From positions 114,302-177,173 of the forward strand of contig DELY01000036.1 of the NCBI GenBank assembly GCA_002354655.1: a DNA stretch of 62,872 nt, written 5' to 3'. Positions 1-62,872 of the stretch are shown here, piece after piece. How positions within the stretch are numbered: the first letter of the stretch is position 1; every line of letters begins with the position of its first letter. The position numbers and the translations under genes are program-made. This DNA is from Pseudomonas sp. UBA2684 (GTDB taxonomy: Bacteria; Pseudomonadota; Gammaproteobacteria; Pseudomonadales; Pseudomonadaceae). Under the pieces are notes generated by a model. It saw only the letters and a program-made list of their open reading frames with translations, ran no database searches and was not told the origin of the DNA.

Positions 1-309
1 ACATTGGGTTATCGGCAGGGCGAGCCGGTAACGGCGGTGTGGTACATCGATATTGACGGTTGGCAATACCTCGACAAACGTCATCTGCTGCTGGGTACTG
101 GGCCGGGGCGCTCGTATCTGGTCGAGTTCTCCTATCCCTGTCGCAATCTGAGCTTCAGTAACCTGATTAGCTACAGCACCACGGTCGGTTCCCTGACCAC
201 GCTCGACAGGATTGTGTCGATCGACTCCAGCGGCTTCCCCGAGTATTGCTTGATCGGCGGCCTCTACCGCTTGGAAAAACTGCCGAAGGTCAGCGCGCCG
301 GCCAGTTGA
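1..309 (+). CDS. DUF6491-like protein, 3' end (partial)
   Basis: The reading frame is open from the first base, so the gene is cut by the window edge and its true start is not visible. The visible part of about 102 residues has the pattern seen in DUF6491 proteins: an aspartate-rich W-x-x-L-D segment, an R-x-Y-L-V-E-F strand, a single PCRNL cysteine motif, a 'T-x-x-D-R-I-V' strand and a second cysteine near the C-terminus (EYCLIGG). These are small, usually secreted proteins of unknown function. Family assignment is by pattern memory only. Confidence 0.55.
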   Translation, partial: TLGYRQGEPVTAVWYIDIDGWQYLDKRHLLLGTGPGRSYLVEFSYPCRNLSFSNLISYSTTVGSLTTLDRIVSIDSSGFPEYCLIGGLYRLEKLPKVSAPAS

Positions 310-340
310 CGCGTTGTAGGCGTGGGGCTACGCGCCCGGT

Positions 341-1171
341 TCAGGGTTTGAAGGCGCCGATGAAGATCGCCGGGTCGACCCGCGCATCGTTGAGGCTGAC
401 GTTCCAGTGCAGGTGCGGGCCGGTGGCGCGCCCAGTGGCACCGACCTTGCCGAGCACGCCGCCGCGCGGCAGTTCGTCGCCGAGCTTCACGCTGATTTCC
501 GAGAGGTGGCAGAACATGCTGATCAGGCCCTGGCCGTGGTCGACGAAGACGGTTTTGCCGTTGAAGAAGTAGTCGCCGAGCAGAATCACTGTGCCGGCGG
601 CCGGTGCCTTGATCGGCGTGCCACGGTTGGCGGCGAAATCCAGCCCGGAGTGCGGATTGCGCTCCTCGCCATTGAAGAAGCGGCGCAGGCCGAAGGGGCT
701 GGAGAGCGGCCCGTTGACCGGCTTGTCGAACAGCAGGTTACTTGGCTGGCGGGTGCTGAACTGCTGGTAGGCACGGGTCTGCTCAGCCAGTTCGCGCTCG
801 ATGCGCGCAAGGTTCTTGGCGTTCGGGTTGACCTGCTGCTGGTTCTTGAGGGTGATGCGCTGCTCGACGTAGGTCTTGCTGCCAATCTGGAAGCTCAGCG
901 GCTGGCTGCCGTTGACCATGATCTGCTGGGTGCCTGGCTTGCTGGTCAGCGGCAGGCCGACGATGGCGATCCAGCGCTGCCCATCTTCATGAATGGTCAG
1001 TACCGGTTTGTCCTGGTAGCGCACCGTGGGCGCGCTGCTGGCGGGGCCGAGGTCGACCACGGCGACGCCGCCGGGGACCGGTTTATTCAGCAAGCGGCTG
1101 ATAAAGCCGTCGGCATGGGCGGGCAGGGCGAGACACAGAATAGTGGCGAGAGCAAGCAGGCGCATGGGCAT
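341..1171 (-). CDS. M23 family metallopeptidase (LytM-type peptidoglycan endopeptidase)
   Basis: 276 residues. An N-terminal signal peptide (MPMRLLALATILCLALPAHA) directs export. The middle is a strand-rich domain, then a coiled segment around residues 110-140. The C-terminal LytM domain has the zinc motifs: NPHSGLDF (H-x3-D) and the downstream GPHLHWNV (H-x-H). All metal ligands look intact, so this should be an active DD-endopeptidase or an envelope amidase activator. A second in-frame ATG lies two codons downstream; neither start has a strong Shine-Dalgarno. It lies just downstream of xseA on the same strand with a 34-base gap, so cotranscription is plausible. Confidence 0.9.
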   Translation of the reverse strand: MPMRLLALATILCLALPAHADGFISRLLNKPVPGGVAVVDLGPASSAPTVRYQDKPVLTIHEDGQRWIAIVGLPLTSKPGTQQIMVNGSQPLSFQIGSKTYVEQRITLKNQQQVNPNAKNLARIERELAEQTRAYQQFSTRQPSNLLFDKPVNGPLSSPFGLRRFFNGEERNPHSGLDFAANRGTPIKAPAAGTVILLGDYFFNGKTVFVDHGQGLISMFCHLSEISVKLGDELPRGGVLGKVGATGRATGPHLHWNVSLNDARVDPAIFIGAFKP

Positions 1172-1205
1172 ATCCGTAGGGTCGATGACGCGTTCGGCGT
1201 GTTAA

Positions 1206-2585
1206 TCAATCCAGCAGCGACAAGGTCGCCGGCTGCACGTGGTTGTCCTCGACCCGTACGTGCAATTCGCCTTCGCCCAGGCGGGCCTTCAGGCGTTGGC
1301 CGGGGCGGGTGTCGGCGGCACGGCGGATGGCGCGGCCGCGTTCGTCGAGGAGAATGCTGTAGCCGCGCCCGAGGGTCGCCAGTGGGCTCACCGCGTTGAG
1401 TGTCTGCATCTGGCTGTGCAGGTGCAGGCGGCGCTCTTTCAGGCCTTCGCGCATGGCGCGGGGCAGGCGCTCGGCCAGGCTGTCGAGACGTTGGCGCAGC
1501 AGGCTCAGGTTGCGCCCCGGATGCTGCCCGGCCAGGCGTGTGTGCAGGCGTGCCAGGCGCTCGCGGCGACTGTTCAGTTGCCGTTCGAAGGCGCGCCTCA
1601 GGCGCATGTCCAGGTCATCCACGCGCTGAGCCTGCTGGCGCAGGCGTTCGCCGGGGTGACGCAAGCGCCGCTGCAAGCCGTCCAGGCGCATGCGCTCGCG
1701 CTCCAGGCGGTGTTGCATGCGCAGCTTGAGGCGTCGCTTGAGGGTGTCAAGGCGTTGCACCAGTTCGCTGCTGTCGGGGGCCAATAGTTCGGCGGCGGCC
1801 GAGGGCGTCGGTGCGCGCACGTCGGCGACGAAATCGCTGATCGATACGTCGGTCTCATGGCCCACGGCGCTGACGATCGGCGTTGTGCAGGCATCGATGG
1901 CGCGGGCCACGGCTTCTTCGTTGAAGCACCAGAGGTCTTCCAGCGAGCCACCACCACGGGCCAGGATCAACGCATCGAAACCCTGGCGGTCGGCCAGTTG
2001 CAGGGCGCGGACGATCTGTGCGGTGGCGTCGCGGCCCTGTACGGCGGTGGGGATCAGGGTCAGCTCGACCTGCGGTGCGCGGCGGCGGAATACGCTGATG
2101 ATGTCGCGGATCACCGCGCCGGTCGGCGAGCTGACGATGCCGATGCGCTTGGGGTGTGCAGGCAAGGCGACTTTGCGTTCGGTCGCAAACAGCCCCTCGG
2201 CGCTGAGTTTTTCCTTCAAGGCCTCGAAGGCCAGGCGCAGCGCGCCATCGCCGGCCGGCTCGACGGCATCGAGAATCAGCTGGTAATCGCCGCGGCCCTC
2301 GAACAGCGAAACTTTGCCGCGCACCTTGACCGCCAAGCCGTCACGCAGGGCTTGGCGCACTTTCGCCGCGTTCTGCCGGAACAAGGCGCAGCGCACCTGC
2401 GCCTGACTGTCTTTGAGGGTGAAGTAGATATGCCCGGACGCCGGCTTGGCCAGGTTGGAGATTTCCCCTTCGACCCAGATACCGGAGAACACGTCCTCCA
2501 GCAGCAGGCGTGCGCGGTTGTTGAGCTGGCTGACGCTGAGCACTTCGCGGTCGAGGTTCAGGCGCTGGAACGGGTCTTTGATCAT
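1206..2585 (-). CDS. xseA: Exodeoxyribonuclease VII large subunit
   Basis: 459 residues, the usual length for XseA. The N-terminus holds the OB-fold (VSQLNNRARLLLEDVF...VEGEIS). The central catalytic domain has the conserved ARGGGSLEDLWCFNEE and GHETD motifs, and the long C-terminal half is Arg/Leu/Glu-rich coiled coil typical of the family. With XseB it degrades single-stranded DNA to oligonucleotides in both directions in the cytoplasm, in repair. XseB is not in this window. The position upstream of guaB on the opposite strand is common in Pseudomonas. Confidence 0.97.
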   Translation of the reverse strand: MIKDPFQRLNLDREVLSVSQLNNRARLLLEDVFSGIWVEGEISNLAKPASGHIYFTLKDSQAQVRCALFRQNAAKVRQALRDGLAVKVRGKVSLFEGRGDYQLILDAVEPAGDGALRLAFEALKEKLSAEGLFATERKVALPAHPKRIGIVSSPTGAVIRDIISVFRRRAPQVELTLIPTAVQGRDATAQIVRALQLADRQGFDALILARGGGSLEDLWCFNEEAVARAIDACTTPIVSAVGHETDVSISDFVADVRAPTPSAAAELLAPDSSELVQRLDTLKRRLKLRMQHRLERERMRLDGLQRRLRHPGERLRQQAQRVDDLDMRLRRAFERQLNSRRERLARLHTRLAGQHPGRNLSLLRQRLDSLAERLPRAMREGLKERRLHLHSQMQTLNAVSPLATLGRGYSILLDERGRAIRRAADTRPGQRLKARLGEGELHVRVEDNHVQPATLSLLD

Positions 2586-2627
2586 GGGGCGCTATGATAA
2601 GCCGGGTGCGTGGCGAGCGCGAAACTT

Positions 2628-3506
2628 CTAGCGCCCATCGAGCAGCCTTGCCAGCAGCCAGGCGGCAACCGGGCCGAGTGTGTGTTGACGCGACCAGACC
2701 ACGTCAACGGGGACGCGCTTGGGCCAGCCGTTGATGGGCAATTCCTGCAATTGGCCGGCGCCGTGGGCCGCCACCAACTGGCGCGGCAGCGCGCTCCAGC
2801 CGAATCCCAGGGCCGCCATTTCCAGCAGCAGCAGGTAGTCGGGGGCCGACCAGCAGCGTCCGCCACTGCCGGGTAGATCGTCAGAGGGGGTTTCGCTGGC
2901 GGCCACGCTGCTCAGGCGTAGCACGCGCCAATGCGCCAGGTCTTCCGTGGTCACCTGTGCCAGCGCGGCCAGTGGGTGGCTGCTAGCGACGAACAGACCG
3001 AATTCGGCACTGCTGGCCACACTGGCATGGGCGATGTTGGGCGGGTAGTCGGGTTGCGCGGCGAGCAAGCCGAGCTGAGCACGATTCTGGCTTACCAGAT
3101 CGAGCACATCGGCGTGCTCGGCGATCAGGCACTCGAACTCCAGGTCGGGGTAACGCTGGTCGAGTTCGACCAGGCGCGCTTGGTACTGTTTGGGCTGGTA
3201 GGCATCGGACAGCGCCAGCGTCAGCCGTGCTTCCTGCCCATCGGCCAGTTGTGCGGCGTGACGCGCCAGGCGATCACTGGCGGCCAGCACTTCATTGGCG
3301 TGGGCGAGCAGGCTGGCGCCGGCCTCGGTCAATGCGAGGCGACGTGGGCCGCGCTGAAACAGTTCTACGCCAAGGTCGACTTCAAGGCGGGCGACCGCTT
3401 CGCTGATGGTCGACTGACTCTTGCCAAGGCGCCTCGCAGCAGCACTGAGCGAACCGCAGTTGGCCGCCTGAGCGAAGGCTTGGAGTGCTTCCGGGGAAAT
3501 ATTCAT
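2628..3506 (-). CDS. LysR-family transcriptional regulator, probable regulator of the divergent PACE gene
   Basis: 292 residues from the ATG at 3506, chosen because the LysR winged-helix domain begins right there (MNISPEALQAFAQAANCGSLSAA); an upstream in-frame extension to 3587 would run into the divergent gene's leader. The helix-turn-helix (SAAARRLGKSQSTISEAVARLE) is followed by a periplasmic-binding-protein-like effector domain. It is divergent from the PACE efflux gene at 3602. In Acinetobacter the PACE gene aceI is controlled by a divergent LysR protein (AceR); by analogy this protein probably activates its neighbour, but that is inference. Confidence 0.88.
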   Translation of the reverse strand: MNISPEALQAFAQAANCGSLSAAARRLGKSQSTISEAVARLEVDLGVELFQRGPRRLALTEAGASLLAHANEVLAASDRLARHAAQLADGQEARLTLALSDAYQPKQYQARLVELDQRYPDLEFECLIAEHADVLDLVSQNRAQLGLLAAQPDYPPNIAHASVASSAEFGLFVASSHPLAALAQVTTEDLAHWRVLRLSSVAASETPSDDLPGSGGRCWSAPDYLLLLEMAALGFGWSALPRQLVAAHGAGQLQELPINGWPKRVPVDVVWSRQHTLGPVAAWLLARLLDGR

Positions 3507-3545
3507 ATCGGTTTTGCCGATGGCAGCTGGTTTGTTGATGGCTAG

Positions 3546-3558
3546 ATTACCGATGAAT
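3546..3558. promoter_or_regulatory. Candidate LysR operator (T-N11-A) between lysR and PACE gene
   Basis: The 13-mer ATTACCGATGAAT has the ATT-N7-AAT dyad typical of LysR T-N11-A boxes and lies in the 95-base gap between the divergent lysR and PACE genes. Short motifs of this kind occur by chance; placement is the main support. Confidence 0.35.
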
Positions 3559-3601
3559 ATAGCGCCCAGCCAACCCACGTCGATCAATGAGGTGATTTCC
3601 C

Positions 3602-4087
3602 ATGAGTCGCACCATCAACCTGCTGCAGCGCTCCTGGCGTGAACGTATCGGGCACGCGCTCGCCTTCGAAACCATTGCCCTGGTGATTTGTGCCCCGGCC
3701 CTGGCCTTGCTGATGGACAAGCCGCTGGTGCACCTGGGGGTACTGACCCTGATGTTTGGCTCGGTGGCCATGCTCTGGAACATGTTGTTCAACGTATTGT
3801 TCGACAACGCGCAGCAGCGTCTGGGGTTCCACCGTGGCCTGCTGGCACGTATTAGCCATGCGCTGCTGTTCGAGATCGGCTTGATTGTCGTGCTGGTGCC
3901 GCTGGCCGCTTGGTGGCTGTCGATCAGCCTGTTCGAAGCACTGCTGCTGGACATCGGCCTGATCCTGTTTTTCCTGCCCTACACCATGGGCTTCAACTGG
4001 GTCTATGACGTACTGCGGGCACGCTGGCTGCGCCGTTGTGAGGCGTCTCGCGGCGAATCGTGTGAGCTGTCATCGAGCACTCGCTGA
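3602..4087 (+). CDS. PACE (proteobacterial antimicrobial compound efflux) transporter
   Basis: 161 residues with four hydrophobic helices arranged as two repeats of the bacterial transmembrane pair domain. Each repeat starts with the diagnostic R-x-x-H-A-x-x-F-E pattern: RIGHALAFETIAL (Glu at residue 23, equivalent to the essential proton-coupling glutamate of AceI) and RISHALLFEIGLI. PACE proteins are inner-membrane proton-coupled exporters of chlorhexidine, acriflavine and short-chain diamines. The protein is slightly longer than typical because of a hydrophilic C-terminal tail rich in Arg, Glu and Ser. A GAGGTG ribosome site precedes the ATG. Confidence 0.92.
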   Translation: MSRTINLLQRSWRERIGHALAFETIALVICAPALALLMDKPLVHLGVLTLMFGSVAMLWNMLFNVLFDNAQQRLGFHRGLLARISHALLFEIGLIVVLVPLAAWWLSISLFEALLLDIGLILFFLPYTMGFNWVYDVLRARWLRRCEASRGESCELSSSTR

Positions 4088-4213
4088 GGGCGGCCACTGT
4101 ACCGGCGCCGCGTTGGCAGCCATCGATTTTCGACGAGCAGGGCGGTGTCGGGCTTGATTTGCCCGCGCCAACTCATAAGCTGCCGGCACCGCTTGCCTGC
4201 AACCCGAGTCGCC

Positions 4214-4765
4214 ATGACCACGCAATCCATTTTCGTGCCACAGATTTCCACCTTCCCCGGCCATGAGGCCAAGGCGCGGGCGATACTGCGCTGGTTGGCC
4301 AAGCGCGAGATCGTCGAGGCACTGCCAACCACCTCTGGCCTCGGGGCGAAAGGCATGGCCTACGCAATCGGTCCAGGGGCGCGGCATGTGGTCGAGCAGC
4401 CGCAGCATCTGCCATTTGATCTGTCGGTCAATGGGCTGGAAATCATCACGCGCCGCTGCATCTATACGCCGACCGAGGGCTTTCTCGAAGAGGCGGGCTG
4501 CCCCGAATGCCGCAAGGAAGTCGGCGAGGCGCTGTTCGACAGCCTGGATGAATGGATGCCTGGGCATACCGATAACTTCATCTGCCCGGAGTGCGGGCAC
4601 GAAGACGACATCAATGGCTTTCTGTTTTTGCAGCCCTGCGGTTTTTCCAACCTTGGCTTTATCTTCAATAACTGGGGCGCGGCGCGCTTCACCCGCGGTT
4701 TTCTCGAAGAGTTCGCCGAGCGCCTGGGTTACCCGGTGTCGCTGGTGAGTTGCACGGCCGAGTAG
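4214..4765 (+). CDS. Conserved protein with two CPxC zinc-ribbon pairs, function unknown
   Basis: 183 residues from the ATG at 4214; the longer upstream frame lacks coding character. No signal peptide or membrane segment is present, so it is probably cytoplasmic. Two cysteine pairs, CPEC in AGCPECRKE (near residue 98) and CPEC in FICPECGHE (near residue 128), could bind one zinc. The C-terminal part is aromatic-rich (FSNLGFIFNNWG). Similar Pseudomonas proteins are often mislabelled 'sugar ABC transporter ATPase', but no Walker motif exists here. It stands alone on its strand, downstream of the PACE gene. Confidence 0.75.
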   Translation: MTTQSIFVPQISTFPGHEAKARAILRWLAKREIVEALPTTSGLGAKGMAYAIGPGARHVVEQPQHLPFDLSVNGLEIITRRCIYTPTEGFLEEAGCPECRKEVGEALFDSLDEWMPGHTDNFICPECGHEDDINGFLFLQPCGFSNLGFIFNNWGAARFTRGFLEEFAERLGYPVSLVSCTAE

Positions 4766-4797
4766 CCCAGAGGGGCTCATCCGTGAGCCTGAAACGG

Positions 4798-5129
4798 TTA
4801 AAAATCGACGCTGGCCGACAGCCGCAGTTCCCGCGACCCACCGACGTCGAATATTCCTTGCGCTCGTAAGCCAGGCTTATGCATAGATCCGCGCCGAAAT
4901 TGCGCCAAGAGCCCTCGTGCGCCGTTCGGCGATCAGGCGCTGGGCGACGCCGCTGTCGTCCAGCGCGCCAGTGGTGTCGAGCATGACGTTGCCGCCGCCC
5001 TGGCTTCACGGGGGCGTGGGCAGCTCCAGCGGGGTGCTGGTTGCAGCGGCGAAGCTGCCGGCAGCGGGCATCAGGGCGAGGGTGAAGCGCCAGCGGGGCT
5101 GGGCGGGCGTGAAGCGCGTATGGGTCATT
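4798..5129 (-). pseudogene. Decayed outer-membrane beta-barrel protein gene
   Basis: Reading leftward from an ATG at 5129 there is a short export-signal-like start (MTHTRFTPAQPRWRF...SFAAAT) that hits a stop after about 40 codons. Further on, in another frame, comes ISLAYERKEYSTSVG, and after one more frameshift SRELRLSASVDF followed by a stop at 4798. A terminal phenylalanine after alternating residues is the classic outer-membrane barrel ending. Start and end of one secreted barrel protein therefore seem to survive around a large internal deletion and frameshifts. The parent family is not recognised. Confidence 0.5.
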
Positions 5130-5190
5130 TGCTGCTTAGGTGCAGGTGTTCTTAATGGTCATTATCGTATGTGGCTTGGTTGTCATCTGA

Positions 5191-6768
<1,578 letters not shown>

Positions 6769-6906
6769 AAAATCGATTTTCCGCTGCTGCGCTCGAATAG
6801 GTGGCGTTGGAAGGAGGCTCGAAATGCTCATTGGCTACAGCCAACTGCGCTTCCTCACCTCCTTCCGCCTTGCCTCTTCTTCGCTCGCGACGTGGCAAAT
6901 CGATTT
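6769..6906. repeat. Nested-hairpin intergenic element between guaB and guaA
   Basis: The 138-base element is bounded by two ClaI-like palindromes, AAAATCGATTTT (6769-6780, directly after the guaB stop) and AAATCGATTT (6897-6906). Inside, GGAAGGAGG (6809-6817) pairs with CCTCCTTCC (6858-6866), and the enclosed loop contains the hairpin TTGGC-taca-GCCAA (6831-6844). It may be a REP-like repeat or a structured RNA within the guaBA transcript. The remaining 90 bases to guaA show nothing clear. Confidence 0.6.
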
Positions 6907-6996
6907 TTGTGAAGTTTGATAAGGCACGGGGCTGTTGCTGTTGAGAACGACGGGGCAGCCCCGAGTCATTTGTGAATTCCGCTACGAGAGACGGCC

Positions 6997-8577
6997 ATGG
7001 CCCACCCTGATATTCACGCCCATCGCATCCTGATTCTGGACTTCGGCTCCCAATACACTCAGTTGATTGCCCGTCGCGTGCGCGAGATTGGCGTGTACTG
7101 CGAACTGCACCCGTTCGACATGAGCGACGAAGACATTCGTGCCTTCGCTCCGCGCGGCATCATCCTCGCCGGTGGCCCGGAGTCGGTGCATGAAGCCGGC
7201 AGCCCGCGCGCGCCGAAAGCCGTGTTCGACCTCGGCGTGCCGGTTTTCGGTATCTGCTACGGCATGCAGACCATGGCCGAACAACTGGGCGGCAAGGTTG
7301 AAGGCTCGGACGTGCGTGAGTTCGGTTATGCCCGCGTCGATATCGTTGGCAAGGCCCGCCTGCTCAACGGCATCGAAGACCACGTCGATGACGACGGCGT
7401 GTTCGGCCTCGATGTGTGGATGAGCCACGGCGACAAAGTCACCGCCATGCCGGCCGGCTTCCATATTCTCGCCAGCACCCCGAGCTGCCCGATCGCCGCC
7501 ATGGCCGACGACAGCCGCGGTTACTACGGCGTGCAGTTCCACCCGGAAGTGACCCACACCAAGCAGGGCGGTCGCATCCTCTCGCGTTTCATCCTGGAAA
7601 TCTGCGGCTGTGAAGCGCTGTGGACCGCCTCCAACATCGTTGAAGACGCCATCGCCAGCGTGCGCGCCCAGGTCGGTAGCGCCAACGTGCTGCTCGGCCT
7701 GTCCGGCGGCGTGGATTCATCGGTCGTCGCGGCGCTGCTGCACAAAGCCATCGGCGATCAGCTGACCTGCGTATTCGTCGACAACGGCCTGCTGCGCCTG
7801 CACGAAGGCGAGCAGGTGATGGCCATGTTCGCCGAGAACATGGGCGTCAAGGTGATTCGCGCCAACGCCGAGGAGCAGTTCCTCAACAACCTGGCAGGCG
7901 AGGCGGACCCGGAGAAGAAGCGCAAGATTATCGGCCGCACCTTTATCGACGTGTTCGATGCCGAGTCCTGCAAACTGGACAACATCAAATTCCTCGCCCA
8001 GGGCACCATTTACCCGGACGTGATCGAGTCGGCCGGCGCGAAAAGCGGCAAGGCCCACGTGATCAAGTCGCACCACAACGTCGGTGGTCTGCCGGAAGAG
8101 ATGAACCTGAAACTGGTCGAGCCACTGCGCGAACTGTTCAAGGACGAAGTGCGTCGCCTGGGTCTCGAGCTCGGCCTGCCGTACGACATGGTTTACCGTC
8201 ACCCATTCCCGGGGCCAGGCCTCGGCGTGCGCATCCTTGGTGAAGTGAAGAAGGAATACGCCGACCTGCTGCGTCGCGCCGACCATATCTTTATCGAAGA
8301 GCTGCGCAAGGCCGACTGGTACCACAAAGTCAGCCAGGCCTTCGTAGTGTTCCAGCCGGTGAAGTCGGTGGGTGTGGTCGGTGACGGTCGTCGTTACGCC
8401 TGGGTCGTCGCCCTGCGCGCCGTGGAAACCATCGACTTTATGACTGCCCGTTGGGCGCACCTGCCTTACGAGCTGCTGGAAACCGTCAGCGGCCGCATCA
8501 TCAACGAGATCGAAGGCATCTCCCGCGTCACCTACGACGTGTCGAGCAAGCCGCCTGCCACCATCGAGTGGGAGTGA
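6997..8577 (+). CDS. guaA: GMP synthase (glutamine-hydrolysing)
   Basis: 526 residues. It converts XMP to GMP using glutamine and ATP. The N-terminal class-I amidotransferase domain has the nucleophile in GICYGMQ (Cys87) and the HPEVTHT His/Glu pair. The ATP pyrophosphatase domain follows with the P-loop [14 protein letters not shown], then the GMPS dimerisation domain ending in PPATIEWE. The gene is intact although a mobile element is inserted immediately behind it; guaA-specific islands characteristically preserve or rebuild the 3' end. Confidence 0.99.
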
Positions 8578-8600
8578 AATCAGGACCTTCGGGGACTATC
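8560..8600. mobile_element. Putative left attachment junction (attL) of the ICE at the guaA 3' end
   Basis: The chromosomal gene order stops at the guaA stop codon and an integrase gene follows 300 bases later. The 3' end of guaA is an established insertion site for islands with tyrosine recombinases. The crossover probably lies in or just after ATCGAGTGGGAGTGA. The matching right copy was not found in the window, so the exact core cannot be defined here. Confidence 0.5.
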
Positions 8601-8847
8601 GGTACCTATCGATAAGATGCTGTAACGTGTTGATTTAAAATAAAATACGTCGCGGTATCTATCGGTGGCTATCGCCGGGCAGCAGTACTGACTGGCGGTA
8701 AGGGTGACGGTAGGAACTGGAGGCCGGATTAAGACCCTCCCGTTTACTATCGAGACCAAACCGGCCTTTGACGGTAAATCTCTCCTTGGGAAAGCTTCTG
8801 TTATGCGGCTTTCCCGGCATCAACAGGTCTCCTGACCCTTGACGGTA
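8596..8847. repeat. Direct repeats between guaA and int: candidate integrase arm sites
   Basis: Two copies of CTATCGGTnnCTATCG occur at 8596-8611 and 8659-8674, 63 bases apart. Three copies of TGACGGTA follow at 8705-8712, 8769-8776 and 8840-8847, about 64-71 bases apart. The spacing and position between attachment end and int fit arm-type binding sites for the recombinase or its directionality factor. The int promoter should lie in the same stretch. Confidence 0.5.
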
Positions 8848-8877
8848 AAAGCCGTCATGAACAGGAGAAAAACCTCG

Positions 8878-10134
8878 ATGCTTACCGACACCGCACTGCG
8901 CAATCTCAAGCCCAAAGCCAAGCCCTACAAGGCTTCCGACCGTGATGGTATGTACGTGACGGTATCGTCTACCGGTACCGTCACCTTTCGCTACGATTAC
9001 CGTCTCAACGGACGCCGGGAAACGCTGACCATCGGACGGTATGGCCCTGCGGGCATTTCGTTGGCCTTGGCTCGCGAAAAGCTGCTCGATGCCAAGCGCA
9101 TGGTCGCTCAGGGAAACTCACCCTCCCTGGAGAAGCAGAGGGCCAAGCGACGCCTGACAGCTGCCAAAACGTTCGGCGAGATACTGAAGCGTTGGCTGAC
9201 CGATGCGCGCATGGCCGACAGTACGCGGGCAATGCGCAAAAGCATCATCGACCGCGACATTCTGCCTGTCTTTGAGAACCGGCTCCTGATCGAAATCACT
9301 CCTGAGGATCTGCGGGGGCTGTGTGTCAAGGTGAAGGCTCGAGGTGCGCCGGCCACGGCCGTTCACATTCGTGACATCGTGAAGCAGGTGTATGCGTTCG
9401 CGACCCTGCATGGGGAGAAAGTCGACAATCCTGCCAACGATGTGAAGGCGGCCTCGATTGCTACCTTTGTGCCGAAAGATCGGGCGTTGACTCCGGCGGA
9501 GATACGCCTGGCCTTCCACCAGTTGGAGTCGATTGCGGCGTACCCCACCATTCGGTTGGCCTTGCGTCTGGTGCTGCTGACTCTGGTGCGCAAGAGCGAA
9601 TTGATCGAGGCGACCTGGGATGAGGTGGACTTTGAAAACGCCACCTGGACGATCTCGAAGCAGCGGATGAAGGGGCGTAATCCGCACGTGGTCTACCTAT
9701 CACGGCAGTCCCTGGATATTTTCGTGGCACTGCACACCTGTGCTGGTGGCTCCAAGTTCGTGCTGCCATCGCGCTATGAGATTTATCGCTGCATGTCGCA
9801 CGCAACGTTGAACCGGATCACGCAACTCATCGCATCGCGTGCCAAGGAGGCGGGACTGCCGCTGGAGCCATTCACGGTTCACGACCTGCGCAGGACAGGC
9901 TCTACGTTGCTTAACGAAGTAGGCTTCAATGGCGACTGGATCGAGAAGTGCCTGGCGCACGAGGATGGTCGTTCTTCGCGCTCGGTCTACAACAAAGCCG
10001 AATACGCCGAGCAGCGGCGGCACATGCTGCAGGAATGGGCAGATATGGTCGACGCCTGGATCGATGGTCGAACCCATGTGCCAAAACTGTTGCCGGATAA
10101 TGTGGTCGTGCCAGTGTTGAGTGCCGCAGTTTGA
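8878..10134 (+). CDS. int: Tyrosine recombinase/integrase of the ICE (P4-type, DUF4102 N-terminus)
   Basis: 418 residues from the ATG at 8878, chosen for its AGGAG site at 8863-8867; an upstream TTG at 8839 overlaps a repeat and is unlikely. The N-terminal DUF4102-like arm-binding domain (LTDTALRNLKPKAKPYKASDRDGMY...) is followed by a SAM-like core-binding domain and the catalytic domain: arginine in LVRKSELIEATWDEVDF, HDLRRTG box, LAHE, and the nucleophilic tyrosine in RSVYNKAEY. It is expected to insert and excise the element at guaA. It points rightward, convergent with the trb operon, unlike the usual Tn4371 layout. Confidence 0.93.
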   Translation: MLTDTALRNLKPKAKPYKASDRDGMYVTVSSTGTVTFRYDYRLNGRRETLTIGRYGPAGISLALAREKLLDAKRMVAQGNSPSLEKQRAKRRLTAAKTFGEILKRWLTDARMADSTRAMRKSIIDRDILPVFENRLLIEITPEDLRGLCVKVKARGAPATAVHIRDIVKQVYAFATLHGEKVDNPANDVKAASIATFVPKDRALTPAEIRLAFHQLESIAAYPTIRLALRLVLLTLVRKSELIEATWDEVDFENATWTISKQRMKGRNPHVVYLSRQSLDIFVALHTCAGGSKFVLPSRYEIYRCMSHATLNRITQLIASRAKEAGLPLEPFTVHDLRRTGSTLLNEVGFNGDWIEKCLAHEDGRSSRSVYNKAEYAEQRRHMLQEWADMVDAWIDGRTHVPKLLPDNVVVPVLSAAV

Positions 10135-10146
10135 AGGAAAGATATG

Positions 10147-10162
10147 GTTGTCAGTTGACAAC
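10147..10162. promoter_or_regulatory. Palindromic operator overlapping a -35 box
   Basis: GTTGTCAGTTGACAAC is an inverted repeat (GTTGTCA/TGACAAC) that contains the -35-like TTGACA (10155-10160). It lies 33 bases ahead of the HicA-like gene, so it is a good candidate for autoregulation by the downstream HTH protein. Confidence 0.45.
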
Positions 10163-10194
10163 TATATAGGTCATGCCAATACTGGAGATCATTG

Positions 10195-10470
10195 ATGACC
10201 CGTCCCTCTCATTCGAAGAAAGAGGTCGAAGAAGCGCTTAAACATGCCGAAGGGCAAGGTTGGCGCGTAGAAGTCGGCGGCAGTCACGCCTGGGGACGGA
10301 TCTACTGTCCGTACAACGATGAGGAGTGTCGCTGCGGCGAGTTCTGCATCACCAGTGTGTGGAGCACACCGAAGAACCCTGGTAACCACGCACGCGCCTT
10401 GCGGCGCGTCGTGGATAACTGCACCACGCACCGTAAGCAGCAGGAAGCCACCGGCGGTGCAGAGGAGTAG
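10195..10470 (+). CDS. HicA-like small protein (putative toxin)
   Basis: 91 residues from the ATG at 10195 (a TTG one codon earlier is possible). The sequence has a HicA-like layout: an amphipathic N-terminal helix (KKEVEEALKHAEGQGWRVE), then GGSHAWGRIYCP with Gly-Ser-His as at the catalytic histidine turn of HicA mRNA interferases, then a C-terminal helix NHARALRRVVDNC. A Cys-rich insert (ECRCGEFC) is unusual for HicA and might bind metal. It ends 4 bases before the next gene and is probably cotranscribed with it. The toxin role is inferred from fold pattern and pairing. Confidence 0.5.
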   Translation: MTRPSHSKKEVEEALKHAEGQGWRVEVGGSHAWGRIYCPYNDEECRCGEFCITSVWSTPKNPGNHARALRRVVDNCTTHRKQQEATGGAEE

Positions 10471-10474
10471 CACG

Positions 10475-10999
10475 ATGGAATACACCTTCACTCTGAAATA
10501 CCAACTCGCTGACGATGACCGTGACCCGGATGTGCTGGTCGAGCGCCTTGGCGAGGCTGGTTGCGACGATGCCCTGGTCGGTATCGGCCAGCCGGGACGG
10601 CTGGCACTGGAGTTCACCCGTGAAGCGGAAAGCGCAGATGCGGCTGTGCGCAGCGCGTTGGCCGACGTGCGCAGTGCCGTACCGACGGCCAGGCTGATTG
10701 AGGTAGCCCCCGATCTGGTCGGCCTCACCGACGTGGCCGAAATGGTCGGCGTGTCGCGACAGAACATGCGCAAGCTGATGCTGGCCCATCCGGGAAGCTT
10801 TCCGGTACCGGTGCACGAAGGCAGCGCATCGATCTGGCACTTGGCGGACGTGCTGGCCTGGCTGCAGGCCAAGGGCAGCTACTCGTTGGCCAGGGACGTT
10901 CTAGAGGTGGCGCGTGTGGCCTTACAGGTCAATGTCGCCAAGGAAGGGCGACGTTTATCGCGCTCAGCCTCCGAGGAGCTGGAAGCTCTTGTTGGTTGA
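10475..10999 (+). CDS. HicB/HTH-type partner protein (putative antitoxin/repressor)
   Basis: 174 residues. The N-terminal half (MEYTFTLKYQLADDDRDPDVL, then DDALVGIGQPGRLALEF) looks like a HicB-style strand-helix domain, and the middle carries a helix-turn-helix (TDVAEMVGVSRQNMRKLMLAHPGSFP) with an excisionase-like wing ending in IWHLADVLAWLQ. The combination suits an antitoxin that binds its own promoter. The palindrome at 10147-10162 is a candidate site. It could instead be a plain MerR/AlpA-like regulator of the element. Confidence 0.55.
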   Translation: MEYTFTLKYQLADDDRDPDVLVERLGEAGCDDALVGIGQPGRLALEFTREAESADAAVRSALADVRSAVPTARLIEVAPDLVGLTDVAEMVGVSRQNMRKLMLAHPGSFPVPVHEGSASIWHLADVLAWLQAKGSYSLARDVLEVARVALQVNVAKEGRRLSRSASEELEALVG

Positions 11000-11013
11000 G
11001 GTCGCCGCCGGCC

Positions 11014-11397
11014 TTATCCCTGATCTGAACCCGCCCGTACAGGGCGGGTTTTCCGTAGATGGACATCCGGCTTGCTGACGTCTATACGAGGCGCTTGCTT
11101 GCGCTCCTCGATCCAAGCTTCCACCTCAGCTAAGTCCCACACTACGCAACGCGGTGTTAGGTTGAAGCGCCGAGGGAACTCGCCACGGCGCTCCATTTCG
11201 TAGATGGTCGTCTCGGACAGGGGAACGATCTGCCGCAGCTCTTGTCGCCGAATAGTGCGCCGGAAGGGCAGGGGGCTGCGCTTCGGGAACTGCGGCAGTG
11301 CCTCATAGGCTTCCGTACCAGGCATCGGAAGAGACTGGCTGGTTTTGGAGACTGGAGCATTGGATGTGGGCGATAGATATTCCATCTCGGACTCCAT
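11014..11397 (-). CDS. AlpA-family DNA-binding regulator
   Basis: 127 residues. After an unstructured N-terminal tail of about 45 residues comes an AlpA/excisionase helix-turn-helix: RRQELRQIVPLSETTIYEM, then RRGEFPRRFNLTPRCVVWDLAEVEAWIEER. AlpA proteins activate integrase genes of cryptic prophages and often serve as excision directionality factors of islands, so control of int is plausible. Alternative start at the second methionine (11385). Its 3' end contains the terminator hairpin of the converging unit. Confidence 0.8.
   Translation of the reverse strand: MESEMEYLSPTSNAPVSKTSQSLPMPGTEAYEALPQFPKRSPLPFRRTIRRQELRQIVPLSETTIYEMERRGEFPRRFNLTPRCVVWDLAEVEAWIEERKQAPRIDVSKPDVHLRKTRPVRAGSDQG
11028..11052 (+). 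terminator. Intrinsic terminator after the HicA-like/HTH pair
   Basis: AACCCGCCC (11028-11036), loop GTACA, GGGCGGGTT (11042-11050), then T residues. It overlaps the 3' end of the converging AlpA-like gene. Confidence 0.75.
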
Positions 11398-11722
11398 GAG
11401 TCTGGCTGGATGGAAACACTATGAGGTTCAGTGGCTATCGAGACAACTTGCTGTAGCGTAGTGGGGCGAAAATCGGCATTGCATCTATCTGATTGTATGT
11501 AGTGAGCGCCACATTCATTCCCAACACTATGCCATTTCACTCTCGCCAGTCCTTCCGTGCTTGTGGGATACTCCCAGCAGGCTCTGAGCAGGAGCCTGCC
11601 ACCCGTCATAGCAAAGCTGTTGACAGCACTGCCGACACACTCCCTCTCTTCCTGTGCATGCCATGTTCAGGTTCGAGAAGCGGCAGACGGGTGACGTTTC
11701 GTCATGAGCCGGGAGAACTGTC
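11398..11722. other. Intergenic region, divergent promoters
   Basis: This 325-base gap separates the divergent AlpA and DUF5623 genes. A TTGACA box near 11610 could serve the DUF5623 gene, whose start is preceded by GGGAGAA. I see no further gene or repeat. Confidence 0.4.
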
Positions 11723-13036
11723 ATGTCGAGTGAAGCTATTCGTCCGTCCACCCTGGACGGAATCAAACGCCTTGCCAAAAAGCTCAAGGGCGAACAACAC
11801 ATCCACGCACGTGCCCTGGACGCTGCTGCCCAAACGGCGGGATTTCAGAACTTTCGCCACGCCAGCAATGTGCTGCGAACCGCATCCAAACCGGAGCGCC
11901 CACGCCCTGGACATTGCATCTTCCTGACCGCGTATTGGAAGGATCGCGAAGGCGGCGCGAGTGGCCGTGAGACGTTGACTATGTGGCTGTCCGCACCGTG
12001 GGAGGAGCTGATTACGCCGCTTCAGTTGCAGAATCACCGAGCGTTGGTGCACTTCCGCTCGGAAGGTTCTGATCATCTCGCACGTGGCCAGTTGCTGCAC
12101 ACGCAGTCCGGGGCTCGTCGTGCAGTCAGTGCCGCCGCACGTGTCTTGCATTTCATGGAAGCGACGAAGCTACGCCCTTCCAAGAGCCATAGTCGCGCCT
12201 TTCCTGGTGGTCGGTCGAGCAACGCCATACCTGGTCATGACCACTACAGCATCTGGTACAACCGCAAGACGAAGCGGTATCTGTTTGTGGATGAGCCTTA
12301 CGAGAGCGCCGTCGAGAGCAAGGCCCAGGAACGTCTGGCATGGGCGAAACAGCACGGCTTCACCATCGTCAAACCAGAGTGGACCGGTATGTATGCGCCT
12401 GATGTCGGCTCGCGTCTCTACTTGGTTGCCGATGAGGCAAAGGGTATTCCGCTGGAGCCCGTCGCTGCCGCGCTGAACAAGTTGCCTGCGCCCATTATTG
12501 AAGATGCATGGAATGGCGAGTCTGTGCCGATGGCACCGCTCTTTGTGAGCCCTGGTGCCATTGCTAAGGCCGAGGCTGCGAAGAACAAACCGAAAGCGCC
12601 GCGCAACCCGAGCAGCCAGCGTAATTCGGTCGGCTATATACAGACCTTTGTCGGCCCGCAGCGCCGCCCAAAGGGCCGGATGCCGATCGAGATACATGCA
12701 GAGGTCGGTCGATTGCTGAAATCGGTTCTGGTGGTCACCTATCACCGCAAGGGTGTCTACAATCGCGTCAACGCGATTCGCAGCGAGCTCGATGAATGGG
12801 CCCCGCGTGAGTACAACCATACTGAGCTGCCCAATGAGCAGTTCTTCGAGTTGTACTACCACGAGTCCGGTTCGACGTTCTCGCGGTCGCTGGCGGAGGC
12901 CGAGCGTGAGCGCCACGCCGAGAGCCTAGCGCAGGTGAAAAAGCTCCTGGGCGAGCACTATCCCGATTGCCCGCCGCTACGGTCGTTGCTGAAGAAAGTG
13001 GATGCCGCAGCCAAGTCCCTGCAGAATTGGACGTGA
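11723..13036 (+). CDS. DUF5623 protein, common ICE/island cargo of unknown function
   Basis: 437 residues. The start (ST-LDGIKRLAKKLKGEQ, then ALDAAAQTAGFQNFRHASNVL) is characteristic of DUF5623 proteins, which recur in Pseudomonas and other proteobacterial genomic islands. That N-terminal stretch resembles a helical DNA- or nucleoprotein-associated domain. The middle (ITPLQLQNHRALVHF, DHYSIWYNRKTKRYLFVDEPYE) is strand-rich and the C-terminus is charged and helical. No signal peptide or membrane helix. No enzyme motif was recognised. It stands as a single gene. Confidence 0.7.
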   Translation: MSSEAIRPSTLDGIKRLAKKLKGEQHIHARALDAAAQTAGFQNFRHASNVLRTASKPERPRPGHCIFLTAYWKDREGGASGRETLTMWLSAPWEELITPLQLQNHRALVHFRSEGSDHLARGQLLHTQSGARRAVSAAARVLHFMEATKLRPSKSHSRAFPGGRSSNAIPGHDHYSIWYNRKTKRYLFVDEPYESAVESKAQERLAWAKQHGFTIVKPEWTGMYAPDVGSRLYLVADEAKGIPLEPVAAALNKLPAPIIEDAWNGESVPMAPLFVSPGAIAKAEAAKNKPKAPRNPSSQRNSVGYIQTFVGPQRRPKGRMPIEIHAEVGRLLKSVLVVTYHRKGVYNRVNAIRSELDEWAPREYNHTELPNEQFFELYYHESGSTFSRSLAEAERERHAESLAQVKKLLGEHYPDCPPLRSLLKKVDAAAKSLQNWT

Positions 13037-13218
13037 CAGACCAACTTGCCCACGAGCAATACTTGGGGTTTGCGTATTGGCCGGCGGAGATGATTTTTCC
13101 CCCGAAGCAGTGATCAAGCGAAGAAAAGCAGGCGGCGCGCAGGACGCGCCGCCCATCCCGACCGCGCACACAACAACTTGTTGGTGCCGGTGAGAGGAAC
13201 CTTCTGAAGTGCTTAGCT

Positions 13219-13917
13219 TTACAGGCGGATGCCGCCGGACTTCGGCGTTGCGAATTGCTCGGGCTCTTCGCCGAGCGGGAGGCCGACCACGTACAGCACT
13301 GTGACGGGCATCGGCTCGGCATCCGCCGCATCTGAACCCCACTTCACCTGCACCTTGCGCGTGGCGTAGCACAGTGAGACACCGAGCGCCTTGAGCGCAT
13401 CGATGTGTGACTGCATCTCGTCGTACACATCAAATCTCTGCCTTTCACTGTAGGCATCGGCGCAGTCCCGGTAGTCCCGGAGGTAGTCCACCAGGGCGGC
13501 GAAAGTTTCGTCTGCCTCGCGGGTCAGCTCGAAAGCTGGCTCTGACAAATCCATCGAGCAGGTTTCCGCCAGCTTGGCCAGCTGCTTACCCGTGGTCAGC
13601 GGAATCGCTGTCAAGGTGACGTGTTCTCGGTCGAACTTTTCCTTTGCCGCTTTGGCTTCTTCTTCGGACGGAATGGCGAACGGCTTGTTGAGCGCGTCGA
13701 TGTCCTCGAACTCGAATGCTCGGGCAAGAGCGCGGCGGGTGTCGAGGCTGGCGGACAAACCTTGTTCGACTCGCTGGATCGTCCGCACATTGAGGCCGGA
13801 AATGGCGGCCAGTTGCTCCTGTGACCATTGCCGCATTTCGCGAAACAGCTTGATGCACATCGCCAGCTCAGTTGGTGTCAGTAGGCGGGTTTGTTCAGTG
13901 TTGTGAGTTGCGTTCAT
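13219..13917 (-). CDS. XRE-family transcriptional regulator with C-terminal sensor-like domain
   Basis: 232 residues. The N-terminal helix-turn-helix is clear (LFREMRQWSQEQLAAISGLNVRTIQRVEQG, then LARAFEF). The remaining 150 residues are acidic and helical with no recognised fold. The stop is in a converging arrangement with the DUF5623 gene, with a 180-base gap between them. Possible role: repressor of the element's cargo or transfer genes; target unknown. Confidence 0.8.
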   Translation of the reverse strand: MNATHNTEQTRLLTPTELAMCIKLFREMRQWSQEQLAAISGLNVRTIQRVEQGLSASLDTRRALARAFEFEDIDALNKPFAIPSEEEAKAAKEKFDREHVTLTAIPLTTGKQLAKLAETCSMDLSEPAFELTREADETFAALVDYLRDYRDCADAYSERQRFDVYDEMQSHIDALKALGVSLCYATRKVQVKWGSDAADAEPMPVTVLYVVGLPLGEEPEQFATPKSGGIRL

Positions 13918-14204
13918 TTCGTGGCTCCATCGTTCTTATCCGATGCCTCGAAGTATGAGTAGCGGGTGGCTAGCGCAACACGACAGGAGCCCGACAGTCA
14001 GCCGACATGAGCGTGAATAATCACCAGTCCGGATAGAGGCGACATCTGGCCGTCTTTGACAAGTGCAGCTGGTTTCCGGGTGCCACAATGGTTATCGCCA
14101 ACTTGATCTTTAACCAAAAATCTGCATGTTCTTGATGCCTTTGCTGCGTTCGCCCTGCATCGGACCCGTATGTCGAATGGGTATGGCTCCCGAAATTATT
14201 GGCG
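13918..14204. other. Intergenic region, no gene seen
   Basis: About 290 bases between the XRE regulator and the zeta-toxin remnant. Short frames here lack coding character. It probably contains the XRE promoter and decayed sequence that once continued the zeta toxin gene. Confidence 0.4.
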
Positions 14205-14444
14205 TCAAACGTGAGGTTCGGAGACCGCACTCTCAACTTTTGCCCCTATGTCTTCGAACCCAGTGATTAGCGCTTTGGACACCTCCGTCTTCCCCGCACC
14301 TGGGGAGCCAGCCATAAAAACCGAGACGGGCGTATCCTCTCCAGGATAAATCTTGACGTTTGCCAATTCCCTGGCGATTCGCGTTCTATTCGCTTTCGCA
14401 AAGGCAATTGCCCTCTGCTCAATAGCTACTTCTTCTTGAGTCAT
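14205..14444 (-). pseudogene. Zeta-toxin-family kinase, N-terminal fragment
   Basis: 79 residues remain. MTQEEVAIEQRAIAFAKAN is followed by the P-loop FMAGSPGAGKTEVSKAL, typical of zeta toxins (UDP-GlcNAc kinases) and related island-borne kinases. Full proteins are 200-300 residues with an aspartate and arginine pocket after the P-loop; the frame here ends soon after GAKVESAV. No antitoxin gene is adjacent. It is therefore most likely a dead remnant. Confidence 0.65.
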
Positions 14445-14507
14445 CGAACCGTCGCAATGGTGGAGCTTGTGGTGGTGAGGCCTAACAGCGTGGGGGGCTG
14501 CATGTCC

Positions 14508-14726
14508 TCAGCTCTTAGCGGCCCTCCTGAACACCCGGTCCCTTGCCATGAACGCCTCCAGCATGTGTGGGATGAGCGTCAGCGCATCGACTTCTTCGCC
14601 GTGGGTATGCGAGTGCAACGCTGCATAGCGCTCGAGATCCGTTTTCAGACTGGTAGGGCAGGTGAAGGTCAGCTTCAGGCTTTCGGTTTTCGGCAAGGGG
14701 CCGAGACGTAGCTTGGTCGTGCTCAT
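14508..14726 (-). CDS. DUF2274 protein, last gene of the trb operon
   Basis: 72 residues: KLRLGPLPKTESLKLTF, then a ribbon-helix-helix-like stretch with LERYAALHSHTHG and a basic end. DUF2274 genes follow trbI in Tn4371-type elements and are sometimes annotated as conjugal transfer accessory proteins. The ATG overlaps the trbI stop (ATGA). Function unknown; a DNA-binding role is suggested by the RHH-like pattern. Confidence 0.8.
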   Translation of the reverse strand: MSTTKLRLGPLPKTESLKLTFTCPTSLKTDLERYAALHSHTHGEEVDALTLIPHMLEAFMARDRVFRRAAKS

Positions 14727-15988
14727 TGCGGGCTCCTCTGCTGGATGAGCAAGGGCTGGTAGGGGCGTAACACCAGGTCGCGTTTGACTATCACGCGCAG
14801 GGGCAGACCGGGACGCTGAGTCAGCGTGGGCTGGATATCGAGATTGCGGCGGGTGACCTCCTGGCCGACCTGGTTCACCGTGTCTTGCAGGCTGTCGCGC
14901 CCGGCGATGATGATGCGGTCGCCGTCAGTGCGACTGGTCGGTGCCGCCAGTTCGGCACCGATACCCAGCAGGCTGGTCATGACTGCGCCAGAGACGATCC
15001 GATCCCAGTGCCAGTCGACGCCATCCTCCAAGCCGGCATAGCCGGCGGTATCGCTGCCGACCAGGTTGTCCAGCTGGAAGGATGAGGTGTCCGGCAGGAT
15101 TACCCGCTGCCACACCACCTGCACGCGGCTCTGCCCGTAGCTCACTTGACTGTTATAGCGACCGAGCAGGCGTGAGCCCTGGGGGATCAGCACATGCTGG
15201 CCGGTGGCGCTGTCGTAGACCGGTTCGCTCACCGTGGCGATCACGTCGCCGGGTAGATCTGACTTGATACCGGTGACCAGCGCCGCCGCGATGACGGTGC
15301 CGGCCATCACCTGGTAGGGCGATTCAGGCATCTGCAGCAATCCGGAATTACGGATTTGTGCGTTTACGGATTTACTGAGAAACGCCTCGTTCCGTTCCTG
15401 CGGGGTTGGCGTTTCCGATGTTCCGACTGATGTGCCTGACGAGGCCATACCCAGGATCATGGGATCGGGTTGGGCGCCCCCAGTGGGTACGATGTTCGAT
15501 TTTCTCGCGCTGCCAGTCTGGAAAAACACCGAGGACAGTGCCGCTTCCTCGGCCTCCTTGAGCCGGGCAAGGCGTTCTGCTTCAGCGGCATCCGGACCAT
15601 GGCCATAACCCTGCTCCTGCTGCCCGGCCCTGAGGATCGGACCGCCCAGATCGCCGGGCAGCGGTGGGCCCAGCTGCGGGATTTCGGGCACAGGCGGTGG
15701 CGGCAACTGCGAGTAGTCTGCCGGCAGCTGCTCCAGGCCCTCGGAGCGCGCCACACGGTCGACGTTGTACAGCTCGTTTTGCTCCGGGCCGTGTCGGCGC
15801 TGCTGGGGCTGCAGCGACCACAGCATGGCGCCCAGCACTGCGGCGGCCAGCCCACCGGCGAGTACCGCCAGCATGCGCGGGTTGAGGCGAGTGACAGGAC
15901 GCGGTCGTGCTCGCAGCTCCAGCGACTCCGGCGCCTCCTTGGACGGTAGCGAGGTTGCCGCGGCTTGATTGTCGTCCTTGGCCTTCAT
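14723..15988 (-). CDS. trbI: Conjugal transfer protein TrbI (VirB10-type T4SS scaffold)
   Basis: 421 residues. A short cytoplasmic Pro/Arg segment is followed by one transmembrane helix (MLAVLAGGLAAAVLGAMLW), a proline-rich periplasmic linker (QLPPPPVPEIPQLGPPLPG) and a conserved VirB10 C-terminal domain (VMAGTVIAAALVTGIKSDLPG, LIPQGSRLLGRYNSQV). It spans both membranes and links the coupling ATPases to the outer-membrane pore. The start lies three bases after the trbG stop and the stop overlaps DUF2274. Confidence 0.96.
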   Translation of the reverse strand: MKAKDDNQAAATSLPSKEAPESLELRARPRPVTRLNPRMLAVLAGGLAAAVLGAMLWSLQPQQRRHGPEQNELYNVDRVARSEGLEQLPADYSQLPPPPVPEIPQLGPPLPGDLGGPILRAGQQEQGYGHGPDAAEAERLARLKEAEEAALSSVFFQTGSARKSNIVPTGGAQPDPMILGMASSGTSVGTSETPTPQERNEAFLSKSVNAQIRNSGLLQMPESPYQVMAGTVIAAALVTGIKSDLPGDVIATVSEPVYDSATGQHVLIPQGSRLLGRYNSQVSYGQSRVQVVWQRVILPDTSSFQLDNLVGSDTAGYAGLEDGVDWHWDRIVSGAVMTSLLGIGAELAAPTSRTDGDRIIIAGRDSLQDTVNQVGQEVTRRNLDIQPTLTQRPGLPLRVIVKRDLVLRPYQPLLIQQRSPQ

Positions 15989-15990
15989 GT

Positions 15991-16977
15991 TCAGGGCCTC
16001 CGTGCCACGCCATCGGTGCGCTCGATCCGCACCACGTCGCCCTTGTCGGCGCCCAGGCGTAGCTCGGCCGCGCCGAACAGGCGGTCGACGATGTAGTAGG
16101 GCGAGCGGAAGCGGTAGTTGACCAGTTGTCCGTCGCCTTCAGCGCCGATCATGAACAGCGGCGGCAGCTCGCCTTGGGCGATGCCGGCGGGGAACTGGAT
16201 ATACACCTTGCGGCCGTCGTCGAAGGCACGCAGCGGCTTCCAGGGTGGATTGCTGCCGCTGATCGCATAGCGAAAGCGCAGCTGCTCCAGCGCCAGGCCG
16301 GTATCCACCGGTGCCGCGTCCTGGGCGACGCTGGCGTGCCGTTGCAGCGCGAGCATGCGGTCCTTGGGGTAGTCCCAGGACACCGAAGCCATCCAGGCGT
16401 GCTCGGTGGAGGTCAGCTCGATCAGGTAGGCACGCCGTGTGGTAGTGACGATCAGGTTGGTCTTGAGATCGATTCGGGTCGGTTTGATCAGCACGCTGAC
16501 ACGCAGCTCGTCGCCACTGCCGCTGGAGGTGTCGCCAACGATCCAGCGCACGGTGTCGCCGGCAGCCACGGTGATCAGCTCCTCACCGGCCTGCAGGTTG
16601 ATCGCTGTCACCCGGCCCGGGCTGGCGTACACCTGATATAGCGCGCCATTGGAGTAGGGCCAGACCTGGATGGCGTTGATATAGCCTTCCCGGCTCGGCG
16701 CCACACGTGCCTCGCGATTGGCACGCGAGACCCGCACGCTCTCATCGGCCGGCTCCTTGGCCTGTTTGCTGGGTTGAGTTTCCGGCAGCGGTTTGAGCTG
16801 CGCCGGCAGGGCCAGGGGCTTGGGGACTTCCACCACTTCGATCGGCTTGGGCGGCTCCGGCAGACGCTGCGCTTCTACCGGTTCGTCCAGGGCGATCACC
16901 GGTGGCTGCTGACTGGCGCAGCCGGCCAGCAGGCTCAGCAGCAGAGGGCAGAAGCAGAGGTTCAGGGCGGACTTCAT
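15991..16977 (-). CDS. trbG: Conjugal transfer protein TrbG (VirB9-type)
   Basis: 328 residues. The N-terminus is a lipoprotein-type signal with lipobox LLAGC, then a Pro-rich linker, then the VirB9/TrbG domain with RRAYLIELTSTEHAWMASVSW and DDGRKVYIQFPAG. It forms the outer-membrane core ring with TrbI. The ATG overlaps the trbF stop. Length agrees with IncP TrbG. Confidence 0.96.
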   Translation of the reverse strand: MKSALNLCFCPLLLSLLAGCASQQPPVIALDEPVEAQRLPEPPKPIEVVEVPKPLALPAQLKPLPETQPSKQAKEPADESVRVSRANREARVAPSREGYINAIQVWPYSNGALYQVYASPGRVTAINLQAGEELITVAAGDTVRWIVGDTSSGSGDELRVSVLIKPTRIDLKTNLIVTTTRRAYLIELTSTEHAWMASVSWDYPKDRMLALQRHASVAQDAAPVDTGLALEQLRFRYAISGSNPPWKPLRAFDDGRKVYIQFPAGIAQGELPPLFMIGAEGDGQLVNYRFRSPYYIVDRLFGAAELRLGADKGDVVRIERTDGVARRP

Positions 16978-17681
16978 AGTTTCTTGGCTCCTTCCGTAGT
17001 GTCCAGCTCACGGCTCCAGGACAGGCCGTTGACGTAGATGCCGAGCGGGTTGCGGCGCAACTTTTCCTCGGTGCGCGGGGGCTGCATTACCAGCGAGGTC
17101 ACTGCCGTCCAGCGCTCCAGTCCGGCCGCCGCGCCATTCACAAAGCGGCGTTCGATCCAGCGCACCTGGAACGAGCTGTCGCTGGCACGTACCACGCTGG
17201 TGACCTCGACCGACACCGACTCCTTGCCGACTCGGGTGAAAGGATCGTTGGCGCGGGCGTAGTCGTTGAGCGTGGCGGCGCCGCGGTCGGTGGTGGAGTG
17301 ATAGGCCTCCAGCCAGTTCTGCCGCACCACCACCGGGTCGATGGACAGCCCGCGTACCCGCTCGATGAAGCGCGCCAGATGGTGGGCGATCTGCGCATCC
17401 TGGGGTTGGTAAGGGGTAGCGGCCTCACCGACGGCGCGTACCTGGCCGAGGTTGTCGACTTCCACCACATAGGGCGTGACGGTCGACTGAGCTGCGCGCC
17501 AGACCAGCCCGCCGGCCATCAGCAAGGCCAGGCTCAGGCAGCCGAAGGCTATCAGCCGCCAGTTGCGCGCCTGTGCCAGGCTGCTGCCCATGCGCCGGTC
17601 CCAGGCCTGTTCCGCAGCCTGGTAGGGCGTGGCCGGTTGTGGGGTGTCGCTGTAGCGCACCCGTGGACGTTTGAATCGCAT
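16974..17681 (-). CDS. trbF: Conjugal transfer protein TrbF (VirB8-type)
   Basis: 235 residues. A cytoplasmic start (RFKRPRVRYSDTPQPATPYQ) precedes one membrane helix (LIAFGCLSLALLMAGGLVW) and the periplasmic VirB8 fold (TPYVVEVDNLGQVRAVG, ...WTAVTSLVMQPPRTEEKL-RNPLGIYVNGLSWSRE). It nucleates assembly of the inner-membrane complex. A 12-base gap separates it from trbL and four bases overlap with trbG. Confidence 0.96.
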   Translation of the reverse strand: MRFKRPRVRYSDTPQPATPYQAAEQAWDRRMGSSLAQARNWRLIAFGCLSLALLMAGGLVWRAAQSTVTPYVVEVDNLGQVRAVGEAATPYQPQDAQIAHHLARFIERVRGLSIDPVVVRQNWLEAYHSTTDRGAATLNDYARANDPFTRVGKESVSVEVTSVVRASDSSFQVRWIERRFVNGAAAGLERWTAVTSLVMQPPRTEEKLRRNPLGIYVNGLSWSRELDTTEGAKKL

Positions 17682-17693
17682 CCTCGTTCTCCT

Positions 17694-18860
17694 TCACGAA
17701 TTCGACGGGTCGCGCACTTGCGGCCCCGGTGACGAGCCACCGCCATCGCCACCGCGCAGGGTGTGTGCGACGGTGGTCGCGGCTTGGGTGAGCTGTTGCT
17801 TGCGCTGCAGGCGCTTGGCCCACGCTGGCGGCTTGGCGGGAACTGTCGATGGACCAGCTGAAGTGCTCGTCTCGCCAGCTGTTGCACCTGCTGTCGTAGA
17901 CCCTGGCGACATAGGCTTGGCACCGCCTATGGCCAGACGTGCCGCGCCAGGTGCCATGCGGGCGCCGGCCAGCACGGCGCTGCCAACACCTGTGGCCACG
18001 GCGGCCGCACCCGCGGCCATTCCAGCAGCGCCAAGCGCGGTACCAGCTGCTGCGCCGGCTCCCAGTTGCGGGGCGCCGGAGATCAGGCCGGTGGCAATGC
18101 CCGGACCGAAGATGCCCAGGCCGAGCAACGCCAGCGAGGCGAGCATGACCACCAGGGCGTGGTCGATGGAGGGTTCGTCCGGCACGGCCTGGAACTCGGC
18201 GAACAGCCCGGTGCCGATACCGACGATCACCGCCAGCACCAGTACCTTGATGCCGGACGCGACCACGTTGCCTAGCACCTTCTCGGCGAGGAAGGCGGTC
18301 TTGTTCCACATGGCAAAGGGCACCAGAACGAAGCCGGCGAGGGTGGTCAGCTTGAACTCGATCAGGGTGACGAACAGTTGGATGGCCAGGAAGAAGAAAC
18401 TGACCACCACTACCAGCCAGGCCAGAAATAGCACCAGAATGCTGTCGAGATTGCCGAAGACTTCAGGAAAGCCACTGAGTTTGCTGATCTGCTCAAGCAG
18501 CGGGCGTCCTGCATCGATGCCGACGGAGGCCAGCCGTCCCGGCTGGAGGAATTCGGCCTGGCTCAGCGCAGAGCCTGATGCCAGCAGACCCAGCCCGGCG
18601 AAGGAGTTGAAGATGATCTCGGCGAGCACGTTGAAGTTGCCGATGATAAAGGCGAAGGCGCCGATGTAGAGGGTCTTGCGGATCAGCTTCAAGCTGACGT
18701 CTTCGCCGCCCATGGCCCAGAACAGACCGGCCAGGGTCATGTCGATGGCCACCAGGGTCAGGGTGAGAAAAGCTACCTCGCCGCCGAGCAGGCCGAATCC
18801 CGAGTCGATGTAGAGACTGAACACCTCAAGGAAGCGGTCGATCACGCTGACGTCGTTCAT
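17694..18860 (-). CDS. trbL: Conjugal transfer protein TrbL (VirB6-type polytopic membrane protein)
   Basis: 388 residues with about six transmembrane helices in the first 260 residues, then a Gly/Ala-rich stretch (about 255-320) and a hydrophilic C-terminal tail ending near PPAWAKRLQRKQQL. This matches TrbL, which forms part of the inner-membrane channel. The low-complexity tail is usual. The ATG overlaps the trbK stop. Confidence 0.95.
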   Translation of the reverse strand: MNDVSVIDRFLEVFSLYIDSGFGLLGGEVAFLTLTLVAIDMTLAGLFWAMGGEDVSLKLIRKTLYIGAFAFIIGNFNVLAEIIFNSFAGLGLLASGSALSQAEFLQPGRLASVGIDAGRPLLEQISKLSGFPEVFGNLDSILVLFLAWLVVVVSFFFLAIQLFVTLIEFKLTTLAGFVLVPFAMWNKTAFLAEKVLGNVVASGIKVLVLAVIVGIGTGLFAEFQAVPDEPSIDHALVVMLASLALLGLGIFGPGIATGLISGAPQLGAGAAAGTALGAAGMAAGAAAVATGVGSAVLAGARMAPGAARLAIGGAKPMSPGSTTAGATAGETSTSAGPSTVPAKPPAWAKRLQRKQQLTQAATTVAHTLRGGDGGGSSPGPQVRDPSNS

Positions 18861-19048
18861 TGCACGTCCTCGTCGAAGCTCGGCGGTATCGCCGGCAGGT
18901 CTGTAGGGCTGAGAAACTCGCCAGGCCGAGCGCAGCCAGAATAGAACCGCGTATTCGGATCAGTATGTCGTTCACCGGGGGCGGTATCGCTTCCGGAGCC
19001 GCAGGCAGTCAGCACCAGTACCAGTGGCAGTAGCGTCAGGACTTTCAT
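18857..19048 (-). CDS. trbK: TrbK-like small lipoprotein (entry exclusion)
   Basis: 63 residues from the ATG at 19048. MKVLTLLPLVLVLTACGSGS is a textbook lipoprotein signal with lipobox LTAC. The mature part is short and proline/aspartate-rich. Position between trbJ and trbL is that of trbK in IncP plasmids, where it blocks entry of a second related plasmid. Sequence divergence in TrbK proteins is high, so the assignment rests on position, size and lipobox. Confidence 0.75.
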   Translation of the reverse strand: MKVLTLLPLVLVLTACGSGSDTAPGERHTDPNTRFYSGCARPGEFLSPTDLPAIPPSFDEDVQ

Positions 19049-19061
19049 CGCGCGGTCCTTT

Positions 19062-19796
19062 CTATCGGTAGAACTGCACTGGGTATGGGGTATAGGGCGT
19101 ACCGCGACCCATGAAGCGCCGGTGCCGTTCGCGAGCCTCCTCGGCCGCGGCGGCCTGGCGCGCGAGTTCAAGAGCGACGGCACGGTTCTGGGTGATCTGC
19201 AGTTGTTGGGCCTGAATCGACTGCTTAGCCCGCAGGGCCAGCAATTGGTTGGTGGCCTGGGCTGCTTGCAGCGCGCCGCTGGCGGCCTGACTCTGCTGCA
19301 CTAGATCGGCCAGCGCGCGCTCGTCTTGGACAAGGTTCTGCGTCACCTGCGCCTGCACGCGCATGGCGGTGTGCAGGCCGTCGAGTCCCTGCTTCCAGCG
19401 CTCGCGCGCCTCCTGCGCCAGGCGCTGGCTGCTGACGCTGTTCGCGTATTCTGCTGGATAGAGGCGGGTGAACTCCTGATCCAGACGTTGCACGTCGTAG
19501 GCCAACCCTCGGGCTTCAGCCAGAAGCCGCTCGGTGTTGGCCAGGCTCATGCGCAGCCGGTTGACCACGTTGTAGTCCAGAGTCGCCAGGTGGCGGGCCT
19601 GGTTCAGCAGCATCTGGGTTTCGTTCTGCAACTGGCCGACTTGGTTGTTAACCATTTCCAGGGTGCGTACTGCGGTCAGGGTGTTCTGCGCCAGATTGCT
19701 CGGGTCTATTACGGTGATGGCGCTGGCCGGCTGCAATGCCAGCAGGCCAAGCACCAACAGCGTGGTGCACGTGGAACGGCGGATACAGGGTTTCAT
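19062..19796 (-). CDS. trbJ: Conjugal transfer protein TrbJ (VirB5-type)
   Basis: 244 residues from the ATG at 19796, which overlaps the trbE stop. It has a signal peptide (STCTTLLVLGLLALQPASA) and a long helical body of the VirB5/TrbJ type (NTLTAVRTLEMVNNQVGQLQNE...). It is a periplasmic minor pilus component. The extreme C-terminus RRFMGRGTPYTPYPVQFYR closely matches the end of the EexN-like lipoprotein at 28409-28651 in this same element. Confidence 0.95.
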   Translation of the reverse strand: MKPCIRRSTCTTLLVLGLLALQPASAITVIDPSNLAQNTLTAVRTLEMVNNQVGQLQNETQMLLNQARHLATLDYNVVNRLRMSLANTERLLAEARGLAYDVQRLDQEFTRLYPAEYANSVSSQRLAQEARERWKQGLDGLHTAMRVQAQVTQNLVQDERALADLVQQSQAASGALQAAQATNQLLALRAKQSIQAQQLQITQNRAVALELARQAAAAEEARERHRRFMGRGTPYTPYPVQFYR

Positions 19797-22222
19797 GGCA
19801 GGCACTCCTTGCGTGGCGATGGATACGAGGCGAGTAGGTCGGCGGCCCAGTCGAGACCGCGGTGGCGCAGCCAGGCAGGGGCGAAATCCGCAGCGCCGGA
19901 CTCCTGCTGAATCCGACCGATCTCACGCTGCTCGGCGGGACTGGCGGAGGCGGCAAAGGCCAGTGCCACCGGCCCCAGGTCGAGGTCGAACAGGCGGTTG
20001 CCCTGGCGAGACTGGTAGTAGTAGTCACGCTTTGGTGTGGCCTGGGCGATGATCTCAATCTGCCGGTCGTTGAGGCCGAAGCCCTCGTAGATGCCGCGTA
20101 TCTGCGGCTCGCCGGCCTGCGGGTTGGGTAGAAAGATACGGTTGGCGCAGCTCTCGATGATCGCCGCGGAAATGCTGGAGTCCTTGATGTCGGCCAGCGA
20201 CTGAGTGGCGAAGATCACCGAGACGTTCTTCTTGCGCAGGGTCTTGAGCCACTGGCGGATGCGTGCGGCGAACAGCGGGTCGTCGAGAAACAGCCATGCT
20301 TCGTCGAGGATCAGCAAGGTCGGCGCGCCGTCGAAGCGTTCCTCGAAGCGGGCGAACAGGTAGCTCAGCACTGCCGCTACCGCCGCTTTGCTGTGCATCA
20401 GTTCCTCCATCTCGAAGCATTGCACCTCGGCCGAACCGAGGCGATCCTGGTCGGCGTCCAGCAACTGACCGTGGGCGCCGCCCAGCACATAGGGCTGCAG
20501 CGCCTGGCGCAGGGAGTTGTCCTGCAGCAACACGGACAGACCGGTCAGGGTGCGTTGCGCCTCGGGCGCGCCGGCCAGGCTATCCAGCGCCGTCCACAAT
20601 GCGGCCTTCTGCTCGGGGCCGACGGCCACGCCTTCTTGCATCAGGCGTGCCTCCAGCCACTCGGCGGCCCAGGCGCGGTGGCCAGCCTGGTTGATGCGTG
20701 CCAGGGGCTGGAAGGCCAGGTCGCCATCTCCGCCCAGGTCGTAGTGTTCACCGTCCAGACCCAGCACCGTTGCACGCAACGAACGGCCCATGTCGAAGAG
20801 AAACAGGCGCGAGCCCGGGTAACGACGAAACTGCAGGGCTAGGGTCGCCAGCAGCACCGATTTGCCCATGCCGGTCGGGCCAGCTACCAGAGTGTGGCCA
20901 ACATCACCGACGTGAGTGACCAGGCGAAACGGCGTCGCACCATCGGTGCGGGTGATCACGAGCGGTGGACCGTCTAGGTGCTCGTTGCGCACTGGGCCGG
21001 CCCAGACTGCCGAGACCGGCATCAGGTGCGCCAGGTTGAGTGTGGAGATCAGCGGTTGGCGCACGTTGGCGTAAGCGTTGCCGGGGATCGACGACAACCA
21101 GGCCTCCACCGCGTTGAGACTCTCGGCGATGGTGATAAAGCCGCGCCCCTGGATCATCCGTTCGACCAGGCGCAGTTTCTCGTCGGCAACTTGGGCGTCA
21201 CGGTCGCTCACCGTAACGGTTACGGTCACGTATCCGAAGGTGACTTGGTCGGCGCCCAGCTCTTGCAGGGCCGCGTCGGCGTCGCTGGCCTTGTTCGTCG
21301 CGTCGCTGTCGAGCAGCGGGCTTTCCTGCTGGAAGATCGCTTCGCGCAGCAATGCCAGGACACCCTTGCGCTTGGCGAACCACTGTCGTCGCAGGCGCAC
21401 TAGCTCCTTCTCCGCCTCGTTCTTGTCCAGGCAGATGAAGCGGGTCGACCAGCGATAGGCAATACCCAGTCGGTTCAGGTCGTCCAGCACACCTGGCCAG
21501 GTCGAGGTCGGGAAGCCGCGTACCGAGAGCACCCGCAGGTGCTGCTCGCCCAGCCGCGGCGCCAGACCGGTGGTCAGCGGGCTATCGGCCAGTAGGACAT
21601 CGAGGTGGAAGGGATTCTCGGGGACGCCGACTCGCTGGCGGTGGGTCGATACCGTGGCGTGCAGGTAGGTCAGCGTCTGGCCGTCGTCGAGCCAACCGAG
21701 CTCCGGCATTAACCCGTCTAGTAGGTCAAAGAAACGATCGCTCTCGACTATGAAGGCGGTCAGACGCTCGCGCCAGTCGACACCGCGCTGCGTCCGGTGC
21801 TCATACAGCAGGCTGGCCGCGCGAGAGCGCGATTCCTCCGGCGGCAGATAGAGCAGCGTCAGGTGGTAGGCGCTCTCGAAGTGGCTGCTCTGCGCCTCGA
21901 AGGAGGCGCGGCGCTCCTCGTCCACCAGCCAGGACAGTGGCTCGGGGAAGTCGCTGCCGGGGTAGTCGGCAGCCGCCAGGCGCTCGGCCTCGATAAACAG
22001 TGCCCAGCCCGAGCCAAGGCGACGCAGGGCGTTGTTCAGGCGTGCCGAGGCGGCCACCAGCTCACCCTGAGTGGCGCTGTCCAGGTCCTGCCCACGAAAA
22101 CGCAGGGTGCGCTGGAACGAACCGTCCTTGTTCAGCACTACGTCCGAGGCGACCAGGCCGGCCCAGGGCAGCCAGTCGGCAAGCTGGGCAGATCGGCGTT
22201 GGTATTCGGTAAGGTTAAGCAT
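19793..22222 (-). CDS. trbE: Conjugal transfer ATPase TrbE (VirB4-type)
   Basis: 809 residues from the ATG at 22222. The N-terminal VirB4 domain is followed by a C-terminal RecA-like ATPase with Walker A GPTGMGKS (about residue 452) and Walker B LLILDEAWLFLD. It powers pilus assembly and substrate transfer at the inner membrane. A repeated Val-Thr stretch (YVTVTVTVSD) is a curiosity of this copy. Confidence 0.97.
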   Translation of the reverse strand: MLNLTEYQRRSAQLADWLPWAGLVASDVVLNKDGSFQRTLRFRGQDLDSATQGELVAASARLNNALRRLGSGWALFIEAERLAAADYPGSDFPEPLSWLVDEERRASFEAQSSHFESAYHLTLLYLPPEESRSRAASLLYEHRTQRGVDWRERLTAFIVESDRFFDLLDGLMPELGWLDDGQTLTYLHATVSTHRQRVGVPENPFHLDVLLADSPLTTGLAPRLGEQHLRVLSVRGFPTSTWPGVLDDLNRLGIAYRWSTRFICLDKNEAEKELVRLRRQWFAKRKGVLALLREAIFQQESPLLDSDATNKASDADAALQELGADQVTFGYVTVTVTVSDRDAQVADEKLRLVERMIQGRGFITIAESLNAVEAWLSSIPGNAYANVRQPLISTLNLAHLMPVSAVWAGPVRNEHLDGPPLVITRTDGATPFRLVTHVGDVGHTLVAGPTGMGKSVLLATLALQFRRYPGSRLFLFDMGRSLRATVLGLDGEHYDLGGDGDLAFQPLARINQAGHRAWAAEWLEARLMQEGVAVGPEQKAALWTALDSLAGAPEAQRTLTGLSVLLQDNSLRQALQPYVLGGAHGQLLDADQDRLGSAEVQCFEMEELMHSKAAVAAVLSYLFARFEERFDGAPTLLILDEAWLFLDDPLFAARIRQWLKTLRKKNVSVIFATQSLADIKDSSISAAIIESCANRIFLPNPQAGEPQIRGIYEGFGLNDRQIEIIAQATPKRDYYYQSRQGNRLFDLDLGPVALAFAASASPAEQREIGRIQQESGAADFAPAWLRHRGLDWAADLLASYPSPRKECLP

Positions 22223-22233
22223 GGCGGCGCTCC

Positions 22234-22506
22234 TCACACGTCCAGCAGCGGGTGCTGCTTAATATGCCGGGCGAACACCTGCAGGAACTGTGGATCCAGG
22301 CGGGCGCCCCAGACCGCCAGTGAATGGCCGACCAGCCATAGCACCAAACCCGGAATCCATAGTTGCAGGCCCAGGCCCACCACGGCTGCCAAGGTGCCGT
22401 TGAGGATCGCCACATTGCGCGGCGCGCCGCCGAGCAGGATCGGTTCGGCCAGCGAACGATGCAGCGGCACCTCGAAACCGGGGATGAGATCGTGCGCGCC
22501 GCTCAT
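22234..22506 (-). CDS. trbD: Conjugal transfer protein TrbD (VirB3-type)
   Basis: 90 residues with two adjacent hydrophobic helices (LNGTLAAVVGLGLQLWI and GLVLWLVGHSLAVW) after PLHRSLAEPILLGGAPR, the usual VirB3/TrbD opening. Its ATG overlaps the trbC stop, and it sits directly upstream of trbE with which VirB3 proteins associate. Confidence 0.94.
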   Translation of the reverse strand: MSGAHDLIPGFEVPLHRSLAEPILLGGAPRNVAILNGTLAAVVGLGLQLWIPGLVLWLVGHSLAVWGARLDPQFLQVFARHIKQHPLLDV

Positions 22507-22844
22507 GCGATCACCGCCCCGCCAGCAAAGCTGAAGAAGCTGAGGAAGAACGAGGAGGCGGCGAAGGCGATGGATAGGCCGAAGACGATCTGGATCAGCT
22601 TACGGAAGCCGCCGCTGGTGTCACCGAAGGCCAACGTCAGGCCGGTGGTAATAATGATGATCACCGCCATGATGCGCGCCACCGGGCCCTGTACTGAGTC
22701 GAGGATCGATTGCAGCGGGCCTTCCCAGGGCATGCCGGAGCCTGCGGCGAGTACCGGCAGGGACGCGCCCAGACAGAGGGCGCCCAGCATCAATGCGTCG
22801 GCGACGCGTCGACAAGACACAACGGAATCTGGGAGGAGAGTCAT
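22503..22844 (-). CDS. trbC: Conjugal transfer pilin TrbC (VirB2-type)
   Basis: 113 residues from the ATG at 22844; the longer open frame to 23267 overlaps trbB and is not used. A long signal peptide ends near LPVLAAGSGMPWEGPLQ, and the mature prepilin has two membrane helices (IMAVIIIITTGLTLAFGD and FGLSIAFAASSFFLSFFSF). TrbC pilins are processed and cyclised, in IncP by TraF, which is encoded at 38861-39388. Confidence 0.94.
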   Translation of the reverse strand: MTLLPDSVVSCRRVADALMLGALCLGASLPVLAAGSGMPWEGPLQSILDSVQGPVARIMAVIIIITTGLTLAFGDTSGGFRKLIQIVFGLSIAFAASSFFLSFFSFAGGAVIA

Positions 22845-23848
22845 GGCTGATTTCCTGAGGCAGAGGACGGGAAAAGGAGCGTGTCGATGGGGGCGAGTTG
22901 ATAGCCACGTTCGTCGTGGCCGATGACGCGAGCGATCTGCTGGACATGGCGGGCGTGGCCGCGGCCTGCGAGGAACACCACCAAGTTCACCGCCTCGGCG
23001 ATCAGCGCTCTTGGCGCGGCCAGGGCGACCTCCAGGATCAGTTGCTCTAGGCGCCGCAGCGCGCCCTGGGCGGAGCCGGCATGAATGGTGGCGATACCGC
23101 CCGGGTGGCCGGTGCCCCAGGCCTTGACCAGATCCAGTGCCTCGCCACCCCGTACCTCGCCGACCACTACCCTGTCGGGGCGCAGGCGCAGTGTGGTGCG
23201 CACTAGATCGGCCATGGACACCACGCCGGGCTTGGTGCGCAGGGCGACGTGATCGAGGGCAGGGCACTGCAGCTCAATCGTGTCTTCCAGCACCAGCACG
23301 CGGTCGCCGGTGCCGGCCACCTCGGCCAGCAGCGCATTGGCCAGAGTGGTCTTGCCGGTGCTGGTGCCGCCGGCGACGAGAATGTTCTGTTGGTCGCGCA
23401 CTGCTTCCCGCAGGTATTCGGCCTGTGGGGCGGTAAGGATACCGTCGGCCACGTACTGCAGCAGTGGTATGACTCCTAAGGCCCGCTTGCGAAGGGCAAA
23501 GGTCGGCCCGGCTGCCACCGGTGGTAGTACGCCCTCGAAACGCTCGCCAGACTCTGGCAGCTCGGCGCTGAGCAGGGGCTTGCCCCGGTGGACTTCTGCG
23601 CCGATATGCGCGGCGACCAGGCGGATAATGCGCTCGCCGTCAGCGGCGGACAGCGTGCCCAAACGGGAGCGGCCGGAGGTAAGGCGGTCGAGCCAAAGCA
23701 CACCGTCAGGATTGAGCATGATCTCGAGCACATCCGGATCATCCAGGGCGGCGGCGATCAGCGAACCCATCGCCGTGCGCAGCATGCGCGTGCGGCGATC
23801 CAGTGATACTGCAGCCGCGCTCAGCACCGAGGAGGCGGCAGTAGTCAT
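22841..23848 (-). CDS. trbB: Conjugal transfer ATPase TrbB (VirB11-type)
   Basis: 335 residues. N-terminal DNA/membrane-associated domain, then the secretion ATPase core: Walker A GGTSTGKTTLANALL, Asp box VLEDTIELQCP, Walker B-like RPDRVVVGEVRGGEALDL and the HPGGIATIHA His box. Hexameric ATPase at the base of the T4SS. Overlaps both neighbours by four bases. Confidence 0.97.
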   Translation of the reverse strand: MTTAASSVLSAAAVSLDRRTRMLRTAMGSLIAAALDDPDVLEIMLNPDGVLWLDRLTSGRSRLGTLSAADGERIIRLVAAHIGAEVHRGKPLLSAELPESGERFEGVLPPVAAGPTFALRKRALGVIPLLQYVADGILTAPQAEYLREAVRDQQNILVAGGTSTGKTTLANALLAEVAGTGDRVLVLEDTIELQCPALDHVALRTKPGVVSMADLVRTTLRLRPDRVVVGEVRGGEALDLVKAWGTGHPGGIATIHAGSAQGALRRLEQLILEVALAAPRALIAEAVNLVVFLAGRGHARHVQQIARVIGHDERGYQLAPIDTLLFPSSASGNQP

Positions 23849-24267
23849 GGGTGCTCTCCCGTGGTCTGAACCTCCTCGTGCACGTCCCTGACCAGGCTGC
23901 GCCCGCGCTGCAGGTGGCGACCGAGCTGCTCGACGAACTGGGTGAAGCGCAGCTTGCCCTGCGCCCGTGCTGCTTCCTGATGAGCCTCGGGCACCGGCGT
24001 GCTAACCGTAAGGTAGTAGCGCACGTAGAGCGCCATGGTCTCGATCAGGATGTTCTGGTCGCGCTCCAGGCGCTCGAACTGGCGTGACAGTCGATCCAGG
24101 CGCTTGGCGATGACCATCTCGCGCTGGTCACCGGATTCAGGTGATAGCCAGGAGGCAAGTGCTGCGGCGATGATCGACGACTTCGACACGCCTTTCTTGA
24201 GCGCCAGTTCGTTCAGGCGCTTGGCGTGCTCGGGTTGGATAAATAGGTTCAGGCGTGCTCGGCTCAT
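23845..24267 (-). CDS. CopG/ribbon-helix-helix protein between traG and trbB
   Basis: 140 residues. The N-terminus RLNLFIQPEHAKRLNELALKKGVSKSSIIAAALASWL is a ribbon-helix-helix DNA-binding motif; the rest is helical. Such a gene occupies this slot in Tn4371-like elements. It may repress the transfer operon or act at the origin of transfer. It overlaps traG and trbB by four bases each, so it is part of the operon. Confidence 0.85.
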   Translation of the reverse strand: MSRARLNLFIQPEHAKRLNELALKKGVSKSSIIAAALASWLSPESGDQREMVIAKRLDRLSRQFERLERDQNILIETMALYVRYYLTVSTPVPEAHQEAARAQGKLRFTQFVEQLGRHLQRGRSLVRDVHEEVQTTGEHP

Positions 24268-26255
24268 AGGGCTATTCCGTCGTCAGGGTCGAGGGCAGCC
24301 AGCCGTGCCGCGCGCTGCAGGCGTGAATCCGGCTGGGGAGGGAGGGTGGCAGGTATGTCGTCCTCGTCGAGCAGCAACAGGTCGCTGGTCAGGTCGTCGT
24401 GATCCGGCAACTGGGTGATCGCCGCCAACTCGGGCTGATGGCGAAGGCCACCATCCTCGACGGTTTCGTCGTCGGCCAAGCCGGCTGGCGAAGCGTCAAC
24501 GGCCGTCGGCACGACCAGGCTGCTCCAGTCGTCCGCACGTGCCGCGGGCGCATCGGCGTATCCGCCATGCCGCAGGCGCGGGGCCGGCAGCACACGACTC
24601 TGGAAATTGGCATCGGTGAAGTAACGCAGCTTCTTCGCGCGGATCGGCGCCAGGCCGGATAGCATCACCACGGACTCGTCGCTGGGCAGTTGCATCACCT
24701 CACCTGGCGTCAGCAGCGGGCGCGCGGTTTCCTGGCGCGACACCATCAGGTGGCCCAGCCAGGGCGCCAGGCGATGGCCGGCGTAGTTGCGCTGCGCGCG
24801 CAGTTCGGTGGCTGTGCCCAGAGTCTCGGAGATGCGCTTGGCGGTGCGCTCGTCGTTGGTGGCGAAGGTCACTCGCACATGGCAGTTGTCGAGGATCGAG
24901 TGGTTCTGGCCGTAGGCCTTGTCGATCTGGTTCAGCGACTGTGAGATCAGGAAGGCGCGCAGACCATAGCCGGCCATGAAGGCCAGTGCCGTTTCGAAGA
25001 AGTCCAGCCGCCCCAGCGCTGGAAACTCATCGAGCATTAGCAGCAGCTTGTGCCGGCGTTTGATACCGTCGGAGCCATCGAGCGATTCGGTCAGGCGCCG
25101 GCCGATCTGGTTGAGGATCAGGCGGATCAGCGGCTTGGTACGGCTGATATCCGAGGGCGGCACCACCAAGTACAGCGACACCGGGTGCTCGGCCGAGATG
25201 AGGTCGGCGATGCGCCAATCGCAACGTGACGTGACCTCGGCCACCGTCGGGTCGCGATAAAGACCGAGGAACGACATGGCCGTGGACAGCACGCCCGAGC
25301 GTTCGTTATCGCTCTTGTTCAGTACCTCCCGCGCGGCCGAGGCCACCACCGGATGTGGAGCGTCGCCCAGGTGCGGCGTGTTCATCATCCGGTGCAGCGT
25401 AAGCTCGAAGGTACAGGCTGGGTCCGACAGGAAGTTGGCGACGCCGCGCAGGGTCTTGTCACGCTCGGCGTACAGCACGTGCAGGATGGCGCCGACCAGC
25501 AACGCATGACTGGTCTTTTCCCAGTGGTTGCGCCGCTCCAGTGCGCCCTCCGGGTCGACCAAGATGTCGGCGATGTTCTGTACGTCGCGTACCTCGTGGG
25601 CACCGCGACGTACTTCCAGCAGCGGGTTGTAGGCCGCCGAAGCCAGATCAGTGGGGTTGAATAGCAGGCAGTGGGAAAATCGCGAGCGCCAACCTGCGGT
25701 CAGACTCCAGTTCTCGCCTTTGATGTCGTGGATGACCGTCGAGGCCGGCCAGGAGAGCAGGGTGGGCACCACCAGGCCGACGCCTTTTCCCGAGCGCGTC
25801 GGTGCGAAGGTCAGCACGTGCTCGGGGCCTTCGTGGCGCAGGTATTGCTCCTCGAACAGGCCGAGGAATACGCCAGTCGGTTGGGTCAGTCCGGCCTCGC
25901 GTACCTCATCAGCATCGGCCCAGCGCGCCGACCCGTAGGTGGTGACCTGGCGGGCCTGACGAGCACGCCAGATGGCCATGCCAATGGCTACCACCAGCGC
26001 CAGCAGGCTGCTGCCGGCTGCGATGCTGCCGCCGACGTTGAAGACCTCCGGCGCATAGGCATCGAAGACGAACCACCACTCGAATAGGCGCCAGGGGTGA
26101 TAGACCGGTGTACCCAGCAGTTCGAACCAGGGCGATCCCAGGTGAACCTGATAGCCGAGCGCTGCAGCCGTCCACTGCGTGGCACCCCACACTCCGGAAA
26201 GGGTAATGGCCAACACCACCAGTACCTGGCCGTAAAGCACCGTTGTCGCTTGCAT
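24264..26255 (-). CDS. traG: Type IV coupling protein TraG (VirD4-type)
   Basis: 663 residues from the ATG at 26255, preceded by a GGGGAT site. Two N-terminal membrane helices, Walker A APTRSGKGVGLVVPTLL, Walker B LLLMLDEFPALGRLDFF and a variable acidic C-terminus. It docks the relaxosome onto the T4SS. It is the first gene of the transfer operon traG-copG-trbBCDEJKLFGI-DUF2274; the cargo slot lies directly upstream. Confidence 0.97.
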   Translation of the reverse strand: MQATTVLYGQVLVVLAITLSGVWGATQWTAAALGYQVHLGSPWFELLGTPVYHPWRLFEWWFVFDAYAPEVFNVGGSIAAGSSLLALVVAIGMAIWRARQARQVTTYGSARWADADEVREAGLTQPTGVFLGLFEEQYLRHEGPEHVLTFAPTRSGKGVGLVVPTLLSWPASTVIHDIKGENWSLTAGWRSRFSHCLLFNPTDLASAAYNPLLEVRRGAHEVRDVQNIADILVDPEGALERRNHWEKTSHALLVGAILHVLYAERDKTLRGVANFLSDPACTFELTLHRMMNTPHLGDAPHPVVASAAREVLNKSDNERSGVLSTAMSFLGLYRDPTVAEVTSRCDWRIADLISAEHPVSLYLVVPPSDISRTKPLIRLILNQIGRRLTESLDGSDGIKRRHKLLLMLDEFPALGRLDFFETALAFMAGYGLRAFLISQSLNQIDKAYGQNHSILDNCHVRVTFATNDERTAKRISETLGTATELRAQRNYAGHRLAPWLGHLMVSRQETARPLLTPGEVMQLPSDESVVMLSGLAPIRAKKLRYFTDANFQSRVLPAPRLRHGGYADAPAARADDWSSLVVPTAVDASPAGLADDETVEDGGLRHQPELAAITQLPDHDDLTSDLLLLDEDDIPATLPPQPDSRLQRAARLAALDPDDGIAL

Positions 26256-26433
26256 CCCCGAACCCAACCTCCCAGGTAAAACGCACGGCACGCAGATGTG
26301 CCGCAGGCGAGAGGTTCGGTATTGGCAGGGAAGGGGTCAAAGACCGTTTCGGGGAGGATTAAGAAGGATGGGACAACACAGCAGACTGTGGCGGTTGGCG
26401 GATAAGCTCAGCAGGGTATGGTGTACATGACCG

Positions 26434-26934
26434 GTAGGTGTCGACCCGTATGTGCCCAAGCCGATGACCTCCAGCGCCAAAGCTGATGGGCGATTCAACA
26501 ATGATGCCTTCTTCTTTGACTCGGCCAAAAACGAGTACACCTGTCCGGCCGGAGAGGCGTTGATTTGGCGATTTTCCAGCGTAGAAAAGGGTTTGGTACT
26601 GCACCGTTACTGGAGTTCTAAATGCCAGAGTTGCGGGCTGAAGACGCAGTGCACGCCGAGTAAGCAGCGGCGAATCCGCCGTTGGGAACACGAAGCAGTG
26701 CTGGAAGAAATGCAGCGCCGGCTGAACCAAGCACCAGAGATGATGCGGGTTCGTAAACGGACTGTTGAACATCCCTTCGGGATGCTCAAACAATGGATGG
26801 GTTCGACGCATTTCTTGACTCGTAGGCTCGTCGGAGTCAGCGCGGAGATGAGCCTGAATGTGCTCGCCTACAACATGAAGCGGGTTATGAAAATCATCGG
26901 CACCGAAGGCTTGTTGAAGGCGATGGCAGCGTAA
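26434..26934 (+). pseudogene. IS1182-family transposase, C-terminal remnant
   Basis: About 166 codons remain. The frame reads GVDPYVPKPMTSSAKADGRF, then a CPAG...YWSSKCQSCGLKTQCTPS cysteine block, RRWEHEAVLEEM and HPFGMLKQWMG, which is the DDE C-terminal half of IS1182-type transposases. The catalytic N-terminal half is missing; upstream in-frame there is a stop near 26428. It marks an old insertion at the edge of the traG-relaxase cargo slot. Confidence 0.85.
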
Positions 26935-27187
26935 AAAGCCCGCCTTTCGCTGCTCCAGGAGGCGCTAAAGCGCTTTATAAACGCTCTGGCACGTTATCGG
27001 TGCTGATCGTGGCAAATGCTTGGGCAATCGCCTCGTCCAGGAGCGCAGGGCTGCGGCACCCTGGCTACGAAAGTGTTTTTACACACTCTGGGCCGGTTCC
27101 TGCCTGTTTTCACCGGCTGCTATGAGCGGATCTCAGCGGGCTGTGATTGCTTGCAGAGGAGAGTCAGGCTGTTCAGTCCACTTTCAG
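26935..27187. other. Probable downstream end of the IS1182 remnant
   Basis: No gene seen. The stretch around 27070-27100 (GTGTTTTTACACACTCTGGG) looks like the terminal sequence of an IS1182-type element. No target duplication could be identified because the other end is lost. Confidence 0.4.
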
Positions 27188-27883
27188 CTACGTGGCTAGA
27201 AGGGTTGTGATCTGATTGACACTAATAATTTGCCCGCTCCAGATCATTTCAAAATGTGCGCTCTGGATGATCGAGGTAACAGGTCGCGGCGTCATCAGCG
27301 CCCAACAGATATTGCCGGGAGATCGAACCGAGTGGTAGCGCAGGCCCATGCATCCTTCTCGTTTCACTTCGCTTCCCAATCGATTCGAGTGTGCGTAGTC
27401 GTCCGGCGCATAGATGGGGTCTGAAAGCGGCAGTGCGGTGGCGTCCCTCATCCCGCTGTCGCTGAAGCTGGCGGTCAGCCCTCTGAAGACGAAACGCTCG
27501 TAGTTCAGATCTGGCACGTTCGACCAATAGCGCTCCTGGTGATGACGCACCTCGGCAATCGCCGTGTCCATTCTGTCGGCCAGGTAGAGGACGCCAAAGC
27601 TGCCATTGCTGAAACGCGAGCCGGCTGGGTTCACATGAGTAAAGGGAGCCGTTGCGTACGAGCATCCCGGAATGCCGAACGGGATCTGGTCGCGCGAGAT
27701 CAGCTCCAGCCGGCCGAGTTCGTTCTGCAATCTAGGATTGGTCATTGCCTGAAGCTGATAAAGGGCTTCGAAGTCTGCTGCGTCAGCGACGTCATCGAAC
27801 AAGGCTATGGGTGGAAACTTGGAGTTGACCAGGCGATAGGCCAGCAGGCTCTCGCCTTCCAAAAGAGGAAGGCTGCTTAGCAT
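27188..27883 (-). CDS. RES-domain toxin (NAD+-degrading), partner of Xre antitoxin
   Basis: 231 residues from the ATG at 27883 (a GTG two codons earlier is possible). The RES core is clear: YRLVNSKFPP, then GSRFSNGSFGVLYLADRMDTAIAEVRHH, and later FVFRGLTASFSDSG. The R, Y and E residues of the active pocket in RES toxins appear present. RES toxins deplete NAD+. The start overlaps the antitoxin stop as TAATG, giving translational coupling with the antitoxin first. Confidence 0.9.
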   Translation of the reverse strand: MLSSLPLLEGESLLAYRLVNSKFPPIALFDDVADAADFEALYQLQAMTNPRLQNELGRLELISRDQIPFGIPGCSYATAPFTHVNPAGSRFSNGSFGVLYLADRMDTAIAEVRHHQERYWSNVPDLNYERFVFRGLTASFSDSGMRDATALPLSDPIYAPDDYAHSNRLGSEVKREGCMGLRYHSVRSPGNICWALMTPRPVTSIIQSAHFEMIWSGQIISVNQITTLLAT

Positions 27884-28287
27884 TACCACTGAGCACCCCG
27901 AAGCACGTCGATCCGCCGGAATGTCTCATACAGCGAGATCATGTCGCCCTGCGCCATGATGTCGAGCGGCGCGCGCCCGTTAAAGAACTCGTTGTGATTC
28001 TCCATTGAGGGGAAGCCATAGACGTTTTCGGGGTTGTCGAACACTAGGCGCAGTGCAGCGTGGATATTCAGTACGAGGCTGATACGCTGCATCTGGTCAA
28101 AATCCAGACCTACTGCCCACTCCGAGTCACGTTGCTTGGCCCGGGTATAGGTGCTGCGCGAAATACGCAAGATTTGGCAGGCCTGTTCGGAGGAAGCCTT
28201 CCATTTCTCTAGGATGTTCAACGCCGCACGTAGGCCGGCTGCACATTGGCTTTTCGAAAAGTCCTGAGTTTGGATTGCTGCTGCCAT
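27883..28287 (-). CDS. Xre/MbcA/ParS-type antitoxin
   Basis: 134 residues from the ATG at 28287; the longer frame upstream is not used because it crosses the operator repeats. An N-terminal helix-turn-helix (ILEKWKASSEQACQILRISRSTY) is followed by the C-terminal MbcA/ParS toxin-binding domain with LVFDNPENVYGFPSMENHNEFFNGRAPLDIM. It should neutralise the downstream RES toxin and repress the pair through the repeats at 28300-28364. Confidence 0.9.
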   Translation of the reverse strand: MAAAIQTQDFSKSQCAAGLRAALNILEKWKASSEQACQILRISRSTYTRAKQRDSEWAVGLDFDQMQRISLVLNIHAALRLVFDNPENVYGFPSMENHNEFFNGRAPLDIMAQGDMISLYETFRRIDVLRGAQW

Positions 28288-28299
28288 GATAGGCACCTT

Positions 28300-28364
28300 A
28301 ATTTTGTCTACAGGCTCAAAATTATCATTTGTGCGCCTGTGGATCAAATTGTTTAGTGGCTCAA
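28300..28364 (-). promoter_or_regulatory. Direct-repeat operator upstream of the Xre/RES pair
   Basis: On the minus strand TTGAGCCTGTAGACAAAATT (28319-28300) and TTGAGCCACTAAACAATTTG (28364-28345) match at 14 of 20 positions, 45 bases apart. The nearer copy starts 13 bases from the antitoxin ATG. Likely autoregulatory sites for the Xre antitoxin. Confidence 0.55.
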
Positions 28365-28408
28365 CCAAAGGTGCAGAAAGTCCCATTTCAAAGGGCAGCG
28401 ACACGGTA

Positions 28409-28651
28409 CTAGAACCCCTTAACGGGATGCGGGGTGTAGGGCGTGTCCTTGCCCATGAAGCGTATTCGCATGGCGTCGGCGACCGCATTGCATTGGGAAT
28501 CGCCCAGCTTTGATCGATCCGCCCGACACTGGAGCCGCAGTTCTTTGAGCCTTTCCGGGTTGTCCGCAAGCGTTTTCGCCGACTCAAAGGGCATCGGTTT
28601 TTCGCAGGCGCTTAGCAACAGCGCAAGCAGCAGAAGTGGAGTTCTGTTCAT
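28409..28651 (-). CDS. eexN: EexN-family lipoprotein (entry exclusion)
   Basis: 80 residues. MNRTPLLLLALLLSACEKP is a lipoprotein signal with lipobox LSAC. The mature part has the EexN pattern LADNPERLKELRLQCRADRSKLGDSQCNAVADA. The tail RFMGKDTPYTPHPVKGF is almost the same as the TrbJ end in this element. The ATG overlaps the upstream LysR stop (TGATG), so it is translationally coupled to the biosynthetic cargo. Proposed role: block redundant conjugation into a cell that already holds the ICE. Confidence 0.8.
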   Translation of the reverse strand: MNRTPLLLLALLLSACEKPMPFESAKTLADNPERLKELRLQCRADRSKLGDSQCNAVADAMRIRFMGKDTPYTPHPVKGF

Positions 28652-29577
28652 CAGGCGATATCCTCTCTTTGGGTTTGGTTGATTAACAATGTCTTGTCCT
28701 CAGCCGGGTTCACCCGCCCGATAAACCGGGCCAGTTGCTCGGCCGGTTCGCCCTCGCGCTGTATTAGGTAGGTCGTCAGTATTGCCGGGCAGCCGGCTAA
28801 CGGTCTGGCCACGACGTCTGGGTTGTTGAGTTCGGCGATACGTGCCAGGCTGGAGAAGCCCAGCCCGTAACCCGCCGCCACCAGCGCCATCATTAGATCT
28901 AGGGTCGGTACGCGATTGGCGATGGTCAGCCGCGTATCCACAGTGCCTAGCACCCGCTGTAGCTGTTGCCAGAAGCCCTCGCAGACCTGGGGATCACAGA
29001 GCACCAGGGGATAGCGCACCACTTCGTCGAGCGGCACGTGCCGATAGGTCAACAGGGGATGGCGGGCAGGTACCGCCACCACCAGCGGATCGAACCAGGC
29101 AGGCTCGGCAATCAGTCCTTCGCCGATTTCGTCCGCTTGAGCGAACCCGATATCGAATAGGTCGTCATTCAGCCCTCTGACCTGCTCAGAGAAAGTGACC
29201 TCCGACAGGCAGATCTCGACCTCGGGCTCTTCTTCGCGGCACTGTGCGAGCAGGGCGGCCAAACGTGCCTGCGGGATGCCGTCGGACAGCGCGACCCGGA
29301 TGCGCCCCCGGTAACCGGCCGCGGCACTCTTGACGCTAGCCCTGGCCTGGTCGACCACGACGAACACCCGGCGTGCGTCCTCGAGAAGCACCTTGCCGGC
29401 CCAGGTCAGGCGCGTGCGCCGCGTCGTGCGCTCGAATAGCTTCACACCCAGGCGGTACTCCAGTTCCTTGATAATCCTGGAGAGGGGCGACTGTTCGATA
29501 TGCAAACGCGCGGCCGCACGCGCAAAGTGCAGTTCCTCTGCAACGGCGATGAAACAGCGAAGATGGCGCAGTTCCAC
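28651..29577 (-). CDS. LysR-family regulator of the cargo operon
   Basis: 308 residues with a GTG start behind a strong AGGAGGAAAG site. Winged helix: ELRHLRCFIAVAEELHFARAAARLHIEQSPLSRIIKELE; effector domain follows (RIRVALSDGIPQARLAALLAQC). It lies 22 bases behind the MFS gene on the same strand, so it is probably cotranscribed with the exporter and regulates it or the biosynthetic genes. Confidence 0.92.
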   Translation of the reverse strand: MELRHLRCFIAVAEELHFARAAARLHIEQSPLSRIIKELEYRLGVKLFERTTRRTRLTWAGKVLLEDARRVFVVVDQARASVKSAAAGYRGRIRVALSDGIPQARLAALLAQCREEEPEVEICLSEVTFSEQVRGLNDDLFDIGFAQADEIGEGLIAEPAWFDPLVVAVPARHPLLTYRHVPLDEVVRYPLVLCDPQVCEGFWQQLQRVLGTVDTRLTIANRVPTLDLMMALVAAGYGLGFSSLARIAELNNPDVVARPLAGCPAILTTYLIQREGEPAEQLARFIGRVNPAEDKTLLINQTQREDIA

Positions 29578-29599
29578 GGCCTTTCCTCCTTATGTTGAT

Positions 29600-30799
29600 T
29601 TAGTTGTTGGGGGCGGCTTGCACGTCGCTGGTCCAGTTCGGCTGGCGACGCAGGTTGATGACTTGCAGCAGGGCACCCAGGGCGGCCACGCCGCCGGCGC
29701 TGGCCGCTAGGGTCCAGGTGGGCATCTGCAACAGCAGCACGAAACCACCTGCCGCCGCGCCGATGGCGCTACCCAGGTAGAGTGCTGACTCGTTCAGTGC
29801 GATGGCTAGGTTGCTGTCGCCTTGGGCCTGGCGCGCCAGGATCAGTTCGTTGTTCTGCGGCACTTGCAGCGCCCAACCGACTGCGCCCCAGAGGGCGATG
29901 GGCAGCATCACCAGCCAGGTACTTAGGGCGGCCGACAGCGGTAGCACGAGTAGCGATACGGCGAGGATCAGCATGATGGCGAAGGTCAAGGTCGGCCCCT
30001 TGATATGGTCAACCAGAGGGCCGATCAGAAAGCTACCCAGTACGCCGCCGATGCCCCAGACCCATAGGTAGGGCGTGACCGAACGCACTGCGCCGTAGGC
30101 TGGATCCGTCATCAGCGGAGCGATAAAGGTGTACATGCCCAGGCTGGCAATAGCCGCGAGCAGGGATACCAGCAGGACGACCAGCACATGGCCGTCTCCG
30201 AGGATCGCTAGCTTCTGGCCCAGCGAACTGGCGGTGGTGGCCGGCAGCGCTGGGAGCTTCAGCAGCAAGCCGAAAAACGCTACTAGGCCGAGCAGGGTGA
30301 CCAGCCACAGGGCGGCTTGCCAGCCCATCTGTTCGGCGACGAGCAGGCTGAGAGGCACGCCCAGCACCACGCCACTGGCCATGCCACCCATGATGATGGC
30401 GATGGCTTTGCCGCGGCGTTCAGGCGTGGATACTGCGGCAGCAGCACCGATGCCCATGGCCAGGTAGATACCGGCACCGATGCCGGCGATAGCGCGCCAG
30501 ATCATCAGTACGGTGAAGTTTTCAGCCAGCGCGCTGGCGGCATTGGCGATTACGAACAGGCCTAGGGCCAGCAGTAGGCCGGCGCGTTGGCGATGCGCTG
30601 GGGTTAGCGCGACGAAGATCGGCGAGCCCAGGCCGTAGGCCAGGGTGAACGCGGTAACCAGCTGGGCTGCCACCGCCACGGACACTGCGAACGAGGCCTC
30701 GATCATTGGGATCAGCCCAGCGGTGACGTAGGAAGCCATGCCGAGGGCAAAGGCTCCAAGTGCTATTAGGTAAATTGAGGATTGTTTGTGTGTGTGCAT
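29600..30799 (-). CDS. MFS transporter (DHA1-type exporter)
   Basis: 399 residues with 12 predicted membrane helices. The motif A region is loose, and motif C-like glycine/proline helices (GMASGVVLGVPLSLLVAEQMGW) mark it as an antiporter of the drug/sugar-efflux DHA1 group (AraJ/PbuE-like). Given the adjacent biosynthetic genes it is a good candidate for export or self-resistance. It lies 87 bases downstream of the asparagine-synthetase-like gene. Confidence 0.88.
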   Translation of the reverse strand: MHTHKQSSIYLIALGAFALGMASYVTAGLIPMIEASFAVSVAVAAQLVTAFTLAYGLGSPIFVALTPAHRQRAGLLLALGLFVIANAASALAENFTVLMIWRAIAGIGAGIYLAMGIGAAAAVSTPERRGKAIAIIMGGMASGVVLGVPLSLLVAEQMGWQAALWLVTLLGLVAFFGLLLKLPALPATTASSLGQKLAILGDGHVLVVLLVSLLAAIASLGMYTFIAPLMTDPAYGAVRSVTPYLWVWGIGGVLGSFLIGPLVDHIKGPTLTFAIMLILAVSLLVLPLSAALSTWLVMLPIALWGAVGWALQVPQNNELILARQAQGDSNLAIALNESALYLGSAIGAAAGGFVLLLQMPTWTLAASAGGVAALGALLQVINLRRQPNWTSDVQAAPNN

Positions 30800-30886
30800 G
30801 CTCAGGCTCGCTTGCGCTCTACTGAAGGCGCGCTAGTGGTACAGCTGAGGGATGCGGCCCCGAGCGGGGCCACATCCGATGAGAGG

Positions 30887-32740
30887 CTAGATTTCAAGGC
30901 TGACGTCGTACTCGCTCAGCCAGGTGTTGAGGCCGACCGCCAGCTCCATGCCCATGCGTTCGTACATAGGCGAGACGCTGCCGAGCGGCTTGGCCAGGGC
31001 TTGCTGGATTCGGCCGCTGTCGAGCAACGGCGTTACCGGCGCATTGCGATCCGCCTGGATGGCGGTCAGAGCGTCACGCAGCGCCTGCTCGTAGGCTGGA
31101 TCCTGGGTCGAGGGGTAGGGGCTCTTGACTCGCTCGCTGATCGACTCCGGCAGCAGGTCGCGGGTCGCCGCGCGCAAGATGCTTTTCTCCCGCCCGTCGA
31201 AGGCCTTCATCGCCCAGGGGATGTTGAAGGCGTATTCCACCAAACGGTGATCGCAAAAGGGCACCCGCACCTCAAGACCGACGGCCATGCTCATGCGGTC
31301 CTTGCGATCCAGCAGGGTCTGCACGAAACGCGTCAGGTTGACGTAGCTCATCTGCCGCATGCGCTGGTCCACCGTGCTTTCGCCTGGCAGCACCGGTGCC
31401 TCGGCGATGGCTTGGGCGTAGCTGTCGCGCAGGAAGTTCTGCATATCCAACTGGGCCAGTAGGCCTTGGTCGAATAAGGTCTTTCCGTCGAAGTACTTAC
31501 CGGTGACCGAGGTCAGCCAAGGGAAGGTATCGGCCTGGATCGCCTCCGGGTCGTGGAACCAGCGGTAGCCGCCGAACACCTCGTCCGCGCTTTCTCCTGA
31601 GAGCGCTACCGTCGAGTGCTTGCGTACCTCCTGGAATAGGCGGTAGAGCGACGGCCACATGTCGCCCCAGAACGCTGGCGGTAGGTCGAGGGCGTGAACG
31701 ATTTGCGCGCGCAACGCCGGATCGGCCAGTTCGCGGCTGTCGAGGATGATCTCCTGGTGGCTGGAGTGGATCTTCTCTACCAGGTCGCGGACGAATGGCG
31801 CATCCGGTGTGCCGCGCACAGCATCGCCGGTGAAGCCGCTGCCGTGGTCGAGGAAGTCGACGGAGAAGGAGCGGATGTTTTCCTTGCCGGCGGCCAGCAG
31901 CTTCTTCGAGGCCAGCGCGGTGATGATCGAGGAGTCGAGGCCTCCCGAGAGTAAGCTGCACAAGGGCACGTCGGCGACGATCTGGCGGTCGACGATATCC
32001 TCGAGCAGGTCTCGGGTATGGCGGATGGTCTCGTCCAGCGAATGGCTGTGTTCGCGCGCCTCCAGTTTCCAGTAGTGGCGGCGGCCCAGGCCCTGGCGGT
32101 TGATCCGTACGATCTCGCCCGGCATCACCTCGCGCATGCCAGCGAACACGGCATGTCCCGGTGTCTTCACCATTTCCAGGATCTCGCGCAGGCCATCGGC
32201 GCGCACCTTGCGCGGTACCAGGGGATTGGCCAACAGCGCCTTGGGCTCGGAGCCGAACACCACCCCGTCCGCCGTCGGAAAGTAATAGAGCGGCTTGACG
32301 CCCATACGGTCGCGGATCAGCAGCAGCTCCTGCGAGCGCAGATCCCAGATGGCGAAGGCATACATGCCGTTGAGGCGCTCGACGAAGGCCTCGCCCCATT
32401 CCACATAGGCGCGCAACACCACCTCGGTGTCGCTGCGGGTCTCGAACTGGTGGCCGCGTTGCTGCAGCTCGCTACGCAGCTCGCGAAAGTTGTAGACCTC
32501 GCCGCTGTAGGTGATCGCGGCGACTTCACGCAGGCTGCTGTGCATGGCCGTCATCGGTTGGCGACCACCGTCCAGGTCGATGATCGACAGGCGTCGATGG
32601 CCCAGGCCGACCGGCCCATTGATCCACAGCCCGCCGGCATCCGGCCCGCGCAGGGCCATGGTGTCGGTCATGCGCTGCAGGGTGTCGCGTTGCGCTTCCA
32701 TGTTCTGGCTGTAGGACAGCCATCCAGCGATTCCACACAT
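30887..32740 (-). CDS. Asparagine-synthetase-like amidotransferase (glutamine-hydrolysing)
   Basis: 617 residues from ATG 32740 with an AAGGAG site. The mature start MCGIAGW supplies the Cys nucleophile of an Ntn glutaminase domain (residues 2-210, with RRLSIIDL and FNGMYAFAIWD). The synthetase domain has the PP-loop CSLLSGGLDSSIITALAS and later SGESADEVFGGYRWFHD and DRKDRMSMAVGLEVRVPFCDHRLVE. Because the Cys is kept, it should use glutamine nitrogen for amide formation, unlike beta-lactam synthetases, which lack it. In this setting it likely amidates a product carboxylate rather than making primary-metabolic asparagine. Confidence 0.9.
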   Translation of the reverse strand: MCGIAGWLSYSQNMEAQRDTLQRMTDTMALRGPDAGGLWINGPVGLGHRRLSIIDLDGGRQPMTAMHSSLREVAAITYSGEVYNFRELRSELQQRGHQFETRSDTEVVLRAYVEWGEAFVERLNGMYAFAIWDLRSQELLLIRDRMGVKPLYYFPTADGVVFGSEPKALLANPLVPRKVRADGLREILEMVKTPGHAVFAGMREVMPGEIVRINRQGLGRRHYWKLEAREHSHSLDETIRHTRDLLEDIVDRQIVADVPLCSLLSGGLDSSIITALASKKLLAAGKENIRSFSVDFLDHGSGFTGDAVRGTPDAPFVRDLVEKIHSSHQEIILDSRELADPALRAQIVHALDLPPAFWGDMWPSLYRLFQEVRKHSTVALSGESADEVFGGYRWFHDPEAIQADTFPWLTSVTGKYFDGKTLFDQGLLAQLDMQNFLRDSYAQAIAEAPVLPGESTVDQRMRQMSYVNLTRFVQTLLDRKDRMSMAVGLEVRVPFCDHRLVEYAFNIPWAMKAFDGREKSILRAATRDLLPESISERVKSPYPSTQDPAYEQALRDALTAIQADRNAPVTPLLDSGRIQQALAKPLGSVSPMYERMGMELAVGLNTWLSEYDVSLEI

Positions 32741-32762
32741 AATTTTCTCCTTGCGAATGGGG

Positions 32763-33833
32763 TTACCCGAGGCGTTCCAGGTTGTTGTCCTCAGCCAGCA
32801 GCACGCGCTTCTCGCCATGGACGTAGCGCGCCGGTGGTGGGGTTTGGGCGTGGGTGTTGAGTTCATTGAGCAGGTGCTGCAGGGCCACTGCGGTGTTGAG
32901 GTCGGCGAATGCCTGACGCGGCGGCTCCTTGAGCGCCACTGCGCGTACTACCTGTAGGCACAGCCGCGAGAGCTTGTGCAGGGTGTCCAGGCCAGGCTCG
33001 TTGGGTGCGGTGACGAACTCGTGTAGCACGCCCTCGGCGCCATTCGCATCGCGCGTCCAGATGCGTAACTGGTCGTGATCCCAACGCGGCGTGTCGAATA
33101 CCAGGCGCGCATGGATCAGCCGGGCGTCGCAGTCGACGAAGCTGAAGTCCACCGTGCGCTGGCGAACGATATTGACGAAGCTGCTGTAGCCGGTGACCTG
33201 AGCCTCGCCCAAGCTGGCGGTGAGTTGCACGGTATCGAGCACCTCGGCGCCGGAGATCGAGAAGTCCGAGCGCACACCGAGTACGCCATGCAGCCTGAGC
33301 TGGCCAGAGCGAGGGCAGATCCAGCTGAGCAGATCCAGGGCATGGATCACCTCGCTGGTCACGCCGCAGGTGGGGCGATAGTCGTTGATGCGATCCTTGC
33401 CCCAATGGAAGCTGGCGCGCACCAGGTGCCAGTCGTGGCGCTCGACCCATTCGCGCAGCTGCCGGCTGGCGTCCGAGTAGCGCTCTACCAGGTCCAGTGC
33501 AAAGCCACCAACGTGCTCCAGTGCACCGAACAGCTCGTTCAGGTCGTCGCCGGGTGTGACCAGTGGCTTCTCGCAAATCACGAAGCCCCGATAGCCGGCT
33601 AACTGTCGCAACACGGGCGCATGGCTATGGTCGTTGACGCTGACCACGACGATGTTCGGTGTGAACATCTCCAAGGCCCGGCCGACGCTATCGAAGTAGG
33701 ACAGCTCGATCGGCTTCTGCCGACGTCCGACATAGGCCAGCGACAGTGGTAAGCCAGTGCTCGCGGCGATGTGCTCGAAGGCGCGGCGGTAGCGGTTGCC
33801 GGCATAGCCCAGGCCGATGATCAGGATCTTCAT
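32763..33833 (-). CDS. Gfo/Idh/MocA-family oxidoreductase
   Basis: 356 residues. The start MKILIIGLGYAGNRYRRAF is a Rossmann NAD(P)-binding motif of the G-x-G-x-x-G/N type. The family EKP motif is present (FVICEKPLVTPGDDL), and the C-terminal half has the alpha/beta substrate domain with CGVTSEVIHALDLLSW. The ATG overlaps the GNAT stop by four bases. The substrate is unknown; context suggests tailoring of an aminolevulinate-derived or amino-acid-like compound. Confidence 0.85.
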   Translation of the reverse strand: MKILIIGLGYAGNRYRRAFEHIAASTGLPLSLAYVGRRQKPIELSYFDSVGRALEMFTPNIVVVSVNDHSHAPVLRQLAGYRGFVICEKPLVTPGDDLNELFGALEHVGGFALDLVERYSDASRQLREWVERHDWHLVRASFHWGKDRINDYRPTCGVTSEVIHALDLLSWICPRSGQLRLHGVLGVRSDFSISGAEVLDTVQLTASLGEAQVTGYSSFVNIVRQRTVDFSFVDCDARLIHARLVFDTPRWDHDQLRIWTRDANGAEGVLHEFVTAPNEPGLDTLHKLSRLCLQVVRAVALKEPPRQAFADLNTAVALQHLLNELNTHAQTPPPARYVHGEKRVLLAEDNNLERLG

Positions 33834-34333
33834 GCCGAGGCCTCCTGACGGATCAGTAGGCGCTCGTCGCTGACGGCGAAGCCCAGGGCCTGATAGAGCG
33901 TGCCGGCGGCCTCGGTGCTCTGCAGCACCACGGAGCCGACGCCGCGGTTGGCGAACCAGCGCAGCAGTTGCTGCATCAACTGCCGAGCAATGCCGCGGTT
34001 GCGCCACTGCGGCTCCACCACCACCGACTGCACCCAGCCGGACAGGCCGTTGAGGCAGCCGGGGGCCGGTGCGCGTTGGTCGATGATGGCGGTCGCGCAG
34101 CCCAGCACCTGGCCGGACTCCTTGTGCTCGGCGGCGAGGATCTGCACGCAGTCGCTTTCGTTCAGGCGACTGCTCAGCCAGGTGCGGTAGGCCGCCCGCC
34201 AGCGTGCGGAGTCCTCCGGCGTCTTGCTCGCGTAGCTGGCGGCGGTGCCGTCCAGCAGGTGCGCGCGCAGCTCCACCAGGCGCGCCAGATCGGCCACCGT
34301 CGCCGGGCGCACGGTGAGGAAGGAATGATCCAT
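33830..34333 (-). CDS. GNAT-family N-acyltransferase
   Basis: 167 residues from ATG 34333. Motif A of GNAT proteins is clear: VQSVVVEPQWRNRGIARQLMQQLLRWFANRG (acyl-CoA pyrophosphate loop R-x-x-G-I-A), and motif B follows with AAGTLYQALGFAVSDE. It probably acylates an amine of the pathway intermediate or confers self-protection. It begins one base after the aminolevulinate synthase stop and overlaps the next gene. Confidence 0.88.
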   Translation of the reverse strand: MDHSFLTVRPATVADLARLVELRAHLLDGTAASYASKTPEDSARWRAAYRTWLSSRLNESDCVQILAAEHKESGQVLGCATAIIDQRAPAPGCLNGLSGWVQSVVVEPQWRNRGIARQLMQQLLRWFANRGVGSVVLQSTEAAGTLYQALGFAVSDERLLIRQEASA

Positions 34334-34334
34334 T

Positions 34335-35567
34335 TCAGGCCACCTCCGCATTGAACGCCTGGGACGCCAGCGGAATGCTGAAATGCTCGAAGGTCTCGCG
34401 CAGCGACACCGCTAGGTGCTCGATCTGCGCATCGCTGTGGTTCGGCGTGGCGTTGACCCGGAAGCGCTCGGTGCCCACCGGCACCGACGGATAGTTGATC
34501 GGCTGCAGGTACACACCATGGGTCTGCAGAAGGCGTTCGGCCGCCGCCTTGCAGCGTTTCGCCTCTCCCACCAGCACCGGCAGCACGTGCGTCTGTGAGC
34601 AGGGCATGACTGGCACGTCGTAGTGCTTGAGGCGCTCGCGCAGCTTGGCCGTCTGGGCGTGCAAGCCGTCACGCTCGACGCTATTAGCTTTGAGGTGCTC
34701 GACGCTGGCCAGGCAGCCGGCGGTAATCGCCGGTGGCAGTGAGGTGGTGAAGATGAAGCCGGTGGCGAAGGAGCGCACTGTATCGACGATCACCTGGGTC
34801 GAGGTGATATAGCCGCCAATCACGCCGATGGCCTTGGCCATGGTGCCCTGGATGATGTCCACCTGATCGGCCACGCCCAGCTCGGCGGCGATACCGGCGC
34901 CGTAGGGGCCGTACATGCCTACTGCATGCACCTCGTCGAGGTAGGTGAGGGCGTTGTAGCGCTTGGCGATTGCAATGATCTCTTCGATGGGGGCGATGTC
35001 GCCGTCCATCGAGTAGACCGACTCGAACACCACTAGCTTCGGCTGACCCAGTGGGTAGCTGGCGAGGATCTGCTCCAAATGCTCGACATCGTTGTGGCGA
35101 AAGACCTTGCGTTCGTTCGGTGTCGAGCGGATGCCGTTGACGATGGAGGCGTGGTTCAGTTCGTCGCTGACCACCACGCAGTCGGGAATGCGCCGCAGCA
35201 GGCACTGGATGGTGGCATCGTTGGAGCCGAAACCGGTGGGGAACACCAGTGCCGCCTCCTTACTGTGCCAGTCGGCCAGGCTGGCCTCCAGGCGGGTGTA
35301 CACCTCATACGAGCCGCCAATGTTGCGCGAGCCGCCGGAGCCTGCGCCATAAGTCTCCAGCGCGTCATGCATCTGCTCGCGGACGCTGGGGTGTTGGGAC
35401 ATCCCGAGGTAGTCGTTGCTGCACCAGACGACCACGGGTTTCTGATCGCAGCCGTCCAGTTTGGCCAGCGGGTACTGGCCACAGATGCGGCTGAGGGTAG
35501 TGAAGGTGCGGTACTGGTTGGAGGACTTCAATGTCTCCAGTTGTTCCCGAAGAAGTGCTTGGTACAT
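34335..35567 (-). CDS. hemA: 5-aminolevulinate synthase (Shemin-type), cargo copy
   Basis: 410 residues. An alpha-oxoamine synthase of the ALAS type: CSNDYLGMSQHP, YGAGSGGSRNIGG, FRHNDVEHLE, ESVYSMDGDIAPIEEI, YLDEVHAVGMYGPYG (PLP Asp211) and the Schiff-base lysine in GTMAKAIG (Lys245), plus QPINYPSVPVGTERFR. It condenses glycine with succinyl-CoA. Pseudomonads make haem precursors through glutamyl-tRNA, so a stand-alone ALAS on a mobile element, in operon with tailoring enzymes, points to secondary metabolism. First gene of the operon. Confidence 0.92.
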   Translation of the reverse strand: MYQALLREQLETLKSSNQYRTFTTLSRICGQYPLAKLDGCDQKPVVVWCSNDYLGMSQHPSVREQMHDALETYGAGSGGSRNIGGSYEVYTRLEASLADWHSKEAALVFPTGFGSNDATIQCLLRRIPDCVVVSDELNHASIVNGIRSTPNERKVFRHNDVEHLEQILASYPLGQPKLVVFESVYSMDGDIAPIEEIIAIAKRYNALTYLDEVHAVGMYGPYGAGIAAELGVADQVDIIQGTMAKAIGVIGGYITSTQVIVDTVRSFATGFIFTTSLPPAITAGCLASVEHLKANSVERDGLHAQTAKLRERLKHYDVPVMPCSQTHVLPVLVGEAKRCKAAAERLLQTHGVYLQPINYPSVPVGTERFRVNATPNHSDAQIEHLAVSLRETFEHFSIPLASQAFNAEVA

Positions 35568-35723
35568 CCGTTTATCTCCTTAGCAAGTTGATGAAACGTC
35601 TCTGTGTGCTTCCTCATCGAACAAGAGCCCGGACTCGCGCGTTTGCGGCCAGACCGGGGTATTCTTCTTTGGATTTATGAGGGTTACAATTTGACTGTTT
35701 ATGCTATTACTGGAGGTAATCGG
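35568..35723. promoter_or_regulatory. Divergent promoter region between the hemA-like operon and the MmyB-like regulator
   Basis: A 156-base gap separates the two divergent starts, more AT-rich than its neighbours near 35680-35710 (TTTGACTGTTTATGCTATTAC). It should hold the promoters for both units and the operator of the MmyB-like regulator. No clear repeat was recognised. Confidence 0.5.
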
Positions 35724-36578
35724 ATGAGTGCTCCTCGCACCTTCGAACGCACACGTGTGGAGTTGGCTGAGTTTCTGCGCAGTCGCCGCGAGCGTCTTTC
35801 ACCGGAAGACGTAGGGTTGCATGCTGGGGGCAGACGCCGTACGCCGGGACTGCGTCGAGAAGAGGTCGCCGCGTTGGCTGGGGTGGGTTTGTCCTGGTAC
35901 ACCTGGCTGGAGCAAGGGCGCGATATCAGCGTGTCCGCCACCTTTCTCGACAACCTTTCGCGCACACTCAGGCTGGATGCGACCGAGCGTCGCCATCTGT
36001 TTCTGCTAGCCCATCAACGCCTGCCACCAGAGCCGGGTCGCACATGGTGCGTGGTGCCGCCGCTGATCCACAGGCTGATGGATGACATTCCCACACGACC
36101 GGCCTATGTGCTCAACCTGCGCTGGGACGTACTGGCCTGGAACTCCGCGGCGGATCGGGTGTTCGGTTTATCCGTGCTGCCGGCGGATCGTCGCAACTTA
36201 CTGTGGATGCTGTTCACCAGCCCGGCCATGCACGCGCTGTTCAATCCCTGGGATGAGCAGGTGCTGCAGATCCTTTCCAGCTTCCGTCGTGACTTCGTCC
36301 GGGCCACCCAGGATCCGGACATCGCCGCGCTGGTAAAGGAGTTGGAGAAGGTGTCGCCCGACTTCAGGAAGTGGTGGCGGCAGCAAGACATTCATGGTCC
36401 CTGCCAGGGCATTCGCCACCTGCACATCGAGTCGGTCGGCCAGGTAGTGTTCGAACACACCACGCTGACCATTGACGAAGATCGCCACCTGCGTCTGGTG
36501 TACTACGCGGCCAAGGAGGGGAGGCCAGAGAGCCGATCCTTCGAGCAGTGGCTGCAGCAGGTGCCGGCGCTGGTGTAA
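35724..36578 (+). CDS. MmyB-like HTH regulator, divergent from biosynthetic operon
   Basis: 284 residues from ATG 35724 with GGAGG upstream. N-terminal XRE helix-turn-helix (LGEFLRS-type start, RRTPGLRREEVAALAGVGLSWYTWLEQGRDI) and the C-terminal MmyB-like ligand-binding domain (RPAYVLNLRWDVLAWNSAADRVFG, and LRLVYYAAKEGRPES). MmyB-type regulators are frequent beside oxidoreductase and antibiotic genes. It is the best candidate for the operon's local switch. Confidence 0.9.
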   Translation: MSAPRTFERTRVELAEFLRSRRERLSPEDVGLHAGGRRRTPGLRREEVAALAGVGLSWYTWLEQGRDISVSATFLDNLSRTLRLDATERRHLFLLAHQRLPPEPGRTWCVVPPLIHRLMDDIPTRPAYVLNLRWDVLAWNSAADRVFGLSVLPADRRNLLWMLFTSPAMHALFNPWDEQVLQILSSFRRDFVRATQDPDIAALVKELEKVSPDFRKWWRQQDIHGPCQGIRHLHIESVGQVVFEHTTLTIDEDRHLRLVYYAAKEGRPESRSFEQWLQQVPALV

Positions 36579-36595
36579 GTACCGGCGTCTGTAGC

Positions 36596-38545
36596 TCAAC
36601 CAATCGATGGACCACGCTGGCGTCCTAACTGCCAGGAGACGTTGTTGCCCTGGATCACAGCCGAAACGCTCTGCCCGAGCTTTTGCTCGATCACCGGCTT
36701 CCAGGGCACCAGGCTGAAACCAACGCCATCGTCGAGCAGTGCGAAGCGCCCACTGGCCAGTTGCAGGCTGCGCCTGTAGACCCCGCGGACCCGTTCGCCA
36801 TCAATCGCCGGGCGATACTGCATACCCGTCTGGCTCGATATCTCACGTACCGTCGCCGTCAGCTCTCGTCCGCGCAGGGTGGCCAGCAGATTACGCGCGA
36901 GCACGAGGCGCTGGCCCTGGCGCTCGGCCAGCCCCTGTTCCACCAGGAAGTCGCCACGCTGTCTCAGCGCTTCGCGCACCTCCGTGCCGAAGCCCTTGTC
37001 GGCCAGCTCCCGTCTGCCGCCGATCAATTGTTGATCCAGCCAGGTCGCGCCAACCGCCCGAACCTGTTGCTCGACGGGCAGCGGCGTGCGCAGTTCGATG
37101 GCGACGTCGCCCAGGCGGCGGGCGTCATGCTGCCGGCCTTGCTCGGGTAGGTCGGCAGGCACCCGCCAGGCGCCATCGGTAAGCCGCTCCACGATGCCTG
37201 CCTGGCGTAGGGCTTCCAGGCGCCGCACATGGCGTTCGACCAGGGCCTTGGAATCCTGCCCTTTGGCAGCCTGCGACCTGGCTAGGGCAAGGTGATGGTC
37301 GCTGCGGTAAAGGCCTTCCGCAGCCAGTGAAGCAATTGAGTGATCTACGGCGCGAGGCTCACTCATGGCTCGCGTTTCCACCACGGCACCGATGGGGTAG
37401 TCAGCCAGCTTCGCGCGGGCAGGTAGGGCTAGGTAGTGGGCCTTGCCGTCAAGGCCATCCACCACCAGATAGCCGCGGTCGTGCAGCTCATCGGCCAGCC
37501 CCTTGGTCACCACCCGGCCGACCACGTTCGGGTTGCTGCCGCCTGGCTCGAATACCGCCAGGTCCCGCTGCATGCTGCCCACGGCGCGCTGCATCGTGCG
37601 CACGATATCGCCGCGTTCGCCCATGGTACGTAAGGTCGCCTCGGTGTCTTCGCGTATAACCCACTGTCCAGGCCGATCCTCATGGGCCAAACCCAGCCGC
37701 TGCAGGTGTTGCAGGCGGCCGATCAGCAGTTGCCGGCGCGGATGGGTTGCGAGCGTCTTCAGGGGTACCACGCCCGCCTGGCGTTCGCGCAGCAGGGTGC
37801 GATCCAAGCTGGTCCAGCGCTCTTGTTGAACCTCGCGCTGCAGGCTGTGCTGGATCTCCAGCGCGGTGCGCGGGCCCAGCCACTCGGTGGCCAGCTCTGC
37901 GGCGCGGTTACGCATGCCCTGGGCTATGTAGTCGCGGGCGATCACCAGATCCTTACCGGTATCATCCTTGCCACGCAGGACGATGTGGGTGTGCGGGTTA
38001 TCGGTGTTCCAGTGATCGACCGCCACCCAGTCGAGGCGAGTGCCGAGGTCGGCTTCCATGCGGCTCATCAGGTGGCGAGTGTAGGTGCGCAGGTCGTCGA
38101 GCTGCTCGGCATCCTCGGGTGAGACGATGAAACGAAACTGGTGCCGGTCTTCACTGCCTCGTTCCTCGAAGTCCCCTATGTCGGCTTGGTCGGTCAGTGG
38201 GCCGTATGCCTTGCCTGGATCGCCATCGCGACTGACACCATCGCGCTCGATATAGCGCAGGTGGCTGAGCGTCGAACGTTTGCCGGCCTTGCTTAGGTTC
38301 ACCAGGCGCGTCTTGATAGTGACGCGACGGGCGTTGGGCGGCAGTTGCTGTGCGCTAAAACGGGCGGCAACATGCCCGCGGCCGAGGCGGGCGCCGGGTT
38401 GGTGACCGGCCTTGCGCGGCTTGCCGGTGCCAGCCTTGTTGGCCTGGCGCAGCACCTGGTTGACGAAGGTTTGCCCGCGTTGCTGCGGCTTGCCCGGCTG
38501 CGGGCGGAAGCGTTGCTCGTCGCCCTGATGGCTTCCCTTGCTCAT
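36596..38545 (-). CDS. Relaxase with DUF3363 domain (TraR/RlxS-type)
   Basis: 649 residues from ATG 38545; the longer start at 38590 lacks support. A basic N-terminal tail precedes the nicking domain: likely catalytic Tyr98 in SHLRYIERDG, and the metal-binding histidines in VAVDHWNTDNPHTHIVLRG (His178, 185, 187). The C-terminal half fits the DUF3363 family found on Tn4371-like relaxases. It nicks oriT and pilots the strand. It is separated from traG by the cargo slot, as in Tn4371. Confidence 0.93.
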   Translation of the reverse strand: MSKGSHQGDEQRFRPQPGKPQQRGQTFVNQVLRQANKAGTGKPRKAGHQPGARLGRGHVAARFSAQQLPPNARRVTIKTRLVNLSKAGKRSTLSHLRYIERDGVSRDGDPGKAYGPLTDQADIGDFEERGSEDRHQFRFIVSPEDAEQLDDLRTYTRHLMSRMEADLGTRLDWVAVDHWNTDNPHTHIVLRGKDDTGKDLVIARDYIAQGMRNRAAELATEWLGPRTALEIQHSLQREVQQERWTSLDRTLLRERQAGVVPLKTLATHPRRQLLIGRLQHLQRLGLAHEDRPGQWVIREDTEATLRTMGERGDIVRTMQRAVGSMQRDLAVFEPGGSNPNVVGRVVTKGLADELHDRGYLVVDGLDGKAHYLALPARAKLADYPIGAVVETRAMSEPRAVDHSIASLAAEGLYRSDHHLALARSQAAKGQDSKALVERHVRRLEALRQAGIVERLTDGAWRVPADLPEQGRQHDARRLGDVAIELRTPLPVEQQVRAVGATWLDQQLIGGRRELADKGFGTEVREALRQRGDFLVEQGLAERQGQRLVLARNLLATLRGRELTATVREISSQTGMQYRPAIDGERVRGVYRRSLQLASGRFALLDDGVGFSLVPWKPVIEQKLGQSVSAVIQGNNVSWQLGRQRGPSIG

Positions 38546-38860
38546 ACTGATGACTCCTCCAAACTGATCGCAGTGAGGCATGTCAGGCACGCGTTTTGGC
38601 CAGTGCTACCTAAGGGCAAACGCGATCCTCGGCACCTGATCGCAACGGCGCTGTGCCGCCTTAATCCCCCGTGCAGACTGCTTTTGCGCGCCACGAAGTG
38701 CCGCCCCCTTTTATCTTGCCCTCTGCTTTTTCCCTGTCTTGGCGCTCCTGGGGTGGATAATCAGGCGCGGCGGGCCAAGCATCCCCGCAGGGTGGCGGCC
38801 CTCGACCGCGCACGCCGAGCACACGCAGTAGGCCGGCGGGTCGACATGCAGACGGCCTGT
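38546..38860. other. Intergenic region between relaxase and traF, candidate oriT
   Basis: 315 GC-rich bases without a convincing gene. In Tn4371-like elements the transfer origin is expected close to the relaxase gene. Short inverted repeats around GGGCAAACGCGATC and the C-rich tract near 38700 are present, but I cannot identify a nick site. Confidence 0.3.
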
Positions 38861-39388
38861 TCATCGACGTGACTCCAGCCACAAGGGCTGCGCCCGGCCG
38901 ATCACCGCGTCGGCGGAGACTGGGCCGAAGTAGCGGCTGTCGAACGACTCCGCGTTGGCGGTGCTGAGCAGGAACAGCTCATCGCCAACCAGGTGTCGAC
39001 AGGCCTGCCAGGCTGGCAGTGCACGACCCTGTCGATCCCATCGCAACCGCTTGGCCACAAGCCGGCCGTCGACGCGCACCTGAGTTTCATGCACGCACAC
39101 CTGCTGCGGCGCCACTGCCCCTACCGTCTTCAGCACTGGGACGCTCGTTGGCAGGTAGCCGCGCTGCGCCGCCAGTGCCATTGCCTCTGGCGGCAGGTGG
39201 ACCAGCACTAGGTCGCCGGCCGTCAGTGAGTCCGTTGGTGTGATGCGATACCAACCTATGGGTACGCTGTCGGAGGCGTTGTAGACGAGCCGTGGTGACG
39301 ACGTTGCGAGCACCGTCCAACCCAGTGCGATAAGGCTGCTGGCAGCCAGCGCCAGTGGCCACCGAACACAGCGAGTACCCATCGTCAT
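38861..39388 (-). CDS. traF: TraF-type signal peptidase/pilin-maturation protease (S26)
   Basis: 175 residues. An N-terminal membrane anchor (WPLALAASSLIALGWTVLA) precedes the S26 serine in NASDSVPIGWYRI (Ser41) and the lysine general base in VLKTVGAV (Lys87). RP4 TraF cleaves and cyclises TrbC pilin; the trbC gene of this element is at 22503-22844. The start overlaps the ribbon-helix-helix gene. Confidence 0.94.
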   Translation of the reverse strand: MTMGTRCVRWPLALAASSLIALGWTVLATSSPRLVYNASDSVPIGWYRITPTDSLTAGDLVLVHLPPEAMALAAQRGYLPTSVPVLKTVGAVAPQQVCVHETQVRVDGRLVAKRLRWDRQGRALPAWQACRHLVGDELFLLSTANAESFDSRYFGPVSADAVIGRAQPLWLESRR

Positions 39389-39627
39389 GACGTGACCTCC
39401 GGGAACTGTCGCTCCAGCACCTCGCGCAGCATCTCCGCCATCGTCACGCCGCGGTCGAAGGCCGCCAGCTTGATGCGCGTGCGCAGTGCTGGTGTGACGT
39501 CCAGTGTCATCCGGGCGGTGTAACGATCTACCTTGCCGTTATCGAAGGCAGCGCCCTGGCGTATCCAGGACTCGGCATGCGGATCGGCCATCGGGCGTGC
39601 ACCGATACCGATGCGCTTGCCGCTCAT
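39385..39627 (-). CDS. Ribbon-helix-helix protein of the parA-traF block
   Basis: 80 residues from ATG 39627, overlapping the parA stop. The C-terminal half ARMTLDVTPALRTRIKLAAFDRGVTMAEMLREVLERQF is a ribbon-helix-helix domain. A ParG/VirC2-like accessory role in partitioning or relaxosome regulation is likely, since it sits between parA and traF. Confidence 0.8.
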   Translation of the reverse strand: MSGKRIGIGARPMADPHAESWIRQGAAFDNGKVDRYTARMTLDVTPALRTRIKLAAFDRGVTMAEMLREVLERQFPEVTS

Positions 39628-40262
39628 GGCGACCACCGTAATAGCTCGTCGACCAGGCTGCTGACTTCGCGCGCTGCGGCGCTATCCGGTGTCAGTTCGC
39701 GTGCCAGGCGACCTGCCGCCACGCTTTCGGCGAAGACGATGCGTTGGCGTACTTCAGCCTGCAGAGCGGGCAGCGGCTGGTCGGCCAATGCCCCGCGTGC
39801 TTCCCGGCCGATCACCGTGGTGCTGACGCGTCGGTTGATGGCGAAGGCCGCACGCAACGTGGGCCTGAACACCTGCGCCTCGCGGATCAGGCTGACCATC
39901 TCCGCGCTGGCCCACAGGTCGTAGGGGCTGGGCTGCACCGGGATCAGTACACGATCAGCCGCCAGCAACGCCGAGCGGGCGAGGGCAGCAATGCGCGGTG
40001 GGCCGTCGATGATCACGTGATCTGCACGACGAGCCAGTTCCGGGGCCTCCTGATGCAACGTTTCGCGTGCCAGACCGACAGCGCTGAACAGCCTGGGCAA
40101 GCCCTGCTGGCTGCGTCGCTGCGCCCAGTCCAGTGCAGAGCCCTGCGGGTCTGCATCGAGCAGGATGACGTTGTGGCCACGGAGGGCAAGTTCGCCGGCA
40201 ATGTGGGTGGCCAGGGTGGTCTTGCCAACCCCGCCTTTCTGGTTGAGCAAGGCGACGATCAT
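39624..40262 (-). CDS. parA: ParA-family partition ATPase
   Basis: 212 residues. MIVALLNQKGGVGKTTLATHIA holds the deviant Walker A (residues 9-16), followed by VILLDADPQGSALDWAQRR and DHVIIDGPP. No parB was seen, so the neighbouring RHH protein may act as centromere-binding partner. Suggests the excised ICE is stably maintained as a circle. Confidence 0.95.
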   Translation of the reverse strand: MIVALLNQKGGVGKTTLATHIAGELALRGHNVILLDADPQGSALDWAQRRSQQGLPRLFSAVGLARETLHQEAPELARRADHVIIDGPPRIAALARSALLAADRVLIPVQPSPYDLWASAEMVSLIREAQVFRPTLRAAFAINRRVSTTVIGREARGALADQPLPALQAEVRQRIVFAESVAAGRLARELTPDSAAAREVSSLVDELLRWSP

Positions 40263-40299
40263 GGTCGGATCTCCCCGGCCAAACAGCCCTCGTCAACGG

Positions 40300-40360
40300 T
40301 TGTCCACAACTGGACGTTTTCCCAATAACAAGTTAGAGCTTTTAAGTTAGTTAAGTTAAG
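40300..40360. other. DnaA-box-like site and AT-rich stretch of the ICE origin
   Basis: TTGTCCACA (40300-40308) differs from the DnaA consensus TTATCCACA at one base. It is followed by an AT-rich tract with repeated AAGTTAG units (about 40330-40358). Together with the iterons at 40404-40466 it looks like a replication origin. Confidence 0.5.
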
Positions 40361-40403
40361 GGGGGCTGAAAGCCGCGCCAGTCTTGGCCAGCAGCGGCGT
40401 TCG

Positions 40404-40466
40404 TGCGCCTGATAGCACGAGGGTGATGCGCCTGATAGCACGTGTCCTGTTGCGCCTGATAGCACG
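40404..40466. repeat. Three iterons, putative RepA-binding origin (oriV)
   Basis: TGCGCCTGATAGCACG occurs three times without mismatch at 40404-40419, 40427-40442 and 40451-40466. Starts are 23 and 24 bases apart, about two helical turns, as in plasmid iterons. They lie 41 bases from the repA stop and next to a DnaA-like box. Confidence 0.85.
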
Positions 40467-40506
40467 AGTGAATTCACAGCTTGTCCGCAGGATATCCACG
40501 TGCCGT

Positions 40507-41349
40507 CTAAGGCACGGGCCGGAAGGCCAGCAGTTCGGTCGAAGGTGGCAGGCGGACGATGCCCAACCGATACCCCGGCAGCGACTGGCGCGCGACCAGC
40601 GCCCGCAGGTCGAGGGCGAAGTCCGAGTAGCGTGCCGTGCTCCCCGATTTGCGGTATAGGTGGCGAAAGTCGAACTGCCAACCGTCCTCCTGCTTGCCGC
40701 CATGCTTGCGCACCAGACGATACAGCCAACGTTCGATGCCGCCGGTGAGGTGGAAGTAGGCCGGATCGATGGTCAGCACCAGAGCCTGGTCGAGCACCCC
40801 GCTGTAGAACCAGTCCGGTAGGATCAGCTCGATGCCCAGTGGCCGGCCATCCGGCGCAGCCAGCTCCTTCCACTCGTTGATCCAGGAAAAACGGTGCAGG
40901 CGTCGGCCAGTGGTCTCGCGGATTGAGGTGGCTACGCTGGTCGACTGCAATCGATCCAGGGCGGCCTTGAGGCGCTGGTAGTCGCGTAGCGAAGTGCCTC
41001 GGCCGATGAAACGCAGGATCTCGTAAGGCGTCGCCTGCATCAGCCGCGAGGTAGGGATGCCCGCATCGCGCGCCTCGACGATCTGGCTGGCTGCCCAGAT
41101 CAGAATGTCGGCATCCCATATCGTGGCGATGCCATGCTCCAGCGTGCCCTCCACGCGCACTGTCACCTCGCCCGAGCGAAAGTCGATGGGTACCGTGCGC
41201 CGCGACTTGGCTAGCGAGAAGAACGGATGCGCCATCAGATCCTGGGCGTCGCGCGGTGCCATGTCGCCCGGCAGGGCGCGGAACAGATCCAGTTGCTCGC
41301 TTTGCGCCGGCAGGGCGCGCACGCCGCGACTCACGGGCAAGGGGTTCAC
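40507..41349 (-). CDS. repA: Replication initiator RepA-like protein
   Basis: 280 residues with a GTG start overlapping the upstream HTH gene stop. The protein fits the RepA family of Tn4371-like ICEs and broad-host plasmids: MAHPFFSLAKSRRTVPIDFR, VRVEGTLEHGIATIWDADILIWAASQI and a winged-helix pair with RRLHRFSWINEWKEL. It probably binds the adjacent iterons and drives replication of the excised circle. Confidence 0.9.
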   Translation of the reverse strand: MNPLPVSRGVRALPAQSEQLDLFRALPGDMAPRDAQDLMAHPFFSLAKSRRTVPIDFRSGEVTVRVEGTLEHGIATIWDADILIWAASQIVEARDAGIPTSRLMQATPYEILRFIGRGTSLRDYQRLKAALDRLQSTSVATSIRETTGRRLHRFSWINEWKELAAPDGRPLGIELILPDWFYSGVLDQALVLTIDPAYFHLTGGIERWLYRLVRKHGGKQEDGWQFDFRHLYRKSGSTARYSDFALDLRALVARQSLPGYRLGIVRLPPSTELLAFRPVP

Positions 41350-41717
41350 TGGTCATCACGTTGTGCTCCTGGGTGGCGGTCGAGGTACTCGGGATCGAAG
41401 GTGGTCTCGAAGCTGCGCGCACTGGCCCAGGCTTCGAGATCGACCAGCGCATACATCACCCGCCGGCCGAACTTGTGAAAACGCGGTCCGCCGCCGATCA
41501 CCCGCTGTTTCTCCAATGTGCGCGGCGAAAGTCGCAGAAGGGCCGCTGCTTCGTCGTTGGTGAGGTAGCGAGGGGGCGGGTTGGTTTGCCGCGTATCCGC
41601 TGTGCTATCGCGCGCTGCCGGGCTCATGGCGTGAGCCGTCGGGCCGGCTTTGCAGTGCTGTGGGGAATCGAGATCGAGGCGACGTGGGTGAGGGGGGAGG
41701 TTGGTTGAGTACGACAT
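41346..41717 (-). CDS. Helix-turn-helix (excisionase-like) protein upstream of repA
   Basis: 123 residues from ATG 41717 with a GGAGG site. The C-terminal half has a MerR/AlpA-type HTH: PRYLTNDEAAALLRLSPRTLEKQRVIGGGPRFHKFGRRVMYALVDLEAWASAR. It leads the repA-parA-RHH-traF-relaxase series and could regulate that set or assist excision. Confidence 0.85.
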   Translation of the reverse strand: MSYSTNLPPHPRRLDLDSPQHCKAGPTAHAMSPAARDSTADTRQTNPPPRYLTNDEAAALLRLSPRTLEKQRVIGGGPRFHKFGRRVMYALVDLEAWASARSFETTFDPEYLDRHPGAQRDDQ

Positions 41718-42184
41718 GGTGTGTCCTCCGTTGATGTGGGAGGTGCACCTTGCAGGAGCCGTCATGTTCGATCATGCCGGGTTGGGTCTGGGCGAACTCG
41801 CAGGTGAGAGGGGCGTTTATTGATACCCGTAAGGTCTGGGCGCTGACCGAGTACGCCGATCTACGCGAGCGCTCACCTACAATAAGCGACTCCGCAAAGG
41901 CCTGAGCGCGCAGCGCTATGGATTTGCGGATCTACGGCTTTCTGCAAAACCTGAAAAACGCATCGGCGGATTTCCGTGAATCCGTAAAAGCGTAAATCCA
42001 CTTCCTCACAAATCCGTGAATCTGTAGACGCGGATCGGCGGATTTGTGCAAAGGCGTAAGTCCGTAATGGTCTGAATGATCAGCCGTCACGGGTTCCGAG
42101 CGTTTCAGGCTGATCTGCTGGTGCTGGCACCAGTGCACCAGCTTCCAGGGTGGGGCGCGCGGGTGGCCGACAGGACAGGGGCGC
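41718..42184. repeat. Intergenic region with short repeats of a GGATTT/AAATCCG motif
   Basis: No gene. Between about 41920 and 42070 there are many near-copies of GCGGATTT, AAATCCGTGAATC and CGTAAATCC in both orientations. They suggest binding sites for a repressor, a partition protein, or a single-strand promoter. The rest of the gap shows nothing clear. Confidence 0.5.
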
Positions 42185-42220
42185 AAAAAAGCAAAGGCAC
42201 CGGGACTGACACGGTGCCTT
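42185..42220 (-). terminator. Intrinsic terminator of ardA
   Basis: On the minus strand AAGGCACCG (42220-42212), a 9-base loop and CGGTGCCTT (42202-42194) are followed by T-rich sequence. Confidence 0.85.
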
Positions 42221-42229
42221 CCGCTAAAC

Positions 42230-42742
42230 CTAGCGGTTCCAGAACACATGCATCTTCTCGAAGCCGGTTTCTAGAGTGAGCACGTCGCCGCTGTACTCCA
42301 TGTCGCGTGCCATGGCGTGGTAGTCGATGTACTGGGCCAGGTGCTGGGGAATGCTTGAGGTTTCCTCGGTCAGCTCCTGGGCGTAGTCGGCCAGCGAGGT
42401 GTAGCAGCCGCAGTAATCTTCCTCTGCGGCCTGCTGTGCCTGCTCCAGGTCATTGAAGTGGGTGAGCAGGGCACCGCCAAACTCGGGGTATTCCTCGATA
42501 AAGCAAGCGAGCTCGTGTGCACTCTGCAGACCTTCGTATTCACCGAGGGGGTAGCCATCAAAGCCCTCGAAGTCGTGGATGGCGTACTCCTCCGCACCCT
42601 CGACTGGCGAGGCCGCTAGCATCGCGTCGACCTGTACCTGGATATCGTCCATATCCAGGGTGGCGTCGATCCACACGCCATGCAGGTGACCGGCGTTGTA
42701 GGCGGCCAGGTCGGCAATGTAGATCCTGATGTGTTCGCTCAT
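42230..42742 (-). CDS. ardA: Antirestriction protein ArdA
   Basis: 170 residues, strongly acidic. ArdA features are clear: RIYIADLAAYNAGHLHGVWID, then FEGFDGYPLGEYEGLQSAHELACFIEEY and the C-terminal YIDYHAMARDMEYSGDVLTLE. It mimics B-form DNA to block type I restriction in the recipient. It is the rightmost intact backbone gene of the ICE. Own terminator follows. Confidence 0.96.
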   Translation of the reverse strand: MSEHIRIYIADLAAYNAGHLHGVWIDATLDMDDIQVQVDAMLAASPVEGAEEYAIHDFEGFDGYPLGEYEGLQSAHELACFIEEYPEFGGALLTHFNDLEQAQQAAEEDYCGCYTSLADYAQELTEETSSIPQHLAQYIDYHAMARDMEYSGDVLTLETGFEKMHVFWNR

Positions 42743-42825
42743 GGCTTTCGCTCCTCCGTCTTCAGGGTTCTGCGCTTGCGCTGCGCATGAACCCCTGCCG
42801 ACTAGGGCGACTAAGGCCGTCGTGA

Positions 42826-42900
42826 AAAATCAAGAAAAATCGCGGAGGCTCCACCCAGCGCAGCGGCCGGGTGGAAACCGTCTATTTATCTTGATTTTGA
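42826..42900. repeat. Inverted repeat upstream of ardA
   Basis: AAAATCAAGAAAAA near 42826 and TTTATCTTGATTTT near 42887 are near-perfect inverted copies enclosing about 48 bases. The phrase GAACCCCTGC also occurs on both sides (about 42787 and 42909). Likely part of ardA control; single-stranded promoter use is possible. Confidence 0.45.
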
Positions 42901-42939
42901 GGGGGCAAGAACCCCTGCTCTTGAAGAAGGGAAGTATCG

Positions 42940-43130
42940 TCACCGGGCGGCGAAGTAAACTGTGCGGTTGCATCCTCGGTCTTTGGCCGTATAGAGCGCA
43001 GCATCGGCCTCGGCGAGCAAACGCTCGAGGAATATCTCAGCACTTTGTTCTTTTGGCGCGAGGCTAGTAGTACCGATATTCACGGTGATGCATTGGTCGG
43101 CCACTTGAATCCGCGAAGCGTGGTCATGTA
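42940..43130 (-). pseudogene. Diguanylate cyclase (GGDEF) C-terminal remnant
   Basis: Reading leftward there is an open stretch ITVNIGTTSLAP, then LLAEADAALYTAKDRGCN and RTVYFAAR before a stop at 42940. This is the usual C-terminal end of GGDEF domains. The catalytic GGDEF loop is absent. The remnant abuts other broken genes. Confidence 0.75.
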
Positions 43131-43138
43131 CTCGTCAT

Positions 43139-43260
43139 TTTTAGCAGCAGAGGCCAGGCGTGAGTCTGTAGAACGATGCGGCAGGCCAGCGGAAAGTGGC
43201 GATCCATGGTGTCGCCGGCAATCGGCTCGCCCAGGTTATGCACGCTGATTTCAAGGCCTG
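43139..43260 (-). pseudogene. Possible histidine-kinase ATPase-domain fragment
   Basis: Leftward translation reads [22 protein letters not shown], resembling the N-G-x-P-I strand of HATPase domains. Only about 22 residues match, so this is weak. Confidence 0.3.
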
Positions 43261-43261
43261 A

Positions 43262-43725
43262 TACTTCTACCTCACCTTCAACCGTTTCAGCGAGGCTTTG
43301 CTGGTCATGGCCACGTTGCCGTTCGCCTTGACTGGCGGTGTCTGGCTGCTCTAGTGCCTGGATCTCAACCTCTCGGTTGCCACTGGCGTCGGCTTTATCG
43401 CCCTGGTGGAGGGGCGGCAGAGTTCGGCATGATCATGCTGATCTACCTGCAGAACGCCAGGCATTCCCGAGTTGAAGCGGGTCGCACAGATAGCCCTGCT
43501 TTGCTTGAGTCAATTCGAGAGGGGGCGGTACTGCGCGTACGGCCGAAGGTGATGACGGTAGCGGTGATCATTGCCGGTCTATTGCTGATTCTCTGGGGCG
43601 ATGGTGCCGGTTCCGAGATAATGAAGCGTATTGCCGCCCCAATGATCGGTGGGATGATCACCGCACCGTTGTTATCAATACCGGTGTTGCCGGCTGCCTG
43701 GTTGATGCGGCGCAAAGGGGGGTGA
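43262..43725 (+). pseudogene. CusA/HAE-type metal RND pump, C-terminal remnant
   Basis: Translation in two frames gives [24 protein letters not shown], a premature stop [17 protein letters not shown], a frameshift, then [13 protein letters not shown] and [39 protein letters not shown]. This is the last four membrane helices of a CusA-type copper/silver pump. About 155 codons of roughly 1050 remain. An open frame from 43429 to 43725 is intact and might still be translated. Confidence 0.88.
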
Positions 43726-43833
43726 GCGTGATGTAGCAGGCCTGGGGATGACTCGGGGCAACTGGAGAGAAAGTCTGAGTCGCCCCGAGTCATTTCATAT
43801 CTTCAGCTACTGAAAAGCCCCCTTAATACTACA

Positions 43834-43853
43834 ATTACGAAGATGTAATCTTC
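43834..43853 (+). promoter_or_regulatory. Metal-regulator box A upstream of DUF2790 gene
   Basis: ATTACGAAGATGTAATCTTC contains the perfect dyad GAAGAT-GTA-ATCTTC and the shared TGTAATnTTC core, 65 bases before the start codon. TTCAC follows as in the related boxes B and C. Confidence 0.6.
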
Positions 43854-43918
43854 GCTTCACTTTGATGACAGGTGCATACGTTTATATTTTCACTACAACC
43901 CAAGTGAAGGAATTAAAC

Positions 43919-44251
43919 GTGAACATTCTTAAAGCTGTCTTGGCAATATCGGTTATCTCTGCATCGTCTCTGGTTATGGCCGAAGGTGGCGGTGACCGCG
44001 TCTATGGTCGAATGATTCAGGATCATGAAAGGGCGATGCAGGAATACGCTGCTGCTCGCGGCAAGACTCCGCCCGAGGTGACTCACTATCGGTACGGCAT
44101 GAAGCTGGACATCGCTAAGGTCGTACATACAAGTCCGACAGGCTACAGTTGCGAGGTGATGCCGGCTCAAATGACCTATGAGGACTCCAACGGCGATTTG
44201 CAGACTGTTGAATATCGGGCAATGGGTACAGCCTGCCGGAATCAAAACTGA
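43919..44251 (+). CDS. DUF2790 small exported protein
   Basis: 110 residues from the GTG at 43919, chosen because GAAGGA lies 10 bases upstream and a signal peptide (ILKAVLAISVISASSLVMA) follows. The mature protein has the DUF2790 pattern HYRYGMKLDIAKVVH and SCEVMPAQMTYEDSNGDLQTVEYRAMGTAC, with two cysteines likely in a disulfide. These Pseudomonas periplasmic proteins often lie near metal-response genes; a metal-buffering role is inference. Box A lies upstream. Confidence 0.85.
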   Translation: MNILKAVLAISVISASSLVMAEGGGDRVYGRMIQDHERAMQEYAAARGKTPPEVTHYRYGMKLDIAKVVHTSPTGYSCEVMPAQMTYEDSNGDLQTVEYRAMGTACRNQN

Positions 44252-44285
44252 ATTACATAAAAGCTTACAGGTCACTGACTTAAAA

Positions 44286-44305
44286 GTAATTTTCAAGTCA
44301 CCCTG
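44286..44305 (+). promoter_or_regulatory. Metal-regulator box B upstream of oprD paralogue 1
   Basis: GTAATTTTCAAGTCACCCTG is 18/20 identical to box C upstream of czcC. A TGACTT (44276-44281)/AAGTCA (44295-44300) dyad surrounds it. Confidence 0.65.
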
Positions 44306-44424
44306 ACGTTATTTGGCGTGTGGAAGTATGGCGTGAGCGCGCACGGGCGATGCCTAGCGCGCTACGGCAACTACTACAAGAAATCTCACCGAGATAAAAC
44401 TGCCAAATAATTCAGGAGCGTCAC

Positions 44425-45747
44425 ATGAATAACCCCCTTTTTTGCTTATCGCTGATAGCTCTGAGTATCGGCACCGGACAGGCTGCAATTGCCGTCGAAG
44501 AAAAGGCCGAGGGCTTCGTCGAGGGCAGCAGCCTCACTATTCTGAACCGCAACCTCTACTTCAACCGCGACTTTCGTAAGGGGCAGTTGAGTAGCACAGG
44601 CAACGGCTACTCGGAAGAATGGGCTCATGGAATCATCGGACAGTTTGAATCTGGTTTCACCGAGGGTACCGTCGGCTTTGGAGTCGACGCTTTTGCGATG
44701 CTGGGCCTGAAACTCGACTCCGGTGATGGGCGATCCGGCGCAGGCGGCTCCGTAGATGTGATGCCTTACAACAGCGCCGGGCAACCCGAGGACGACTACT
44801 CCAAGGTGGGCGGGGCGGTTAAAGCCAGGTTCATGGATACAGTCATCAAAGCTGGCGATGTTTTTCCTGTCAGCCCCGTCGTTCAATACGGCGACTCGCG
44901 ACTCCTGCCCGAAAGCTTTCGCGGTATCACCGTGGCCAATAACAGTATCGACGGCTTGGCCCTGCAAGGTGGCCGCCTGCATTCAATGAGCGAGCCAAAC
45001 TCCAGCAGCATGCGCGATGGTTTCGCAACGTTTTATGCTGGCTCCGTCGATTCACCTTGGATCGCTTATGTTGGCGGCGACTATTCGGTCAACGACAACG
45101 TCGGCATCAGTCTCTATACCAGTCGTCTCAAAGATGCCTGGAACCAGTACTACGCCGGCACCACGTTGAGCTATCCGCTCTCCAACGATATTGCCTTGAT
45201 CGGTGGACTCAATTACTACAAAGCTGTCGATGAAGGGAAACAACATCTGGGCAGCTTCGATAACAACATCTGGAGCGGCAAGGTCGGAGTGCAATTTGGT
45301 GCCCATACCGTCATGGTTGGCATTCAGCGTAACAGTGGCGATGACGATTTCGATTACCTGCGTCAGTCCGACTCGATCTACCTGGATAACTCCATCCAGT
45401 ACAGCGACTTCAACTCACCCAAGGAAAAATCCTGGCAGGTGCGCTATGACTTGGACATGGAGCCTTTTGGTGTGCCTGGCCTGAGCTTCATGACCCGCTA
45501 CGCGCAAGGCTGGGATGCGGACTACACCAACGCCAACGATGTCTACATGCGTCGCGACGGCGATGGTAATCCGCTGACCAACCAAAAGCGTTGGGAGCGC
45601 GACATCGAAGCCAAATACGTCGTGCAAGCCGGATCACTGAAAGACATGTCCTTCCGCATTCGCCAAGCAACGACCCGCGCAACCGACTTCGAGTCAGATT
45701 TGGATGAGGTTCGTCTCATCGTCGAATACCCACTCGAAGTGCTTTAA
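44425..45747 (+). CDS. OprD-family outer-membrane porin, paralogue 1
   Basis: 440 residues with a signal peptide ending near GQAAIAVEE. OprD family features: SLTILNRNLYFNRDFRKG, AHGIIGQFESGFTEGTVGFGVDAFAMLGLKLDSG, DSRLLPESFRG and the C-terminal RLIVEYPLEVL. OprD porins take up amino acids, small carboxylates and carbapenems. It is a close relative of the reverse-strand copy at 61036-62361. The metal box B upstream suggests control by the CzcR-like regulator, which represses or tunes OprD in P. aeruginosa. Confidence 0.93.
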   Translation: MNNPLFCLSLIALSIGTGQAAIAVEEKAEGFVEGSSLTILNRNLYFNRDFRKGQLSSTGNGYSEEWAHGIIGQFESGFTEGTVGFGVDAFAMLGLKLDSGDGRSGAGGSVDVMPYNSAGQPEDDYSKVGGAVKARFMDTVIKAGDVFPVSPVVQYGDSRLLPESFRGITVANNSIDGLALQGGRLHSMSEPNSSSMRDGFATFYAGSVDSPWIAYVGGDYSVNDNVGISLYTSRLKDAWNQYYAGTTLSYPLSNDIALIGGLNYYKAVDEGKQHLGSFDNNIWSGKVGVQFGAHTVMVGIQRNSGDDDFDYLRQSDSIYLDNSIQYSDFNSPKEKSWQVRYDLDMEPFGVPGLSFMTRYAQGWDADYTNANDVYMRRDGDGNPLTNQKRWERDIEAKYVVQAGSLKDMSFRIRQATTRATDFESDLDEVRLIVEYPLEVL

Positions 45748-45925
45748 AGTGTCATCGGCGAGCGGCCTGTGCATCGCTAAGCTTGTGAAACATCATGCGG
45801 CACCAGTACCCCTCAGGTGAGCCCGCAGGGAATCCGCAAGCTCTGCCAAGGAATCAGCGATCTTCAGGGCCTTAGCCAGGAGCTACAGTACCTGCTGCTC
45901 TGTTGCCATCGATGTGTGATCGGCA

Positions 45926-45958
45926 ACGAACCTTGGGGGCTCAGCCCCCAAGGTTCGT
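45926..45958. terminator. Bidirectional terminator between oprD 1 and oprP-type gene
   Basis: ACGAACCTTGGGGGC (45926-45940), loop TCA, GCCCCCAAGGTTCGT (45944-45958): a perfect 15-base stem between converging genes. Confidence 0.85.
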
Positions 45959-45974
45959 GGAAATGACGCTGAGA

Positions 45975-47297
45975 TCAGAATACGTATTGCAGGCGCATCA
46001 CCACACCGTCGCCGCTGTCGTCGCCTACGGTATTGCTGACCTTGTCGGTGCTAGCTTTGGTGTAGTTAGCACTTACCTTCACAGCCTCATTCGCGTACCA
46101 GTTCACTCCCATGGTATGCAGCTTGCCCTCGGCATCGCCCGCCTGGCGAGTCGCGGTGCTGACGGTTACGTTGTCATCCTCCACACTGATGGCGTCGTAG
46201 CGATAGAATATCTCCCAGGCTCCGAGCTGTTTATCGGCAGGTTTGACGGCGTCGAACTTGGCACCGTCGAGCTTGTAGACGCGCGGCTCACCAGTGAGGG
46301 TGTAGGCCACCTGAGCGTAGCCGCCGCTAGCGTCGACATCGTGCTGCGCAGCATCGGCCTTCAGCGTGCGGCGCAGGTACTCTGCCTGTATTGAAAACGC
46401 ATCCATCGCCCAGGCCGCTTCCACACCCCACACCGAATCGTCTTCCCATAGACCTTCGGTTGCGGTCGCGCCACCGAATAGGCCGCGGTTGCCATTATCG
46501 CCTGCGCTGCTACCGCCATTGGTGCTCACCCCGCGCATGCCCATCCGAGATCGGATGCGCGTGTCGACTGCGCTGTTCTGCAGGTCGCGGTAGGCATACT
46601 GCACACCTAAATGCAGCACATTGCCCGGCTCGCTCATCGGCGCAAACACGCCACGCAGGTTGTAACGCTTGACGCTCTCGCCGTCGGTGTCGTTATTGTT
46701 CTCACTGAACAGGCTGCCTGAGAAGAAGGTCATATTGGCCACCACACTGCTGGCCTGCACGCCCATACCGGAGTTGTCGTTGACCCACTCTGCTAGGTCG
46801 TAGGAAAGATTGCGTTCCAGCGCTGTGGTCCACTTCGAGCTGGTAGCCTTCTCCAGGCCGAAGTCTGTGTAAATGCGACCTAGCTTAAGGTTTACCGGAG
46901 CGAAACCGGTATAGGTCACGCTGGCCTCATCGAAGTAACCGCTGCTGTCGTTGCCGGTATTGTGCGAAAGATCGTAGTTGATCTGGTACTTCCAGTCCTT
47001 GTAGGCGGTTCCGCCTAGCTCCAGGAAGGCCCGGCGTAGGTAGGCTGCATCCGCAGAGTTGCCGTTACGGGTGTAGTAATCGTCGAACATGGCGTAATCC
47101 GTCTGCAGGCGTCCGCCAATCTTGAAACTGAACTCTTTGTCGGTGGTGGCCACTTCAAGACCGCCCTTGGTCTTGATGACCAAGTCAGCACCGTCGGTGC
47201 TGACCGTACCGGCCTGGGCCGACAGGGTGCAGGCGCTCAGTAGGAGGCCAAAAGTGATGCGATTGAGCCATTGAGCATCGGGGTGGGCAATGAACAT
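45975..47297 (-). CDS. OprP/OprO-type phosphate-selective porin
   Basis: 440 residues with an N-terminal signal ([14 protein letters not shown]). Family features: [52 protein letters not shown], and the terminal VVMRLQYVF with final Phe. OprP and OprO form trimeric channels for phosphate and polyphosphate. No PHO box was recognised. Strong GGAGAAGT ribosome site. Confidence 0.93.
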
Positions 47298-47508
47298 GTA
47301 CTTCTCCTCGTTGCAGCGTGTTGTGGTTGACGAGGCGCAGGCTCAGGGAGGTGCATGACGTTTCTGTATATTTTTCATGGCATTTTTGTTTCGACGCTCA
47401 AGAGCCGAATAAAAGCCTTACAGGGCAAGGGTTTTCGTGTGTGGCGAGAGAGTTAGGTTTGTTTCAGTGAGATGACGATGTTGGGAGTCGTCTTACTTGC
47501 GAGTCTGT

Positions 47509-48414
47509 TCAGGCTTGCTCAGCGAACCAGCCGTGGCGATCATTGAATGCCTTGTGGATGAGCGATACCAACGTCTGCACTTCGGGCCGCTCTGCCGTCA
47601 GTGGGGAAGTGGAGATCCACACAACCCGCTCTAAGACAGGCTCGAATAACTCGTCAAGGGACAGCAGGTTACGATCTATACGGGAGATGTAGCCGGGTAG
47701 CAGGCCGATGCAGGAAGAGTTTCGGACCAAGTCAGCGACCCACTCCTGTGAGTACACCTGAGTGACCGAGCTCTGGCGCTGGCGGATTAGCTGATTCCAT
47801 GGTTCGAAACTGTCGACCGTTGTGTTCCCCGCGTGCTGAACCAGCATGAAGTCCTTGAGGTCGGCGACTGTGCCCGGCAGGCGCTTGCCTGCATAGCGCT
47901 TGGCCATATGAGCGCGGTAGGGAATGCGCGCTAGCATCAGTGGTCGGGTCATGGCAAAACCGGGATTCGGCCTCGGCCGGTCGGGATCAGCGACCCACAC
48001 CATGACCTCGGCCAACCGATCGGGCTCGCCTTCCAGTGGAATGATCTCCAGTCTCACTGCCGCATCCTTACGCAGCCAAGAGATCAAATCACGGGCCAGC
48101 AGGTCGGTGAGCAGTGCCGAAGGCACAGCCAGGCGTACCAGCGGGCGCTGGGCGCTGGCGACCTCCGGTTGTAGGTCGCCGAAGTGCTCCGTCAGTGCTT
48201 GTTGCAACTCGCGTCCTGCTGCACTGAGGCTCAGTTCGCGTCCATCGTAGAGGAATAGCGGGCTGCCGACACTTGATTCCAATTTTTTGAGCTTTTTGCG
48301 CATCGGTACGATGTGCAGATTCAGGCTACGTGCGGTCTGCCGGAAGCAGGCGCAACGCGCGCTGGTCAAGAAGATCTGTGCCAGTTGACGGTCGATGGTG
48401 AGGGGATCGAACAT
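47509..48414 (-). CDS. LysR-family regulator, divergent N-terminus
   Basis: 301 residues from the ATG at 48414 (a TTG at 48438 is possible). A winged helix is followed by a LysR-like effector domain (VRLAVPSALLTDLLARDLI...). The HTH (CFRQTARSLNLHIVPMRKKLKKLESSVGSPLF) departs from the usual S-x-S-x-S-x-x-I pattern, but the rest is LysR-like. It is likely to regulate the oprP-like gene or the third OprD gene; the target is not evident. Confidence 0.75.
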   Translation of the reverse strand: MFDPLTIDRQLAQIFLTSARCACFRQTARSLNLHIVPMRKKLKKLESSVGSPLFLYDGRELSLSAAGRELQQALTEHFGDLQPEVASAQRPLVRLAVPSALLTDLLARDLISWLRKDAAVRLEIIPLEGEPDRLAEVMVWVADPDRPRPNPGFAMTRPLMLARIPYRAHMAKRYAGKRLPGTVADLKDFMLVQHAGNTTVDSFEPWNQLIRQRQSSVTQVYSQEWVADLVRNSSCIGLLPGYISRIDRNLLSLDELFEPVLERVVWISTSPLTAERPEVQTLVSLIHKAFNDRHGWFAEQA

Positions 48415-48599
48415 GAGGGAAATCGGAGCTCGTGCCAAGCAGATGGCATCGTAAACAGGAGAGGCAATGAGCTTAACGGTACGAACCTAACGCCAGGATC
48501 GCGGCCGGATTACTTATTTGTAATGTGATGGCGGGAGGCGCTTTTATGCTCTGGATCGGTTTCGCGACAGTCGCCACTTTATTACCGCAGATGGCTCCG

Positions 48600-48629
48600 A
48601 GCGCGGCACTCGATTACAAATGCCGCGCT
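48600..48629 (-). terminator. Hairpin downstream of the third oprD gene
   Basis: AGCGCGGCA (48600-48608) pairs with TGCCGCGCT (48621-48629). A T-run is absent, so the terminator call is moderate. Confidence 0.45.
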
Positions 48630-48641
48630 GAGGGTTGGCGA

Positions 48642-49901
48642 TTACAGCAGCGGAAGGGTGTAGCTGACGATCAAACGGTTCTCATCAACGTCGTTGCCGA
48701 AATTGCTGGAGCGCAGTGTGGCGTTGCGCCATTTCACGCCCAGATTTTTCAGCGCACCATCCTGGAAGACATAGGCGATGTCAGTATTGCGCTCCCATTC
48801 CTTGCCGTCGGCGTTGCCTGCGCCTAGATCAATATCGTCGCCGGTCAGGTAACGGGTCATGAACGTCAAGCCAGGGATGCCAACGTTGGCAAAGTTGAAG
48901 TCATAGCGAGCCTGCCATGAGGTCTCGTCTTTGTTGGCGAAGTCACCGATTTGCACATAGTTGACCAGGAACGGATCGGTGCCGTTGATATAGGCGTAAC
49001 CGGTGTCTCCGCTCATGTTCTGGTAGCCAACGCCGAGTGCGTGGCCGCCAAAGGCATAGGTGAACATCGCCCCGAATGCCTTGTTGTCGACGTTGCTGTT
49101 GCCCTCGTCGGTGGAGCGAGCGTAGCGCAGATCAGTTGTTAGCGACTGTTTGTCACCCAGCGGCAAGGTGTGCAGGGCAGTGAAAATATGCTGCTTGTAG
49201 AAGTCGTTCAGCTTGCCGTAGTTGTAGCCAGTGGTCAGGTTGCTGTTCCATTTGTAGGTCGCACCGGCGAAGTTGAACTCATTGCTTGTCTGGGCTGCGC
49301 CGCCACTGATAGCGCGGGCTGCGCCGCTGGTAATGCTGAGGTCTTCGCTATCGGAGGAGTCACGCTGGCTTACCTGCTTGAGTTGGCCTGCATCGAAGGT
49401 CAGGCCGTCAATTTCCAGCGAGTTGAGGTGCCCGCCCTGAAAGGTCTGTGGCAGCAGGCGTGAGTCGTTAGCTTGGACGGTTGGCAGCCTGGGTTGCAGC
49501 GTGCCCAATTTCAGCACGCTGTTCGAGGCACGCAGCTTCGCGGTTAAACCCACCTCGCCATATTCATCCTGCGCGGCACGAGGCGCTTCTTTATCGCGCT
49601 TGAGCAGGCCTGAGCCCGAGCGGTCGGCACTGGAGTCCAGCTTGAGGCCAAGCATGCCGATGGCGTTGACGCCAACACCGACGGTTCCCTCAGTGAAGCC
49701 GGATTCGTAGCGCAACAGGAAGCCCTGGGCCCATTCCTCCTGCTTTGATTGGCTGGCTGAGTCTTGGCGGAAGTCGCGATTGAAATAGAAGTTACGCGCT
49801 TCCAAACCAGCTTTGCTGTCTGCCAAAAAGTCAGCGGCGGCTGGCTGGCTAAGGCTGAGTACCCCAGTACTCACCGCGACTGCCAAGAGGGTCTTCTTCA
49901 T
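48642..49901 (-). CDS. OprD-family outer-membrane porin, third copy
   Basis: 419 residues from ATG 49901, where MKKTLLAVAVSTGVLSLSQPAAA is a clean signal peptide and GGAGA precedes it; the longer frame upstream is ruled out. OprD features: ADSKAGLEARNFYFNRDFRQ, EEWAQGFLLRYESGFTEGTVG, NDSRLLPQTFQGGHLNSLEIDGLT. It is distant from paralogues 1 and 2. No metal box seen upstream. Confidence 0.93.
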   Translation of the reverse strand: MKKTLLAVAVSTGVLSLSQPAAADFLADSKAGLEARNFYFNRDFRQDSASQSKQEEWAQGFLLRYESGFTEGTVGVGVNAIGMLGLKLDSSADRSGSGLLKRDKEAPRAAQDEYGEVGLTAKLRASNSVLKLGTLQPRLPTVQANDSRLLPQTFQGGHLNSLEIDGLTFDAGQLKQVSQRDSSDSEDLSITSGAARAISGGAAQTSNEFNFAGATYKWNSNLTTGYNYGKLNDFYKQHIFTALHTLPLGDKQSLTTDLRYARSTDEGNSNVDNKAFGAMFTYAFGGHALGVGYQNMSGDTGYAYINGTDPFLVNYVQIGDFANKDETSWQARYDFNFANVGIPGLTFMTRYLTGDDIDLGAGNADGKEWERNTDIAYVFQDGALKNLGVKWRNATLRSSNFGNDVDENRLIVSYTLPLL

Positions 49902-50031
49902 TGTTGTTTCTCCATGCTCAGGGGGTTGGCATATCGGGGAGCCGTCTCTGCATGCCGTGCTCCTCGAATAGGGACGGGTTCCTCTACGGCCAATCTTCGA
50001 CTGGGTCGTTATGCCTGTACGCTTGCAGGGT

Positions 50032-51435
50032 CTAGGTCGAGGAACCATTGCGGACTTTGGGGAAGATCAAGCGGAATACGGTGAAGCTGCCTGGCAGGCT
50101 GCTGACCTCGACCGTGCCCTGATGCAGGCTCATGATCGAGCGAACAATTGCCAGGCCCAGCCCTGTCCCACCTTCGGCACGAGAGCGGCTGGTATCGACG
50201 CGGTAGAAACGTTCGAACAAATGGGGGATGTGCTGTGCGGGGATACCAATCCCCGGGTTTCCGACCGAGAACGACACGGTTTCGCTGTGCTTCTCGATCA
50301 GCAACGAGACGTTTGCGCCGATGGGGCTATGCCGAATCGCATTGGACAATAGGTTTGAAATGGCGCGCTGCACCATCAGTCGATCACCGAAGGTTCGGCC
50401 TGCTCCGGCAATGCTCAGGCTGATCTGTTTCTCTTCAGCGGAGATGCTGAATAGATCCACAACGCGTCTTGCTTCGTCTTCCAGGGCAATCTTCTCGAAG
50501 GGCACCAGAGACGCCGGATGGCTGACTTGAGCGAGAAACAGCATGTCGGACACGATCCGGGTGACGCGCTCAAGCTCTTCTGTACAGCACTCCAGTACGG
50601 CTTTGTACTCCTCTGGTGGGCGCTCTCTGGAAAGCGTTACCTGAGCCTTGCCCATCAGGTTGGTGATGGGCGAACGCAATTCATGGGCCAGGTCATCAGA
50701 GAACTGCGATAGTTGCTGAACCCCTCCATCAAGCCGATGCAGCATGAAGTTAATACCGTGTGCCAGCGTACTTAGTTCTTGCGGAAGCTTATCGACGGAA
50801 ATTCGGTGGGTTAGATCCTGCGTGGAAATCTGGGAGACAACTTGGCGAAATTGCCGGAGGGGAGAAAGTCCACGCTGGACGATCCACCATGCGCCTATGC
50901 CAATCAGCGCGAGTAGAAGAGGGAGTGCGATCAGTGTTGACTTGAGGTAGGCATTGAGCAGCGCTTCGTCGGCTGAACGATCAATGGAGAGCAAGACTCT
51001 AACGTGCTCGCCGTCGTTGAGCAGCATCACTTTGGATGCGGTCAGGAAGTTGTTTCCCTTGGTATCCGACCAACTCTGGTAACTGGGCGTATCGCCTGCC
51101 GGTATGTTGGCAAGAACGGGTTCCAGGGATCTCTCACCAAGGTTCAGGAGCAATTTGGTACCTGACTTTTTTCCGTAAATTGTCAGGTGCAGGTTGTCAT
51201 GCCCCATGACGAGATCCAGCAACGCGTGCGGCTGTTGAGCAATTGCGTGGGCACTCATGTCTTCGGTGAGACTGTGCTGAATCTGCTCCAATTTGCCGTC
51301 TAGGCTCTTCTTGGCCAGAGAGTCCAGTTCATGGGTAAGCGCAAAGTAGGCGAGCGCCGCCAGCAGAACCACCAACGCTGCTCCCATTACGCTGACCGAG
51401 AGGCCAAGACGCATGGATAGACTGGCAGGCTTCAT
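50032..51435 (-). CDS. czcS: Heavy-metal sensor histidine kinase (CzcS/CopS-like)
   Basis: 467 residues. One N-terminal membrane helix ([21 protein letters not shown]), a periplasmic sensor of about 150 residues, a second helix near 170-190 ([21 protein letters not shown]), HAMP, the phosphorylated His in [16 protein letters not shown], and HATPase boxes ([35 protein letters not shown]). Heavy-metal-type kinase. Overlaps the response regulator by four bases. Confidence 0.92.
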
Positions 51436-52106
51436 GCCCGCTCCTCAAGCACGTAACCGACACCCCTGAGGGTGTGAATCAGTTTGTTATCGAATGGGTC
51501 ATCGATTTTTGCGCGTAGTCTGCGAATGGAGACTTCAACGACGTTGGTGTCGCAGTCAAAATTCATGTCCCAGACAAGCGAAATGATCTGGGTGCGCGAT
51601 AGTACTTCTCCAGAGCGGCGCATCAGTAGGTGCAACAACGCGAACTCTTTGGTGGTTAGATCGATACGCTGTTCGCCACGGAACGCGCGGTGCCTAGCCG
51701 GGTCAAGCTCAAGGTCGGCTACCCGCAATACTTCCGGTACCGGAATTTGCTCGCTTCGCCGCAACAGCGTACGAATTCGCGCAAGTAACTCAGGAAACTC
51801 AAAGGGTTTGACTAAATAGTCATCTGCCCCCAAATCTAGACCTTTAATTTTATCCACTAAGCGCCCGCGCGCAGTCAGCATTATCACGCGAGTGCTACTG
51901 TTCCTGCGTATATGCTCAAGCACACCCCATCCATCAATTTCAGGCAGGTTTACATCAAGCACTACTAGGTCATAAGCGTGTTGCCTAACAAGGTGGAGAC
52001 CGTCCACGCCAGTGGCGGCCTTATCAACTACATAACCACTTTCGCTTAGGCCTTGGTGTAAGTACTCGGCAGTCTTGGGCTCGTCCTCAACAATAAGGAT
52101 GCGCAT
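51432..52106 (-). CDS. czcR: Heavy-metal response regulator (CzcR/CopR/IrlR type)
   Basis: 224 residues, OmpR class. Receiver domain with the acceptor Asp51 in [16 protein letters not shown], then a winged-helix DNA-binding domain ([62 protein letters not shown]). IrlR/CopR/CzcR family. It probably recognises the TGTAATnTTC-type boxes upstream of the neighbouring genes. Gene symbol by context with czcCBA; CopR is equally possible. Confidence 0.9.
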
Positions 52107-52661
52107 AAAAATTCACCTTAAAATGTGCGGCCAGTATTTTTAGAGATTCTTTTGTTTGTGGCAGCAGCGTGGTTTTAATTTTTTCATCGACGGTCACAGA
52201 TATGGCGACAGCGTTTTATGGTGCTCCAAGGCTAAAGCCTGTAGCGGCTTCAGGGTCAAGCCGTAATGCCCGTCTTGTAGGGCTCCAAGGGAGCAAGGCG
52301 ACAATGTGTCGCAGTGTTTGTCCTTACCCCGAACACACAACTTTGGACTGGTAGGGCCGCCCTGTAACGCCGCGCGCGAGGCAACCCTTATTTGTTTGTG
52401 TTTGTTTCTAGTTGTTGCTGGGGGCTGATTTGGTTGCTCTTTTGAGTGCCGCCAATACTAATACAGGCCTGAGCGGAGCGGTGCTGGATAACATATTTGT
52501 AATTTTCCAGTCACCTTGCTGATAGGCGTCGGGAACTACATTCTGTCGGTAATTGGTTTTCTACTTATTATCTCCAGGTAAAATCTACAAAATCCTCTGG
52601 CTAAGTAAGTAATAAAGCCTTCATTTATTCCGGCAGAATTAGTGCTGCGGAGGACTTTTAA
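52107..52661. other. Long divergent intergenic region between czcR and czcC
   Basis: 555 bases without a credible gene. It contains box C (52499-52518), the hairpin GCGACA-atg-TGTCGC near 52300, two related phrases GCTCCAAGG (about 52220 and 52280), and T-rich TTTGTTTGTG repeats near 52395. Much longer than needed for two promoters, so a decayed gene or structured leader RNA is possible. Confidence 0.4.
52499..52518 (+). promoter_or_regulatory. Metal-regulator box C upstream of czcC
   Basis: GTAATTTTCCAGTCACCTTG, 18/20 identical to box B, 144 bases before the czcC start. Confidence 0.65.
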
Positions 52662-53945
52662 GTGTATGTAAAAACAATGGCCGATCATGGAGTGGGAATA
52701 GGTAAGTTCTGCGTATTTTCAGGTCTGCTGGCTGCATTGTTGATTGCTCCAGTTACAACAATTGCTGCCGAGTCAGCAGGGCAATCAATAACGATTGAAG
52801 AGGCGTTGGCGCAAGCGCTTACAGATAACCCTGAACTCGCGGTGGCCCAGTGGAATACAGGCATTGCCGAAGGCGCTCGTACTCAAGCCGGGTTGATCCC
52901 AAATCCTGAGTTGTCCTGGAGTGTTGAGGACACGCGCAGTGAGTCTCGCATCACCAGCATTCAGGTATCCCAATCCATTGAGTTAGGCGGCAAGCGTGGC
53001 GCGCGCATCGATGTCTCTGAGCGTGATCAGGATGCTGTAGCGATTGATCTTGAGCGTAAGAAAAATACCCTGCGTGCAGAGGTCATCCAGGCCTTTTACT
53101 CAGCACTGCATGCTCAGGAAGGGCTGCAGCTTTCCACCCATTCGCTGGACCTGGCCAGTCGCGGACTCCAGGTGGTCGAAGGGCGTGTAAAGGCCGGCAA
53201 GGTCTCTCCAATCGAAATTTCGCGTGCTCAGGTGCAGCTCTCGGAAATTCAACTGGAGCTGAACCGTGCGCGCCTCAATCGAAGCAATGCCTACCAGCAA
53301 TTGGCGCTTATAACGGGCGCCACGACGCCGAACTTCGAGCATGTCGAGGGTGATCTTGAGCGCCTGCCGTACCTGCCATCGCAGGCTGAGATGCTCGCGC
53401 GCATAGCGGATACAGCGGATGTGCGGCTAGCCAGCATGCAGATCCAGCGTGCCGAGTCTTCCTTGGAACTCGAAAAATCGCAGCGCATTCCCGACCTCAA
53501 CGTCAGCGTTGGCAGCCAATACGACGAAGGGCTTGGCGAGCGCGTCAATTTGCTTGGCTTGTCGATGCCTATTCCATTGTTTAACCGTAACCAGGGCAAT
53601 GTGTTCGCCGCTGCTCGCGGGGCTGACCAGGCGCGCGATCTGCGTAATGCCACAGAACTTCGCCTGCGCGCGGAGGCTCAGCAGGCGTTTGAGCAATGGG
53701 AAAGCGCCAGAAGTGAAGTCGACTCTATCAGCAGCACGTTGCTTCCGACTGCGCAGCATGCGGTAGAGGGGGCAGTCCGGGGATTTGAGATGGGCAAGTT
53801 TGCCTTTATCGATGTACTCGATGCTCAGCGCACCCTTGTAAGCATGCGCTCCCAATACCTGAATACCCTGGATGAAGCTATTTCGGCCTGGGTGAGCCTG
53901 GAGAAGATTTACGGCTCTCAACTCAACGTCGAATTCAAAAAATAA
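52662..53945 (+). CDS. czcC: CzcC-type outer-membrane efflux protein (TolC family)
   Basis: 427 residues with a GTG start 9 bases behind GGAGG. Export signal near GLLAALLIAPVTTIAAESA, then two TolC repeats of amphipathic helices (TIEEALAQALTDNPELAVAQWN; ...GLSMPIPLFNRNQGN). It forms the exit duct for the CzcA pump. First gene of czcCB-PII-A. Confidence 0.94.
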   Translation: MYVKTMADHGVGIGKFCVFSGLLAALLIAPVTTIAAESAGQSITIEEALAQALTDNPELAVAQWNTGIAEGARTQAGLIPNPELSWSVEDTRSESRITSIQVSQSIELGGKRGARIDVSERDQDAVAIDLERKKNTLRAEVIQAFYSALHAQEGLQLSTHSLDLASRGLQVVEGRVKAGKVSPIEISRAQVQLSEIQLELNRARLNRSNAYQQLALITGATTPNFEHVEGDLERLPYLPSQAEMLARIADTADVRLASMQIQRAESSLELEKSQRIPDLNVSVGSQYDEGLGERVNLLGLSMPIPLFNRNQGNVFAAARGADQARDLRNATELRLRAEAQQAFEQWESARSEVDSISSTLLPTAQHAVEGAVRGFEMGKFAFIDVLDAQRTLVSMRSQYLNTLDEAISAWVSLEKIYGSQLNVEFKK

Positions 53946-54080
53946 GCATCCCTGCACACCTACATAACGTCCTTAGACGGTCGCCCCATGCGGCATGAAG
54001 CCTCGCCTGTTTATTGAGTGCGTTCAGTCACCGCCGGGGCATGAGTCAAGTTCAATACTTTTGATAATTTGGAGTTACCA

Positions 54081-55664
54081 ATGGCATCAACAACTCCCAG
54101 AAAGCAGTGGCTGATGATTGCAGCTGTTGTCGCCATCGGTTTGGCCGTGGCAGGTCTGATTCTAAGTGGTAGCCCTGGTCAGTCCGGAGAGGAAGGCCAT
54201 GGTGACAGTCATGAGGAAGCGTCGGCTCACGTAGATCCCGAACACCATGGGGATGCTTCGGCAGAGGCGCATGAAGAGGCCGACGAGCATGCCGATAAAG
54301 AGCACCATGAAGCCGTAGCACCCACCAAGGGTGAGCATGGCGGCAAGCTTTTCACTGAGGGTGATTACGCGCTTGAAGTGACGATTTTTGAGGAAGGCGT
54401 AGAGCCTCAGTTCCGCCTCTACACCTACCTGGACGGCAAGCTTCTAGATCCTGCGGACAGCACGGTGCAAGTGACGTTGTCGCGCCTTGGTCAATCTGCG
54501 CAAATCATCAACTTCAGCAAAGAGAATGACTATCTGCGTGGCGATGCCGTGGTTGTCGAGCCGCATTCGTTCCAGGTTTCCGTTAGCGCCAAGCACAGTG
54601 GCAAAAGCTATTCGTTCAGTTACGAGCAGGTCGAGGCCCGAGTAACCATGACGGATGCACAGCTTGAGCAGGGCGGCGTCACGCTCGCCACTGCTGGTCC
54701 CGCGAAAATTGCCTCCACGCTGCAAGTGCTGGGCGAGGTTCGCTACAACGGCGACCGCACGGTTCAGGTGACCCCGCAACTTGCCGGGCGGGTCGACTCG
54801 GTGGCGGTTAGTGCTGGCGATACGGTCCGCAAGGGCCAGGTGCTGGCCAAGATCTCCAGTCAGGCTCTTGCCGAACTGCGTGGCGAACTGCTGGCTGCCC
54901 AGCAGCGTTCGGCGCTTGCCCGCACGACCTATGCGCGTGAAAAGCAATTGTGGGAAGAGAAAATTTCCGCCGAACAGGATTTCCTGCAGGCGCAGGTTGC
55001 CATGCAGGAAGCCGCCATCACGGTGCAGCGTGTCCAGCAACAAATCGCCTCGCTGGGCGGTGCTCCGGCCAAAGGCCAGAACCTCACCGAGTTCGAGATT
55101 CGCGCCCCCATCGATGGCGTGATAACCAGCAAAAGCATCTCGGTTGGTGAAGTGCTCAAAGAGGATTCCGCAGTCTTTACCGTCTCGGATCTGTCGACGG
55201 TGTGGGTGGATTCAACCGTCGCGGCGAAGGATCTGGGCGTTATTGCCGAAGGACAAAACGTTGTCGTGAGCTCCAGCGCATTCGCCGCCACGGCCAAGGG
55301 CTCCATTGCCTATGTCAGCGCTCTGGTTGGGGCACAAACCCGCTCGGCGACTGCGCGCATCGTGCTTGCTAACCCGGACCGGGTATGGCGCCCCGGTTTG
55401 CCGGTGACGGTAGAGGTGGTTGCCGAGGAGAACGACGTGCCCGTTGCTGTGGCGGTCGAAGCGATTCAGACCATTCGCGACTGGCAGGTGGTGTTCGGCC
55501 GCTTCGATGACCAGCTGGAGGCGCGGCCTCTTGAACTGGGCAAGTCCGACGGACGCTTCGTCGAGGTTATCTCGGGTCTGAAGGTGGGTGATCGTTACGC
55601 ATTGAAGAACAGCTTCCTGATCAAAGCTGAGCTTGGCAAAGCCGGCGCGAGCCATGACCACTAA
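54081..55664 (+). CDS. czcB: CzcB-type periplasmic adaptor (RND membrane-fusion protein)
   Basis: 527 residues from ATG 54081 with GGAG upstream; the TTG at 54069 is rejected. One N-terminal membrane anchor (KQWLMIAAVVAIGLAVAGLIL). Then a segment of about 60 residues unusually rich in His and Glu (GHGDSHEEASAHVDPEHHG..., AHEEADEHADKEHHE), likely metal-binding. The barrel-sandwich and alpha-hairpin follow (DTVRKGQVLAKISSQALAEL). It connects CzcA to CzcC and may feed metal to the pump. Confidence 0.95.
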   Translation: MASTTPRKQWLMIAAVVAIGLAVAGLILSGSPGQSGEEGHGDSHEEASAHVDPEHHGDASAEAHEEADEHADKEHHEAVAPTKGEHGGKLFTEGDYALEVTIFEEGVEPQFRLYTYLDGKLLDPADSTVQVTLSRLGQSAQIINFSKENDYLRGDAVVVEPHSFQVSVSAKHSGKSYSFSYEQVEARVTMTDAQLEQGGVTLATAGPAKIASTLQVLGEVRYNGDRTVQVTPQLAGRVDSVAVSAGDTVRKGQVLAKISSQALAELRGELLAAQQRSALARTTYAREKQLWEEKISAEQDFLQAQVAMQEAAITVQRVQQQIASLGGAPAKGQNLTEFEIRAPIDGVITSKSISVGEVLKEDSAVFTVSDLSTVWVDSTVAAKDLGVIAEGQNVVVSSSAFAATAKGSIAYVSALVGAQTRSATARIVLANPDRVWRPGLPVTVEVVAEENDVPVAVAVEAIQTIRDWQVVFGRFDDQLEARPLELGKSDGRFVEVISGLKVGDRYALKNSFLIKAELGKAGASHDH

Positions 55665-55678
55665 TTCGGAGTCGAGCC

Positions 55679-59154
<3,476 letters not shown>

Positions 59155-59174
59155 GTTCACAACGCTATTCGTGT

Positions 59175-59215
59175 GCAAGCAGAAAGCCCCGCTCAAAACG
59201 GGGCTTTCTGCTTGC
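59175..59215 (+). terminator. Terminator of the czc operon
   Basis: GCAAGCAGAAAGCCCCG (59175-59191), loop CTCAAAA, CGGGGCTTTCTGCTTGC (59199-59215): a perfect 17-base stem after czcA. Confidence 0.9.
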
Positions 59216-59305
59216 AGGCATTGCTGCTTAAGTCGCGTCAGGCAAACTTTGCTTGTTATCTGTTTGTGAGTGTTCGGCCAACTCGTCTTGAGTCAGGTTA
59301 CATAC

Positions 59306-60292
59306 CTACGACATGGTCGATGCAACCCGCGGTTTTTCTCGCCAAACGAGTGCCGGTATTGCGCGAATGTAGATCAGCTCACCTACCAACTCGACCAAAG
59401 TCTGTGTGATCACCGCTGCGGCAGCGAGCCCTCGAATATCTTCAGGCAATGCCAGCGCCAGAGGCAGAACTACCAGGGAATTGCGAGTCGATGAGCTAAA
59501 GGTTACTGCTCGTGCAGTAGTGGCTGGCAGTTTGCACGCTCTCGACGCCAAAGCCCCAACCACAGGTGCCAGAATCATGAAGCCAATGTACGTGAGGATA
59601 ACCGGAGCAAGCTGATCAATGTCGCGAACCACTGAAGATATCTGAGGTCCGACCACCACGATCAGTACTGCAGCCATTGCTGGAACAGGCAGCCATGCCC
59701 AAGCTGTGTTCCAACCGGCAACGATTTTCGACCCTTTGGCTGTGGCAGCAGTAGCTATTGCCAAAAAAAGCGGTACGACGATCAGAAGAAAAAATGCTTC
59801 AACGAACGGACCAATGGAGATCACAACTTCGGACTGCCCACCCAGCATTAAGGCCAAGTAAACGGGCAGCAGAATAAGTTGAAGTAGCAATAGAACTGGG
59901 GTTGCCGAAAGAATCGCGCGTGAGTCGCCTTTGCCAAGGTGAGTGAAAACCACTACATAGTCGATACAGGGTGTCAGCAACACCAATAGAGCCCCAACAA
60001 GTATGGCCGGGTGATCTAAAAGGCCTCTGGTGATAACCCAAACCAATAGTGGAATCAGTACGAAGTTGGCGATGAGCAAGGCCGATATAAAGCGTCTGTT
60101 GCTTAGTCCTTCACGCAGATCAAGGAAGGGAATTTGCAGAAACATCGCGTACATCAGTACTGCGATAGTAGGGGTTACCAACGTACTTAGGCCTTGGGCG
60201 GCTGAGGGTATCAACAACCCACCGATTACTGCGGCTATAACCGCAACGAAATAAATCGCTATCTGATTCTGTTCAAGCGTATCTCTATTCAT
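59306..60292 (-). CDS. Arsenite-permease-like carrier (BASS/ACR3 superfamily)
   Basis: 328 residues from ATG 60292 behind GGGGGAG; 27 upstream codons are not used. About ten membrane helices. The ACR3-type conserved cysteine lies in LLTPCIDYVVVFTHLGKGD (Cys109), and TFSSSTRNSLVVLPLALAL is a family segment near the end. Related proteins are annotated as arsenic resistance proteins or bile-acid:sodium symporters. No arsR or arsC lies near, so arsenite export is plausible but unproven. Confidence 0.82.
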   Translation of the reverse strand: MNRDTLEQNQIAIYFVAVIAAVIGGLLIPSAAQGLSTLVTPTIAVLMYAMFLQIPFLDLREGLSNRRFISALLIANFVLIPLLVWVITRGLLDHPAILVGALLVLLTPCIDYVVVFTHLGKGDSRAILSATPVLLLLQLILLPVYLALMLGGQSEVVISIGPFVEAFFLLIVVPLFLAIATAATAKGSKIVAGWNTAWAWLPVPAMAAVLIVVVGPQISSVVRDIDQLAPVILTYIGFMILAPVVGALASRACKLPATTARAVTFSSSTRNSLVVLPLALALPEDIRGLAAAAVITQTLVELVGELIYIRAIPALVWREKPRVASTMS

Positions 60293-60419
60293 AGCTCCCC
60301 CGAGCACGAAAAAGGGCATCAGCCTAACAGGCCTTGCTTGGAAAGGGGGGGCGTCTATGCGACAGCAGCTCAATCAGGTGCTGACTTTCTGCGTCGGCAG
60401 GTGCGTGAGCATGCCCTTC

Positions 60420-60440
60420 AGGTAGAGTTTAGACCTCTAC
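60420..60440. promoter_or_regulatory. Inverted repeat upstream of the arsenite-permease-like gene
   Basis: GGTAGAG-TTTAGAC-CTCTACC is a perfect 7-base dyad about 130 bases upstream of the carrier start. MerR-type metal operators have similar geometry, but no merR-type gene is adjacent. Confidence 0.4.
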
Positions 60441-60492
60441 CGTGGTGTCGTTTTATATTCACAGCGAAGCTATGGGATATAAAATATTTTGA

Positions 60493-60518
60493 ATAAAAAA
60501 AGCGCCCCGAAGGGCGCT
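60493..60518 (-). terminator. Terminator of the PtrA-like gene
   Basis: Minus strand AGCGCCC-TTCG-GGGCGCT (60518-60501) followed by seven T residues (60500-60494). A classic stable tetraloop terminator. Confidence 0.93.
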
Positions 60519-60585
60519 TAGGGTACACCTCTTTCCAAAGGAGCTCGGGAGCTTCTAGAGGTGAACATCGTTCGGAAGTGAGCGG

Positions 60586-60816
60586 TTAATCAGCTTGGGT
60601 TTCGTTTTTAATATCGGTATTGGCCCGATCCTGGCTGGTGGTCTTAACCTTCAACTCGTCTGCCGGTTTAACAGCAGGCTCAGTTCCATGAATTCGCTTT
60701 TGATCTGCTCGAAATTTTTCCTGCGCTTTTATTGAGCGGTCGTAACCATCTTCTGCATAACTCAGTGTGGAGCCGAAAAGTACCGTTCCGATAATCAGAG
60801 CTTTCAATACCTTCAT
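60586..60816 (-). CDS. PtrA-like small exported protein
   Basis: 76 residues. MKVLKALIIGTVLFGSTLSYAEDGYDRS is a signal peptide with a mature start like that of PtrA N-terminal domain proteins of Pseudomonas, which are copper-induced. The rest is charged and Lys-rich. It has its own terminator and a related regulatory box (E) upstream. Family call is tentative because the protein is short. Confidence 0.6.
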   Translation of the reverse strand: MKVLKALIIGTVLFGSTLSYAEDGYDRSIKAQEKFRADQKRIHGTEPAVKPADELKVKTTSQDRANTDIKNETQAD

Positions 60817-60909
60817 AAGGCAGACCTCGTAAATTCAATTAGTAGCTTGTCGAGATTTATGGACAATTTCTGCAAGTTCGAGTGAATTTTACGGGGGGGA
60901 AGCTAACAG

Positions 60910-60939
60910 CAGCGTGAGCTCAACATTACATTCTTGAAA
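60910..60939 (-). promoter_or_regulatory. Metal-regulator box E upstream of the PtrA-like gene
   Basis: On the minus strand TTTCAAGAATGTAATGTTGAGCTCACGCTG: the TGTAAT core, then TCAC and CTG at the same spacing as in boxes B and C. Confidence 0.5.
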
Positions 60940-60996
60940 TCTAATCACTGCCTCTCTTGTGCTGCGGTACGTAGTGCTCAGCATTGGTATGCATAA

Positions 60997-61024
60997 GCGG
61001 GCAGGGCTTTTAGAGCCCGCCCGC
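60997..61024 (-). terminator. GC-rich hairpin after oprD paralogue 2
   Basis: GCGGGC-A-GGGCT pairs with AGCCC-GCCCGC across a TTTAG loop with one bulged base; T-run weak. Confidence 0.5.
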
Positions 61025-61035
61025 CCATCCATTAT

Positions 61036-62361
61036 TTAGAGCACGCTCAGTGGGTACTCGACAATCAGACGAACCTCATCCAGATCCGACTCGTAATCCG
61101 TCGCACGTGTCGTCATCTGGCGAACACGGAAAGACATGTCTTTCAGCGAGCCAGTTTGGACGACGTACTTGGCTTCGATGTTGCGCTCCCAGCGCTTCTG
61201 GTCGGTCAGCGGGTTACCATCGGCATCACGACGCATATACACACTGTTGGCGTCGGAGTAATCAGCATCTGTACCCAATGCATAGCGAGTCATGAAGGTC
61301 AAGCCAGGAACGCCATAGCTGGCCATATCCAAGTCGTAGCGCAGCATCCAGGAGCGTTCTTTGGGCGAGTTGAAGTCGCTGTACTGAATGGAGTTGTCGA
61401 GGAAGATGGAGTCAGACTGGCGCAGGTAGTCGAAGTCATCGTCACCGTTGTTGCGCTGGTGCGACAGAGCAACGCTGTGTGCACCGAACTGCACGCCCAC
61501 TTTGCCGCTGTAGATGTCGTTGTCGAACTCACCCAGTAGTTGTTGGCCTTCGTCGACAGCTTTGTAGTAGTTCAAACCACCAAACAAGGAAACGCTGTCA
61601 GTTAGCGGGTAGGTGAACGCTGTGCCAGCATAGTGCTGGTTCCACGCATCCTTGAGTTTGCTGCTGTACAGGCTAAAGCTGAGGTTGTCGTTCAGTGAAT
61701 AGTCACCACCGAAATAGGCAACCCATGGCGACGCGACGGAGCCTGCGTAGAAAGTCGCAAACTCATCACGCATGGTGCTGACTTGCGGCTGGCTCATTGC
61801 ATGCAGGCGGCCGCCCTGAACGGTCAAACCATCAAAGCTGGTGTTCTCAACCGTAACGCCGCGAAAGCTTTCTGGCAGCAGCCGAGAGTCACCGTAGTGA
61901 ACTACCGGCGTCATGGGGAACACATCACCCACTTTGACAACGGTATCCAGTAGTCGTGCTTTTACTGCACCGCCTACTTTCGAATAATTATCTTCGGCTT
62001 CACCGTCGCTATTTATGGGAAGCATATTGACGGAGCCGCCTGGCCCGTGGCGACCATCACCGGTATCCAGCTTGAGACCGAGCATGGCGAAGGCATCAAT
62101 ACCAAAACCGACAGTGCCTTGGGTAAAGCCCGACTCGAACTTGCCAATGATTCCGTGAGCCCAGACTTCGCTATAGCCATTGTCCGTGTTGCTGGACTGG
62201 CCTTTGCGGAAGTCACGGTTCATGTAGAAGTTACGGTTGAGAATATTGAAACTGCTGCCTTCTACAAAACCGTCGGCCTGTTCTTCTGCGGCCGCCATGA
62301 GAGGGGCTGCACTGACAATCGCCGAAAATACTGCAAGGGATAGCTTGGTTTTATTAAGCAT
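61036..62361 (-). CDS. OprD-family outer-membrane porin, paralogue 2
   Basis: 441 residues. Signal peptide ends near APLMAAAEEQ. The mature protein is a close paralogue of the 44425-45747 gene: ADGFVEGSSFNILNRNFYMNRDFRKG, AHGIIGKFESGFTQGTVGFG, DSRLLPESFRGVTVEN, and RLIVEYPLSVL at the end. The two copies face each other and enclose the whole metal island. Box D lies upstream. Confidence 0.93.
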   Translation of the reverse strand: MLNKTKLSLAVFSAIVSAAPLMAAAEEQADGFVEGSSFNILNRNFYMNRDFRKGQSSNTDNGYSEVWAHGIIGKFESGFTQGTVGFGIDAFAMLGLKLDTGDGRHGPGGSVNMLPINSDGEAEDNYSKVGGAVKARLLDTVVKVGDVFPMTPVVHYGDSRLLPESFRGVTVENTSFDGLTVQGGRLHAMSQPQVSTMRDEFATFYAGSVASPWVAYFGGDYSLNDNLSFSLYSSKLKDAWNQHYAGTAFTYPLTDSVSLFGGLNYYKAVDEGQQLLGEFDNDIYSGKVGVQFGAHSVALSHQRNNGDDDFDYLRQSDSIFLDNSIQYSDFNSPKERSWMLRYDLDMASYGVPGLTFMTRYALGTDADYSDANSVYMRRDADGNPLTDQKRWERNIEAKYVVQTGSLKDMSFRVRQMTTRATDYESDLDEVRLIVEYPLSVL

Positions 62362-62481
62362 TTATTGCTCCTTTATAGTTGGCAGTTATTGGTCTAATTC
62401 TTTCGCCATTGCGTTCTTATAGGTTTTGCACCCTCAGGCGCTCTGCGTCTTGGGGCTGAGTCCTATCCTTGCAAGGCGAAG

Positions 62482-62532
62482 ATAACTTGAAGATGGTTGA
62501 AATATTACAATTCTGTAATCTTCACGGGCCGG
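62482..62532 (-). promoter_or_regulatory. Metal-regulator box D upstream of oprD paralogue 2
   Basis: The minus strand reads GATTACAGAATTGTAATATTTC, containing TTACA-N4-TGTAAT, a full dyad of the shared core. It lies about 140 bases before the start codon. Confidence 0.55.
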
Positions 62533-62872
62533 CAACAGAATTTGTCTTAAAGCGACATTTCAATGCGAATTTTTAACAAAATACGACGAATAGGTCGTGA
62601 GAGTTTCGGTCTTGGTCAGACCAGATTATTAGCGAGAAGGGCTGCCAGCTCATGGGACAGCGCATGCAGGTAGATGGATAGCGCTCGGTTGGCGCTGAAC
62701 CGATTCTACAAACCGGCTGGGATGAAGACGGTTAAACCTGCTTCATTATTCTTCTTTTTGAAGAAGTCGCTGCAACTCCTGAGAGATGGGCATGGGCCTG
62801 AAAGCACTGATTCTGGAGCGGCCTGTATTGCCAATCGGGACCCAAATCTTAGGGATGGTCTGAAGTAGTCAT
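62533..62872. other. Right edge of window, no gene assigned
   Basis: 340 bases. The open frame at 62674-62868 lacks a ribosome site and any recognised domain. A leftward frame around 62710-62790 ends FFKKKNN...TVFIPAGL but its beginning is unclear. Nothing else seen. Confidence 0.3.

Follow-up and report, generated by a model that had tools for sequence, protein, structure and literature searches.

We analysed a 62,872-nucleotide stretch of Pseudomonas sp. UBA2684 DNA (contig DELY01000036.1; hereafter the window) and find an operon that probably encodes an antimetabolite pathway of the alaremycin type with an added amidation step, primocarcin being its predicted product; it lies in accessory region 3 of a Tn4371-family ICE, and its transcription would be expected to continue into traR. 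As described in a first-pass annotation of the sequence, the operon is a tight minus-strand series with a divergent MmyB-like gene, and all seven genes (ALAS, GNAT, Gfo/Idh, AsnB, MFS, LysR and the MmyB-like gene) proved to be open, with gaps at the best starts of exactly 1, −4, 22, 87 and 22 from ALAS to LysR. A Shine-Dalgarno-like stretch lies upstream of six of the seven genes, and none is visible ahead of the MFS gene. Cys is residue 2 of AsnB because the ATG start was chosen, and the MmyB-like reading frame could alternatively begin at a GTG at 35604. A search of 28400–36700 for sigma-70-like promoters returned none, against 1.5 expected. Compared with four relatives, dN is far below dS in all seven genes, and together with the occurrence of the same genes beside Gfo/Idh elsewhere this indicates that the gene set is more than a chance assembly.

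Features of the operon and of the borders of the ICE cargo slot (window coordinates).
Feature	Position	Strand	Basis
ICE coupling protein TraG, one border of the cargo slot	24264-26291	-	PF02534, 336 bits
LysR-type regulator, assigned as TraR of a Tn4371-family ICE	28651-29577	-	GTG start; position and ICE comparison (available part of PMC11448139)
MFS exporter, proposed self-protection	29600-30799	-	PF07690; Cmx/CmrA model 176 bits, under its cut-off of 400
AsnB-type glutamine-dependent amidotransferase, proposed C1 carboxylate amidation	30887-32740	-	PF13537/PF00733; Cys2
Gfo/Idh/MocA-family oxidoreductase, AlmC-like, proposed acetamido-hydroxyketone dehydration	32763-33833	-	PF01408
GNAT N-acetyltransferase, AlmB-like	33830-34333	-	PF00583
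ALAS-type alpha-oxoamine synthase, AlmA-like, proposed serine + succinyl-CoA	34335-35567	-	TIGR01821, 544 bits
MmyB-like regulator, divergent (HTH_31 + MLTR_LBD)	probably 35724-36578	+	PF17765, PF13560
ICE relaxase TraI (DUF3363), other border of the cargo slot	36596-38590	-	PF11843, 482 bits

Scanning with the Gfo/Idh alignment yielded 69 genome-contig loci, and the same neighbour genes lie beside Gfo/Idh in other genomes, which bears out the synteny that had been put forward as a check. In the 72 cassette loci examined, ALAS and Gfo/Idh were always present, MFS was found in 70 and AsnB in 43; GNAT was found in 71, so that the pair expected beside ALAS in an alaremycin-type locus, an N-acetyltransferase (71/72) and an oxidoreductase (72/72), is present. 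The cassette ranges over Pseudomonadota, Bacillota and Actinomycetota, and in four actinomycete loci the ALAS comes from another lineage, which is divergent. Five Streptomyces loci (L075 and L080-L083) show the same gene order without AsnB, which fits the Streptomyces origin of alaremycin; Nocardia is not represented among the 69 loci of the scan. Within the class of S. griseocarneus the frequency was 3 of 394 genomes; two of the three are the centre itself and a further genome that was already known, and the third had no AsnB match. The sole locus labelled as cyanobacterial (L036) is a metagenome bin, and its label may reflect an error in binning. Relatives of the Gfo/Idh protein were absent from viral contigs and phages in one pattern scan and one tblastn search.

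The alaremycin route reportedly joins serine to succinyl-CoA, followed by N-acetylation and dehydration. From the enzyme families encoded in the operon we infer a matching series of steps: ALAS would couple succinyl-CoA with an amino acid that is not glycine but most likely L-serine, GNAT would acetylate the newly formed amine, and the Gfo/Idh protein would take out water to give 5-acetamido-4-oxo-5-hexenoate (alaremycin). AsnB would then use glutamine and ATP to convert the carboxylate into a primary amide, and the MFS protein would export the product. We take the predicted outcome of this core plus AsnB to be primocarcin, 5-acetamido-4-oxo-5-hexenamide from Nocardia, which is not known to have an assigned gene cluster. 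The acylated, amidated aminoketone expected by the first-pass annotation would agree with this structure. The target would be porphobilinogen synthase (HemB), which alaremycin blocks; reviews, in their available parts, describe alaremycin as displacing ALA in HemB.

The window ALAS keeps both Asp211 (DEVHA) and Lys245 (TMAKA), as already read from the sequence. It has Ser80 where R. capsulatus ALAS has Thr83, a position occupied by Ser in 62/62 comparable cassette ALASs and by Thr in 9/9 reference ALASs; Thr83 directs the amino acid specificity of ALAS according to the available part of PMC4525017. In the tree, the window ALAS falls inside a cassette clade (support 98), separate from the haem clade (support 98). 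GluTR HemA is intact elsewhere in the genome, which has a single copy of HemB, and haem would therefore be made without need of the window ALAS, as had been supposed from general knowledge of Pseudomonas. A haem ALAS would combine Thr83 with a need for the Shemin route; with Ser in place of Thr83 and GluTR HemA intact, the sequences argue that the window ALAS does not serve haem. The TIGR01821 score well over its cut-off would suit a surplus haem ALAS, or genes lacking any joint function, but these two residue and gene observations, the recurrence of the gene set across three phyla and purifying selection on all genes speak against such an explanation, which is already largely refuted and hardly credible.

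A smaller residue at position 83 might let in alanine as well as serine, and Gfo/Idh enzymes are, as a matter of general knowledge, usually reductases or dehydrogenases. The product could then be a 5,6-dihydroalaremycin-like amide, with Gfo/Idh acting as a ketone or alkene reductase; we consider this unlikely, since the gene set matches the alaremycin route, in which serine reportedly gives the exocyclic alkene carbon. Ser at position 83 also marks C5N-forming ALASs (PMC4525017, available part), and the window ALAS shares with these cyclising enzymes Ser at both 83 and 365 (T365S), which raises the question of a 2-amino-3-hydroxycyclopentenone (C5N) unit. However, the window ALAS retains I149 and lacks D231T, the cassette ALASs form a clade of their own, and the C5N triad, to which an aminolevulinate-CoA ligase and an amide synthase always belong (PMC4525017, available part), is incomplete, as a Pfam scan detected neither partner in the operon. 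Because the operon has no acyl-CoA ligase or amide synthase and I149 is kept, C5N chemistry, which had been suggested as a check, is very unlikely.

The Gfo/Idh alignment shows Glu90, Lys91, His166 and Asp169 (numbering of the aligned stretch) invariant in 32/32 rows, and the AlphaFold2 model has a mean pLDDT of 91. A close solved relative of this protein was sought and none was found, so that it is a putative dehydratase. AsnB carries Cys2 and the LSGGLDSS motif, and its acceptor is predicted to be the C1 carboxylate. The cassette AsnBs resemble tailoring amidotransferases such as that of a Rhizobium phenazine locus, to which the window AsnB is 52% identical, and they form a single clade (support 99). 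The best PDB match is the hydroxyamidotransferase TsnB9 (580 bits, 46% identity over aligned residues), and the Asn of the NGE motif in E. coli AsnB is replaced by Ser in both proteins. If AsnB accordingly transferred hydroxylamine rather than ammonia, the product would be the hydroxamate of an alaremycin-like acid. The Ser was rejected as a mark of hydroxamate transfer because the phenazine-locus enzyme has it too; moreover, TsnB9 falls outside the cassette clade, and neither TsnB6 nor TsnB7, both required according to the available part of PMC13418202, was found in the operon by Pfam scan. We regard the hydroxamate as quite unlikely, and favour the primary amide.

Two Pseudomonas genomes (G185 and G076) have a full-length exporter beside MmyB with the enzymes absent, and a third (G036) has a partial exporter in the same setting. 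Because these genomes keep the exporter, in G036 in part, without the biosynthetic enzymes, it probably provides self-protection. Local regulation of the operon probably falls to the MmyB-like protein. Self-protection by a resistant second HemB was rejected, with no such copy in the window or in 73 cassette loci, and a role in anti-phage defence was likewise discarded, as four proteins gave no PADLOC match.

The window also contains an integrase beside guaA, TrbI, CagX/TrbG, VirB8/TrbF, TrbL, TrbE, TrbB, TraG, a DUF3363 relaxase, an S26 peptidase and ParA, with integrase, traI, traF, traR, traG and trb genes in the order of a Tn4371-family ICE. The operon occupies accessory region 3, between traI and traR-traG and 22 bp ahead of traR, in keeping with the mobile biosynthetic operon of the first-pass annotation. 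The same annotation had assigned the LysR gene to the operon as its regulator. This assignment gives way to TraR, the transfer activator of the ICE (PMC11448139, available part): the gene follows the cassette in 25/25 AsnB-positive loci with ICE genes, and a relative stands ahead of traG in 8/8 cassette-less ICEs examined, which by position identifies it as TraR rather than a pathway regulator. Some genomes in which no relaxase passed the cut-off nevertheless contain LysR relatives. Since the operon ends 22 bp before traR, its transcription would be expected to run on into traR, switching on excision and transfer of the ICE. The new element here would be this wiring of an antimetabolite operon into a conjugation switch. 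We tentatively offer a wider reading, which we hold to be less likely than not: a haem-pathway antimetabolite operon would be fused transcriptionally to traR, and production of the poison by the host would set the ICE in motion. Recipients would acquire the pathway along with the protective exporter, and some lines would keep the exporter only. Antibiotic production would then be a spreading strategy of the ICE, and the operon the first assigned primocarcin cluster.

If true, this would provide genes for primocarcin and explain the surplus ALAS genes that were a 'black box' in 2015 (PMC4525017, available part). It would also mean that a haem-pathway inhibitor famed from actinomycetes has been carried into Pseudomonas, Halomonas relatives, Xenorhabdus and Bacillota. 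The operon would be a direct test case for antibiotic production and conjugation as one genetic programme.

The cluster was at first thought not to have been described, which no longer holds: the alaremycin (alm) pathway of Streptomyces sp. A012304 was reportedly published by Okui et al. in 2025. Reportedly, alm shares an ALAS homologue, an N-acetyltransferase, an oxidoreductase and an exporter with the window operon, which adds AsnB, the MmyB-like regulator and the Pseudomonas ICE setting. In addition, a 2015 paper had drawn the Geobacillus thermoglucosidasius hemA locus as one also present in actinomycetes, in its available part without a function (PMC4525017). The C5N clusters likewise contain an ALAS of secondary metabolism in which position 83 is Ser, but the window operon lacks their CoA ligase and amide synthase and keeps I149. 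PhzH, whose product is phenazine-1-carboxamide, and AsnB-like tailoring enzymes carry out glutamine-driven amidation of a secondary-metabolite carboxylate (PMC6060551, available part), as proposed for the window AsnB, a likeness that rests on the related Rhizobium phenazine-locus enzyme. Finally, ICEKKS102Tn4677 and other Tn4371-family ICEs have the same order and orientation of traI, cargo, traR and traG, with the cargo directed towards traR; in contrast to the biphenyl degradation genes of ICEKKS102Tn4677, which end 294 bp from traR, the window ICE carries a biosynthetic operon and exporter at a distance of 22 bp (PMC11448139, available part).

All seven genes of the operon proposed in the first-pass annotation (ALAS, GNAT, Gfo/Idh, AsnB, MFS and LysR, with a divergent MmyB-like regulator) are real and intact in the window. 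The intergenic distances of 1, -4, 22, 87 and 22 bases were recovered at the same values, and Asp211 and Lys245 are both present in the ALAS protein. A dN/dS comparison with four relatives indicates purifying selection on all seven genes, with a dN of 0.061 and a dS of 0.72 for ALAS against the relative at locus L024.

The set of ALAS, GNAT, Gfo/Idh and exporter fits the pathway of alaremycin (5-acetamido-4-oxo-5-hexenoic acid), which reportedly starts from serine and succinyl-CoA and uses a homologue of ALAS together with an N-acetyltransferase and an oxidoreductase. Primocarcin is the primary amide of alaremycin, and AsnB would add an amide to an alaremycin-type acid. The operon probably encodes an alaremycin-type pathway with amidation, the core pathway being assigned more securely than the amide step. 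Reviews describe alaremycin as taking the place of ALA in porphobilinogen synthase and as inhibiting P. aeruginosa. Primocarcin was not mentioned in the searched literature, where three papers name alaremycin.

The first-pass annotation had also suggested a joint search for conserved synteny. The cassette loci compared here number 72: 69 from a Gfo/Idh-alignment scan of genome contigs, the plasmid loci L011 (Parageobacillus) and L012 (Rahnella), and L020. ALAS and Gfo/Idh are present in 72/72, GNAT in 71/72, MFS in 70/72 and AsnB in 43/72. The plasmid search gave six records, of which three were examined (Parageobacillus, Rahnella and Staphylococcus capitis); the last, a 9.3-kb small mobilizable plasmid (L013), carries GNAT, Gfo/Idh, MFS and LysR genes together with a broken ALAS, recovered as two pieces and lacking annotation in the plasmid record. 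ALAS and Gfo/Idh share a strand in all cassette loci except the actinomycete loci L072, L074, L076 and L078, where the Gfo/Idh set is paired instead with a divergently transcribed ALAS of another lineage. Most AsnB-positive loci belong to Pseudomonadota, with three from actinomycetes, and AsnB-less loci occur in Streptomyces, Paenibacillus, Bacillus, Bartonella and others; the operon in the Bartonella massiliensis genome (L086) is of this kind. The Gfo/Idh protein is patchily distributed, being found in 8 of the 199 Pseudomonas genomes drawn, the window's own genome counted.

The view that this ALAS is surplus for haem was borne out, since the genome encodes an intact glutamyl-tRNA reductase HemA (463 bits, above the cut-off of the profile search); a single HemB is present. 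TIGR01821 places the protein in the ALAS family, and fixed positions differ from haem ALASs. Thr83 of R. capsulatus ALAS aligns with Ser80 of the window protein; this position is Ser in 62/62 comparable cassette ALASs and Thr in 9/9 reference ALASs, whose haem label rests on annotation and lineage. Left out of the 62 are the second lineage (L072, L074, L076, L078) and the loci with a broken or partial ALAS (L026, L054, L071, L073, L087, L088, L089). Ser also occurs in the second lineage and in L026, L071 and L073; the stretch is absent from L054 and L087 and out of frame in L089, and L088 lies outside the alignment. A quick 52-row tree unites 37 cassette rows in one group (support 98) and haem ALASs in a separate one (support 98), and leaves the four actinomycete second-lineage rows outside the cassette group. 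A 2015 study of cyclising ALASs states that amino acid specificity is directed by Thr83 and that Ser at this position also marks C5N enzymes (PMC4525017). Because C5N enzymes share it, Ser is not decisive alone; in contrast to C5N systems, a family scan of the window operon found no C5N partner genes.

Two further plasmids carry ALAS genes. The cassette-type ALAS of a Priestia megaterium plasmid (L107), among the 37 tree rows, adjoins an IS3 transposase, and neither Gfo/Idh nor GNAT is annotated next to it. On a Burkholderia stagnalis plasmid (L115), an ALAS with Ser at position 83 lies next to a dioxygenase and ketoacyl-ACP synthase III, in a cluster that looks unrelated.

The window AsnB has Cys2 and the ATP motif; among solved structures, the hydroxyamidotransferase TsnB9 comes closest to it. 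The 18 cassette AsnBs form one clade (support 99) in a quick 29-row tree, and TsnB9 falls outside this clade. Plasmid relatives occur in varied settings, including a Rhizobium phenazine locus, a setting in which PhzH-like amidation is known chemistry (PMC6060551). Based on the position of TsnB9 and the relative in a phenazine locus, an amide is favoured over a hydroxamate as the product.

The MFS protein is found in 11/199 Pseudomonas genomes, i.e., the eight Gfo/Idh carriers and, in addition, G185, G076 and G036. G185 has the same ICE (L145, G185:C1:1171001-1190000), which retains relaxase, MmyB, MFS and LysR but lacks the ALAS, GNAT, Gfo/Idh and AsnB stretch. In G076, MFS adjoins MmyB with no further operon gene within the 12 kb read, and in G036 a partial MFS protein (residues 150-389) lies next to MmyB. 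This distribution fits a protective exporter; MFS and MmyB could also be a general regulator-efflux pair that was recruited by the pathway.

Relaxase relatives without the operon carry other cargo in the slot, e.g., ORFs of 1034, 457 and 391 aa in G025 that are RND-pump-like by size only. A 12.3-kb query matched 113 plasmid records, only partially, and among the 20 matches listed the region is the relaxase. Relatives of the RES toxin are found at the corresponding site of several other ICE loci. The OprD-type porin and AcrB-type RND pump probably belong either to the host or to additional efflux cargo.

Further features in the window
Feature	Position	Location
Transposase fragment (DDE_Tnp_1_6)	26452-26934	between traG and toxin-antitoxin pair
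RES-domain toxin and Xre-like antitoxin pair	27188-28587	between traR and traG
OprD-type porin and AcrB-type RND pump	48642-59154	near right side of window

In Tn4371-family ICEs, the LysR regulator TraR is encoded between traI and traG, downstream of the cargo; it is co-transcribed with cargo in ICEKKS102Tn4677 and activates xis and transfer (PMC11448139). ICE genes are visible, within the stretches examined, in 25 of the 43 AsnB-positive loci, and in 25/25 of these a LysR gene of at least 62% identity follows MFS on the same strand, at 16 to 229 bp between match ends. Among the other 18, the short stretches L029, L045 and L053 also carry LysR after MFS, and no LysR match was found in L027, L031, L033, L037, L051, L056, L057, L060, L061, L072 and L090. 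Weaker or distant relatives occur in L020 (57%, 605 bp), L058 (44%), L076 (50%, 2.2 kb) and L078 (28%, opposite side). The relaxase is present in 16/199 Pseudomonas genomes, ten of them without Gfo/Idh protein; nine of these ten have a LysR relative on the contig and strand of the relaxase, and in 8/8 loci examined (G032 left out) TraG lies downstream of it in the same orientation. Evidence against the link to TraR comes from seven genomes with LysR relatives at the cut-off and no relaxase match at its cut-off (G004, G051, G078, G130, the cassette carrier G171, G173 and G186), with the cassette carrier G177 in addition. Gene order suggests that production of the predicted compound may be coupled to conjugation: as in other Tn4371-family ICEs, the window LysR occupies the place of TraR, 22 bp after the MFS gene.
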